Below, one piece after another: positions 1 through 38,513 of a stretch of DNA of 38,513 nt. The stretch is from Beijerinckiaceae bacterium. Its GTDB lineage: Bacteria > Pseudomonadota > Alphaproteobacteria > Rhizobiales > Beijerinckiaceae. Every line of letters begins with the position of its first letter. The first letter of the stretch is position 1. The notes beneath the pieces were generated by a model, which ran no database searches, was not told the origin of the DNA, and worked only from the letters and a program-made list of their open reading frames with translations. Position numbers and translations under genes: made by a program. The stretch covers positions 1 to 38,513 of the forward strand of contig CANJVX010000030.1 in the NCBI GenBank assembly GCA_947478405.1. Direction: 5' to 3'.

Positions 1-8
1 GGATACAA

Positions 9-1403
9 TTGGCAGAGGTTGAATCGCTTTATTCATCGGCTCCATTTGGTCTTGGCGTTATCGATCGGGATCTGAAATTTGTCCGTGTCAATAATGCACT
101 GGCTGAAATAAACGGATTTGCTGCTGCTGATCATGTTGGGCGGCATGTTTTCAATGTCACTGGTAGCTTGAGAGATCAAAGTGAGTCCCTGTTACGAAGT
201 GTTCTTGCGACGGGTGAAGCTGTCTGTGACATCGAGTATCGTGGTGAAACAACGCAGGAGCCAGGCGTAATCCGTGATTGGATCGAGCAGCTCTATCCTT
301 TGCGGGATTATTCGGGTGACATTGTTGGGATTGGCGTTATTTGCGAAGAGGTCACCGAGCGCAAGAAAATTCAATCGGAACTCGCGTCAGCAAATATCGC
401 ATTAAGACGGACGCTTGATCTTTTGTTTCTTTCATTGCGGGCAGCAGGTGTTTCGGTTTTCACGCAGGATCGTAATCTGCGGTATATTTGGGTTGGTGGT
501 GAATATTTCGGATGCGATCCGGAGGCAGCTATTGGCGCAGAGGAAGCCGATATCATTCCTCCCGAGCTTGTGCGGCCACTATTTGAAATCAAATCCAAGG
601 TTCTTGAGACAGGGCAAGCAGTTCAGATTGATTTGCCCTATGAAAAGGATGGCAGGACCGTTTGGTGCAATGTCCAGATTGAACCTTGGCGAAGCCATAA
701 TGGGGTAGTTCAATCTTTGCTTGGCGCGGTAAGCGATATTTCCGAGCGCAAGGAAACGGAATTTCATATTCGCACGCTGCTCGGTGAATTGGCACATCGG
801 TCTAAGAACCTTTTGACGGTCATTCAGGTCATGGCACGGAGGTCTGTGAGTGCCGACCTGTCTAGTGCGGATTTTGTCGATTCCTTCATCGAGCGTTTGA
901 GCAGTTTGGCGCAATCGCATGATTTGCTTGCGCGGGAAGATTGGCGCGGGATCAGCATGCAGGATTTGGTGACATCGCAGACTGGGCATCTCAATTCCGA
1001 ATTGATTGCTCGTCTTTTGATTGATGGTCCCGATCTGGTTCTTACACCGGTGGCGGCTCAGAATCTCGGGATGGCCGTCCATGAGCTGTCTACGAACGCC
1101 GTAAAATATGGCGCACTCTCGGTTGAGGGGGGGCGGGTCCATATTTCTTGGTCAGTGTTCAAGGATGCAGCGGACCGGAACCGCCTGCGCCTAACATGGA
1201 TCGAGAGTGGCGGGCCTGTGGTGAGTGAGCCGATTCGAAGGGGATTTGGTCGCTTTGTAATCGAAGCTATTGCAGCGCGCGCCCTGTCTGGAACTGTGGA
1301 TTTGCGTTTTGAGCCCGATGGCGTGAGTTGTACGATTGAAGGGGTAGCGGATCCAACGGTCATCTCTCAAAGAATGGCCCCCGCCGATGCCCCGCGGGCG
1401 TGA
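9..1403 (+). CDS. PAS-PAS HWE-family sensor histidine kinase (5' end probably outside window)
   Basis: A soluble sensor kinase that probably autophosphorylates a His and passes phosphate to a response regulator. Two PAS-like domains occupy roughly residues 2-120 and 140-250. Each ends in the usual PAC-type linker (VTERKK, ISERKE). The kinase core has the HWE-family H-box AHRSKNLLTVIQ with the phospho-acceptor near H263. The ATP-binding N-box is HELSTNAVKYG (H358, N363), and the family-defining W-x-E lies at W397/E399. No membrane segment is visible, so the input is likely cytoplasmic. The reading frame stays open to base 3, and the only start inside the window is a TTG with no ribosome site, so the true start probably lies upstream. 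The partner regulator is not identifiable here. The kinase class is clear; the signal sensed is unknown. Confidence 0.85.
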   Translation: MAEVESLYSSAPFGLGVIDRDLKFVRVNNALAEINGFAAADHVGRHVFNVTGSLRDQSESLLRSVLATGEAVCDIEYRGETTQEPGVIRDWIEQLYPLRDYSGDIVGIGVICEEVTERKKIQSELASANIALRRTLDLLFLSLRAAGVSVFTQDRNLRYIWVGGEYFGCDPEAAIGAEEADIIPPELVRPLFEIKSKVLETGQAVQIDLPYEKDGRTVWCNVQIEPWRSHNGVVQSLLGAVSDISERKETEFHIRTLLGELAHRSKNLLTVIQVMARRSVSADLSSADFVDSFIERLSSLAQSHDLLAREDWRGISMQDLVTSQTGHLNSELIARLLIDGPDLVLTPVAAQNLGMAVHELSTNAVKYGALSVEGGRVHISWSVFKDAADRNRLRLTWIESGGPVVSEPIRRGFGRFVIEAIAARALSGTVDLRFEPDGVSCTIEGVADPTVISQRMAPADAPRA

Positions 1404-1465
1404 GTTCGGGCTTGGCCTGAGCGCCTTTCAGGGGTAGACCAAGCGCGCAAACAAGCGAGACGGTC

Positions 1466-2443
1466 ATGGCTGTTGTTTTCGACCTCCTGAACGAAGATCC
1501 GCGCAAGAAGGGTGATGCGCAGCTGCGCCATCCGGAGAAGGCGCATCGTCCTGACAACCCGGTGGCACGCAAGCCCGACTGGATCCGCGTAAAGGCGCCC
1601 GGCTCGGCCAAATGGGCTGAAACCAATCGCATCGTCAAAGAGAATGGTTTGGTTACTGTTTGCGAAGAAGCGGGTTGTCCTAATATAGGTGAGTGCTGGG
1701 AAAAAAAGCACGCCACTTTCATGATCATGGGTGATACCTGCACGCGCGCCTGTGCTTTTTGCAATGTGAAGACTGGTATGCCGGCACCTCTGGATGCGAA
1801 AGAGCCCCTGCATATTGGCGAGGCGGTTGCCAAGCTCGGACTTGAGCATGTGGTGATTACCTCCGTTGACCGCGACGATCTTGCTGATGGCGGTGCGGAG
1901 CATTTTGCTCAGGTTATTGCCGCGATCCGCACAGCCTCTCCTAGGACAACGATAGAGATTTTGACCCCGGACTTTCTACGCAAGGATGGCGCTTTAGAAA
2001 TCGTGGTTGCCGCCCGACCCGATGTCTTCAACCACAATCTGGAGACGGTTCCGTCTAAATATCTGACGGTTCGCCCCGGAGCGCGCTATTTCCATTCCAT
2101 CCGACTGCTTCAGCGGGTGAAAGAACTTGACCCTACGATTTTTACCAAGTCGGGGATCATGGTCGGGCTTGGCGAGGAACGCAATGAAGTCCTGCAGCTA
2201 ATGGATGATCTGCGTTCTGCGGATGTGGATTTTATTACCATTGGTCAATATCTGCAGCCGACCCGCAAGCATCATCCTGTTATTAGCTTCGTTACACCCG
2301 AGGAATTCACCTCCTATGATAGCGTCGCGCGCGCCAAAGGATTTTTGCTGGCATCTTCATCGCCACTCACGCGCTCTTCGCATCATGCAGGTGAAGATTT
2401 CGCAAGGCTGAAGGCGGCACGTTTGACGAAATCGGGATCGTGA
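1466..2443 (+). CDS. lipA: Lipoyl synthase
   Basis: A radical-SAM enzyme that inserts two sulfurs into protein-bound octanoyl groups to make lipoyl cofactors for the 2-oxoacid dehydrogenases and the glycine cleavage system. The auxiliary [4Fe-4S] cluster Cys set is C66, C71 and C77 ([12 protein letters not shown]). The radical-SAM CxxxCxxC is C92, C96 and C99 (CTRACAFC). The C-terminal RSSHH carries the Ser ligand typical of LipA. At 325 residues it has the full family length. It starts at an ATG 62 bases after the kinase gene and is followed 61 bases later by the COQ10-like gene, a pairing common in alphaproteobacteria. It is a housekeeping gene and marks the edge of the conserved chromosome. 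Confidence 0.97.
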
Positions 2444-2504
2444 GTAACGGTGCTTTCCTCTTGTCGGTGCGTGTTAGACAGCGCTTCTGAAACTCGGACT
2501 GGGC

Positions 2505-2972
2505 ATGCCTACTTTCAACACCACACGGATTGTCCGCCATAGTGCTGAGCACATGTTCGCTCTCGTGGCAGATGTCGAAGCCTATCCGCGGTTTCTGCCC
2601 TTGTGCAAAGGGTTGCGGGTTCGTCGGCGTGTAGTTGAAGGCGAGGGCGTTGAAACAATCGTTGCCGAGATGCAGGTTGGCTACAAGGCGATCAGCGAGA
2701 GCTTTACCAGTCGCGTCGCTTTAGACCATCCGCGCTTACGAATTCTGGTCGAATATATCAACGGCCCGTTCAGCCACCTCGAAAATAAATGGACTTTTTC
2801 TGTTCGCGGAGATGGCGAATGCGAAATCGGCTTTTCGATCAATTACGAATTCCGCAGTCGTACTCTCGGTCTTTTAATGGGCGCCATGTTCGATAGCGCA
2901 TTTCGCCGATTCGCCGAAGCATTCGAGGCGCGCGCTGACGAAATTTATGGCTCTCAGTCAAAGCGCGCCTAG
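2505..2972 (+). CDS. COQ10/RatA-like START-domain ubiquinone-binding protein
   Basis: A small cytoplasmic lipid-binding protein of the polyketide cyclase/START superfamily. Members of the COQ10 branch bind ubiquinone and support respiratory electron transfer. The 155-residue protein is one START domain. It opens with the typical region VRHSAEHMFALVADVEAYPRF, followed by LPLCKGLRVRRR, and has the C-terminal helix (MFDSAFRRFAEAFEARA) that closes the cavity. The position directly after lipA on the same strand supports the COQ10 assignment over a toxin-like RatA role. The ATG at 2505 has only a weak ribosome site (GACTGGGC). It has no partner gene in the window other than lipA. Confidence 0.88.
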   Translation: MPTFNTTRIVRHSAEHMFALVADVEAYPRFLPLCKGLRVRRRVVEGEGVETIVAEMQVGYKAISESFTSRVALDHPRLRILVEYINGPFSHLENKWTFSVRGDGECEIGFSINYEFRSRTLGLLMGAMFDSAFRRFAEAFEARADEIYGSQSKRA

Positions 2973-2997
2973 ATAACTTCCTATTTTATCTAAAGAG

Positions 2998-4038
2998 TTA
3001 CTTGTTCGACCGAAAGATTTCTTTAAACACGCGGCTCCATTTTTTCTCATCATCTGAGTCAAGCAGAACTGTTGAGACTTTCGCTTTTTCAATACCAGCG
3101 AGAACATTCTTCGGATTGGTTTCGACGTCAGGACGTGTGGGAAGGCGTCCGAATTTTGTAAGGAATGCCTGGGCATCAGCGCTCACCATAAAATTCTGCG
3201 CAAGTTTGGCGGCATTAGGATGCGGGGATTTGGCTGATATACCCGATTGGCCGTAGAAAAGTGTTACTGGTTCCATCACCCAGAAATCTGTCGGCTGGCC
3301 TCCAAGCTTCACGTTGAGGGTCAGATTCAAATAATTATTGAGAGCGAACGCGTATTCGCCACTGCCAACAGCGCGTGCAATTGCAAGATGTCCATCAAGC
3401 ACCACTGGCTTCATTTTGGCGACGAGTTCTTCGAGAATTTCGCGTGCTCTTTTCTCACCATAATGTTCAAAGACAGCCGCTATCCAGGGGGTGTCGGTAT
3501 CATCAATAGCGATGCGTCCTGCGAATTGCGGAAATTTTACGAAATCTTCGAGTCGCGCCGGAATTTGGTCGGCCTTCACGAGATTGGTGTTGTAGGCAGG
3601 TGCGTTATAATTGGCATACATGCCGAACCATTTGTTTTTGGCCCCACGCGCACTGGTCATTAGTTTCTGCGCATCAATGGGTTCGAAGTCGAGCAGAAAT
3701 TCGTGCGGAAATTTTTGTACATTAGCCGTCTGCGCAATGTCCCATGTACGTTGTCCGGCTCGCGCTTCAATGATCACACGGGAAAGAATTTGCGCGTCCG
3801 AGGCGCGTACATAGAGAACTTTGATGCCGGTTGCATCTTCAAATATTTTCCACAGTGGAAGGCCTTCTTGCTCATTGGTTGTGGAATAAACAACAACCTG
3901 GCCTTCAGCTTTCGCGGCGGTGAGAAGTGTTTCATCAAGCCATACCGGCTTCTTTTCTTGCGCGCCCAGTGGCGCAGTGAGGAGAGCAAGGGTCAGGGCG
4001 AAAGTTCCTGCGAGGGCGCGACTGCCGATCTTGAACAT
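2998..4038 (-). CDS. ABC transporter substrate-binding protein, family 1 (Fe3+/putrescine-like)
   Basis: A periplasmic solute-binding protein of the family 1 (FbpA/AfuA-like) fold, 346 residues from the chosen start. The Sec signal peptide (MFKIGSRALAGTFALTLAL...LGA) is cleaved before QEKK. The mature part shows the family pattern VVVYSTTNEQEGLPLWKIFEDATGIKV and a late SAKSPHPNAAKLAQNFMVS. The start at 4038 is preferred to a longer frame because a good ribosome site (GGGAGG) sits just before it and the signal peptide begins there. No cognate permease or ATPase is adjacent. The nearest partner is the MFS gene 80 bases upstream on the same strand, with which it may be co-transcribed. The ligand is unknown. 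A similar orphan protein lies at 35717. Confidence 0.85.
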   Translation of the reverse strand: MFKIGSRALAGTFALTLALLTAPLGAQEKKPVWLDETLLTAAKAEGQVVVYSTTNEQEGLPLWKIFEDATGIKVLYVRASDAQILSRVIIEARAGQRTWDIAQTANVQKFPHEFLLDFEPIDAQKLMTSARGAKNKWFGMYANYNAPAYNTNLVKADQIPARLEDFVKFPQFAGRIAIDDTDTPWIAAVFEHYGEKRAREILEELVAKMKPVVLDGHLAIARAVGSGEYAFALNNYLNLTLNVKLGGQPTDFWVMEPVTLFYGQSGISAKSPHPNAAKLAQNFMVSADAQAFLTKFGRLPTRPDVETNPKNVLAGIEKAKVSTVLLDSDDEKKWSRVFKEIFRSNK

Positions 4039-4118
4039 GATACCTCCCAGAGAGCGCCCGTTTTCGGGCCGCATGTGACTGTTGAGAGTCCTAGCCTTGG
4101 GACGTTGCCTTGTCCATA

Positions 4119-5309
4119 TCAGCCTGCCCGTTCGGTGCGTGGTCGCAACAGAAAGACGGCCCATAGTCCCAATCCGACTGCTGGCACAAGAAGGATTGGA
4201 ACGGATTCCCAACCGAATTGCGTGACAACGAAGCCGGCCGCTACCGGGCCGAAGAATTGTCCCACATTGCTCGTCTGTTGAATGAGGCCGATGGTAGGCG
4301 TCACAAGTTCAGCCCGCACGAGACGGGGGACAGCCGCAAAAATGGAGCCTGGCAGGAGACCAGCAATCCATAGATTGACTGCGGCCATAAGAGCTATGGC
4401 GCCTGCACTTATGCCAAGCGAATAGATGAAAGGTGACAAGAGCGCATAGGATGCGATGGAAGCGCCCATGCTTATCCAGAGCGGAAAGCCTGCCCGCGCC
4501 AAAAGTCCTGCGCAGACATTTCCGCCTGCATTGGCCGCTATGACACCGGCGGTGAACAAGGTCGCCTGTTCAAGCGGCAGGCGGAGTGTTGTGACAAGGA
4601 TCACAGGGAGAAATCCGGCAAGAATGAAATATTGAAAAGTGTAAAGGCCAAATATTACTGACAGGAGTACACTCTCACGCGTGGCGAGAACGAGGCCTGC
4701 GATCTTTAGAAAACCTGGGCTCTGCCCATCTGTGCCACCGCGTGTAGGCGGAAGCACAATAAAAGCGACTGACGCATAGACAAGTGCGAGAACAGCCTGC
4801 GACAGCCACAGATGACGCCAGCCGATCAATGGCAACGCTGGCCCCACCAGCAACATGAGCGCGGTCCCAGTCGGCATGAAAGTACCCCAGAGGCCGAAGA
4901 AAAAATTGCGATCCTTTCCTGTGGAAACGTGACCGATGAGATCTGGAATGGCGATGACGGCTGCGAGAAACCCAACACCCTCGATAATCCGTGAGATCAT
5001 CATCAGATCTGGCTCGTTTGCGCTCGCCCCCAAAAGGCTGCCGCAAGCCATGATGACCATGCCAAGGATAAGCGCGCGGCGGCTGCCTATGCGCTTCACG
5101 ATCAATCCTGTCCCCATACCGAACAAAGCGCCCAGCGTCCCAAATGTGGCAATCAGAAAGGAAACGATGGTGATGGTCAGGTTCATTTCTGCTTGCAACA
5201 GCGGCATGGCAACGAAGGCTTTTCCGAGTTGGGCTGATGAAATGATGCCTCCGAGCAGAAGATAAAGTGCTCTAGCAATGCTGGTTTGTGATGCTTGGCC
5301 GACGCTCAT
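4119..5309 (-). CDS. Major facilitator superfamily (MFS) transporter
   Basis: An inner-membrane secondary transporter of 396 residues with about 12 hydrophobic segments. The loop between segments 2 and 3 has the MFS signature style GTGLIVKRIGSRRALILG, which fits the G-x-x-x-D-R-x-G-R-R/K pattern in degenerate form. The C-terminal half ends in cytoplasmic LRPRTERAG. The start at 5309 has a ribosome site (GGAGAG) a few bases upstream. It is read together with the binding protein at 2998-4038, a mixed pairing because MFS carriers do not normally need binding proteins. The substrate could be an organic acid or cyanate-like anion, but the sequence does not decide this. Confidence 0.87.
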   Translation of the reverse strand: MSVGQASQTSIARALYLLLGGIISSAQLGKAFVAMPLLQAEMNLTITIVSFLIATFGTLGALFGMGTGLIVKRIGSRRALILGMVIMACGSLLGASANEPDLMMISRIIEGVGFLAAVIAIPDLIGHVSTGKDRNFFFGLWGTFMPTGTALMLLVGPALPLIGWRHLWLSQAVLALVYASVAFIVLPPTRGGTDGQSPGFLKIAGLVLATRESVLLSVIFGLYTFQYFILAGFLPVILVTTLRLPLEQATLFTAGVIAANAGGNVCAGLLARAGFPLWISMGASIASYALLSPFIYSLGISAGAIALMAAVNLWIAGLLPGSIFAAVPRLVRAELVTPTIGLIQQTSNVGQFFGPVAAGFVVTQFGWESVPILLVPAVGLGLWAVFLLRPRTERAG

Positions 5310-5666
5310 TCCAAATTCTCTCCAAGGACGCTTTTCTCTGCGTGGCTGCTTCTAGCTAGAACTTTCCTAGGGTGCGTTTGGGGATTTTGCCAATTCTCCT
5401 CTGAAACAAGCTATGGAACAAGGCGGGGCTCATCCGTCTTGCTGTTTATCGACGACATATCGTGAAACCAAACCTGACGAGTGCAACCTTCAGGAGTAGT
5501 TTATCATTGCAGCCGCTCCGATATTCATTTTTTTGACAAGGTAATCGATGCGTCTAACATTAAGGAATTATCTTTTAATATTAGAACGCAAGAAATGAAA
5601 TTAAATGTCGGCACTGAATATTGATGATCGGTTTATTCTTTTCTTTCATTTTTAAAGGCTTTCGCA
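5310..5666. other. AT-rich divergent intergenic region with a candidate promoter
   Basis: This 357-base gap separates the divergent MFS and glycosylase genes and is visibly richer in A+T than the flanks. On the plus strand a TTGACA at 5533-5538 is followed after 16-17 bases by TAACAT/AACATT, a plausible sigma70-type promoter about 100 bases before the glycosylase start. No RNA gene or convincing small reading frame was found. The AT-rich composition continues into the glycosylase gene, which suggests the two arrived together. Confidence 0.4.
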
Positions 5667-6314
5667 ATGATACAGTTCTCACATTTCACAGCACTTAAAA
5701 ATGAAATAGACGCGTGCGTCATTTGTGCTGCAGATCTCCCTTTCGCCCCGCGCCCTGTCTTTCAGATACACCCAAGTGCAAAAATATTAATTGTGGGGCA
5801 AGCACCTGGAATTCGTGTTCATGAAACGGGTATTCCTTTTCATGATGCGAGTGGCGAGCGGCTTCGAACATGGATGGGTATCGAACATGGTGTATTTTAT
5901 GACGCTCAAAAGGTAGCAATACTGCCTATGGGTTTTTGTTATCCTGGAACAGGAAAGTCCGGCGATTTACCACCACGGCCCGAATGCGCGTTGCATTGGC
6001 GAAAGAAAGTTCTCGCAGAGCTCGTGAATGTGAAATTGACGATTATCATCGGTCAGTACGCACAAGAATGGCATTTAGGGCAATTCCAGAAGAAAAACCT
6101 CACCGAAACTGTTCGAGCGTGGAAAGAATACTGGCCTGACATCGTAGTGCTGCCACATCCCAGTCCACGCAACAATATTTGGCTCAAGAAAAATCCGTGG
6201 TTTGAGCTCAATGTCATTCCGCATTTACGGAAAAGGATCAATAGCGTCTTGTCGTTTTTTCTCCTGTTTAATTGCTGTACAGTTGAGGTGATCCTCAATA
6301 ATATTTTTCTGTGA
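5667..6314 (+). CDS. Uracil-DNA glycosylase superfamily protein with predicted [4Fe-4S] cluster
   Basis: Probably a base-excision repair glycosylase of the UDG superfamily. Motif A is GQAPG (residues 44-48), followed by HETGIPFHDASGERLRTWMG, and motif B is HPSPRN (164-169). Four cysteines, C17, C20, C91 and C107, are spaced CxxC-X70-C-X15-C. This matches the Fe-S cluster pattern of family 4 and 5 glycosylases. Motif A differs from the classical GEAPG-type and family 5 forms, so activity on uracil is not assured. After residue 195 there is a hydrophobic tail unlike the family, which runs 20 bases into the convergent Bug gene at 6295. Base composition is more AT-rich than the neighbours, hinting at transfer. 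It is not linked to other repair genes here. Confidence 0.8.
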   Translation: MIQFSHFTALKNEIDACVICAADLPFAPRPVFQIHPSAKILIVGQAPGIRVHETGIPFHDASGERLRTWMGIEHGVFYDAQKVAILPMGFCYPGTGKSGDLPPRPECALHWRKKVLAELVNVKLTIIIGQYAQEWHLGQFQKKNLTETVRAWKEYWPDIVVLPHPSPRNNIWLKKNPWFELNVIPHLRKRINSVLSFFLLFNCCTVEVILNNIFL

Positions 6315-7323
6315 TGACATGTTTCAACTCGCGGAGACGGGCCTCTCCAATGGAACCATCGAGTGCTTTTTTGACGAGCTTAGTCATGTCCTCAGGGTCG
6401 CCATAGAGCGCCGGCTGGTTTCGCTGTTCGAATTCGGCCAATGCCTCTTTGTCATTGAGTATTTTTTTGGCGATTGAACGTAGATAAGCCAAGCGTTCGG
6501 GAGCAATGCCGGGCGGAACGACGAGCAAACGGCCGATTTTGCGAAGATCTTCGCGGAAATCGAGCCACCAGGTAGCTTCGGTGTCGAGCGTTAGCTCTTC
6601 AAAAATTGTTGGGACTTTGGGCATGAGAGGGGCGCGTTCACGCGAGATCACGGCGAGTGCGCGTAATTGATTGTTGTCGGAGTAGCGCATCGCTGAATCG
6701 TCAACCAGGATTGTACCGTCGACTTCGCCACGAATGGCGGCCATCGAAAATTCTTTCGAGGATGGGTAACCAATCATGATTTTGCAGGGCAGTTTCAGCG
6801 CATGACAGACCACCGCTGATGTATCGGATGCTCCATCTGTCTTTCCGTTTGCGCCGATGAAAATTGTTTTGGGCGGTTTAGCGAAATCAGCCATTGTCTT
6901 GAATGGCCCATCGGGATTGACGATGAGCACACGGGGAGCAGTGTTGACGCGCGCGACAATTGGAAATTTTGTGAGATCAAAACGTAGGGCCGGATCGTCT
7001 GTCAGTTTAGCAAAGACCGCGCCTTCACCAGGTGCCAGCATGAGGGTCAGTCCATCAGAGGCCGCACCCCAAACATAGTTCATCGCGGTCATCATACCTG
7101 CGCCCGGGCGCGATTCCACAATCACATTTGTCCCAAGTTCCTTGGCTAGCCAGGGTGCGAGCATGCGTGAATAGAGGTCATAGCCGGAGCCTGCTGCCCC
7201 ACCATTGACGAGGCGGACGGTTTTCCCTTTGAAAAACTCAGCCTCATCCGCGCGAACCGGCGTGCAGGCCAAGCCCATCGCGCAGGCCAGTGTCATGGCC
7301 AACAGACGCTGTATATTTTGCAT
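6295..7323 (-). CDS. Bug/TctC-family tricarboxylate-type periplasmic binding protein
   Basis: A periplasmic receptor of the Bug/TctC family, which in known systems bind carboxylates and related small molecules and in some cases feed TctAB-type carriers. The 342-residue product has a signal peptide (MQNIQRLLAMTLACAMG...VRA). The mature N-terminus FFKGKTVRLVNGGAAGSGYDLYSRM, followed by VESRPGAGMMTAMNYV, is diagnostic of the family. The start at 7323 is set by a strong GAGGGAGG ribosome site just upstream. No TctA or TctB gene is present. The gene lies 85 bases downstream of a related paralogue (7409-8443), and the two probably form one transcript. The last 20 bases overlap the end of the plus-strand glycosylase gene. 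The ligand is unknown. Confidence 0.87.
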   Translation of the reverse strand: MQNIQRLLAMTLACAMGLACTPVRADEAEFFKGKTVRLVNGGAAGSGYDLYSRMLAPWLAKELGTNVIVESRPGAGMMTAMNYVWGAASDGLTLMLAPGEGAVFAKLTDDPALRFDLTKFPIVARVNTAPRVLIVNPDGPFKTMADFAKPPKTIFIGANGKTDGASDTSAVVCHALKLPCKIMIGYPSSKEFSMAAIRGEVDGTILVDDSAMRYSDNNQLRALAVISRERAPLMPKVPTIFEELTLDTEATWWLDFREDLRKIGRLLVVPPGIAPERLAYLRSIAKKILNDKEALAEFEQRNQPALYGDPEDMTKLVKKALDGSIGEARLRELKHVITEKYY

Positions 7324-7408
7324 CAATGCCTCCCTCTTGGGCTCTTTGTCCCTTGGCAAGAGGCTAGACCGAGGTGGCGGGCGCGGCAAGAGCTGGCGAG
7401 GTGCTCGC

Positions 7409-8443
7409 TCAGTTCTGTTTGAAGATGACGTCGCGGACGACCTTCTTCTGTTCGGCATTTATGCCACTCAGTACTTTTTTGGTCATCGCGAGGGCTTTTT
7501 CAGGCGGTTGATAGGCGACAAAGCGCTGCGTCTTTTCGCCTTCGGCCAGCAGTTCGGGATTGGTCAGAGCCCGTTTAACGGCTGCACGCAGAAAGTTCAG
7601 GCGGTCAGGTGCCGTACCGGGTGTGGTGATCAGAATCCGCCCAAGATCATTCAAGTCCGCTCTGAAATCGAACCACCATTCCTGGTCGGGCGTCAGCTTG
7701 ATTTGTTCAAAAACAGTTGGGATCTGGGGCAAGAGTTCCGAGCGCGTGCGCCCCATGGCGGCAATGGCTCGGGCTTGCCCGTTTTTGACGAAATTCGCGG
7801 CGGAAGAATCGGACAGGTAGAGACCGTCCATTTCGCCCCGCTCCATGGCCAGAGCAATGTCGCCACTGCTTTTGTAGCCGAGCACGATCTGGCAATCGAG
7901 TTTCAGCACATGGCAGGTGAGAGCTGCGCCATCGGCGGGGCCATCGCTCGGGCCGGTGCCACCCCAGCGGATTTTGGTGTCGGGTTTCATGGCATCAGCC
8001 ACGGTTTTGACATCGGTTTTTGGTCCTATCAGCCAGATCCACGGATAGGCGCTGATAATGCCCAGATGATCAGCCTTGGCGAGATCATAGCGTATATTAT
8101 CTTGTTCCAGGAGTTGGCCAAGGGCGGCTGGTGTACCATTGACGATCAGGACGCGAAGGCCATCTGGCTGGGCGGCGTAGACTTGGTTCAGTGCAAGCAG
8201 GCCACCTGCACCGGGCAGGTTTTCGACAATCACATTTGTCTCAAGCTCTTTTGATAAATAGGGCGCAATCATGCGGGCGTAAGCGTCAAAGCCACCCCCT
8301 ACGCCGAGGCCAACGATGAAACGAACCGTTTTCCCCTTGTAATAGGCGGCTCCCGAATCCTCAGCGATGGCAGTTGTCGCGGCGCAGACTGCAAGAGTGA
8401 TCCCCAGCATCAGCAAGCGCGCCATTTTATCAATCAATGTCAT
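7409..8443 (-). CDS. Bug/TctC-family periplasmic binding protein (paralogue)
   Basis: A second Bug/TctC receptor, 344 residues, with a signal peptide ending AIA before EDSG. Mature landmarks are YYKGKTVRFIVGLGVGGGFDAYARM, then VENLPGAGGLLALNQV, and the late PGTAPDRLNFLR. It is clearly related to the product of 6295-7323 over its whole length, including shared GEVDG/GEMDG and WWLDFRED/WWFDFRAD blocks, so the pair probably arose by duplication. The start at 8443 is supported by GGGAGG seven bases upstream. It is the first gene of a probable two-gene unit. Tandem Bug genes without membrane components suggest both share carriers encoded elsewhere, or act as sensors. Confidence 0.87.
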   Translation of the reverse strand: MTLIDKMARLLMLGITLAVCAATTAIAEDSGAAYYKGKTVRFIVGLGVGGGFDAYARMIAPYLSKELETNVIVENLPGAGGLLALNQVYAAQPDGLRVLIVNGTPAALGQLLEQDNIRYDLAKADHLGIISAYPWIWLIGPKTDVKTVADAMKPDTKIRWGGTGPSDGPADGAALTCHVLKLDCQIVLGYKSSGDIALAMERGEMDGLYLSDSSAANFVKNGQARAIAAMGRTRSELLPQIPTVFEQIKLTPDQEWWFDFRADLNDLGRILITTPGTAPDRLNFLRAAVKRALTNPELLAEGEKTQRFVAYQPPEKALAMTKKVLSGINAEQKKVVRDVIFKQN

Positions 8444-8588
8444 TGTTTAGCCTCCCATCAGTGGGGCATCTCTAGGCGGCCCGCAGCTGGAATCCGTTGA
8501 ATTCATAGACAAGTTAGGTCTTTGACTGCTGGCCTGCAACGGGAGAAGAGCCACGTAAGGAGCATAGGAAGAGATTGTTAAGTCACGC

Positions 8589-8792
8589 TTGCTAACCTTC
8601 GACTCGTCCGGGTTGGAGTATGCGTCCGTGTTGATTTGGTGGGTTCAGGGAACGGGTGTTCGTCACCCTTGCAATGATCTCGAAGGCGCCCTTTGGATGG
8701 TTTCGGCCGTTCGCGCTTGGGATCCGGAAGCTAACGTCTGCTGCGCTTATGCGGCGCTTGCCGAGAATGATGACGATTTTTTAGACGAATAA
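8589..8792 (+). CDS. Small hypothetical protein, acidic tail
   Basis: A possible small protein of up to 67 residues with no recognised family. It contains WWVQGTGVRHPCNDLEGA, two adjacent Cys (VCCAY) and an acidic end (ENDDDFLDE). The 5' limit is a TTG with no ribosome site. An in-frame GTG at 8628 preceded by GGAG would give a 54-residue product and is the more believable start. It sits alone between the Bug genes and the cold-shock gene. The composition looks protein-like rather than random, but there is no independent support. Confidence 0.35.
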   Translation: MLTFDSSGLEYASVLIWWVQGTGVRHPCNDLEGALWMVSAVRAWDPEANVCCAYAALAENDDDFLDE

Positions 8793-9031
8793 TGTACCTC
8801 ACTATTGGGGGTAATGGTCATTTTGCTGGGTTATGAGCGCCTTTTTTGCGTCAAAATTTATTTTTAAAGGCTTGCGCCATGGTAGGGTGCTCCATACATT
8901 CGTGCTATCGGCTCTGGCCGATAGGGTCCGCGCTCTGCAAAAGGCGAATGCTTTATCCCAGATGCTATCGATATCGCGCGGTGTGCCTTTGGTGTGCCGA
9001 TGAGTATGTTTTTCTATAAAGGAATATTCCC
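8793..9031 (+). promoter_or_regulatory. Leader/upstream region of the cold-shock gene
   Basis: A 239-base gap in front of the cold-shock gene, of the size expected for the long structured leader that many csp mRNAs carry. The ribosome site AAAGGAAT lies in a perfect palindrome GGAATATTCC (9021-9030) that ends one base before the ATG. Folding of the leader could therefore hide or expose the start. No other gene was seen in it. The regulatory role is inferred from the family and not shown. Confidence 0.4.
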
Positions 9032-9244
9032 ATGGCTACGGGAACTGTAAAATGGTTCGACGCGACAAAGGGATACGGATTCATCCAGCCAGATGATGGT
9101 GGCAAGGATGTGTTCGTCCACGTGAGCGCGGTTGAGCAGGCTGGCCTGCGTGGCCTTAATGAAGGCCAGAAGGTCAACTTCGAAGTGATTGCTGATAAGC
9201 GCACCGGTAAGTCCTCAGCGGGCAATCTCAGCGTCGCTGGTTGA
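9032..9244 (+). CDS. Cold-shock protein, CspA family
   Basis: A 70-residue single OB-fold RNA/ssDNA-binding chaperone. Both nucleic-acid motifs are present: RNP1 (KGYGFI, residues 13-18) and RNP2 (VFVHVSA). The start [20 protein letters not shown] is the classic CspA form. Such proteins melt mRNA secondary structure and act in cold adaptation or growth-phase control. The gene is monocistronic, with a long leader before it and a hairpin-plus-T-run terminator after it. It is not obviously related to the catabolic genes around it. Confidence 0.96.
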
Positions 9245-9291
9245 TTGCCAAAGGTCGCAATCGGGCTTTTGTGCCGATTGATATTTTTGAA

Positions 9292-9320
9292 AAGGGCTTC
9301 GCTGTTGCGGAGCCCTTTTT
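9292..9320 (+). terminator. Rho-independent terminator after cold-shock gene
   Basis: The stem AGGGCTTCG pairs with CGGAGCCCT (one G-U pair) around a six-base loop and is followed directly by TTTTT. It lies 48 bases after the cold-shock stop codon. Confidence 0.85.
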
Positions 9321-9510
9321 GTATTTGATGAAGTTTAGGGAACCTGCATATAGGTCCAGACGTTCAATATTGATAGGCGTGCCGTTTTGACCCATTTCGT
9401 GACTTGAGTGAGAGCACTCACCCGCAAGGGTTCAGCCGAACCCCAAGGACAGTGCCTTGAACTTCAAGACCATTTGGAAATGTAGGGGCCCGGTTACCCG
9501 AGGGATGGAG

Positions 9511-9750
9511 ATGCGAAAACAAAATTTGGGTCTCATAGCGCTAGAAAAAATCTGTCTCGATGTTCTTCGTGGTGCACCGGGATATGAAACTCTCGAAAAA
9601 GTCGAGGTCCGCGCAGTTCCTCGTGATCGGCATGACCACACATGGCAATTAAAGAGCATCCACCCGGATCATTCCGTTGGTCGCAAATGGGCGCCTTTCA
9701 AGCTGAAGCTCCAAGAGCTTCAGCAAGCATTTGACCTTGACGACACTTAA
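9511..9750 (+). CDS. Small hypothetical protein
   Basis: A 79-residue protein of no recognised family beginning MRKQNLGLIALEKICLDVL and ending LQELQQAFDLDDT. It is charged, without signal peptide or membrane segment, and looks like a small folded alpha/beta protein. The ATG at 9511 is chosen over upstream ATGs because GAGGG sits six bases before it. A small hairpin (GGGTTC/GAACCC, 9428-9443) and a short inverted repeat (TGAGTG/CACTCA, near 9405-9420) lie in the leader. Its TAA overlaps the TAA of the convergent amidase gene within TTAA at 9747-9750. Function unknown. Confidence 0.6.
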   Translation: MRKQNLGLIALEKICLDVLRGAPGYETLEKVEVRAVPRDRHDHTWQLKSIHPDHSVGRKWAPFKLKLQELQQAFDLDDT

Positions 9751-11093
9751 GCGAGCAGGGCCTCAACGCCTGCGGCAAGAGCGAGGAGTTTTGCATCCTG
9801 TCCACCCGGGCAGCTGAGCATGAGACCAGAGGGCGCATGCGGATTTTTCGTCATGGGAACCGAGATGGAGCATCCATCGAGAAAATTGATGACCGATGGA
9901 TTGCGCAACACCAGCATATTAAGGCGCGTGAAGTCCGCATCTTCATCAAACGCAGAGATCAGCGGCGCGATGATAGGAACGGTCGGATATGCAAGACAGT
10001 CGAATGCAGACATCCGCTGTTCAAATTTGGTGATGATTTCTGCACGGGTCCGCATGAGATCAATATATTCGATGGCTGATTGCTCATGACCACGCTGAAT
10101 TCGTGTCAAGACTCGCATGTCATATAGATCGGCAGAGGTTTCGATAAAACTGCGATGTGACGATAGGCTTTCGGGTGCTGCAAAACCACCCTTTGCATTC
10201 GCAATAGGGATTTGATCAATCTCCGGAAAACCTACTTCCTCAATTAACGCACCCGCATCATGAAGCAATTTCACGCTCGCTGAAAACGCGGCAGCTACAT
10301 CTGTGTCCATGTCATTCATGACATAGGCTATAGGAATGGCAATGCGCAGGCCTTTTGGTGTGCGCCTTACCGGTTTCGCAAGGGTTTCACCCGACAAAAA
10401 TGAATCAAAAATAGCACAGCAAGCAACGCTTCTTGCCAGAGATCCAATTGAATCGAGAGTTGTGGAGAGCGGAAATGCTCCTTGTTGCGGCACGCGACGC
10501 GCCGTGGGCTTATACCCCACGATCCCATTGAATGCCGCCGGGATCCGACATGAGCCACCGGTATCAGTACCTAAAGCGCCATGTGCCATCTTATCGGTAA
10601 TGGAGATGGCCGCACCGGACGAGGAGCCACCCGGAACGCGCGCATTTCCGCGATCATAAACATTTTTGGGCGTTCCATAGTGAGGATTGATACCAATTCC
10701 CGAAAAGGCAAATTCGGTCATGTTGGTTCGGCCGATAACAATGAAACCGGCAGCTTTTAGACGCGCCACGGCAGTTGCATCTTGTGTCGCTGGCTGAGCA
10801 TTTTTCAATACAATTGAACCGGCGCGCGTTTGCTCGCCCGCAATGTCGAACAGATCTTTGATCGACACAGGGATACCAGCATAAGCGGACGGTGCGGAGC
10901 CGGACTTGCGCAGTTCGTCCATCGCATGAGCTGCTATTTGTGAATCCTTGTTTGACACGCTGAGAAACGTGCTTGAGCCCTGACCGTTTCGATCTTTAAT
11001 CCGTATAAGGCAATCTTCAACGAGTTTTTGACTCGTTGTCGCCCCTTGCGCGAGGTCTTGCGCGAGTTGTTCAAGCGTCGGACCCATCATCAT
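9747..11093 (-). CDS. Amidase-signature family hydrolase (GatA/AtzF-like)
   Basis: A Ser-cisSer-Lys amidohydrolase of about 448 residues that should cleave a C-N amide bond. The catalytic triad is readable: Lys79 (PVSIKDLFD), cis-Ser157 (PGGSSSG) and nucleophile Ser181 (GTDTGGSCRIPA). It is the last gene of the long minus-strand catabolic operon. Three consecutive ATGs (11093, 11090, 11087) follow the upstream cupin stop by one base. The third has the best spacing to a weak TTGAG site, so the start is uncertain by two residues. A glutamyl-tRNA amidotransferase subunit role is unlikely, because gatB and gatC are absent and the neighbours are transport and oxidation genes. The physiological substrate is unknown, presumably an intermediate of the operon's pathway. 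Confidence 0.88.
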   Translation of the reverse strand: MMMGPTLEQLAQDLAQGATTSQKLVEDCLIRIKDRNGQGSSTFLSVSNKDSQIAAHAMDELRKSGSAPSAYAGIPVSIKDLFDIAGEQTRAGSIVLKNAQPATQDATAVARLKAAGFIVIGRTNMTEFAFSGIGINPHYGTPKNVYDRGNARVPGGSSSGAAISITDKMAHGALGTDTGGSCRIPAAFNGIVGYKPTARRVPQQGAFPLSTTLDSIGSLARSVACCAIFDSFLSGETLAKPVRRTPKGLRIAIPIAYVMNDMDTDVAAAFSASVKLLHDAGALIEEVGFPEIDQIPIANAKGGFAAPESLSSHRSFIETSADLYDMRVLTRIQRGHEQSAIEYIDLMRTRAEIITKFEQRMSAFDCLAYPTVPIIAPLISAFDEDADFTRLNMLVLRNPSVINFLDGCSISVPMTKNPHAPSGLMLSCPGGQDAKLLALAAGVEALLA

Positions 11094-11094
11094 C

Positions 11095-11475
11095 TCAAGT
11101 TGGATCGTAATAGTGGATTTCGAGCAGCAGACAGCCTTTATCCGAGCGGAAGGGACCATGAAATGCGCCGGGTGGCCGGCAGGCATAGGTGAAGGGTGCA
11201 TAGCTGTCGCCACCTTGACCTTTCCCATCATTGCCGACTGTCAGGTCGCCAGAAACCAAAAAAACCTCTTCCCAATATTCGTGAACAAAGGGTTGTGTTG
11301 TGTAGACACCCGCATCAAAGCGAAGGAGGCGTGTCCGCGACCCATGCTTGTTAACTTCATCAAGCGCGCCAGATAAAATCTTTTGTTGAATACCCGACGG
11401 ATAGCCGGCAGGTACTTCCCAGCCGCTGTTCATGTCGAGCGTGTGAAATTCATCATGCAGCTTGTTGATGGGCAT
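11095..11475 (-). CDS. Single-domain cupin protein
   Basis: A 126-residue small beta-barrel protein. The first cupin motif is around QPFVHEYWEEVFLVSGDLTVG (His, Glu and Glu as metal ligands). The second is around RPPGAFHGPFRSDKGCLLLEI (His). Related cupins are dioxygenases, isomerases or metal-dependent accessory enzymes. The ATG at 11475 is favoured over an upstream TTG because it keeps the gene clear of the preceding stop and has GAGG upstream. It is tightly packed between the signal-less binding protein (11 bases) and the terminal amidase (one base), so it is surely co-expressed. The exact reaction cannot be assigned from sequence. Confidence 0.78.
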   Translation of the reverse strand: MPINKLHDEFHTLDMNSGWEVPAGYPSGIQQKILSGALDEVNKHGSRTRLLRFDAGVYTTQPFVHEYWEEVFLVSGDLTVGNDGKGQGGDSYAPFTYACRPPGAFHGPFRSDKGCLLLEIHYYDPT

Positions 11476-11486
11476 GGCAGAAAACC

Positions 11487-12428
11487 TCAAGCAGTCCAAT
11501 ATTTCGAGAATTGGGTGGCGACAATGGAGCTAAATGGTGGATCGCCCTGAAGGATACCGACTTCACGACTGAACTGGTTCATCCCAATCACAAATTCGGG
11601 CGTGATCGTCGCATTGTAATAAGGGAGATCACGTTCAATCAAAGATTCAATCAGGTTTGCTTCTTGCTCGGGAAACAAGGCGCGTCCTGCTTTGGTCGCG
11701 AGAGAAACATCTTCTTTCAGTGCATTCTGCGTTGCGACGATGGCGCGAACAGCCGCTGCGGCCCCTTCCGGAGTGTCTGCAATGAGAGCGTCGCTGGTTG
11801 CAAGGCTCGCCATCGTATAGTTGAAGCAGCCCTTGGGACCATCGCCGCGCCGAATGTCGAGCACAACTGTCCCGACACCACGCGTGACTGCAACTTCGGT
11901 TCCCATGCCATTGGCCCAGAAACCGTCAATTTTCCCGTCCTCGAGAGCCTTTGCAGCCGTCAATCCGAAATTGACGGGGCCTGTACCAGGTGCGGCCCCC
12001 GGTACGGGAGCAATCTTGATTTGGTCGCGCTTCAGATCATAGCCCGCGTTAATGAGAAGGCGCTGCAGACCCATATTGACCCAGGGCGCCGCCCCAATGT
12101 TACGGCCTTTTACAATATCCAAATTGCCGCGCGTTGGATTGAGATCTGCGCGCATTACCAGAAACCAATACATGCCTTGCGCCTGAGCGCAGAGGAGCTT
12201 GGCACCATTCCATTCGGGGAAAGCTGCAAGCGCGGAATGGGCGGACCCTCCGACAAAATCGATGCTGCGATCGCGCAAGGCTGCGTAGCATTTATCGACA
12301 GGGAAAATCAGCTCCAGTTCGACGTCCAATCCTTCCCTCTTGAAGAAGCCTAGTTCCACCGCTGCCGCAGCGGGGAAATAGGAATTGGAGATCAGATCGG
12401 GAACAGCGAGTTTGAACTTGCGTCTCAT
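11487..12428 (-). CDS. NMT1/SsuA-like substrate-binding protein lacking a signal peptide
   Basis: A 313-residue type 2 periplasmic-binding fold of the NMT1/THI5/SsuA group. Landmarks are SNSYFPAAAAVELGFFKREGLDVELELIF, GSAHSALAAF and VVLDIRRGDGPKG. The start at 12428 follows the permease stop with one base between (TGACATG), and the protein goes straight into the mature fold. Extending upstream to 12518 adds a charged, non-hydrophobic stretch that overlaps the permease and is not a signal peptide. As encoded, the protein should stay in the cytoplasm unless it uses another route. Possible roles are a cytoplasmic ligand-sensing protein or an enzyme of the THI5-like type. A secreted relative is encoded at 14074-15057 in the same operon. 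Confidence 0.82.
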   Translation of the reverse strand: MRRKFKLAVPDLISNSYFPAAAAVELGFFKREGLDVELELIFPVDKCYAALRDRSIDFVGGSAHSALAAFPEWNGAKLLCAQAQGMYWFLVMRADLNPTRGNLDIVKGRNIGAAPWVNMGLQRLLINAGYDLKRDQIKIAPVPGAAPGTGPVNFGLTAAKALEDGKIDGFWANGMGTEVAVTRGVGTVVLDIRRGDGPKGCFNYTMASLATSDALIADTPEGAAAAVRAIVATQNALKEDVSLATKAGRALFPEQEANLIESLIERDLPYYNATITPEFVIGMNQFSREVGILQGDPPFSSIVATQFSKYWTA

Positions 12429-12429
12429 G

Positions 12430-13257
12430 TCAGCCCTCGTCGCGTCCAGAGAGTTCGACCTGCCAGGGTGCAACCTTTCGCTCAATGAAGCCAACAAAGG
12501 AATTGAGTAGTGTCGCAAGAACCATCAGTACAATAACCGGAACAAACATGCGTGCGGTATCAAACGAATTCGCGGCATTGATGATAATGGCCCCAAGCCC
12601 TGAAATTGCGGTAAAAAATTCGGCAATCACCATTGCAACGACCCCACGTCCGACAGCCAATTTTATGCCCGCCATAATATAGGGAATGGTTGCCGGTAGG
12701 ACGATGCGGCGCAGGATTGTGAAATCTGATGCGACGAAACTTTTACCTACTTCGACAAGCGTTTTGGGAACGGCACGCACACCAAGCCATGTGTTGATAA
12801 CGATCGGGAACACCGCCATCAAAAATACAACACAGGCCTTTACAGCGAACCCAAGTCCCATCCACAAAACCAGCAGCGGTACCAGCGCAACCAACGGCAT
12901 AGCATAGGCACCCGTAATGAATATCCCGATGGCTGCTTCAAGAAAGCGTGACCGACCAATAACCAGGCCAAGCGGCACGCCCACAAGAATGGCCAGAGCA
13001 TAGCCGACAACGAAGGCTTTCATGCTTTGCATTAGTGCGGCAACCAATTGACCATTTTTAACAAGCATCCAAAAGGCGGCGGCTATTGCTGAAGGGTAGG
13101 ATCCAAAAATCGGATTTATGTCCCGACCGAATATTTCCCAAGTCAGAATAACGCTCACAACGGATAGGGTCGTGATCGCCCATTTGGGGATTTCACGTTT
13201 GAGCTTGGGCGCTTCATCAGCAGGAATCGATGGGACCATGGGGGTTACCTTGCTCAT
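12430..13257 (-). CDS. ABC transporter permease (SsuC/TauC-type)
   Basis: An inner-membrane permease of 275 residues with six or so hydrophobic segments. It contains the EAA-type cytoplasmic loop (IKLAVGRGVVAMVIAEFFTAISGLGAII) that couples to the ATPase. It belongs to the nitrate/sulfonate/taurine-type family. The ATG at 13257 shares its A with the ATPase stop (TGATG), which fixes the start and shows translational coupling. With the ATPase (13257-14051) and the secreted binding protein (14074-15057) it makes a complete importer. The substrate is unknown, but the family takes small anionic or aromatic compounds. Confidence 0.92.
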   Translation of the reverse strand: MSKVTPMVPSIPADEAPKLKREIPKWAITTLSVVSVILTWEIFGRDINPIFGSYPSAIAAAFWMLVKNGQLVAALMQSMKAFVVGYALAILVGVPLGLVIGRSRFLEAAIGIFITGAYAMPLVALVPLLVLWMGLGFAVKACVVFLMAVFPIVINTWLGVRAVPKTLVEVGKSFVASDFTILRRIVLPATIPYIMAGIKLAVGRGVVAMVIAEFFTAISGLGAIIINAANSFDTARMFVPVIVLMVLATLLNSFVGFIERKVAPWQVELSGRDEG

Positions 13258-14051
13258 CAATGCACCGCCTCGACGCCGTGCAGCGCTTTCCACACTCTAT
13301 ATCTCGTTGCGGCAAACTCGGCGCTTCCACGTAATGCGCCAAGATCGCCACGCGGGCGAGGCAAAGTTACGTTGATTGTTTCCTGAATGCAGCCTTCGCG
13401 CATAACGATAATACGATCAGCCAGCAAAACTGCTTCATCGAGGTCGTGGGTTACAAAGATAATTGTCTTCTTTGTGCGCGCCTGAATGTCGAGCAATTCA
13501 CCCTGCAGCGTTTCTCGGGTTTGTGCATCCAGCGCACCGAACGGTTCATCCATCAAGAGAACTTCGGGATCGATTGCTAAGGCGCGCGCAATGCCCACTC
13601 GCTGCTTCATCCCGCCTGACAATTGGTAGGGGCGTCGATTGGCGGCATCTTTCAGCCCGACTAATTCAAGATATCGTTGCGCTGTCTCTTTTAGTTCAGA
13701 ACCACGCATACCCTTCATCTCGAGGCCAAACATGACATTTTGTGCAGCCGTTAGCCACGGCAGCAATTCTGCATGTTGGAACACGAGGCCGCGATCATAA
13801 CCGCAGCCATTCACTTGTTTGCCACCCACAGTCACCCGACCGTGGCTGGCGGATTCGAGCCCCATGAGAATTCGCAAGGCCGTAGTTTTGCCGCAACCAC
13901 TCGGGCCAATCAAAGTGACGATTTCAGCTTGTTTGACGTCAAAATTGACGGACTTCAAAGCTTGAACAAGTTGAACTTGCCCATCAACCTTCAAGGTGAA
14001 GGTCTTTGACACGTCCGTCATGCTGACTTGGCCGATCTGTGCCTCGCTCAT
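13257..14051 (-). CDS. ABC transporter ATP-binding protein (SsuB/TauB-type)
   Basis: A 264-residue nucleotide-binding subunit that powers the adjacent permease. It has Walker A GPSGCGKT (49-56), Q-loop Q92, signature LSGGMKQ (144-150), Walker B LLMDEP (165-170) and switch His202 (THDLDEA). All catalytic residues are present. The start at 14051 has GGAG upstream at a spacing of about nine bases and lies 22 bases after the binding-protein stop. The gene overlaps the permease by one base in TGATG. The assignment to the nitrate/sulfonate/taurine group follows from sequence style and from the partner permease and NMT1-type binding protein. Confidence 0.95.
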   Translation of the reverse strand: MSEAQIGQVSMTDVSKTFTLKVDGQVQLVQALKSVNFDVKQAEIVTLIGPSGCGKTTALRILMGLESASHGRVTVGGKQVNGCGYDRGLVFQHAELLPWLTAAQNVMFGLEMKGMRGSELKETAQRYLELVGLKDAANRRPYQLSGGMKQRVGIARALAIDPEVLLMDEPFGALDAQTRETLQGELLDIQARTKKTIIFVTHDLDEAVLLADRIIVMREGCIQETINVTLPRPRGDLGALRGSAEFAATRYRVWKALHGVEAVH

Positions 14052-14073
14052 GGGGCTTTACTCCGTTCTGGCG

Positions 14074-15057
14074 TCAGCCCTTTGGTCCGGCAATAGCGAG
14101 TGCTTTCTCGCGCACGCTGCCGTCGATAAATTTTTCCAACTGGATGGGGGCCTGTAGCGTTTCGGTTTTTACGAAAAGGTCTTGCATCCAGCCAAGTTTC
14201 CGACGGTCAATCGACATTTCAGTGTCGATTGCATTGAGTTTCGTCACTTCGTCGAAAACAAAGTCTGCGCGTGGATCGTCATCCTTCGCATTGGTCATCT
14301 CACGCGTAAGTTTGACGGTTGCATCCTTATTCTTAAGCGCAAAACGATAGGCTTGAATGGAGGAGGCTAGGAATTTGGCAGCATCATCGGGGCGGCTAGC
14401 TATCGTCTTGGGTCCCATATAGGTACAAAAGCGAACGTAGTCGGGCGTGATATCATGCGCATGCACGAGAATCTTCAAACCCATCTTTTCAGTAATAGGC
14501 GCAAATTCACTCGAAGATGCCGCAGCCTGAATGATGCCTGCCATCACCGCCCTAAAACGATCGGTGTCTGAACCCATAGCGGCATATTGAACATCTTTGG
14601 CGTCGATGTTGTTCTTTTCAAGCACCGCGCGAGCGAAAAGATCAGGCAATGCACCGGGCGATGAAATGCCAAATGTTTTGCCTTTTAGGTCCGCTACCGA
14701 CTTGATGTCAGCTTTCGTGAAAATCGCATAGGTCAGGCCGGGCCAGTAGCACCCCACAAGCCGCACATCCGCACCTTTGGAAAATGCAACCATTGGAGCA
14801 CCAGGGCTGCCTTCATATGAATCGATCTCTCCAGCGATCAATGCTTTTAGCGCAATGGCATCCCCCTTGAATTGCATCGACTCAATCTTGATTCCGTTTT
14901 TTTCCGCAAAGCCGCCCTTTTCGGCCATGAAGACGAAGCCAGCATCGCTTTTGGCCTCTACCATGCCGTGCTTCCAGACCTTCTGTGCCTGTGCCTCGCC
15001 GGTGACACCTGCGAGTGCGCCAATCGTCAATGCCAATGTTGAAATGCTCTTCATCAT
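14074..15057 (-). CDS. Secreted NMT1/SsuA-like ABC substrate-binding protein
   Basis: The periplasmic receptor of the operon's ABC importer, 327 residues. A Sec signal (MMKSISTLALTIGALAGVTGEAQA) is cleaved before QKVWKHG. The mature part has FVMAEKGGFAEKNGIKIESMQFKGD and GKTFGISSPGALPDLFARAVLEKN, typical of NMT1-like binding proteins. The start at 15057 lies five bases after GGAGG; an ATG three bases further in is possible. It precedes the ATPase by 22 bases. There is a 200-base gap between it and the upstream amidase (15058-15257) in which I see no gene or clear promoter, so it may be a secondary transcription or processing point in the operon. Confidence 0.88.
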   Translation of the reverse strand: MMKSISTLALTIGALAGVTGEAQAQKVWKHGMVEAKSDAGFVFMAEKGGFAEKNGIKIESMQFKGDAIALKALIAGEIDSYEGSPGAPMVAFSKGADVRLVGCYWPGLTYAIFTKADIKSVADLKGKTFGISSPGALPDLFARAVLEKNNIDAKDVQYAAMGSDTDRFRAVMAGIIQAAASSSEFAPITEKMGLKILVHAHDITPDYVRFCTYMGPKTIASRPDDAAKFLASSIQAYRFALKNKDATVKLTREMTNAKDDDPRADFVFDEVTKLNAIDTEMSIDRRKLGWMQDLFVKTETLQAPIQLEKFIDGSVREKALAIAGPKG

Positions 15058-15257
15058 TTGCGCCTCCATCTGCCTTTTGGCAGCGTTAAATCCATCGAAA
15101 ATCATGCAACGATAATGCCACTCACTCGTCTTCCGTAAATTCACGCTTGAGAAGAGCAACCGGCGCAAAGTCTCTTTTGAGTAAGGCGTTGAAGACCACG
15201 GTGGCGCTCTCGTCATTTTCGCGCTGTCCGCGGAGTCAATGCCCTGCATCCTTCTTT

Positions 15258-16643
15258 TTAAGACCTTTCATATCGTTGCCCATGTTCGTCTCGGGCAACC
15301 TTTAGGAAACCAATAACATTTTCGATGGCAGCTGCATGCGCGAAGAGCGCAGCATCTTCATCAAGAAAGCCTAGGAATTGGAAGCCAATCGGCAGGTCAT
15401 TCAAACTGGCCAATGGTAAGGAGAGAGTGGGGACACCAAGAAATGAGCCTTGCACGGCAAAGATCGGATTGCCGGTTGTCTCAAGTCCGACGGGTGCGAC
15501 ATCGGGTGCCGAAAGCGTGATGCAACATTCAACCTTATTTGCAAGGCTCGCGAAGGCCGCACGGATCTCCTCTCGGCGAAGGATATCGTGACGATAATCG
15601 TCGACGCTCATGCCTTCTGCTTCGTGTAGGCGTTCGACCAAGCCGTTGGATAATTTACTCTCGTCTTTGTCAACGTAAGTGTTGAGCGGCCAGCGTGATT
15701 CCCAAGCGTTGATGCGACGTGTCAGTGGGAGCGACTCTGGCAGTAGCTTTTCAATCCGTGTGACATCTGAATCCGTGTCGGCGGAGATAATCGTCACGCC
15801 TGCAACAGAGAGCAACGCGAGCGCGTCATTCAAGACTTTGCGTGCGCCGTCGACCGCTATGTCCCAACCTGGTGTTTTGAGAAAAGCCACAGTCGTCGGC
15901 ATGTCGGCTTCCGGGGGCAGGGGGGGGCCGATGATGCCAGCATGCCCGGGGTCGCCTCCAGCCCGTGTAACAATTTCTATCGCAACCTGCCAGCAATCTG
16001 CCAGAGATGCGCCGAGCACACCTTGTACGGATTGGCTCATATAATCATGACTGCCGCCGCGATTGATCCCGCCCAACGAGGGTTTAAAACCATAGACACC
16101 ACAATAGCTAGCTGGGCGTAAAATAGAGCCCACGACTTGTGTGCCCAGTCCCGCGCTGATCATGCCGCAACCAACACCCGCTGCTGATCCGCTCGACGAG
16201 CCGCCCGGTGTACGTGATACATCATAGGGATTGGTGGTTGAGCCTGGTCGTGTTGCAGCAAATTCGGTTGTGACTGTTTTTCCCAGAATGATCGCCCCCG
16301 CCTCACGTAAGGCGTGAACCGAGGCTGAATCATAGCCCGGCGCCCATCCTTCGTAGAGCTCCGAGCCCATTTGTGTCGGCATATCGGCCGTTTCAATGAC
16401 GTCTTTGACGCCGATGGGCATACCATCGATATACGATAGGGGTGCGCCCTTGTGCCAGCGCTTTGTGCTTGCGTCAGCAGCTTTTTGTGCCGCCTCCAAG
16501 CGTGTGGTTGTAAAGGCTTTGACCTGCGGCTCGCGCGCCTCGATCTCCGCGACACAGCGATCAAGGAACGCTCGCGGCGTATCGGATCCATTGGCAAAAT
16601 TTGCAATAGACATCGCGAAGGAGCGGGGCAGGGGTCTTGACAT
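15258..16643 (-). CDS. Amidase-signature family hydrolase (second amidase of the operon)
   Basis: A 461-residue Ser-cisSer-Lys amidase. The triad reads Lys80 (MPIGVKDVIE), Ser149 (TPGGSSSGSAA) and nucleophile Ser173. The loop before the nucleophile is GTQVVGS rather than the usual GTQTGGS or GTDTGGS, a small departure that may affect substrate choice. It differs throughout from the amidase at 9747-11093, so it is not a recent duplicate. Two amidases in one operon suggest two successive C-N cleavages, or two related amide substrates. The ATG shares its A with the monooxygenase stop (TGATG at 16641-16645), showing translational coupling. Confidence 0.9.
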   Translation of the reverse strand: MSRPLPRSFAMSIANFANGSDTPRAFLDRCVAEIEAREPQVKAFTTTRLEAAQKAADASTKRWHKGAPLSYIDGMPIGVKDVIETADMPTQMGSELYEGWAPGYDSASVHALREAGAIILGKTVTTEFAATRPGSTTNPYDVSRTPGGSSSGSAAGVGCGMISAGLGTQVVGSILRPASYCGVYGFKPSLGGINRGGSHDYMSQSVQGVLGASLADCWQVAIEIVTRAGGDPGHAGIIGPPLPPEADMPTTVAFLKTPGWDIAVDGARKVLNDALALLSVAGVTIISADTDSDVTRIEKLLPESLPLTRRINAWESRWPLNTYVDKDESKLSNGLVERLHEAEGMSVDDYRHDILRREEIRAAFASLANKVECCITLSAPDVAPVGLETTGNPIFAVQGSFLGVPTLSLPLASLNDLPIGFQFLGFLDEDAALFAHAAAIENVIGFLKVARDEHGQRYERS

Positions 16644-17869
16644 CAGGCGACCTCTTCCAACGTGATCTCGGCTGCCCGCTGCTGCAGAGCTATCATCGAT
16701 GTGCGCAACAAATAGCCTCTTGCCTTCACCGGATCAGCTGCAGTCGTTGCAAGGTCGTCGAGAACTTTCTTGCGCTCTTCAGGTTCACGGGTCTCAAGTT
16801 GCTTTTTATTTGCGATCGATTGGGCCTGCACGAATTCAATCGAAACGGTGCGACGTTGCAATGAGTAAAGATCCATCAAGCGATCAGTTGCGCCATCGAT
16901 TACCTGCACTAGTTTTTCAGCGAGATTGGCAGCATCCTGCAATCCACCATTCAGCCCCATGCCACCGATCGAATTATTCACGTGCGCAGAATCGCCCGCA
17001 AGCAGAACGCGGCCTTTCCGGAAAGTGGATGCCACGCGTTGATGCACGGTGTAAATATTACGATGCACGATGTCATAGTGGGTTTTGTTGGGGAAGAATT
17101 TTTGGAAGCGTGCATGTACCGCTTCATCTGTCAGAAGGGAACCTTCGGAGACGTTTGCATCGGCGGGAAAGACAAGGCGCCAAAGACCGGGAGGCCCATC
17201 GGCCGCGACTTTGAAGCAATTGCACCATTCATCGGGGTCTGCAAAATACGAACGTGGGCAATAACCGAGTTCTTTATTGAAATCGAAAGGCGTGGTGAGG
17301 ACGAGAAATCGCTCGGCCCAAGTGAAACCTTCGAAAGAAATATCAGCACTTTTGCGTACAGTTGATCTACCGCCATCGGCACCAATCAACCAGCTGCCTT
17401 CGTGCGTTTCAAGACCGTGTTTCGTTTCTATCTTAGCCTGCACGCGATCCGCGGTTTGTTCAAAGGACACCATTTTATGTCCGAACATGACTTCGACATT
17501 TGGAATTTTTTGTAGACGTTCGAGCAGGATTTTCGCAGTTTTGAACTGCTCGCACTGGATCACATAAGGGTATTTGGTGTCGTTCTTGAGCAGGTCTAGG
17601 TCGAAGGTTGCAACAAGATTATGGGTTGGACGATCCCAAAACTGGAAGATGGGTGCAGTAAGTCCGACGCGTGCCATATCTTCTACCAGACCCGCCTCCC
17701 CCAAGACTTCGAGTGTGGCAGGATGTGTCGTCGCTGCGCGCGGATCAGCCTGCAGTTTATCATTCGCATCAAAAACACGTACCGGTATCCCTTGGCGCCC
17801 TAGAAGCAGTGCGCAGAAGAGGCCAACCGGACCGCCGCCAGAAATGAGAACTCTTTTGTCAGACGTCAT
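16643..17869 (-). CDS. FAD-dependent monooxygenase (PheA/TfdB / UbiH-like)
   Basis: A class A flavoprotein hydroxylase of 408 residues that should use NAD(P)H and O2 to hydroxylate an aromatic or enol substrate. The Rossmann FAD site is GGGPVG (11-16). The DG motif is GADGGRS (163-169). The second FAD site is GDSAHVNNSIGGMGLNGGLQD, starting near residue 292. The start at 17869 has GAGG five bases upstream. It follows the GntR gene by 26 bases and overlaps the next amidase in TGATG. The combination with two amidases and an importer suggests an amide-bearing or N-heterocyclic aromatic as pathway substrate. This is inference from context. Confidence 0.9.
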   Translation of the reverse strand: MTSDKRVLISGGGPVGLFCALLLGRQGIPVRVFDANDKLQADPRAATTHPATLEVLGEAGLVEDMARVGLTAPIFQFWDRPTHNLVATFDLDLLKNDTKYPYVIQCEQFKTAKILLERLQKIPNVEVMFGHKMVSFEQTADRVQAKIETKHGLETHEGSWLIGADGGRSTVRKSADISFEGFTWAERFLVLTTPFDFNKELGYCPRSYFADPDEWCNCFKVAADGPPGLWRLVFPADANVSEGSLLTDEAVHARFQKFFPNKTHYDIVHRNIYTVHQRVASTFRKGRVLLAGDSAHVNNSIGGMGLNGGLQDAANLAEKLVQVIDGATDRLMDLYSLQRRTVSIEFVQAQSIANKKQLETREPEERKKVLDDLATTAADPVKARGYLLRTSMIALQQRAAEITLEEVA

Positions 17870-17895
17870 ATTTTCCTCACGGATTGGCGTAGGTG

Positions 17896-18594
17896 CTAGA
17901 TGTTGCGTGTCAGGTTATTGCGGAATTCTTCAATATGGCCGCGCATAGCCGCGTCCGCGCCGTCTGCATCATGATCACGGATAGCTGCGAGGATGGCTTC
18001 ATGCTGAGCATGCACATGCGCATGATGGCCGGGTCGGTTCAACGAGATAAACCAAAAGCGCAATGAGCGATCATGCAGTTTTGATAAAGTATCGGCAAGC
18101 ACATGATTCTTGGATGCGCGAGCAAGAACATTATGGAATTCGCGATCCAGCAGCATCAATTGTTCGGTGTTGCGCACCTCGACCCATTGGCCGGCGCGCG
18201 CGAGGATATCACACAGATGTTTGATCTCATCAGGTTCGGCGCGCTCTGCCGCCAGACGCATACCGTGACATTCATTGATTAGGCGAACGTCAACAATCTG
18301 CATAATTTCATCTAGGCTAACAGGTTTTACAATCACGCCTTTGCGCGGCATGACATCAACCATGCCTTCGAGCATCAGGCGATCAATGGCTTGGTGAACG
18401 GGAGTCCGACCAAAGCCCAGAGAGGCCGAAACAAATGCCTCGTTGAGATATTCGCCCGGTCGGAAGGTGCAGGTGATGATACGATGTTTGATCGCCTCAT
18501 AGGCAGCATCCCTTAAGGATTGCGCTCCAGCGGCGATGCGAGCGCGCGGGTCGCTCACCGGCTTTCCGCGGGTAGGGACGTTTTGTTCGTTCAT
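17896..18594 (-). CDS. GntR-family transcriptional regulator, FCD (FadR-like) type
   Basis: A 232-residue regulator with an N-terminal winged helix-turn-helix at about residues 25-90 (LRDAAYEAIKHRIITCTFRPGEYL, FGRTPVHQAIDRL). A C-terminal FCD ligand domain carries metal-binding type residues in LDREFHNVLAR, HAQHEAILAAI and MRGHIEEF. It overlaps the DUF2848 stop as ATGA, so it is expressed from the operon it probably controls. FCD regulators usually repress catabolic operons and release DNA on binding a pathway acid. A palindrome at 19286-19307 overlapping the operon promoter is the natural candidate operator. Ligand unknown. Confidence 0.92.
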   Translation of the reverse strand: MNEQNVPTRGKPVSDPRARIAAGAQSLRDAAYEAIKHRIITCTFRPGEYLNEAFVSASLGFGRTPVHQAIDRLMLEGMVDVMPRKGVIVKPVSLDEIMQIVDVRLINECHGMRLAAERAEPDEIKHLCDILARAGQWVEVRNTEQLMLLDREFHNVLARASKNHVLADTLSKLHDRSLRFWFISLNRPGHHAHVHAQHEAILAAIRDHDADGADAAMRGHIEEFRNNLTRNI

Positions 18595-19268
18595 CCCATC
18601 ACCGGTAGCTTATCAAGCCGATAGCTATGTCTAATGGTGCGGTTTAGTATCGGATCATGCAGTTCATATTCGAAAAAATCCGCCGGCCTGATGCCGCCCT
18701 TGGCGGCAAACGTGCCACAAAACATAATGGATTTCTCATCAAGCGATTGATGATCTTGATAGCCCTTGATCAAGGCCATCGGATACTGCATCGCGGTCAC
18801 TGAACCCTCTTGATAGAGGACACGCGCGCCGTTTTCTTCGATGAACGAGCGCATGATAAGATTCTCCCAATGTGGAACGACATCGGCGAAGGCCCAAAAT
18901 TCAGGTGCAATTGGTTTTTCGCACATCTGTTTGGAGACAGTGACATTATAGGTTTCGGCCTTGCGGTCCGTATGGTCTGAACCAACGCCCACCCAAAGCT
19001 CGCCACCAGATTGCAAGAGGACAAATTCGACCTCGCCGGAAGAATCCCCACCTACAGTCTCGATGCGCTGTTCCGTAGTCAGGCGCGATGCGCTCACACG
19101 ATAATAAATGGGTGTCGAGACGGGTCGTGCGACGCCGAGCTCTTCGAGCTCTTTAATATGCTTCTCAAGTGCTGCCTTATCGCTCCCGGTCCAGCCGGCG
19201 ACTATGGCCTTGGAGATTATTATCTCCTTTTTTTCAGAAACTTGGCCCTTATGAAACATCACCAGCAT
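18591..19268 (-). CDS. DUF2848 family protein
   Basis: A 225-residue protein of the DUF2848 family, which is poorly characterised; its fold has been related to fumarylacetoacetase-like enzymes. Recognisable blocks are VGVGSDHTDRKAE, MFCGTFAAKGGIRPADFFEYELHDP and RTIRHSYRLDKLP. It is the first gene of the long minus-strand operon. The start at 19268 has only a weak GGCGG site; an alternative ATG lies three codons inside. The 3' end overlaps the GntR start by four bases (ATGA). An FAH-like hydrolase or decarboxylase acting late in the pathway would fit the operon content, but no activity can be claimed. Confidence 0.82.
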   Translation of the reverse strand: MLVMFHKGQVSEKKEIIISKAIVAGWTGSDKAALEKHIKELEELGVARPVSTPIYYRVSASRLTTEQRIETVGGDSSGEVEFVLLQSGGELWVGVGSDHTDRKAETYNVTVSKQMCEKPIAPEFWAFADVVPHWENLIMRSFIEENGARVLYQEGSVTAMQYPMALIKGYQDHQSLDEKSIMFCGTFAAKGGIRPADFFEYELHDPILNRTIRHSYRLDKLPVMG

Positions 19269-19285
19269 GTGATCCGCCTGTGTGG

Positions 19286-19307
19286 CTACAGTGAAATATC
19301 ACAGTAG
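19286..19307. promoter_or_regulatory. 22-bp imperfect palindrome, candidate GntR operator
   Basis: The sequence has arms CTACAGTGA and TCACAGTAG around AATA and is symmetric at 8 of 9 positions. It lies 18 bases before the DUF2848 start and covers the predicted -10 of the operon promoter. Binding would block transcription. The operon's own FCD-type GntR protein is the likely binder, by position only. Confidence 0.5.
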
Positions 19308-19328
19308 TCCCTAAGCTTGTGCTGTCAA
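19301..19328 (-). promoter_or_regulatory. Predicted sigma70-type promoter of the DUF2848-amidase operon
   Basis: On the minus strand a perfect TTGACA (19328-19323) is followed after 16 bases by TACTGT. It sits about 35 bases upstream of the first gene of the operon. The -10 is weak, as expected for a regulated promoter, and overlaps the palindrome at 19286-19307. Confidence 0.45.
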
Positions 19329-19364
19329 GCGAGCGTGTCCTCTAACTGTGGATGAAGCCATTGA

Positions 19365-20141
19365 TCAGGAGAGTTCAATCCGGATGGGAACATGATCGGA
19401 GGGTTTTTCAAGGGCCCGCATATCCTTGTCTATCGTGACCGACTTGAGGCGATCTGCCGCCTGTGGGGAGAGCAGCAGATGGTCAATGCGGATGCCGTTG
19501 TTCCGTTGCCAGGCTCCGGCCTGATAATCCCAGAACGTGTAGAGCCCGGCGTCGTCGGTCGTCGCCCGAAAGGCTTCGGTCAGACCCAAATTAAGGAGCG
19601 TCTGGAATTTCTCCCGCGTTTGGGGAAGGAAGAGGGCGTCATTTGCCCAAGCAGACGGATCATAACAATCACGTGCGGCCGGAATGACATTGTAATCGCC
19701 AGCCAGTACGATTGGCTCTTCCAGGCGCATAAGTTCGCGCGCATGTGCGATGAGGCGATCCATCCAAGCCAGCTTGTAGGGGTACTTCTCTGTTCCCACG
19801 GGATTTCCATTGGGTAAGTAGATCGAGGCAACGCGCACGACCCCAGTGCCGTCTGATACGACGGCTTCAATATACCGCGCCTGCGCGTCCAGTTCATCAC
19901 CGGGTAGACCCGTCCGGATTTCCATAGGGCGCTTGGACAATATCGCAACGCCATTAAAGGTCTTCTGACCATGCACAGCAACGTTATAACCCGCGGCCTC
20001 AACTTCCAGCCGCGGAAAGGCCTCATCCATACATTTCAATTCTTGCAGGCAGAGGACGTCAGGTTCGACAGTTTTTAAATAGGCCAGCAAATGATCGAGC
20101 CGTTGGCGAACAGAATTGACGTTCCATGTCGATATGATCAT
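19365..20141 (-). CDS. xthA: Exodeoxyribonuclease III
   Basis: An AP endonuclease and 3'-5' exonuclease of base-excision repair, 258 residues. The active-site residues of the exonuclease III family are all present: N8 (STWNVNS), E34 (LQELKC), D149 and N151 (GDYNV), D220 (IRIDHLL) and the general base H250 (PSDHVPI). The start is placed at the ATG at 20141 (MIISTWNVNSV), which matches the usual N-terminus. A longer frame upstream adds unrelated residues. It lies 20 bases after the acyltransferase on the same strand and is probably co-transcribed with it. Confidence 0.96.
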   Translation of the reverse strand: MIISTWNVNSVRQRLDHLLAYLKTVEPDVLCLQELKCMDEAFPRLEVEAAGYNVAVHGQKTFNGVAILSKRPMEIRTGLPGDELDAQARYIEAVVSDGTGVVRVASIYLPNGNPVGTEKYPYKLAWMDRLIAHARELMRLEEPIVLAGDYNVIPAARDCYDPSAWANDALFLPQTREKFQTLLNLGLTEAFRATTDDAGLYTFWDYQAGAWQRNNGIRIDHLLLSPQAADRLKSVTIDKDMRALEKPSDHVPIRIELS

Positions 20142-20161
20142 TGCGCGATCCCCCGCATCAT

Positions 20162-21013
20162 TCAGACCCAGCGACCATGCGCCCACATCCATTCGCCTGG
20201 ACGCGAGCGGATATTTCTTTCGAGCGCCGCCTGAATAGCTGCCGTTGTGGCCAAAACATTAGCGTCGCGGTCTCCGGTTGTGCTCACGTCGATTTCTTCG
20301 AGGCGGATGCGAAAGCGCACGCCAGGATCGCGCATGACATGAGCCACAAAGACTGGCTTTTTGAGTGTGACAGCCAAATAGGCAGGGAAGGCATTGGAGG
20401 GCGCAAGACGTCCGAAAAAAGGAACCTTGATACCGCCTCTTTCCCGCAGATCTGCCATGATCGACAAGGCACCACCAGCCTTTACATATTTTGCGGCCAA
20501 CAAAGCCGTGCTCGCTTGTTTAGGAAAAAGACCATCCGGATAGAGAGGGACGCGTTGTGCAAGTGCCATGTCGTTCACGAGCGGATTTTTCAACCGGCGG
20601 TAAATTCCGGCTGTTCTGATCCCCAATTTCGCGAAACCCACAACCGCTATTTCCCAATTACCCTGATGGGCTGTGCAAGCGATGAACCCTTTCGTCGCCG
20701 AAAGCCTGTTGCGGACATTTTCAATGTCTTCGACGATCACGCGATCCGAGTTCAAGATGTCTTCGAGGCGAAAACTTTCGGCGAAAACCCGCCCCATTGT
20801 ATCCCAGCTCTGGATTGCCAGCTTTGTTCTCTCGCCACGGGTCTCGTCCGGATAGGCAGCGCGCAATTGCGCAATCATACGACGATGTCGGCTAGAAAAT
20901 GGAGCAAACAGGCGCCACAGCGCCCCGCTGATCCAGGAGGCGTGCTCGATTGGCAGACTTCGCATTAGGACAGCAAAGACGTAATACAGCGCGTATTCTA
21001 TGCGATAGCGCAA
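20162..21013 (-). CDS. Lysophospholipid / lipid A acyltransferase (HtrB/LpxL-like)
   Basis: An inner-membrane-associated acyltransferase of 283 residues that transfers an acyl chain to lipid A or a related lipid. The catalytic HX4E is H116 and E121 (HQGNWE), the family form. An N-terminal hydrophobic helix (ALYYVFAVLM) anchors the protein. The C-terminus WMWAHGRWV is typical. The start is a TTG at 21013 (LRYRIEYALYYVFAV region); no ribosome site is evident. The first in-frame ATG (20965) would delete the anchor, so the TTG is kept. It is followed by xthA. Confidence 0.87.
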   Translation of the reverse strand: MRYRIEYALYYVFAVLMRSLPIEHASWISGALWRLFAPFSSRHRRMIAQLRAAYPDETRGERTKLAIQSWDTMGRVFAESFRLEDILNSDRVIVEDIENVRNRLSATKGFIACTAHQGNWEIAVVGFAKLGIRTAGIYRRLKNPLVNDMALAQRVPLYPDGLFPKQASTALLAAKYVKAGGALSIMADLRERGGIKVPFFGRLAPSNAFPAYLAVTLKKPVFVAHVMRDPGVRFRIRLEEIDVSTTGDRDANVLATTAAIQAALERNIRSRPGEWMWAHGRWV

Positions 21014-21411
21014 AAGGTGGGCCCGAGAAGAAAGGGATGCAGCACGCGGGCTACGGAGCCTGCTCTTTTTGGGTGCGCGGGTGCGATTGTCAAGTCTGCG
21101 GGCCGAAAGCTAACTGGAATTGCAGCCAAATCGCCGATGGTATGGCTGGGTGCCTCAATACTGGGCTCCGTTCAGCGTTTTTATCACGCGCCGCCCCAAT
21201 CCGTGCGCTGGCCAGGATTTAGGTAGGCAAAATATTGTATTTATTGATGTTTTTTATCGATTATCGTCAGATTATTCCGCAACGCAGCGTGTCGTACCCT
21301 TGCGAAAGTTGGTGCCGCCAATTCTCCGGTATCTGGTATAATTAGGGTCAGGTCGGCCCGATTGAGGCCTAGCGGCTATGGCTGCCAATAACCGTTATCG
21401 GAGGAATGAAT
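21014..21411. other. Intergenic region with extended -10 promoter for the TRAP operon
   Basis: This 398-base gap lies between the divergent acyltransferase and dctP-like genes. A TGGTATAAT at 21334-21342 is a consensus extended -10 element about 70 bases before the dctP-like ATG. No good -35 is present, so an activator may be needed. Short open frames in the gap lack ribosome sites and family resemblance, and I see no RNA gene. Confidence 0.45.
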
Positions 21412-22431
21412 ATGACATTGACGCGTCGCCACGTACTTGCCGGCTCTATCGCTGCTCCCGCAATTCTTTCCTTCTCGTCGGCCCAAGCCGCAACGACACT
21501 GAAAATCTCTCACCAATTCCCGGGTTCGAATGGCAAGGATGGCGATTTCCGCGACATTCTTTGTCAGCGCTTTGCGCAGGAAATTGCAGCAAAGAGCGGC
21601 GGGGAAATGGCTGGGCAGGTCTATGCAGGTTCCTCGCTGATGAAGGTCAATTCCCAAGTGTCATCTTTGCGAAAGGGCGCACTCGATATGTCGCTTGTTC
21701 CCATTTCATATGCGGGCGGCGAAATGCCTGAGGTGAATATCGGTCTGATGCCGGCTCTTGTCAGTTCCTACAAGCAGGGTCTCGCTTGGAAAACCGCCGC
21801 GGTGGGCAAAGAGTTCTCTAAATTTTTGAACGACAAAGGAATTATGATCGTGACGTGGATCTGGCAGGCGGGCGGAGTTGCCAGTCGGTCTACACCCCTT
21901 ATCAATCCAGAAGATGCCAAAGGTATGAAAATTCGCGGTGGGTCACGCGAGATGGACTTGATGTTGCAGGCTGCAGGCGCCGCTGTGCTCTCGCTGCCGT
22001 CAAATGAACTCTATGCAGCTATGCAGACGGGCGCATGCGATGCAGGACTTACATCGTCAACGAGCCTGATCTCGTTCAAGCTGGAAGAGATTGCTAAGCA
22101 TCTGACAACAGGTCGGGGACAATCTTATTGGTATATGCTTGAGCCTTTGATTATCTCGAAATCGATTTTTGATGCTTTACCAAAGAAGCAGCAAGATTTG
22201 ATTATGGAAGTTGGCGAGAGTCTTGAAGCCTATGGGCGGGATGCGGCCATGGTAGATGATGTTGCCGTTGCCAAGATCTACGAGAAAGCCGGCGCCAAGG
22301 TGCATGACTTGGATGCGAACATTGTTGAGAAATGGCGTAAGATCGCACGTGAGACGGCGTGGAAGGATTATGCCGAGAAGAACACCAATAGTGCGAAGCT
22401 TCTGCAGTTGGCCGAAGCTGTGCCCGCATGA
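21412..22431 (+). CDS. TRAP transporter substrate-binding protein (DctP family)
   Basis: The periplasmic receptor of a TRAP dicarboxylate-type transporter, 339 residues. It begins MTLTRRHVLAGSIAAPAIL with a twin-Arg-like signal ending AQA, before ATTLKISHQFP. The mature part has typical DctP blocks: GQVYAGSSLMKVNSQVSSLRKGALDM and GMKIRGGSREMDLMLQAAGAAVLSLPSNELYAAMQTGACDA. The ATG at 21412 is preferred to 21406, because GGAGG lies seven bases before it but only one before the other. It overlaps the DctQ start by four bases (ATGA). Given the downstream malonyl-CoA synthetase, malonate or a similar dicarboxylate is the likely ligand (inference). Confidence 0.93.
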   Translation: MTLTRRHVLAGSIAAPAILSFSSAQAATTLKISHQFPGSNGKDGDFRDILCQRFAQEIAAKSGGEMAGQVYAGSSLMKVNSQVSSLRKGALDMSLVPISYAGGEMPEVNIGLMPALVSSYKQGLAWKTAAVGKEFSKFLNDKGIMIVTWIWQAGGVASRSTPLINPEDAKGMKIRGGSREMDLMLQAAGAAVLSLPSNELYAAMQTGACDAGLTSSTSLISFKLEEIAKHLTTGRGQSYWYMLEPLIISKSIFDALPKKQQDLIMEVGESLEAYGRDAAMVDDVAVAKIYEKAGAKVHDLDANIVEKWRKIARETAWKDYAEKNTNSAKLLQLAEAVPA

Positions 22432-22982
22432 GTTCTCATGGTTTTGAAATACCGGGCGCTTCTGCGCCGAGTGAAAAGCTTAGCGGCCCCGTTGGGGCCG
22501 CCGAAGTTTTGCTGGCGCTCATCAATAAAGTGATCATGGTTTGTGCATCTATCGCATTGATCGCGGCCAGTGTGATCCTCAGCTATAGCGTTGTCGTTCG
22601 TTATTATTTCAAATCCCCCACGTACTGGCAGGATGAAGCCTCTGTTTTCCTTCTCGTCGGAGCGACATTCCTGACAGCTGCGCATGTTCAATCCAAGCGG
22701 GGACATGTTGGTATCGACGCGATCGTTGGATTTCTCTCGACTCGGGCAAATCGTCTGCGACTCTTGCTGGTTGATATGGCTAGTTTCACGTTTTGTGCAT
22801 TTTTTTCTTGGAAATCCTGGACTCTTTTCTATGAAGCTTTTGAAGAGGGGCAGGTCACATCGTCCACTTGGGCACCGCCACTCTCGATACCCTATTCAGT
22901 GATGGCATTTGGCATGAGTTTACTCTGCCTTCAAATCGCCCTGCAAATTGCGGCCGGTCTCAAAAAAGGTCAGAACCTGTGA
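22428..22982 (+). CDS. TRAP transporter small permease (DctQ family)
   Basis: The small inner-membrane subunit, 184 residues with four hydrophobic segments at about 32-55, 68-88, 105-125 and 145-170. The conserved WQDEAS between segments 1 and 2 and the RGHVGID loop are characteristic of DctQ. It overlaps dctP-like upstream (ATGA) and dctM-like downstream (GTGA), so all three subunits are translated together. The N-terminal tail of about 30 residues is longer than in many family members. Confidence 0.93.
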   Translation: MSSHGFEIPGASAPSEKLSGPVGAAEVLLALINKVIMVCASIALIAASVILSYSVVVRYYFKSPTYWQDEASVFLLVGATFLTAAHVQSKRGHVGIDAIVGFLSTRANRLRLLLVDMASFTFCAFFSWKSWTLFYEAFEEGQVTSSTWAPPLSIPYSVMAFGMSLLCLQIALQIAAGLKKGQNL

Positions 22983-24337
22983 GCACTCTATATGTAGGCC
23001 TCCTCTATGGCGGCGCAACGCTTTTCGCTATGTTTGCAGGTATGCCGATTGCGTTTGCACTTGGTGGTGTTGCTATTGTCTTTATGTATTTTTTTATGCC
23101 TGCAGCGTCTCTCGATACCGTGACGCAAAATGTATTTGAAGAAATGGCTTCGATTACGCTTCTGTCGATTCCACTGTTCATACTGAAAGGGGCAGCGATC
23201 GGAAAGTCCCGCGCGGGACAAGACCTCTATTCGGCTCTTCATGCGTGGATGCATCGCGTGCCCGGCGGTCTTGGCATCGCTAATGTTTTTGCCTGCGCTT
23301 TATTTGCAGCCATGGCTGGATCCTCGCCGGCAACGTGCTCGGCTATTGGTTCGGCGGGAATTCCGGAAATGCGCAAGCGTGGATATTCCGGAGGCTTTGC
23401 AGCTGGCCTTATTGCTGCGGGCGGTACACTTGGCATCCTTCTGCCGCCATCTATTACAATGATTCTTTATGCCGTTGCGGCCGAGCAATCGCTTGGTCGA
23501 TTGTTTCTCGCAGGAATTGGTCCTGGATTTTTGCTGGTAATGCTTTTTGCGAGTTATGCTGTCGTGCGTTTTCGTCAGGAATATCGTATCGCACGAGCTG
23601 AATATGAGCGCACGGGAAGTGCCCATGCCATTCTCGAGACGCACGAATATACGATGGCGCAGAAGTTCAGCGCCCTTCCACGTGTCATTCCGTTTGTCGC
23701 GCTGCTTACGGGCGTGATGTTTGCGCTTTATGGTGGCTATGCCACCCCATCGGAAACCGCAGGGTTGGGCGGACTTTTGGCGCTGGGTCTAATCGCCATT
23801 ATTTATAGTGTCTGGCGCCCGTCCGATCTGGAGCCGATCCTGTCATCGACACTCCGGGAATCGACTATGCTGATGATGATCATCGGCATGTCGTTACTTT
23901 ATTCTTACGTGATGAGCTATCTGCATATCTCTCAGGGTGCAGCCCAGACCATTGTGGCTCTTAATTTGGACAAATGGTTACTTCTCGCGACCATTCTTTT
24001 GTTAGTCGTAGTTTTGGGGTTTTTCTTGCCTCCGGTATCTATCATTCTCATGACAGCACCCATCATATTGCCGCCGATTAAGGCTGCGGGCTTTGATTTG
24101 ATTTGGTTCGGTGTGGTGATGACAATTGTGATGGAATTGGGTTTGATCCACCCTCCGGTGGGATTGAATATTTTCGTTATCCGCAATATTGCACCTGACA
24201 TCCCTCTGAAAGAGGTTATTTTCGGGACATTGCCTTTTGTTGTCCTGATGATTTGTGCCGTGATACTTCTGTGCCTATTTCCTGCCATTTCGACCTCGCT
24301 TCCCGATCTTGTGATGGGGTTGCCTAACAGCCGTTAA
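22979..24337 (+). CDS. TRAP transporter large permease (DctM family)
   Basis: The large, sodium-coupled channel subunit, 452 residues with a dozen or so membrane segments. Family blocks include GMPIAFALGG, AMAGSSPATCSAIGSAGIPEM, GILLPPSI and LIHPPVGLNIFVI. The start is the GTG at 22979 overlapping the DctQ stop (GTGA). This gives VSTLYVGLLYGGATLFAMFAG, the expected first segment, whereas a longer upstream frame would run back into dctQ. With the two preceding genes it forms a complete TRAP transporter. Confidence 0.94.
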   Translation: MSTLYVGLLYGGATLFAMFAGMPIAFALGGVAIVFMYFFMPAASLDTVTQNVFEEMASITLLSIPLFILKGAAIGKSRAGQDLYSALHAWMHRVPGGLGIANVFACALFAAMAGSSPATCSAIGSAGIPEMRKRGYSGGFAAGLIAAGGTLGILLPPSITMILYAVAAEQSLGRLFLAGIGPGFLLVMLFASYAVVRFRQEYRIARAEYERTGSAHAILETHEYTMAQKFSALPRVIPFVALLTGVMFALYGGYATPSETAGLGGLLALGLIAIIYSVWRPSDLEPILSSTLRESTMLMMIIGMSLLYSYVMSYLHISQGAAQTIVALNLDKWLLLATILLLVVVLGFFLPPVSIILMTAPIILPPIKAAGFDLIWFGVVMTIVMELGLIHPPVGLNIFVIRNIAPDIPLKEVIFGTLPFVVLMICAVILLCLFPAISTSLPDLVMGLPNSR

Positions 24338-24347
24338 GGTTTTTTTG

Positions 24348-25859
24348 ATGAGCAATCTGTTCGATCGTCTTGTTGGCAACACGCCAGATTTGTCCGCGAT
24401 TGCTATCGTTAATGTGGATGGGCGCATATATACTTACGGTGATTTGTTTGCACTTTCGGCCCAGTTGGCCCATGTGTTAGTGCAGCAAGGTGTCACGCCC
24501 GGTGACCGCGTCGCCGTTCAGGTTGAGAAAACGGTTCCAGCACTTGTCCTTTATCTTGCAACCTTGCGCGCGGGCGGTGTCTATCTCCCGCTCAATACCG
24601 CTTACACCCTTGCTGAACTCGAATATTTCCTAAATGATTCAGAGCCGCGCTTGGTGATTTGCGACCCTTCATCTGAAAATGGAATCAAAGTTCTTGCGTC
24701 GAGGATAGGCGCGGACGTTTTGACACTTGATCAGGTTGGGCAAGGCAGCTTAATTACCCAATCCGCCCGACAACTCAAAGATTTCGAGACCTCGCCGCGC
24801 AAGGGTGATGATCTAGCTGCTATTCTGTACACGTCAGGCACAACCGGACGCTCCAAGGGCGCGATGTTGACGCATGATAATCTTTATTCCAACGCGGCAA
24901 CTTTGATCGACTATTGGCGCTTCACGTCAAAAGATGTGCTTCTTCACGCTCTGCCTATCTATCACACGCATGGTCTGTTCGTCGGGACGAATGTCACATT
25001 TTTCTCTGGCGCATCAATGATCTTCTTGCCGAAGTTTGATCCCGACAGGATTATGGATTTAATGGCCGGCGCGAGCTGCCTGATGGGCGTCCCCACATTT
25101 TACGTTAGGCTGCTCCAGCATCCGAAGCTCGATAAGAGCGCGGTAAAGAACATGCGGCTTTTTATTTCGGGCTCAGCACCTCTGCTGGCAGACACGCATC
25201 GCGAATGGCAAGCCAAGACGGGTCAGGCGATACTTGAACGTTATGGCATGACAGAAACCAATATGAACACGTCAAACCCATATGACGGGGATCGTGTTCC
25301 AGGTTCTGTCGGTTTTCCCTTGCCGGGCGTTTCTGTGCGAATTGCCGAGCCCGACACGGGTCAATTATTGCCTGAAGAAGAGATCGGCATGATAGAAGTG
25401 AAAGGCCCAAATGTCTTCAAGGGCTACTGGCGGATGCCGGATAAAACCGAAGCTGAATTTCGTCCGGATGGTTTTTTCATCACAGGTGACCTCGGAAAAA
25501 TTGATGCGCTTGGCTATGTTCATATCGTGGGGCGCGGAAAAGACCTGATCATCACCGGCGGGTTCAATGTTTATCCGAAAGAAATCGAGTCAGAAATTGA
25601 TGCCATGCAAGGCGTTTTTGAAAGTGCGGTCATCGGTGTTCCTCATCCTGATTTCGGAGAGGGTGTGACCGCCGTTGTAGTGCGCACTCAACCAGAGCAG
25701 ATTGATGAGAATTCCATTATCAATGCGTTGCAGGATCGATTAGCTAAATTTAAACAGCCCAAGAAGATTATTTTTGTTGCCGACCTCCCGCGCAATACTA
25801 TGGGTAAAGTTCAAAAGAATTTACTTCGCGATCAATTCTCGAAACTTTTTGCCAAGTGA
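24348..25859 (+). CDS. matB: Malonyl-CoA synthetase (AMP-forming, MatB-like)
   Basis: A 503-residue cytoplasmic acyl-CoA synthetase of the ANL superfamily that should activate malonate to malonyl-CoA with ATP. The P-loop is YTSGTTGRSKG (161-171). The A5-type region ERYGMTETNMNTSNPYDGD is highly characteristic of MatB. The hinge region is GRGKDLIITGGFNVYPKEIE, and the catalytic Lys is K487 (PRNTMGKVQKN). The ATG at 24348 is used, with AAGG upstream; a TTG one codon earlier is possible. It follows the TRAP genes by 10 bases and overlaps the CoA-transferase gene by four (GTGA). Malonyl-CoA decarboxylase (matA), the usual partner, is not in the window. Methylmalonate is an alternative substrate. 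Confidence 0.9.
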   Translation: MSNLFDRLVGNTPDLSAIAIVNVDGRIYTYGDLFALSAQLAHVLVQQGVTPGDRVAVQVEKTVPALVLYLATLRAGGVYLPLNTAYTLAELEYFLNDSEPRLVICDPSSENGIKVLASRIGADVLTLDQVGQGSLITQSARQLKDFETSPRKGDDLAAILYTSGTTGRSKGAMLTHDNLYSNAATLIDYWRFTSKDVLLHALPIYHTHGLFVGTNVTFFSGASMIFLPKFDPDRIMDLMAGASCLMGVPTFYVRLLQHPKLDKSAVKNMRLFISGSAPLLADTHREWQAKTGQAILERYGMTETNMNTSNPYDGDRVPGSVGFPLPGVSVRIAEPDTGQLLPEEEIGMIEVKGPNVFKGYWRMPDKTEAEFRPDGFFITGDLGKIDALGYVHIVGRGKDLIITGGFNVYPKEIESEIDAMQGVFESAVIGVPHPDFGEGVTAVVVRTQPEQIDENSIINALQDRLAKFKQPKKIIFVADLPRNTMGKVQKNLLRDQFSKLFAK

Positions 25860-27232
25860 AATTGTCGCTTACGGAAAATATTCTGAAAGACATCTGGTCT
25901 ACTCTCGGTGGGGCGGATAGTCTCCTTTCGCTGTTCGAGGAGACGGGCAGCGGTAGTCTGCCATCATCCTTTGCTGTTACTGATTTTGCGACGGCGACGA
26001 CCGCGAGTGCGGCTTTGGCATTGGCTGAATTTATTCAATTGCGTTTTGGAAAGACGCTGCCTGTTTGTGTCGACCGTCGCCTCTCGTCATTCTGGTTTTC
26101 GAAATCCATCCGACCGATAGGTTGGGCACTTCCACCGCAATGGGATCCGATCGCGGGGAATTACGCGGCGTCGGATGGATGGATTCGGCTGCATTCCAAT
26201 GCGGCGCATCATCGGCTTGCCGCCCTGAATGTTCTTGGATGCCATGAAGACACAGAGAGTGTCGCCGTGGCAGTCAGCAATTGGTCTGCCAATGCGCTGC
26301 AAGAGACGATTATATCTGCAGGTGGGGTCGCAGCTCACATGCTCAGCGCATCAGAATGGGCGGTGCATCCGCAAGGGCGGGCTGTTGCGCTTGAGCCACT
26401 CGCAATACATCATTTTCGGCAGGGACAAAAACTCCGGTTTTTTGGCACATTGGATCGCCCACTTAACGGTCTGCGTGTTCTTGATCTCACGCGGATCTTG
26501 GCTGGCCCCGTTGCGACACGTTTTCTGGCGGGTTTTGGTGCCGATGTTCTGCGGATCGATCCATTAAATTGGGACGAACCGGCTGTTCTGCCCGAAGTGA
26601 CGGCGGGTAAACATCGGGCTCGACTTGATCTTAATGACACAAAAGATCGGGCCATATTTGCTCGGTTGCTCTCGGAAGCCGATGTGATCGTCCATGGCTA
26701 TCGGGCAGACGCTCTAGAAAAGCTTGGATTTGGAGAAGATGTCAGGCTTCAAATCAATCCGGACCTGATCGATATAAGCCTCGACGCCTATGGTTGGAGC
26801 GGTCCGTGGTCTGCGCGTCGCGGTTTCGATACGATTGTTCAGATGAGCACCGGTCTGGCTCAGGCGGAAATGCTCCATGCGCGATCTGATCGCCCCCAGC
26901 AATTGCCCGTTCAAGCGCTGGATTACGGGGCGGGGCATATGATGGCTGCAGCCGTCTTGCGCGGCTTAAGTGAAGCTTTGGCCGGGACGCGTTATCAGAC
27001 TCGTTTTTCGCTTGCGCGCACTGCGCGTGAACTTGCTCGTTTTGGCGCTAAGAATCTTTCCCGTCTCGCGAATCCGACTGAACTGGATGTGCACCCCCAA
27101 CTTGAATCAACCGCCTGGGGCAAGGTCTCTCGACTTCGAGCACCTCTTTCTATCGGATCGCTCGAGATGAAATGGACCCGAATGGCAGGATTCCTCGGGA
27201 GTGATCCGGCGGCATTTCCTGATCCGGTCTGA
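25856..27232 (+). CDS. Class III CoA-transferase (CaiB/BaiF family) with rearranged-looking N-terminal domain
   Basis: A 458-residue protein. Its recognisable CoA-transferase III core starts only near residue 203 (LNGLRVLDLTRILAGPVATRFLAGFGADVLRID) and continues to RRGFDTIVQMSTGLAQ, with the probable catalytic Asp at 325. The first 200 residues resemble a weak family C-terminal half (NYAASDGWIRLHSNAAHHRLAALNVLG), so the domain order looks swapped compared with ordinary family members. The GTG start overlaps the matB stop (GTGA). It may move CoA between malonyl-CoA and another acid, replacing the need for repeated ATP use. This is inferred from operon context only. Confidence 0.82.
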   Translation: MKLSLTENILKDIWSTLGGADSLLSLFEETGSGSLPSSFAVTDFATATTASAALALAEFIQLRFGKTLPVCVDRRLSSFWFSKSIRPIGWALPPQWDPIAGNYAASDGWIRLHSNAAHHRLAALNVLGCHEDTESVAVAVSNWSANALQETIISAGGVAAHMLSASEWAVHPQGRAVALEPLAIHHFRQGQKLRFFGTLDRPLNGLRVLDLTRILAGPVATRFLAGFGADVLRIDPLNWDEPAVLPEVTAGKHRARLDLNDTKDRAIFARLLSEADVIVHGYRADALEKLGFGEDVRLQINPDLIDISLDAYGWSGPWSARRGFDTIVQMSTGLAQAEMLHARSDRPQQLPVQALDYGAGHMMAAAVLRGLSEALAGTRYQTRFSLARTARELARFGAKNLSRLANPTELDVHPQLESTAWGKVSRLRAPLSIGSLEMKWTRMAGFLGSDPAAFPDPV

Positions 27233-27242
27233 AGGCTTAAGC

Positions 27243-27282
27243 TGACACGTGTCAAAACATGGATTTATTTTCCTAAATCCAT
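27243..27282. repeat. Two adjacent inverted repeats upstream of plsC
   Basis: TGACACGTGTCA (27243-27254) is a perfect 12-bp palindrome. Four bases later ATGGATTTA (27259-27267) pairs perfectly with TAAATCCAT (27274-27282) around TTTTCC. The second could form a hairpin in the 3' end of the TRAP-matB transcript, but it has no T-run. The first looks like a protein-binding site. Confidence 0.45.
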
Positions 27283-27383
27283 AGTGCGAAACAGGAAACG
27301 TTTTTTGGTCGGATCCGGCGAGAGGCGAAAAGGTGGCGTTCGTTTCAGTAAGTGCTATGCGGGTGTCATTGGTATAGGGGACC

Positions 27384-28097
27384 ATGCAGAAGATTCGCTC
27401 CAACCTATTCGCGCTAATATGGACGCTGTGGACGGCCTGTTTCGGTCTCGTCCTCGTTGTCGTAATAGCACTTGGTTCACCGCCAAAACTGGTGCGTGCA
27501 TCGACGCGCGTCTGGGCGCGCGGTGTGCTGTGGTTTTTGAAGACGGTCGTGGGAATTCATTACGAGATAAAGGGCCGCGAGAATATTCCCTCTGAACCTT
27601 GTCTCATAGTGTCCAATCATCAATCTGCTTGGGAGACGATCGCTTACCTTCTGATTTTTCCGGAGCTAGCGATCATCACAAAAATCGAGCTCCTTCGCAT
27701 CCCGATTTTTGGTGGATTCCTTAAGCGGTCCCCAATGATCCCGATTGATCGAGATAGTGGCACGAAGGCACTGCGCAAAATGATCGATGATGGCCACGCG
27801 GCTATTGCAAGTGGACGCTCGGTTCTTATTTTTCCGGAAGGTACGCGGCAGGCGCCCGGCATGCCTATCCAATTCAAGCGTGGCGTAGAGCTGCTCTATG
27901 GCAAACTGAATTCACAAATGCTGCCCGTGGCAATGAACTCAGGTGAATTTTGGTTCCCCGGAAATCAGACCAAACGGGCTGGGACCATTTCTGTTTTTAT
28001 CCTGCCATCAATTGAGGCTGGAATGGCCGCGCAAGACGCCATCAGATTAGCTGAACGACAAGTTCAAACTTCCTTAGACAAGTTGCGCGGCGCTTGA
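27384..28097 (+). CDS. plsC: 1-acyl-sn-glycerol-3-phosphate acyltransferase
   Basis: A 237-residue membrane-bound acyltransferase making phosphatidic acid. It has an N-terminal membrane helix (LFALIWTLWTACFGLVLVVVIAL). The catalytic box is H79-x4-E84 (NHQSAWET), a known variant of HX4D. Further motifs are GGFLKRSPMIPIDR and FPEGTR (150-155). Length is normal for bacterial PlsC. GGGGA just upstream supports the ATG at 27384. The gene is monocistronic. Its TGA abuts the stop of the convergent DUF35 gene, the two stops forming TGATCA at 28095-28100, with no room for a terminator between them. Confidence 0.92.
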   Translation: MQKIRSNLFALIWTLWTACFGLVLVVVIALGSPPKLVRASTRVWARGVLWFLKTVVGIHYEIKGRENIPSEPCLIVSNHQSAWETIAYLLIFPELAIITKIELLRIPIFGGFLKRSPMIPIDRDSGTKALRKMIDDGHAAIASGRSVLIFPEGTRQAPGMPIQFKRGVELLYGKLNSQMLPVAMNSGEFWFPGNQTKRAGTISVFILPSIEAGMAAQDAIRLAERQVQTSLDKLRGA

Positions 28098-28517
28098 TCA
28101 AACCTTGGATAGTTTGAATTTCGGGATGGAGATCTCTTCGTCATAATCGTCGAAGACGACCTCAACCTTCATCTCGCATGCAACCTCATCAGGTGATACG
28201 CCAATGATGTTGCTGAGCAAACGGGGCCCCTCATCCAATTCGATCAGCGCAACGACATAAGGCACGTCTTGCGCAAATGCTGGACGATAGACACGATGAT
28301 AGGTAACGAAGGAATAGATTTTGCCTTTGCCCGAGACATCGCTGAATTGGAAGCGTGACGACAAACAATGTGGGCATGTGCGTGTAGGTGGGAACCAGAA
28401 TTTGCCGCAATCGTCACATTTCGGTAAAGCCAAACGATGATCACGCGCTGCTTGCCAATACGGCAATGATTCCGGTGCAGGACGGGGCTTTGGTTTAGGA
28501 ATGACATCACTCATCAT
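28098..28517 (-). CDS. DUF35 Zn-ribbon / OB-fold acyl-CoA-binding protein
   Basis: A 139-residue partner of thiolase-like enzymes. It has a Zn-ribbon with C34, C37, C48 and C51 (PKCDDCGKFWFPPTRTCPHC) and then an OB-fold (SGKGKIYSFVTYHRVY, PYVVALIELDEGPRLLSNI). In known systems such proteins form complexes with Cys-less thiolases in retro-aldol cleavage of acyl-CoA side chains, or with acetyltransferases. Two consecutive ATGs at 28517 and 28514 overlap the thiolase stop, so the two are coupled and probably form a complex. It is the last gene of the 28098-31883 operon. Confidence 0.9.
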   Translation of the reverse strand: MMSDVIPKPKPRPAPESLPYWQAARDHRLALPKCDDCGKFWFPPTRTCPHCLSSRFQFSDVSGKGKIYSFVTYHRVYRPAFAQDVPYVVALIELDEGPRLLSNIIGVSPDEVACEMKVEVVFDDYDEEISIPKFKLSKV

Positions 28518-29704
28518 GCACGCCCCAGAATAAGTGTTGAATGGCAGACCTGGTTGCCGCCATGACCAGAGATAAGCGCAATTTTCGCGTCCTTTACCTG
28601 CCGGTTCTCAGGATAGGTATGACGCATCTGGCGCACGCCCTCAACGATCTGAAGCATTCCTTCGCAATGGGCTTCTGATAATTGACCACCCGAAGTGTTG
28701 CAGGGAAGAGCGCCGCCAAGGCGTAGCGCACCCGAGGCGACAAAATCACCGCCTTCTCCCTTTTTGCAAAACCCATAATCCTCAAGCTGAGTAAGAACCA
28801 TATAGGTAAAGCAGTCATAGATCTGGGCAGTGTCAACGTCGCGCGGCCCCAAACCCGCCATGGCATAGGCTGCTTCGCCAGCCTGCTTTGCGGCAGTCAC
28901 AACCATATTGTCGTCGGCAAACCAGCCACGCGTGTTATTTTGGAACCCGAAACCTTTGATCAACACTGGCGGCTGTTTCAAATCTTTCGCATGATCGGAA
29001 CGCGTGACGATGACAGCGCCTGCAGCGTCAGATCGAAGGCTGCAATCGTACATACCAAAGGGCGCTACAATCAGGCGGCCTGCGTGATAATCACCAATGC
29101 TGAGAGGTTTTTTCATCGATGCATCAGGATTGCGCAATGCATGTTCGCGAAAGGCAACCGCAATCTCACCAAAATGATCGCGCGTTGTGCCATAAAGATG
29201 CATGTGGCGCGTAGCACCAAAGGCGTGTGCAGCAGTCGCTCCGAAATATCCATATTCCGGGCCGAATTCTCGTGCGAGCATGGATTCTGGACGCGTCTCG
29301 TTGCGCACACGCGCTTCTTCGCTTGAATGTGTGCGAGACCATGTATCGCGTCCAAACCCGCAGACAATCGTCTTTGCAAGGCCGAACCGAATAGCCATAA
29401 CAGCAATTGCAACCGACATGATTTGGCTTGCACCGCCATTGGTCAGCGTCGTTGAAAAACGCGCGTTGATGCCAAGTCGCTCAGCGACCAATTGGTGATG
29501 AGAATAGGATTCATCGGGACCACGGCACAGAACGCCGTCTACATCGCTAGGGTTGAGCCCGGCGTCATCGAGCGCGTTGCGGATTGCTTCAACCAAAAGA
29601 TCTAGACTGGAGACACCCGGTACTCTGCCAAGGCGACTGGTAGCTGTACCGACAATGGCACATGTATCGCGCAATTCCCGCGCAGGATTGATGTCACTGA
29701 TCAT
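28514..29704 (-). CDS. Thiolase-like protein (SCP2/lipid-transfer type, no catalytic Cys at the usual site)
   Basis: A 396-residue protein with the thiolase fold. Blocks include LVEAIRNALDDAGLNPSDVDGV, IYDCFTYMVLTQLEDYGF, NTSGGQLSEAHCEGMLQIVEGVRQMR and a C-terminal SGHGGNQVCHSTLIL. Around residues 88-97 the sequence is LTNGGASQIMS, where a degradative thiolase would have its acyl-accepting Cys. That residue is missing, as in Ltp2-type retro-aldolases. Together with the overlapping DUF35 gene it suggests an aldolase- or acyltransferase-like complex on a CoA thioester, not a standard beta-ketothiolase. The start has AAGG upstream. It follows the Bug gene closely. Confidence 0.86.
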   Translation of the reverse strand: MISDINPARELRDTCAIVGTATSRLGRVPGVSSLDLLVEAIRNALDDAGLNPSDVDGVLCRGPDESYSHHQLVAERLGINARFSTTLTNGGASQIMSVAIAVMAIRFGLAKTIVCGFGRDTWSRTHSSEEARVRNETRPESMLAREFGPEYGYFGATAAHAFGATRHMHLYGTTRDHFGEIAVAFREHALRNPDASMKKPLSIGDYHAGRLIVAPFGMYDCSLRSDAAGAVIVTRSDHAKDLKQPPVLIKGFGFQNNTRGWFADDNMVVTAAKQAGEAAYAMAGLGPRDVDTAQIYDCFTYMVLTQLEDYGFCKKGEGGDFVASGALRLGGALPCNTSGGQLSEAHCEGMLQIVEGVRQMRHTYPENRQVKDAKIALISGHGGNQVCHSTLILGRA

Positions 29705-29712
29705 TTTAGACC

Positions 29713-30732
29713 TTATTGAACGAGATCGCGAACGCGTTGAGCAAGAGCCGGAGGCGCGGAATAGACTTTGTCGAGCAACTCGTTAATACGAGCGCCCGAA
29801 ACCGGATCTATTTCCGCCCCCTGTTTGGCAGCTTCTTCTAGGAGGTCCTTGTCAAGCATCGTCTTGTCGAAAGCTGCACGCAATATATCGACACGAGCCT
29901 TGGGGACGTCTGGTGGTAGGACGAAAGGGCGCCCCATGACCTGCTCGACGAAAGCGATCTCGAAGATAGACCTAGAGGTTTCATCCGGTGCCAGTTCAAG
30001 GGCGGTTGGAACGTTGGGATATTCCTTGTCGCGGTCCATGCCGAGTTGCATGATGATCGCAACCTGACCAGATTTCTCCCATGGACGATATCGGGCCCGG
30101 AAATTGGCTGAGGTTCCGCCAGAGACATGACCATCAACTTCTGCGCGTTCGATGGCGAGCAATGAGGTTTGTGACCCATCATAACCCTCGATCACACGAA
30201 TTTTCGTACCATAGAGTGCATTCAATAGTCGCGGATAGATTGAGCTGGGGGAATTACGTGATGTTGACGAAACGGTTACTTCATGCGTCTTCAGACCTTC
30301 CAGACCGGATACGCCGGTCGCATTGCGCATCAGAAAGAATCCGATTTCTTGCTGTGTTGAACCTAGCCAGATGAATTTTCGCGGATCAAACTGCGCAGTT
30401 GTGCTTTCAGGCAGATAGAATTTCACCAAACCCGTATTACGCTGAAGCCCGCCAACCACAGATCCATCGCGCGGGGCCACGGCATAAAGATAATTTGCAG
30501 CCTTGATCCCCTCGGCGCCAGGCATGTTCTGGACGATCATGTTCGGATTGCCAGGAAGATATTTAGGCATATGTCGCGACAAGAGCCGCGCATATTGATC
30601 ATATCCCCCACCGACAGAAGCTGAAGTCACCAAAGTCATTTTTCGATTACGAAAAAATTCGTCGGTATTTTGTGCTTGTGCAGGCGTTGCATTGGCGAGA
30701 AGTGCCAGCAGGATAGCGGCGGATTTTTTCAT
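29713..30732 (-). CDS. Bug/TctC-family periplasmic binding protein
   Basis: A third Bug-type receptor, 339 residues, with a signal peptide MKKSAAILLALLANATPAQA before QNTDE. Mature landmarks are RKMTLVTSASVGGGYDQYARLLSRHMPKYLPGNPNMIVQNMPGAE (read as one block, residues 31 on) and ASTSRNSPSS-like strands. It belongs to a different subgroup from the two at 6295-8443. The ATG overlaps the CoA-transferase stop (ATGA) and has a G-rich ribosome site. Its place inside a CoA-thioester operon suggests it captures the acid that the neighbouring CoA transferase then activates. Confidence 0.87.
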   Translation of the reverse strand: MKKSAAILLALLANATPAQAQNTDEFFRNRKMTLVTSASVGGGYDQYARLLSRHMPKYLPGNPNMIVQNMPGAEGIKAANYLYAVAPRDGSVVGGLQRNTGLVKFYLPESTTAQFDPRKFIWLGSTQQEIGFFLMRNATGVSGLEGLKTHEVTVSSTSRNSPSSIYPRLLNALYGTKIRVIEGYDGSQTSLLAIERAEVDGHVSGGTSANFRARYRPWEKSGQVAIIMQLGMDRDKEYPNVPTALELAPDETSRSIFEIAFVEQVMGRPFVLPPDVPKARVDILRAAFDKTMLDKDLLEEAAKQGAEIDPVSGARINELLDKVYSAPPALAQRVRDLVQ

Positions 30733-31883
30733 ATTCCCCCCCCGGTTCCATTGTGATTGAGCGCGCCCAAGATTTCGTCATTATGCTCGCCAAGTTCTGG
30801 CGAACAGCAGCGGATACTTGTTGGCGTCTCAGAAAGACGCACGCCATTGCGCACGTAACCTACATGGCCAAGTTTGGGATGGGGCACATCAACCCGCATT
30901 TTCAAATGCTGAACTTGTGGATCAGCGAAAACATCATCAAGAGTGTTCAGGGGTGCGGAGGGCACATCGCGGTCCAATAGCTTTTGCAACCAGTAGCCCC
31001 GTGTATTGCCGCGGAAGACCTCGGCCAGAAGTGCATTGAGAGCGTCATAATTTTTCCCACGCGTCTCTTTTGTCTTGAAACGCGAGTCTTCCGCCCATTC
31101 AGGATGACCAGCAACTTCCGTCAGCCCAATCCAGAATTTCGAGGGCGATGAGAGATGAACCACGAAGGCTTTCCCGTCATTTGCGGTGAAAGCATAGACT
31201 TGTGCCTGATGCGTTCGTGTTGCGCGGCCCGGCACTTTTCCATTTTCGAAAAAGCGGGCGGCATTTTCCCCGCAGAATGACAAGGTTGATTCAAGAAGCG
31301 ATGTTTCCACGCGCTGTCCGCGCCCAGTGCGCCCGCGTGCAATAATCGCAGCCAAGATACCATTGGCGGCATTCATGCCACCCAGATGGTCGGAGAGCGA
31401 AATGCCCATGGGCTTGGGATCGGCCACATCGGTTAACAGGCTGAGCAGTCCACTCGATGCCTGGCCAACCGTGTCATACCCTGGACGCATGGCATAGGGG
31501 CCATCCGAGCCAAAGCCTGTGATAGAACACCAAATGAGCCCAGGATTTTTCTCCCGGAAAAGTTCAAATCCAAGACCCAGACGATCCATCGTGCCGACGC
31601 GAAAATTTTCGATTACAATATCGGCCGAGAGAATCAAGGCGCGTGCATGAGTTTTGCCTTCTTCATTCTTTAGGTCGAGCGTGACGCTTTTTTTGTTTCG
31701 ATTGACGGACCCGAAGGTCGACGAATATTCAACGCGGCCCCAGCCGCGGAATGGGTCGCCCTTTGTGGGTTCTTCGACTTTGATAATGTCTGCACCCATA
31801 TCGCCCAGCAGCATGCCGGCATAAGGACCAGAAACATAATTGGCGAATTCGACAACGCGAATTCCTTCCAGGGCGCCGGCCAT
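30729..31883 (-). CDS. Class III CoA-transferase (CaiB/BaiF family)
   Basis: A 384-residue CoA-transferase with the normal domain order. It has LEGIRVVEFANYVSGPYAGMLLGDMGADIIKVE at the N-terminus, NRNKKSVTLDLK, VIENFRVGTMDRLG, and the probable catalytic Asp137 in RPGYDTVGQASSGL. The start at 31883 is set by GGGAGG just upstream. It is the first gene of the operon CoA-transferase, Bug protein, thiolase-like and DUF35. It should move CoA from a donor thioester onto the imported acid. A TTGTATACAT at 31920-31929, similar to FCD-type GntR sites, lies 37 bases upstream. Confidence 0.92.
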   Translation of the reverse strand: MAGALEGIRVVEFANYVSGPYAGMLLGDMGADIIKVEEPTKGDPFRGWGRVEYSSTFGSVNRNKKSVTLDLKNEEGKTHARALILSADIVIENFRVGTMDRLGLGFELFREKNPGLIWCSITGFGSDGPYAMRPGYDTVGQASSGLLSLLTDVADPKPMGISLSDHLGGMNAANGILAAIIARGRTGRGQRVETSLLESTLSFCGENAARFFENGKVPGRATRTHQAQVYAFTANDGKAFVVHLSSPSKFWIGLTEVAGHPEWAEDSRFKTKETRGKNYDALNALLAEVFRGNTRGYWLQKLLDRDVPSAPLNTLDDVFADPQVQHLKMRVDVPHPKLGHVGYVRNGVRLSETPTSIRCCSPELGEHNDEILGALNHNGTGGGI

Positions 31884-31919
31884 TCTTCCTCCCGCTGGCA
31901 GCCTCGTGAGTGGACCACC

Positions 31920-31929
31920 TTGTATACAT
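31920..31929. promoter_or_regulatory. Candidate GntR/FCD-type operator TTGTATACAT
   Basis: A near-palindrome resembling the TTGTATACAA-type sites bound by several FCD-class GntR regulators, located 37 bases before the CoA-transferase start. Only one copy was noticed in the window, so support is positional. Confidence 0.3.
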
Positions 31930-31973
31930 AATAACGTCTGTGGCCGCTCTCGCAAGGCGCGGGGCCCGCTGAT

Positions 31974-32003
31974 CAAAAAAAGACCGCCGCATTTCTGCGG
32001 CGG
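31974..32003 (-). terminator. Rho-independent terminator of the Rieske oxygenase gene
   Basis: On the minus strand CCGCCGCA and TGCGGCGG pair perfectly around GAAA and are followed by TCTTTTTT. The element lies about 30 bases after the Rieske stop codon and separates it from the CoA-transferase operon. Confidence 0.9.
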
Positions 32004-32032
32004 CTTCAGTTTGACGTTCGGCCTACGGGAGG

Positions 32033-33319
32033 TCAGACCGACGTTTGGGGAACACCAGGACGGGCCTTGAGGGCTTCTTTGGCGCCGTCCTTGAAGTGGA
32101 CGTCACGTTTTAGAAGCAAGGCGGTCGCTCGGACGCTCTGCTGTTCCGGGCTGCGGGCGGGGGGAAGGGTTCCTTTTTCCCGGAGAGCCTTTGCAGCGCG
32201 CATGATCTTGTGGCGCGCCATGATGATGCCGTTGTCACAGCCGAGTAGATTTTCTTTGGTCCGATCGACAATCGGGCCCATTGATTCCTGTAGCGACGAA
32301 TCCTGAATGGCGATTCCCTCGACGCCGCTATAGGTCGTCCCGGCCTTCTGCGCCTCGCGGCTCAACAAGTAATCATTGTCTTTGTTGGCAAGCGGACGGA
32401 AGGTACCAGGTACATATTTACAATGGACACCTTTGCCGGCCTTCATATGGCCAACTTCATCTCTCGTCAGTGCACGAACAGGGTGATAATCGTAGCTCCA
32501 AGCCCAACAATTTTCATCGTCGATTGGCACCCAGAAATGGCCATGCATCGGATAATCACCGCGCGGGGGAACTGCGGTGAAGCAGGGCATCAACCAAGGC
32601 GTTATGCGCCAATAATATTGATTATCCTCTGCCATACGGCGTGCGCCGATATATAGACCACCTTCGCTGTCGACCACTTCGAAGACAGGTGCGAGATCGT
32701 CTAGATTATATTTGTTGCCACCTGCGTCCTTGAACAATGGATCGGCTTTTACATCGCCGCGATGTAGCCAAGAGACATGGCTAGAGTCGATCCCGCCTTC
32801 GAGCGCCTGAAGCCAATTGCATTCCTGAAGACGCTTTGAGGTAAAACTTTGCTTGCGCGGCACGGAGCAGAATTCATAGGAAGGTTCGGGCGGTTTTTTT
32901 TCCGGATTGCCCATGTAGGTCCAGATCACGCCACCCTTCTCAATCACTGGATAGGACGTGAGCTTGATCTTCTTGGCATAGCCGGATTCATCGGGCTCCG
33001 AGGGCACGTCGACGCATTGACCGTCCACGTCGAATTTCCAGCCATGATAGGGGCACCGCAGGCCGCACTCTTCATTGCGGCCGAACCACAGCGATGCGCC
33101 GCGATGCGGGCAAAATTCATCAATCAGGCCAAGTTTGCCTTTTGAATCACGAAAGGCGATTAGCCGCTCGGACAGGATTTTGAACCGGACCGGGGCCCCA
33201 TCTGCCTCTGTGAGTTCATCTGACAGGAGCACCGGCAACCAATAGCAACGAAACAAGTCTCCCATCATTGTTCCGGGGCCGGTTTGGGTGACGAGTTCAT
33301 TTTGGTCTTTGCTGAGCAT
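32033..33319 (-). CDS. Rieske non-heme iron oxygenase, large subunit (phthalate dioxygenase-like)
   Basis: A ring-hydroxylating or O-demethylating oxygenase of 428 residues. The [2Fe-2S] Rieske ligands are C70, H72, C89 and H92 (CPHRG, CPYHGW). The mononuclear iron site has H181 and H186 in GGIDSSHVSWLH, and the third ligand should lie in the C-terminal half. The N-terminal layout is typical of the phthalate 4,5-dioxygenase or vanillate-type monomeric alpha group, which need a separate reductase. None is encoded here. The start at 33319 has GGAGGGG upstream. A perfect palindrome (33360-33384) lies 40 bases before it, and a terminator follows. It neighbours two bicupins that could open the oxidised ring. 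Confidence 0.93.
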   Translation of the reverse strand: MLSKDQNELVTQTGPGTMMGDLFRCYWLPVLLSDELTEADGAPVRFKILSERLIAFRDSKGKLGLIDEFCPHRGASLWFGRNEECGLRCPYHGWKFDVDGQCVDVPSEPDESGYAKKIKLTSYPVIEKGGVIWTYMGNPEKKPPEPSYEFCSVPRKQSFTSKRLQECNWLQALEGGIDSSHVSWLHRGDVKADPLFKDAGGNKYNLDDLAPVFEVVDSEGGLYIGARRMAEDNQYYWRITPWLMPCFTAVPPRGDYPMHGHFWVPIDDENCWAWSYDYHPVRALTRDEVGHMKAGKGVHCKYVPGTFRPLANKDNDYLLSREAQKAGTTYSGVEGIAIQDSSLQESMGPIVDRTKENLLGCDNGIIMARHKIMRAAKALREKGTLPPARSPEQQSVRATALLLKRDVHFKDGAKEALKARPGVPQTSV

Positions 33320-33359
33320 AGCGCCCCTCCAAGAGCCGTCTGGATGCCGGCCTGTTCCT

Positions 33360-33384
33360 ATATACGGAATGATGTTCCGTATAT
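33360..33384. promoter_or_regulatory. Perfect 10-5-10 inverted repeat upstream of the Rieske gene
   Basis: ATATACGGAA, a five-base spacer TGATG, then TTCCGTATAT: every arm base is symmetric. It lies 40 bases upstream of the Rieske start, where an operator would overlap the promoter. The regulator is unknown, and no matching regulator gene is adjacent. Confidence 0.6.
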
Positions 33385-33495
33385 GAGAAACTAACCTGTT
33401 CGGAGAAACCTGCTTTGCGCTGGATCAAGTTGCTGTGCGTTGAAACGAGCCAGCAAAATCCTGAGCCCGAAACGAAGCACCCGCGGGGTCTTGGC

Positions 33496-34455
33496 CTATG
33501 GCAAGAACTTCAGAATTTCTGCTCGCTCTTCACTCTTTGGGATGACCGCCGCCCCAGACGCATAGACCTTATTATCGCCATAGGCGGCACGCCGACTGCG
33601 GAACATGGGCGAGGAATGCGAGCCCAGTTCAACTGAGATGAATCGGGCAGGGGTTGCTCCAGCGTTGACATGCTGATGAAATTGCATGCCCGTCAAACCC
33701 GAAAGAGTTCCATGCTGCCAGTCTGTACGAAGGATAGGCGAAGTTACATTGGCAAAGGACAGCGAATAACCAATGCCATCGACGCCCAGAATATGCCGTC
33801 CTTGCATCTGACGACGTGCAAGTGTCGCCGACTTCGGTGCAAGCGCAGTGAGATCAACGCCAAGCGACATGTCGGCAAGCGCGATAGCCGACATTTCATC
33901 AGAACTAGGCGGGTAGGCGGCTGTATTCACGGACAATCCAGATTTGACGGCAGCGTCCTGCCGCTTTGTCATGGCTGAGCCATTGCCAAACAGAAATGAC
34001 TCGTTCCGATAGAGCCCCATCAGATAGCGAAAGTTGTTCAAACTGACAAAACGGGCCGGGGCACTTCCAGCCGTGTGCTGTGCTTTTGCATTGACGGGCA
34101 CTGCAAACAGCGTCTTTGGCCCCCATTCAATATGGCGAACCTCGCCACTGGAGAGTGTGATCAGTGTCTTGCCAGTCCCGGCAAGTGCATAGAAAACCTC
34201 TTCATAAACGTGCTTTTGTGGCACTGACTGCTGATGGGGTGACAATTCAAAAAGAAAGGCCGTCAGGAAGTCACAACGCCCGTCAACGTGACAGACAGCG
34301 CCCTTCATGCCAAAGCGTGTCCAATCACGCAGATCAAGTGAGAGGAGATCAAGCGTAGCACCATGATGAATGAGCGCGCCTTCGGCCTTGACCCAATTCA
34401 GATAGGGATCGACCATGAATTTTGTTTCGAGATCGGGAGTGATGGTCTCGGTCAT
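33496..34455 (-). CDS. Bicupin-family protein with diverged second cupin
   Basis: A 319-residue protein of two cupin-like halves related to its neighbour at 34452-35558. Shared features are the N-terminal DPYLNWVKAEGALIHHGATLDLL region, PQKHVYEEVFYALAGTGKTLITLSSG and a late FHQHVNAGATPARFISVELG. Compared with the neighbour, the second cupin lacks the GHRH metal motif: the aligned stretch is LARRQMQGRHILGVDGIGYSL. The second site may therefore be inactive. The ATG overlaps the stop of the upstream bicupin (ATGA), with GGAGGG before it. Such proteins may be dioxygenases of the gentisate type or isomerases; a ring-opening role is inferred from the Rieske neighbour. Confidence 0.8.
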   Translation of the reverse strand: MTETITPDLETKFMVDPYLNWVKAEGALIHHGATLDLLSLDLRDWTRFGMKGAVCHVDGRCDFLTAFLFELSPHQQSVPQKHVYEEVFYALAGTGKTLITLSSGEVRHIEWGPKTLFAVPVNAKAQHTAGSAPARFVSLNNFRYLMGLYRNESFLFGNGSAMTKRQDAAVKSGLSVNTAAYPPSSDEMSAIALADMSLGVDLTALAPKSATLARRQMQGRHILGVDGIGYSLSFANVTSPILRTDWQHGTLSGLTGMQFHQHVNAGATPARFISVELGSHSSPMFRSRRAAYGDNKVYASGAAVIPKSEERAEILKFLP

Positions 34456-35558
34456 TTCTTGGGCCCTCCGACAAACAGGCTTTCATCGATAAAGGGGCCC
34501 ATGTGCGATTGAACGCCATGTTTGGCGATCTCCTCAAGCCAAATACCATGCACACGCGAATCCTGATCTTGATATTCAACCTGTGCGCCGCCGTCTTTAA
34601 CATCCTTGTCTACACCAACCGTCCATATATCGCGCTTCATTTGCAAAAGTGGATAGCGGACGGTTCCGATTTGTAGGGCGAGATAACGTGAGGGGTGATT
34701 TGAAATATTGAAATGCTGATGGAACATTGAATCCGGCGGACAATAAACGCAGCCATGCTCCCAATCCACACGAGTGAATTCCTGATCATCTTCATGCCAG
34801 AGAAGAGAATAACCCAGTCCGGTTACGGCAAAAACACAGACACCATCAAAATGCCGGTGCCCCTTTTTATATGTTCCTACCGGCATTTCTGACGAATGGG
34901 CACCGATCGTGTTTTCCGTCAACAAAAAGCGCAAATTTGATCCACCAGCGCCACGCTGCGACCATTGCTTTAATTCAAAAGCGGATAAGTCGGGAACAAA
35001 ATTGGTTTCCCATTGATGGCGACCAGGCGAGATAGAAATAAACTCGCCGTCGCCGACAAAATAATCGGGGCGTCCCGCGCGCTCTGGAAAAGGCACCGGA
35101 CAATCGAAAATGAAATCTTCATCCCGGAAGCAATTCATCGTGAAGACCATATTATTGACTGAGGCAAAACGCGCCGGTTCACGTCCCGAGCCGTTAAAAT
35201 GCTGATGCGTTGCGTTGAGGGGAATCGAAAAAAGGCTCTTGGGTCCCCATTCGAAAAAATGGCGACGGCCATCCTCCAGCGTCACAACCGTTGAGCCGTG
35301 ACCGGAAATAACATAAATTACCTCCTCGCAAATATGCTTCAGTGGAGCAGATTTCCCGCCTGCGGGGAGTTCAAACGCAAAGATTGAGATATAATCGTCT
35401 CGGCCTTTGAGGTGACAAAATGCCCCGTTCATCCCGTATCGCGCCCATGGGGCGACAGGGATTTTTCGAATGTCGATTCCGAAATCCTCGATGATTGGCA
35501 CGCCTTGCGCGTGGACCCACTCGAGATAGGGATCAGGCAACGGGGTAGTTCTGACCAA
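34452..35558 (-). CDS. Bicupin-family protein (possible ring-cleavage dioxygenase)
   Basis: A 368-residue two-cupin protein. The first cupin has LKHICEEVIYVISGHGSTVV and ATHQHFNGSG. The second has GTYKKGHRHFDGVCVFAVTGLGYSL and SMFHQHFNISNHPSRYLALQIG, so both halves keep His-rich metal sites. The start is the TTG at 35558, because GGGAGG sits five bases before it; the nearby ATG at 35563 is in another frame and abuts the ribosome site. It heads a two-gene cupin transcript, possibly three with the Rieske gene. Length is near that of gentisate 1,2-dioxygenase, but the motifs are not close enough to claim that reaction. Confidence 0.8.
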   Translation of the reverse strand: MVRTTPLPDPYLEWVHAQGVPIIEDFGIDIRKIPVAPWARYGMNGAFCHLKGRDDYISIFAFELPAGGKSAPLKHICEEVIYVISGHGSTVVTLEDGRRHFFEWGPKSLFSIPLNATHQHFNGSGREPARFASVNNMVFTMNCFRDEDFIFDCPVPFPERAGRPDYFVGDGEFISISPGRHQWETNFVPDLSAFELKQWSQRGAGGSNLRFLLTENTIGAHSSEMPVGTYKKGHRHFDGVCVFAVTGLGYSLLWHEDDQEFTRVDWEHGCVYCPPDSMFHQHFNISNHPSRYLALQIGTVRYPLLQMKRDIWTVGVDKDVKDGGAQVEYQDQDSRVHGIWLEEIAKHGVQSHMGPFIDESLFVGGPKK

Positions 35559-35600
35559 TTCATCCTCCCGGCGGGCCTGTTATTGAGCAGCCCTGTTACT

Positions 35601-35673
35601 CCCATTGCATCAGCGTCGAGTGACTGGGTCAAGGGCGTCCGGATTTGACCCATGGGGTGACTGGTTCTAGTTT
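35601..35673. promoter_or_regulatory. Divergent promoter pair built on an 8-12-8 inverted repeat
   Basis: TGGGTCAA (35625-35632) and TTGACCCA (35645-35652) form a perfect inverted repeat. Each arm holds a -35 element. On the plus strand TTGACC (35645-35650) is followed after 17 bases by TAGTTT (35668-35673) in front of the binding-protein gene. On the minus strand TTGACC (35632-35627) is followed after 17 bases by TGCAAT (35609-35604) in front of the bicupin genes. One regulator could control both directions. Confidence 0.55.
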
Positions 35674-35716
35674 CTCCCTAAAGTCCTTCATTGGACGACA
35701 AGCCGGAGAAATGCCC

Positions 35717-36763
35717 ATGACCTTCCTGCCTCGCATCGCAGGCCTCATTATTGCAAACCTGCTGATTGCAACACCTGTTTTTGCACAAAATGCAAAAGTC
35801 CAGGAGGCTGCTAATCTCAAGGGCGCCGATCGAACGCAGAAGCTCTATGACAACGCCAAAAAAGAAGGCGTGGTCAACCTCTATACGTCCCAGACGGTTC
35901 AGGACATGACGGTTCTGAAAACAGCATTCGAGACAAAATATCCGGGTGTGAAAATTAATATCTGGCGTTCCAGCTCAGAAGATATCGTTCATCGCGCTGT
36001 TACCGAATATGGAGCCAAGCGCTATGAAGTCGATGCTTTCGAGACCGACCAGTCCGGTCTTGAAGCCCTGCATCGTGAAAAACTACTTCAGGCAGTCGAC
36101 ACTCCCGTGATCTCAGAACTTGTGCCACAGGCGGCAGCGCCCAAAGAATGGCTTGGTACAAGGCTTCAGATCATCACGGCTGCGATCAATACGAAAGCTT
36201 TTACTGAGGGTGAATATCCAAAGCGCTACGAAGATCTGCTTGATCCCAAATGGAAGGGCAAAATCGCGGTAGAGGCGGGCGACGCCGACTGGTTTGCTAC
36301 TACCGTTGAAGCAATGGGCGAAGTAAAGGGCCTAAAGCTCTTTCGAGATATTGCTGATAAAAATGGCTTTCAGGTGCGCAAGGGGCATACGCTGTTGGCC
36401 AATCTGATTGCAGCAGGGGAGGTCCCCTTCGCCGTCACCACCTATATGTTTCGCGTACGCCAGCTCAACAAGTCAGGGGCACCGGTTGCACCTCTTTATC
36501 TTGAGCCGGCAATCGCGCGCGTGAATGGCATAGGATTGGCTGCAAGCGCACCCCACCCTAACGCCACAATCCTGTTTATGGATTGGCTTCTCACCGATGG
36601 ACAAGAAATTCTGTCCAATCATGAGTTTTTCTCAACCAATAAACGATTTTCCACGACGCCGCCCGACATGAAGATCATATATGTCGACGCCGCCGATCAA
36701 CTCGACAATGGCGAGAAATGGGAAAAGCTTTTCAATGAAATTTTTCTGCGCAAGAAGCGCTAG
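35717..36763 (+). CDS. ABC transporter substrate-binding protein, family 1 (Fe3+-like)
   Basis: A 348-residue periplasmic receptor with a signal peptide MTFLPRIAGLIIANLLIATPVFA before QNAKV. The fold markers are KEGVVNLYTSQTVQDMTVLKTAFETKYPGVKI, EDLLDPKWKGKIAVEAGD and LAASAPHPNATILFMDWLL. It is related to the protein at 2998-4038. The ATG at 35717 lies eight bases after GGAG; one at 35711 is too close. It is monocistronic, has no adjacent ABC partners and is divergent from the bicupins with a shared promoter. That suggests it binds a compound of the same pathway, either for import by a carrier elsewhere or for sensing. Confidence 0.88.
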   Translation: MTFLPRIAGLIIANLLIATPVFAQNAKVQEAANLKGADRTQKLYDNAKKEGVVNLYTSQTVQDMTVLKTAFETKYPGVKINIWRSSSEDIVHRAVTEYGAKRYEVDAFETDQSGLEALHREKLLQAVDTPVISELVPQAAAPKEWLGTRLQIITAAINTKAFTEGEYPKRYEDLLDPKWKGKIAVEAGDADWFATTVEAMGEVKGLKLFRDIADKNGFQVRKGHTLLANLIAAGEVPFAVTTYMFRVRQLNKSGAPVAPLYLEPAIARVNGIGLAASAPHPNATILFMDWLLTDGQEILSNHEFFSTNKRFSTTPPDMKIIYVDAADQLDNGEKWEKLFNEIFLRKKR

Positions 36764-36770
36764 AAAGAAA

Positions 36771-36808
36771 CTTCCCGACTGAAAAACATTCGGTCGGGAA
36801 GCCTTTCC
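36771..36808 (+). terminator. Hairpin terminator after the binding-protein gene
   Basis: CTTCCCGAC (36771-36779) pairs perfectly with GTCGGGAAG (36793-36801), followed by CCTTTCC. The T-run is weak, but the position eight bases after the stop codon fits. Confidence 0.6.
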
Positions 36809-36928
36809 TATGGTCAATTGAAGAACATTACTAGCGGAATTCGCCTCTGGCGGGATGGATGTCCTGCCGCCGGATAATGCCCCGGCAGCTTTGTCGGCCG
36901 ATTCGCCAAACAGCGAGCAGGATGAGTA

Positions 36929-37240
36929 TTACTCTTCCGTTGTCGTTGTACTCTTTTTTGTTGTCGTTTTATTCATAAGACCGCGTGGGTCACGACTGGT
37001 TTCGGATGTCGTGCTTTGACGGCGACGACCCTTGTTATCGACCGTCACATCCGTATTCACTTTGCGTTCAGTCGTTGTACCTTGAGCGTCAGTATTACTC
37101 TCGGTTGTTTGATAGGACCCAGGTGGTCGCATCATTGATCTATGGTCAACAGCACATCCGGAGAGACCTACAAGAGTTGTTGCAGCGAGCAATAAGGTCC
37201 ATGCCGGACGTGCAACATCAAAGTTTGGCGCATGTGTCAT
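36929..37240 (-). CDS. Small hypothetical lipoprotein with Thr/Lys-rich tail
   Basis: A 103-residue secreted lipoprotein. The signal peptide MTHAPNFDVARPAWTLLLAATTLVGLSGC ends in a good lipobox (LSGC), so the mature N-terminal Cys should be acylated. The rest is polar and low in complexity, ending in a Thr/Lys/Glu run (KTTTKKSTTTTEE). It has no recognised family, although similar short Thr-rich lipoproteins are frequent in Hyphomicrobiales. The start at 37240 is chosen because it gives a proper signal peptide; the ribosome site is weak (GGAAA). It lies 20 bases after the DUF3309 gene and is probably co-transcribed with it. Confidence 0.7.
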   Translation of the reverse strand: MTHAPNFDVARPAWTLLLAATTLVGLSGCAVDHRSMMRPPGSYQTTESNTDAQGTTTERKVNTDVTVDNKGRRRQSTTSETSRDPRGLMNKTTTKKSTTTTEE

Positions 37241-37260
37241 TTGATTTTTCCAATCATGAA

Positions 37261-37419
37261 TTAAATTCGACCCGTCAGTATCAACACCAAAAACACGATC
37301 AGCAGGATGCCCATGCCTCCGCTTGGGTAATATCCCCATTCGCGACTATGCGGCCATGACGGGAAAACACCCACGAGAACAAGGACGAGTAGGATGAGAA
37401 GCAATGTAGAGGTTGTCAT
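37261..37419 (-). CDS. DUF3309 small membrane protein
   Basis: A 52-residue protein, too short for many gene callers. Two hydrophobic helices (residues 5-19, LLLILLVLVLVGVF region, and 37-49, GILLIVFLVLILT) flank the conserved core WPHSREWGYYPSGG. This hydrophobic - WPHS..WGY.PSGG - hydrophobic layout is the DUF3309 family. The start ATG at 37419 has GAGGG five bases upstream, and the frame ends in TAA at 37261. Function is unknown; family members are common in alphaproteobacteria. It is followed by the small lipoprotein gene. Confidence 0.88.
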   Translation of the reverse strand: MTTSTLLLILLVLVLVGVFPSWPHSREWGYYPSGGMGILLIVFLVLILTGRI

Positions 37420-37784
37420 GCAGTCCCTCGCATTTAAAACAAGAGGGAGGATGTCGTTAACGACATAAGGAATCGATATTGATTTCTTTGAAACTTATGT
37501 GGGTGCCGTTTGTTTAGATTGTGTACCCCTCGAAGATAAGGGGCGTAACCACCTGTCGGTCAATAACCCGTTCAGCTCGTCCTTCTGAGCGACATTCGTA
37601 GACAGTCTAGCTAAAGTTAATTCAACGAAATCATTTTTTGTTAGAATAGGAAGGAAACACCTTATTCTAAGGCAGGCATCACGCATGACGAAGTCGATAT
37701 TAGAAATTAGCATATTGAATTTTTCGGAGAAAAATTTCCTTTTCGCTTTGGAGGTTTATTATTGAGTGTTAGCGGAGGCATGAT
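37420..37784. other. AT-rich intergenic region with inverted repeat
   Basis: A 365-base gap between the divergent DUF3309 gene and the response regulator. It holds a perfect inverted repeat TTAGAATA (37641-37648) / TATTCTAA (37663-37670) with a 14-base spacer. No convincing gene was found. A 72-residue minus-strand frame across 37495-37713 has no ribosome site or family resemblance. The composition is AT-rich like the downstream gene. Confidence 0.4.
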
Positions 37785-38456
37785 ATGCGGAGAAAACCGA
37801 CAATACTGACGGTAAATGACAATAAAGGTCTAGGGAGCTTTCTCAAAAAAAGCCTTAAACCAGATAATTTCTTTGTCTTCGCGTGTAGCTCTTATTCGCA
37901 ATGCGTCCGAATGTGTGGTTCAAGGCCGCCTGACCTTGTCATTATCCGGCATCATTTAGCCGATCATGATAGTCGGGAGTTTGTCAGATTGATTAGGAAA
38001 GATTGCCATTCACCAATCATTATTATTACCGACCATCCAAGCGATGACGAACTGATCGATTTTCTGAATATTGGGGCCAATGACTACCTTGGTACGACAA
38101 TCAATGCGGACGTCATTGTTGCCAAAGTTCAAGCGATCATTCGTACTGAAACAATAAGACAGTTTGGCGCTCCGCTTTTACTGAATGGAGTCTTGCGAAT
38201 GGATCTCGTTAGACATGAGGTCTTTGTTGAGAAAAACTTGGTTGGCTCTACACCTAAAGAATTTGAGCTGCTCCGTTTCTTTCTTTTACATAAGGGCCAA
38301 ATGCTTTTTCATCGAGATATTTTACTCGCTGTGTGGGGATTTGCGCATGGTGGTGATGTTGCTTATTTGCGGGTCTATATCGGGCAGGTTCGAAAGAAGA
38401 TCGATCTACAGGGGGAACTGATCGGCCCCCATCTACGGGTCCACTTTCAAACTTAG
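37785..38456 (+). CDS. OmpR/KdpE-type response regulator with degenerate receiver
   Basis: A 223-residue two-domain regulator. The N-terminal receiver (about 1-120) keeps the fold (PTILTVNDNKG, DLVIIRHHLAD, PIIIITDHPSDDE, GANDYL) but lacks key chemistry. The phospho-acceptor Asp position is R55, the conserved Lys is T104, and one of the acidic pair is N11. It should not be phosphorylated in the usual way. The C-terminal winged helix (about 128-220) is KdpE-like (TPKEFELLRFFLLHKGQML, ILLAVWG, VAYLRVYIGQVRKKI) but ends in PHLRVHFQT without the usual GYR. The start has GGAGG seven bases upstream. It is AT-rich compared with the rest of the window and has no kinase neighbour. Confidence 0.88.
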   Translation: MRRKPTILTVNDNKGLGSFLKKSLKPDNFFVFACSSYSQCVRMCGSRPPDLVIIRHHLADHDSREFVRLIRKDCHSPIIIITDHPSDDELIDFLNIGANDYLGTTINADVIVAKVQAIIRTETIRQFGAPLLLNGVLRMDLVRHEVFVEKNLVGSTPKEFELLRFFLLHKGQMLFHRDILLAVWGFAHGGDVAYLRVYIGQVRKKIDLQGELIGPHLRVHFQT

Positions 38457-38513
38457 TTCAAGGTCGGCCTTAACGCTAGCGCGGTCGGCGTAGCTGGTCC
38501 GGGTTGCGGAGCC

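Follow-up and report, generated by a model that had tools for sequence, protein, structure and literature searches.

A ten-gene operon of probable catabolic function, with a DUF2848 protein of predicted FAH fold, a candidate GntR operator and the remnant of a UbiD-type decarboxylase gene

Ten genes on the minus strand between positions 9747 and 19268 of the window, the whole 38,513-nt stretch of contig CANJVX010000030.1 of a Beijerinckiaceae bacterium analysed here, probably form one GntR/FCD-controlled catabolic unit, by which an N-containing ring acid would be imported and degraded. The coordinates and the Pfam matches confirm the ten genes that the sequence-only reading of this DNA had claimed. 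In transcription order, the first seven match DUF2848, GntR with FCD, FAD_binding_3, Amidase, NMT1, ABC_tran and BPD_transp_1, and the last three match NMT1 (weakly, 9.1e-6), Cupin_7/ChrR-like (28.1 bits, cut-off 27) and Amidase. The features are the following.

19291..19302, no strand assigned: palindrome GTGATATTTCAC, candidate GntR operator, sole exact GTGAWATWTCAC in the 3.03-Mb genome
18591..19268, minus strand: DUF2848 protein of 225 aa with predicted FAH fold, probable metal-dependent C-C hydrolase or decarboxylase
17896..18594, minus strand: GntR/FCD transcription regulator (Pfam; presence of the gene correlates with the palindrome)
16643..17869, minus strand: FAD-dependent aromatic monooxygenase (Pfam; nearest solved structures PnpA and HspB)
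15258..16643, minus strand: amidase 1, amidase-signature (Pfam; nearest solved structure malonamidase E2)
15119..15280, minus strand: remnant of a UbiD-family decarboxylase gene (whole-genome search; intact homologue in relatives)
14074..15054 (start uncertain, 15054-15066), minus strand: SBP1, binding protein of the NMT1 family with a hydrophobic leader at its N-terminus (Pfam, hydropathy)
13257..14051, minus strand: ABC transporter ATPase (Pfam ABC_tran)
12430..13257, minus strand: ABC transporter permease (Pfam BPD_transp_1)
11487..12428, minus strand: SBP2, NMT1/THI5-like protein with no visible signal peptide, probably cytosolic (weak Pfam NMT1; hydropathy)
11095..11475, minus strand: small ChrR-like cupin of 126 aa (Pfam Cupin_7, alignment, predicted fold)
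9747..11093, minus strand: amidase 2, amidase-signature (PF01425; the type commonest beside DUF2848 among the matches listed)

The junctions measure, in transcription order, -4, +26, -1, +203, +22, -1, +1, +11 and +1 bp. At eight of the nine, the genes thus overlap or lie no more than 26 bp apart (-4 to +26 bp), and the claim that all but one are tight stands; the sole long junction, from amidase 1 to SBP1, measures about 190-203 bp, depending on the SBP1 ATG chosen. A scan for internal promoters was uninformative, as it returned 8 sigma-70-like sites in the operon against 8.4 expected. Conservation of the order in no relative would have spoken against a single unit; three relatives (L034, L036 and L041) hold the complete ten-gene set in unchanged order, and L032 holds the first nine genes as far as the examined stretch reaches. 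This conserved order, together with the single operator-like palindrome ahead of DUF2848 as first gene, bears out the joint action of the genes, and the gene set supports the earlier view that uptake, an oxygenase and C-N hydrolases are combined in one operon.

The palindrome lies just upstream of DUF2848. Among the matches listed, it is found at DUF2848 in 16 of the 28 loci that carry this GntR gene and in none of the 84 loci that do not, and its exact form is absent from the other 12 of the 28. In the 61 relatives, 29 of 43 palindromes lie elsewhere. We infer the reaction steps, their order, the binding by GntR and the class of the substrate; GntR would bind GTGATATTTCAC, which lies some 30 bp upstream of DUF2848, until a compound of the pathway releases it.

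The DUF2848 protein is probably a metal-dependent enzyme that cuts C-C bonds or decarboxylates, as its modelled structure suggests. The predicted fold is the FAH fold and comes closest to fumarylpyruvate hydrolases, and the fold search leaves the choice among FAH activities open. In a comparison by motif only, with the active-site residues of FAHD1 taken from parts of two papers (PMC7056447, PMC8398924), the protein carries the metal-site motif E-x-E ... D with Lys and the lid dyad His-x-x-Glu; E79, E81, D98, K113, H37 and E40 are invariant in 28 sequences. At position 29 the window protein has Ser, unlike the 105 matched relatives, of which 104 carry Arg and one carries Lys. Fold and active-site motif are common to DUF2848 and the hydrolases of the gentisate and homoprotocatechuate lower pathways (fumarylpyruvate hydrolase, HpcE, FAHD1), whereas identity to these is 10-20% in structural alignments and DUF2848 is a separate Pfam family. 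DUF2848 was named nowhere in the literature searched. Of the earlier description of this protein as a late FAH-like step, the FAH-like part is upheld by predicted fold and motifs; its late place in the pathway is a guess, as is stepwise de-amidation. The FAH fold, the usual partners amidase 2 and cupin, and the candidate operator make the function of DUF2848 testable with few substrates.

These partners emerged from 112 DUF2848 loci, comprising 29 from relatives, 72 of 80 named loci (8 duplicates dropped; the 80 being the best 80 among the matches listed) and 11 plasmid loci. The window itself is outside the 112, and the plasmid loci L065, L067, L154 and L155 were left out because they are not anchored on DUF2848. 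Genes of the relatives were called with a home-made caller that missed some, e.g., the cupin of L034, which is seen in the ORF list. Among the matches listed, amidase 2 and the cupin are the most frequent partners of DUF2848; the cupin is found in 53 of the 112 loci and a FAD or HpaB oxygenase, or the two together, in 45 (29 FAD, 16 HpaB, 1 shared), so DUF2848 also serves without them. In other lineages HpaB replaces the FAD monooxygenase, Azorhizobium doebereinerae (L072) being one carrier of such a related cluster, and HpaB with a flavin reductase fills the monooxygenase slot in 16 of these 112 loci. Within 61 relatives, 25 have both DUF2848 and the cupin subfamily, 6 DUF2848 only, 3 the cupin only and 27 neither (Fisher 1.6e-8), at a cut-off for the cupin of E<=1e-50, which was our own choice and drops the weaker G011, G047, G055 and G060. 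DUF2848 is widespread, with 35 carriers among 289 genomes taken from the whole class, where the corresponding numbers are 15, 20, 5 and 249 (8e-12; cupin E<=1e-40); both p-values are inflated, since the genomes are related to one another.

The two amidases had been described as unrelated, which is wrong: both match PF01425 with the Lys, GGSSSG and Ser motifs of the amidase-signature family, and this common membership makes them relatives, with 24% identity over 462 columns. Amidase 2 starts near 11093 and not at the first ATG of the ORF at 11231. The solved structure nearest to amidase 1 is malonamidase E2 (1ock, 1.9e-48), and by analogy its substrate is possibly a dicarboxylate mono-amide. 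For the FAD monooxygenase, the nearest solved relatives are the p-nitrophenol monooxygenase PnpA (6ain, 9.9e-71) and the 6-hydroxy-3-succinoylpyridine monooxygenase HspB (7da9, 8.8e-58), although the operon that surrounds it differs from theirs.

The importer consists of SBP1, the permease and the ATPase, and the second NMT1 protein, SBP2, is set apart from it because no signal peptide is visible (by hydropathy and inspection, the N-termini of the listed relatives start with the domain itself). Such a signal-less NMT1 protein cautions against calling each of its kind a transporter part. Both SBP2 and the cupin are probably pathway enzymes and not side pieces. The cupin passes the Cupin_7/ChrR-like cut-off and has a predicted cupin fold, and His65, Glu69, Glu70 and His106 are invariant in 22 aligned sequences. 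DAD has a three-His metal site according to the portion of its description used here (PMC4219425), and in a sequence comparison on that basis the cupin lacks the first motif His. Its activity could not be read from the fold, where ChrR, TM1459, KdgF, putative dioxygenases and acetylacetone dioxygenase are nearly tied.

Judged from the sequence match, the long junction is the scar of a deleted UbiD-type decarboxylase gene. It holds a fragment at 15119-15280 that matches residues 444-497 of an intact homologue with 65% identity and two TGA stops, and the last codons of amidase 1 extend into it. In relatives, an intact gene sits at this place; the window operon has the fragment only, and the UbiD-type gene has been lost at least twice. 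The ancestral operon would therefore have carried this additional gene between amidase 1 and SBP1. For the remaining operon genes dN/dS is 0.03-0.11 where measurable, which roughly indicates purifying selection, the ratios being rough because dS is mostly >1. Thus, such operons appear to shed steps while the remainder stays under selection, and gene content alone can mislead the prediction of a pathway. The sequence-only reading had overlooked the UbiD-type step missing from the window operon.

On the proposed route, SBP1 with the permease and the ATPase would import the substrate, most likely an N-containing (hetero)aromatic acid or an aromatic amide, and the FAD monooxygenase would hydroxylate the ring. 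Ring opening would follow with the small cupin as dioxygenase; alternatively, the monooxygenase itself may open the ring and the cupin act on the opened product. The two amidases would cleave amide bonds, and DUF2848, as a metal-dependent FAH-type enzyme, would cut or decarboxylate a 2-oxo acid near the end. The whole proposal of one GntR/FCD-controlled catabolic operon with these steps is, in our judgement, somewhat likelier to be right than wrong. A bolder version is doubtful, namely a new ring-opening route for N-heteroaromatic acids with the cupin as ring-cleaving dioxygenase, the cytosolic SBP2 as an enzyme and DUF2848 as a new C-C-cleaving FAH-type enzyme common to several pathways under one GntR-palindrome regulon. 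A literature search returned no described cluster that matches this operon, and papers under other terms are possible.

An N-heterocyclic or amide-bearing aromatic, as suggested earlier, remains the most likely class of substrate. The operons of two relatives (G001, G007) also carry a close homologue of NicF (maleamate amidohydrolase) and a maleate-isomerase-like protein. NicF and maleate isomerase are enzymes of pyridine breakdown. In two further genomes (G021, G023), such genes lie on the contig of the DUF2848 operon, within about 15 kb. Like the scheme proposed here, the nic pathway (NicC, NicX, NicD, NicF, NicE) has a FAD monooxygenase and C-N hydrolysis of ring-opened products, and NicF-like and NicE-like genes adjoin the DUF2848 operon in few relatives. 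In contrast, the operon here has enzymes of the amidase-signature family, a cupin and a protein of predicted FAH fold, and its genome lacks an orthologue of NicF or maleate isomerase. In the window genome (95% complete), the best hits to these two enzymes reach 43% along part of the sequence and 33%, neither of them a close homologue, so the pathway there does not end by way of maleamate. A close maleate-isomerase-like gene is present in 17 genomes; it lies near DUF2848 in just 4 of these and on another contig in most. This module, present in the operon of two relatives only, was therefore rejected as part of the pathway.

The lum cluster, for the catabolism of the N-heterocycle lumichrome (riboflavin), includes a small cupin, LumY (16 kDa), which acts once the ring is open, and a putative fumarylacetoacetate hydrolase, LumV, whose role is unassigned in the sections of the paper used here (PMC12746152). 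LumY and the window cupin were compared by description, and on those sections the enzyme set differs, so the cluster was set aside as a match.

DUF2848 is nearest in fold to the fumarylpyruvate hydrolases, which follow gentisate cleavage, and this invites a carbocyclic reading, in which a phenolic amide or acid would be hydroxylated, cleaved by the cupin and finished by acylpyruvate hydrolysis through DUF2848, with the amidases acting on a side chain. Phenols are substrates of the PnpA and HpaB families, and in Bradyrhizobium amidase 2 and DUF2848 lie near what we read from the sequences as homoprotocatechuate-type genes. However, the substrate does not follow from nearness in fold, the 126-residue cupin has one domain where gentisate dioxygenases have two, and the NicF-like and molybdenum-hydroxylase neighbours point to N-heterocycles; we consider this reading improbable. 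A five-membered ring acid of pyrrole or furan type (e.g., pyrrole-2-carboxylate) is less probable again. It would be hydroxylated to a lactam and opened by an amidase, with UbiD, where kept, interconverting acid and free ring. HpaB with its flavin reductase in the monooxygenase slot agrees with this, since pyrrole-2-carboxylate is the substrate of a known two-component flavin monooxygenase, and so do the PDB matches of UbiD, which include PA0254 (4ip2) and 6h6x/6h6v, presumably heteroaromatic-acid decarboxylases. Yet matches so distant cannot establish the substrate, an enzyme specific for five-membered rings did not turn up, and the cupin and the FAH-type enzyme are left without a clear step.

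It is very unlikely that the operon is shared by two pathways under one regulator, the first for the detoxification or salvage of a general amide or 2-oxo acid by amidase 2, DUF2848 and the cupin, the other for a second compound handled by the monooxygenase, amidase 1 and the transporter. Oxygenase-free pairs of amidase 2 and DUF2848 do occur on plasmids of Pantoea, Phyllobacterium, Paraburkholderia, Paracoccus and Caballeronia sp. SL2Y3, and Vibrio maritimus has an aminotransferase-annotated gene with DUF2848 and the cupin and no oxygenase or amidase among the listed genes. Against this, one palindrome and tight junctions tie all ten genes together, and the oxygenase, though different in kind, recurs with the cupin in 38 of 53 cupin loci among the matches listed.

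Two neighbourhoods of relatives were also set aside. Malonyl-CoA decarboxylase and AMP-ligase genes near the L040 operon suggested a malonate link, but they are taken as background because a gene on the opposite strand intervenes and the flanks change between relatives. The supposed molybdenum hydroxylase upstream of DUF2848 in L035 and L037 turned out to be genes for exonuclease III, a lipid-A acyltransferase and a cyclase.

The operon lies on contig C30 of a genome of 3.03 Mb in 79 contigs (own genome, completeness estimate 95%), and its junctions, in operon order, measure -4, +26, -1, +203, +22, -1, +1, +11 and +1 bp. The features of the operon and its flanks are the following.

19268 down to 9747, minus strand: DUF2848, GntR/FCD regulator, FAD monooxygenase, amidase 1, SBP1 (NMT1-family binding protein with a leader), ABC ATPase, permease, SBP2 (NMT1-like protein), cupin, amidase 2
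19365-20192: exonuclease III, upstream of the operon
19291-19302: palindrome GTGATATTTCAC, centred ~28 bp 5' of the DUF2848 start
15119-15280: UbiD remnant in the amidase 1-SBP1 junction, found with the UbiD of locus L036 against the whole own genome
9288-9321, plus strand: strong hairpin, then a T run, downstream of the operon
9032-9244, strand opposite to the operon: 70-aa cold-shock-like ORF, downstream

A 97-aa ORF (9457-9750, plus strand) is convergent with amidase 2, its stop codon overlapping the amidase 2 end by 4 bases. The sequence-only reading had described a ten-gene operon, and it was right in genes and junctions; all ten genes also follow one another in this order in three loci of other genomes (L034, L036, L041). 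Locus L032 carries the first nine operon genes as far as the fetched stretch extends, and L165, on a separate contig, the segment from the monooxygenase to amidase 2. The outline of the earlier interpretation stands, except that it called the amidases unrelated, when both are of the amidase-signature type, and it mentioned neither a missing decarboxylase nor an operator. The enzymes belong to known families, and no description of the arrangement itself was found in the literature searched.

The long junction points to the missing decarboxylase. A gene of ~560-590 residues lies inside the operon in eight de-duplicated loci (L032, L036, L038, L039, L042, L047, L049, L081) and in L165; the L036 copy is UbiD-type by Pfam and NCBIfam, and in L032, L036, L042 and L081 the gene occupies precisely the amidase 1-SBP1 junction. 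The window remnant has 65% identity to residues 444-497 of the L036 UbiD (E 4.3e-14) with two TGA codons, and its tblastn score of 69.7 bits compares with a maximum of 20.8 in 200 query shuffles. A different remnant (residues 5-51, 62%) is found in L041, and smaller ones in L034. A tree was built from the concatenated operon proteins of 17 tips, some of which lack several genes; in it the window pairs with L041, both having lost UbiD, and L034 (lost) with L032 (intact), with supports of 0.999 and 1.000; therefore UbiD was lost at least twice, provided that the gene was never regained. For the window-L041 pair, dN/dS ranges over 0.03-0.11 in the seven genes with measurable dS, dS being saturated for SBP1, ATPase and permease; none of the genes looks unconstrained, although the ratios are rough with dS mostly >1. 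Two intact own-genome UbiD-type genes (G000:C33:12796-14331 and G000:C53:10567-12087; loci L172, L173) are 51% identical to the relatives' operon UbiD, and both adjoin molybdenum hydroxylase subunit genes, the C33 copy also with an NMT1 protein nearby.

DUF2848 is present in 31 of the 61 relatives, and its neighbours were counted in 112 de-duplicated loci, window left out (29 from relatives, 72 from named genomes, 11 from plasmids), the named loci being the best among the matches listed (80 in the scan itself). Partners were amidase 2 type (63 loci), cupin (53), FAD monooxygenase (29), GntR (28), SBP2 (20), the alternative oxygenase HpaB (16), amidase 1 (14), UbiD (8) and SBP1 (8). Since the FAD monooxygenase and HpaB share one locus only (L080), and 38 of the 53 cupin loci carry either, the pathway probably has a single oxygenation step, served by either of these two unrelated enzymes. 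Caballeronia sp. NK8, Roseateles sp. XES5 and Thioclava have annotated flavin reductase, HpaB, cupin and amidase in order, with DUF2848 close by. Several plasmids carry a DUF2848-amidase pair free of any oxygenase, so DUF2848 is not bound to this upper pathway.

Whether DUF2848 and the cupin co-occur was also tested genome-wide, independently of the loci picked for DUF2848; the p-values are too small because the genomes share ancestry. Both, DUF2848 only, cupin only and neither were found in 25, 6, 3 and 27 of the 61 relatives (cupin E<=1e-50; Fisher 1.6e-8), in 23, 2, 3 and 9 of 37 genus members (Fisher 8e-5), and in 15, 20, 5 and 249 of 289 genomes across the class (cupin E<=1e-40, only the first 15 candidates scored in many genomes; Fisher 8e-12). 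In 8 of these 15 class-wide genomes the two genes are at most ~7.2 kb apart on one contig; in 7 they are apart. The window DUF2848 has Ser at residue 29, in place of the Arg found in 104 of the 105 matched relatives (Lys in the remaining one); in FAHD1, the Arg equivalent to this one is described as belonging to the catalytic centre. A homologue of the FAD monooxygenase (54-62%) occurs in a different cluster on plasmids of Mariluticola (L065) and Agrobacterium vitis (L067); that cluster also encodes a DUF4286 protein, an amidohydrolase and a PF06684 ('amino acid synthesis') protein.

GTGATATTTCAC is the sole window match at <=1 mismatch (0.13 expected), and exact GTGAWATWTCAC has one copy in the whole own genome. 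Of the 112 loci, 28 have this GntR (>=44% identity) and 84 lack it; the palindrome lies 5' of DUF2848 in 16 of the former and in none of the latter (Fisher 3e-12), and the 16 span alpha-, beta- and gammaproteobacteria (e.g., Roseateles L062, Pantoea L149). In 2.12 Mb of loci, 24 sites (duplicates counted) were assigned to DUF2848 (19), flavin reductase (1), HpaB (1), another gene (1) or no gene (2), one of the last, in L149, being 39 bp from an annotated DUF2848 start. In L062, two units have the palindrome: the one with DUF2848 and the one made up of flavin reductase, HpaB, cupin and amidase. Across the 61 relatives there are 43 sites vs 7 for a reversed-pattern control. These distributions suggest that GntR binds the palindrome as a candidate operator; however, 12 of the 28 GntR loci lack the exact palindrome, and 29 of the 43 sites do not, by coordinates, precede DUF2848, whereas 14 do.

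The substrate is most likely an N-heteroaromatic or amide-bearing aromatic acid. The FAD monooxygenase has HspB (6-hydroxy-3-succinoylpyridine monooxygenase) among its nearest solved relatives, a hint of an N-heterocycle. In two relatives (G001, G007) the same operon encodes a protein with best PDB match 3ot4/3uao (2.5e-71), described as NicF, the maleamate amidohydrolase of the nicotinate pathway (PMC5806882), and a second one whose best match is a maleate isomerase (1.5e-14); in two others (G021, G023) genes like both lie on the operon contig within ~15 kb. A close maleate-isomerase-like gene occurs in 17 of the 61 genomes; in several fetched examples it belongs to a separate unit, together with a NicF-like gene and a second FAD monooxygenase. 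The own genome has no close copy of either the NicF-like or the maleate-isomerase-like gene, so confidence in the substrate class is moderate. Such units (L053 3631-7208, L052 12492-16064, L157, L159-L162) include an SBP2-like protein in some cases and stand alone or fused to the DUF2848 operon; a NicX-like dioxygenase was not recognised in the minority of their neighbours scanned.

A second aromatic-type gene group lies at 32033-35558, adjoined by CoA-transferase and thiolase-like genes, with no palindrome copy near it.

32033-33319: Rieske oxygenase with LigXa-type C-terminus
within 32033-35558: unassigned 319-aa ORF
34452-35558: 368-aa Cupin_2 ORF

At 21406-27232, a TRAP transporter (DctP, DctQ, DctM) is followed by an AMP-ligase and CoA-transferase III gene.
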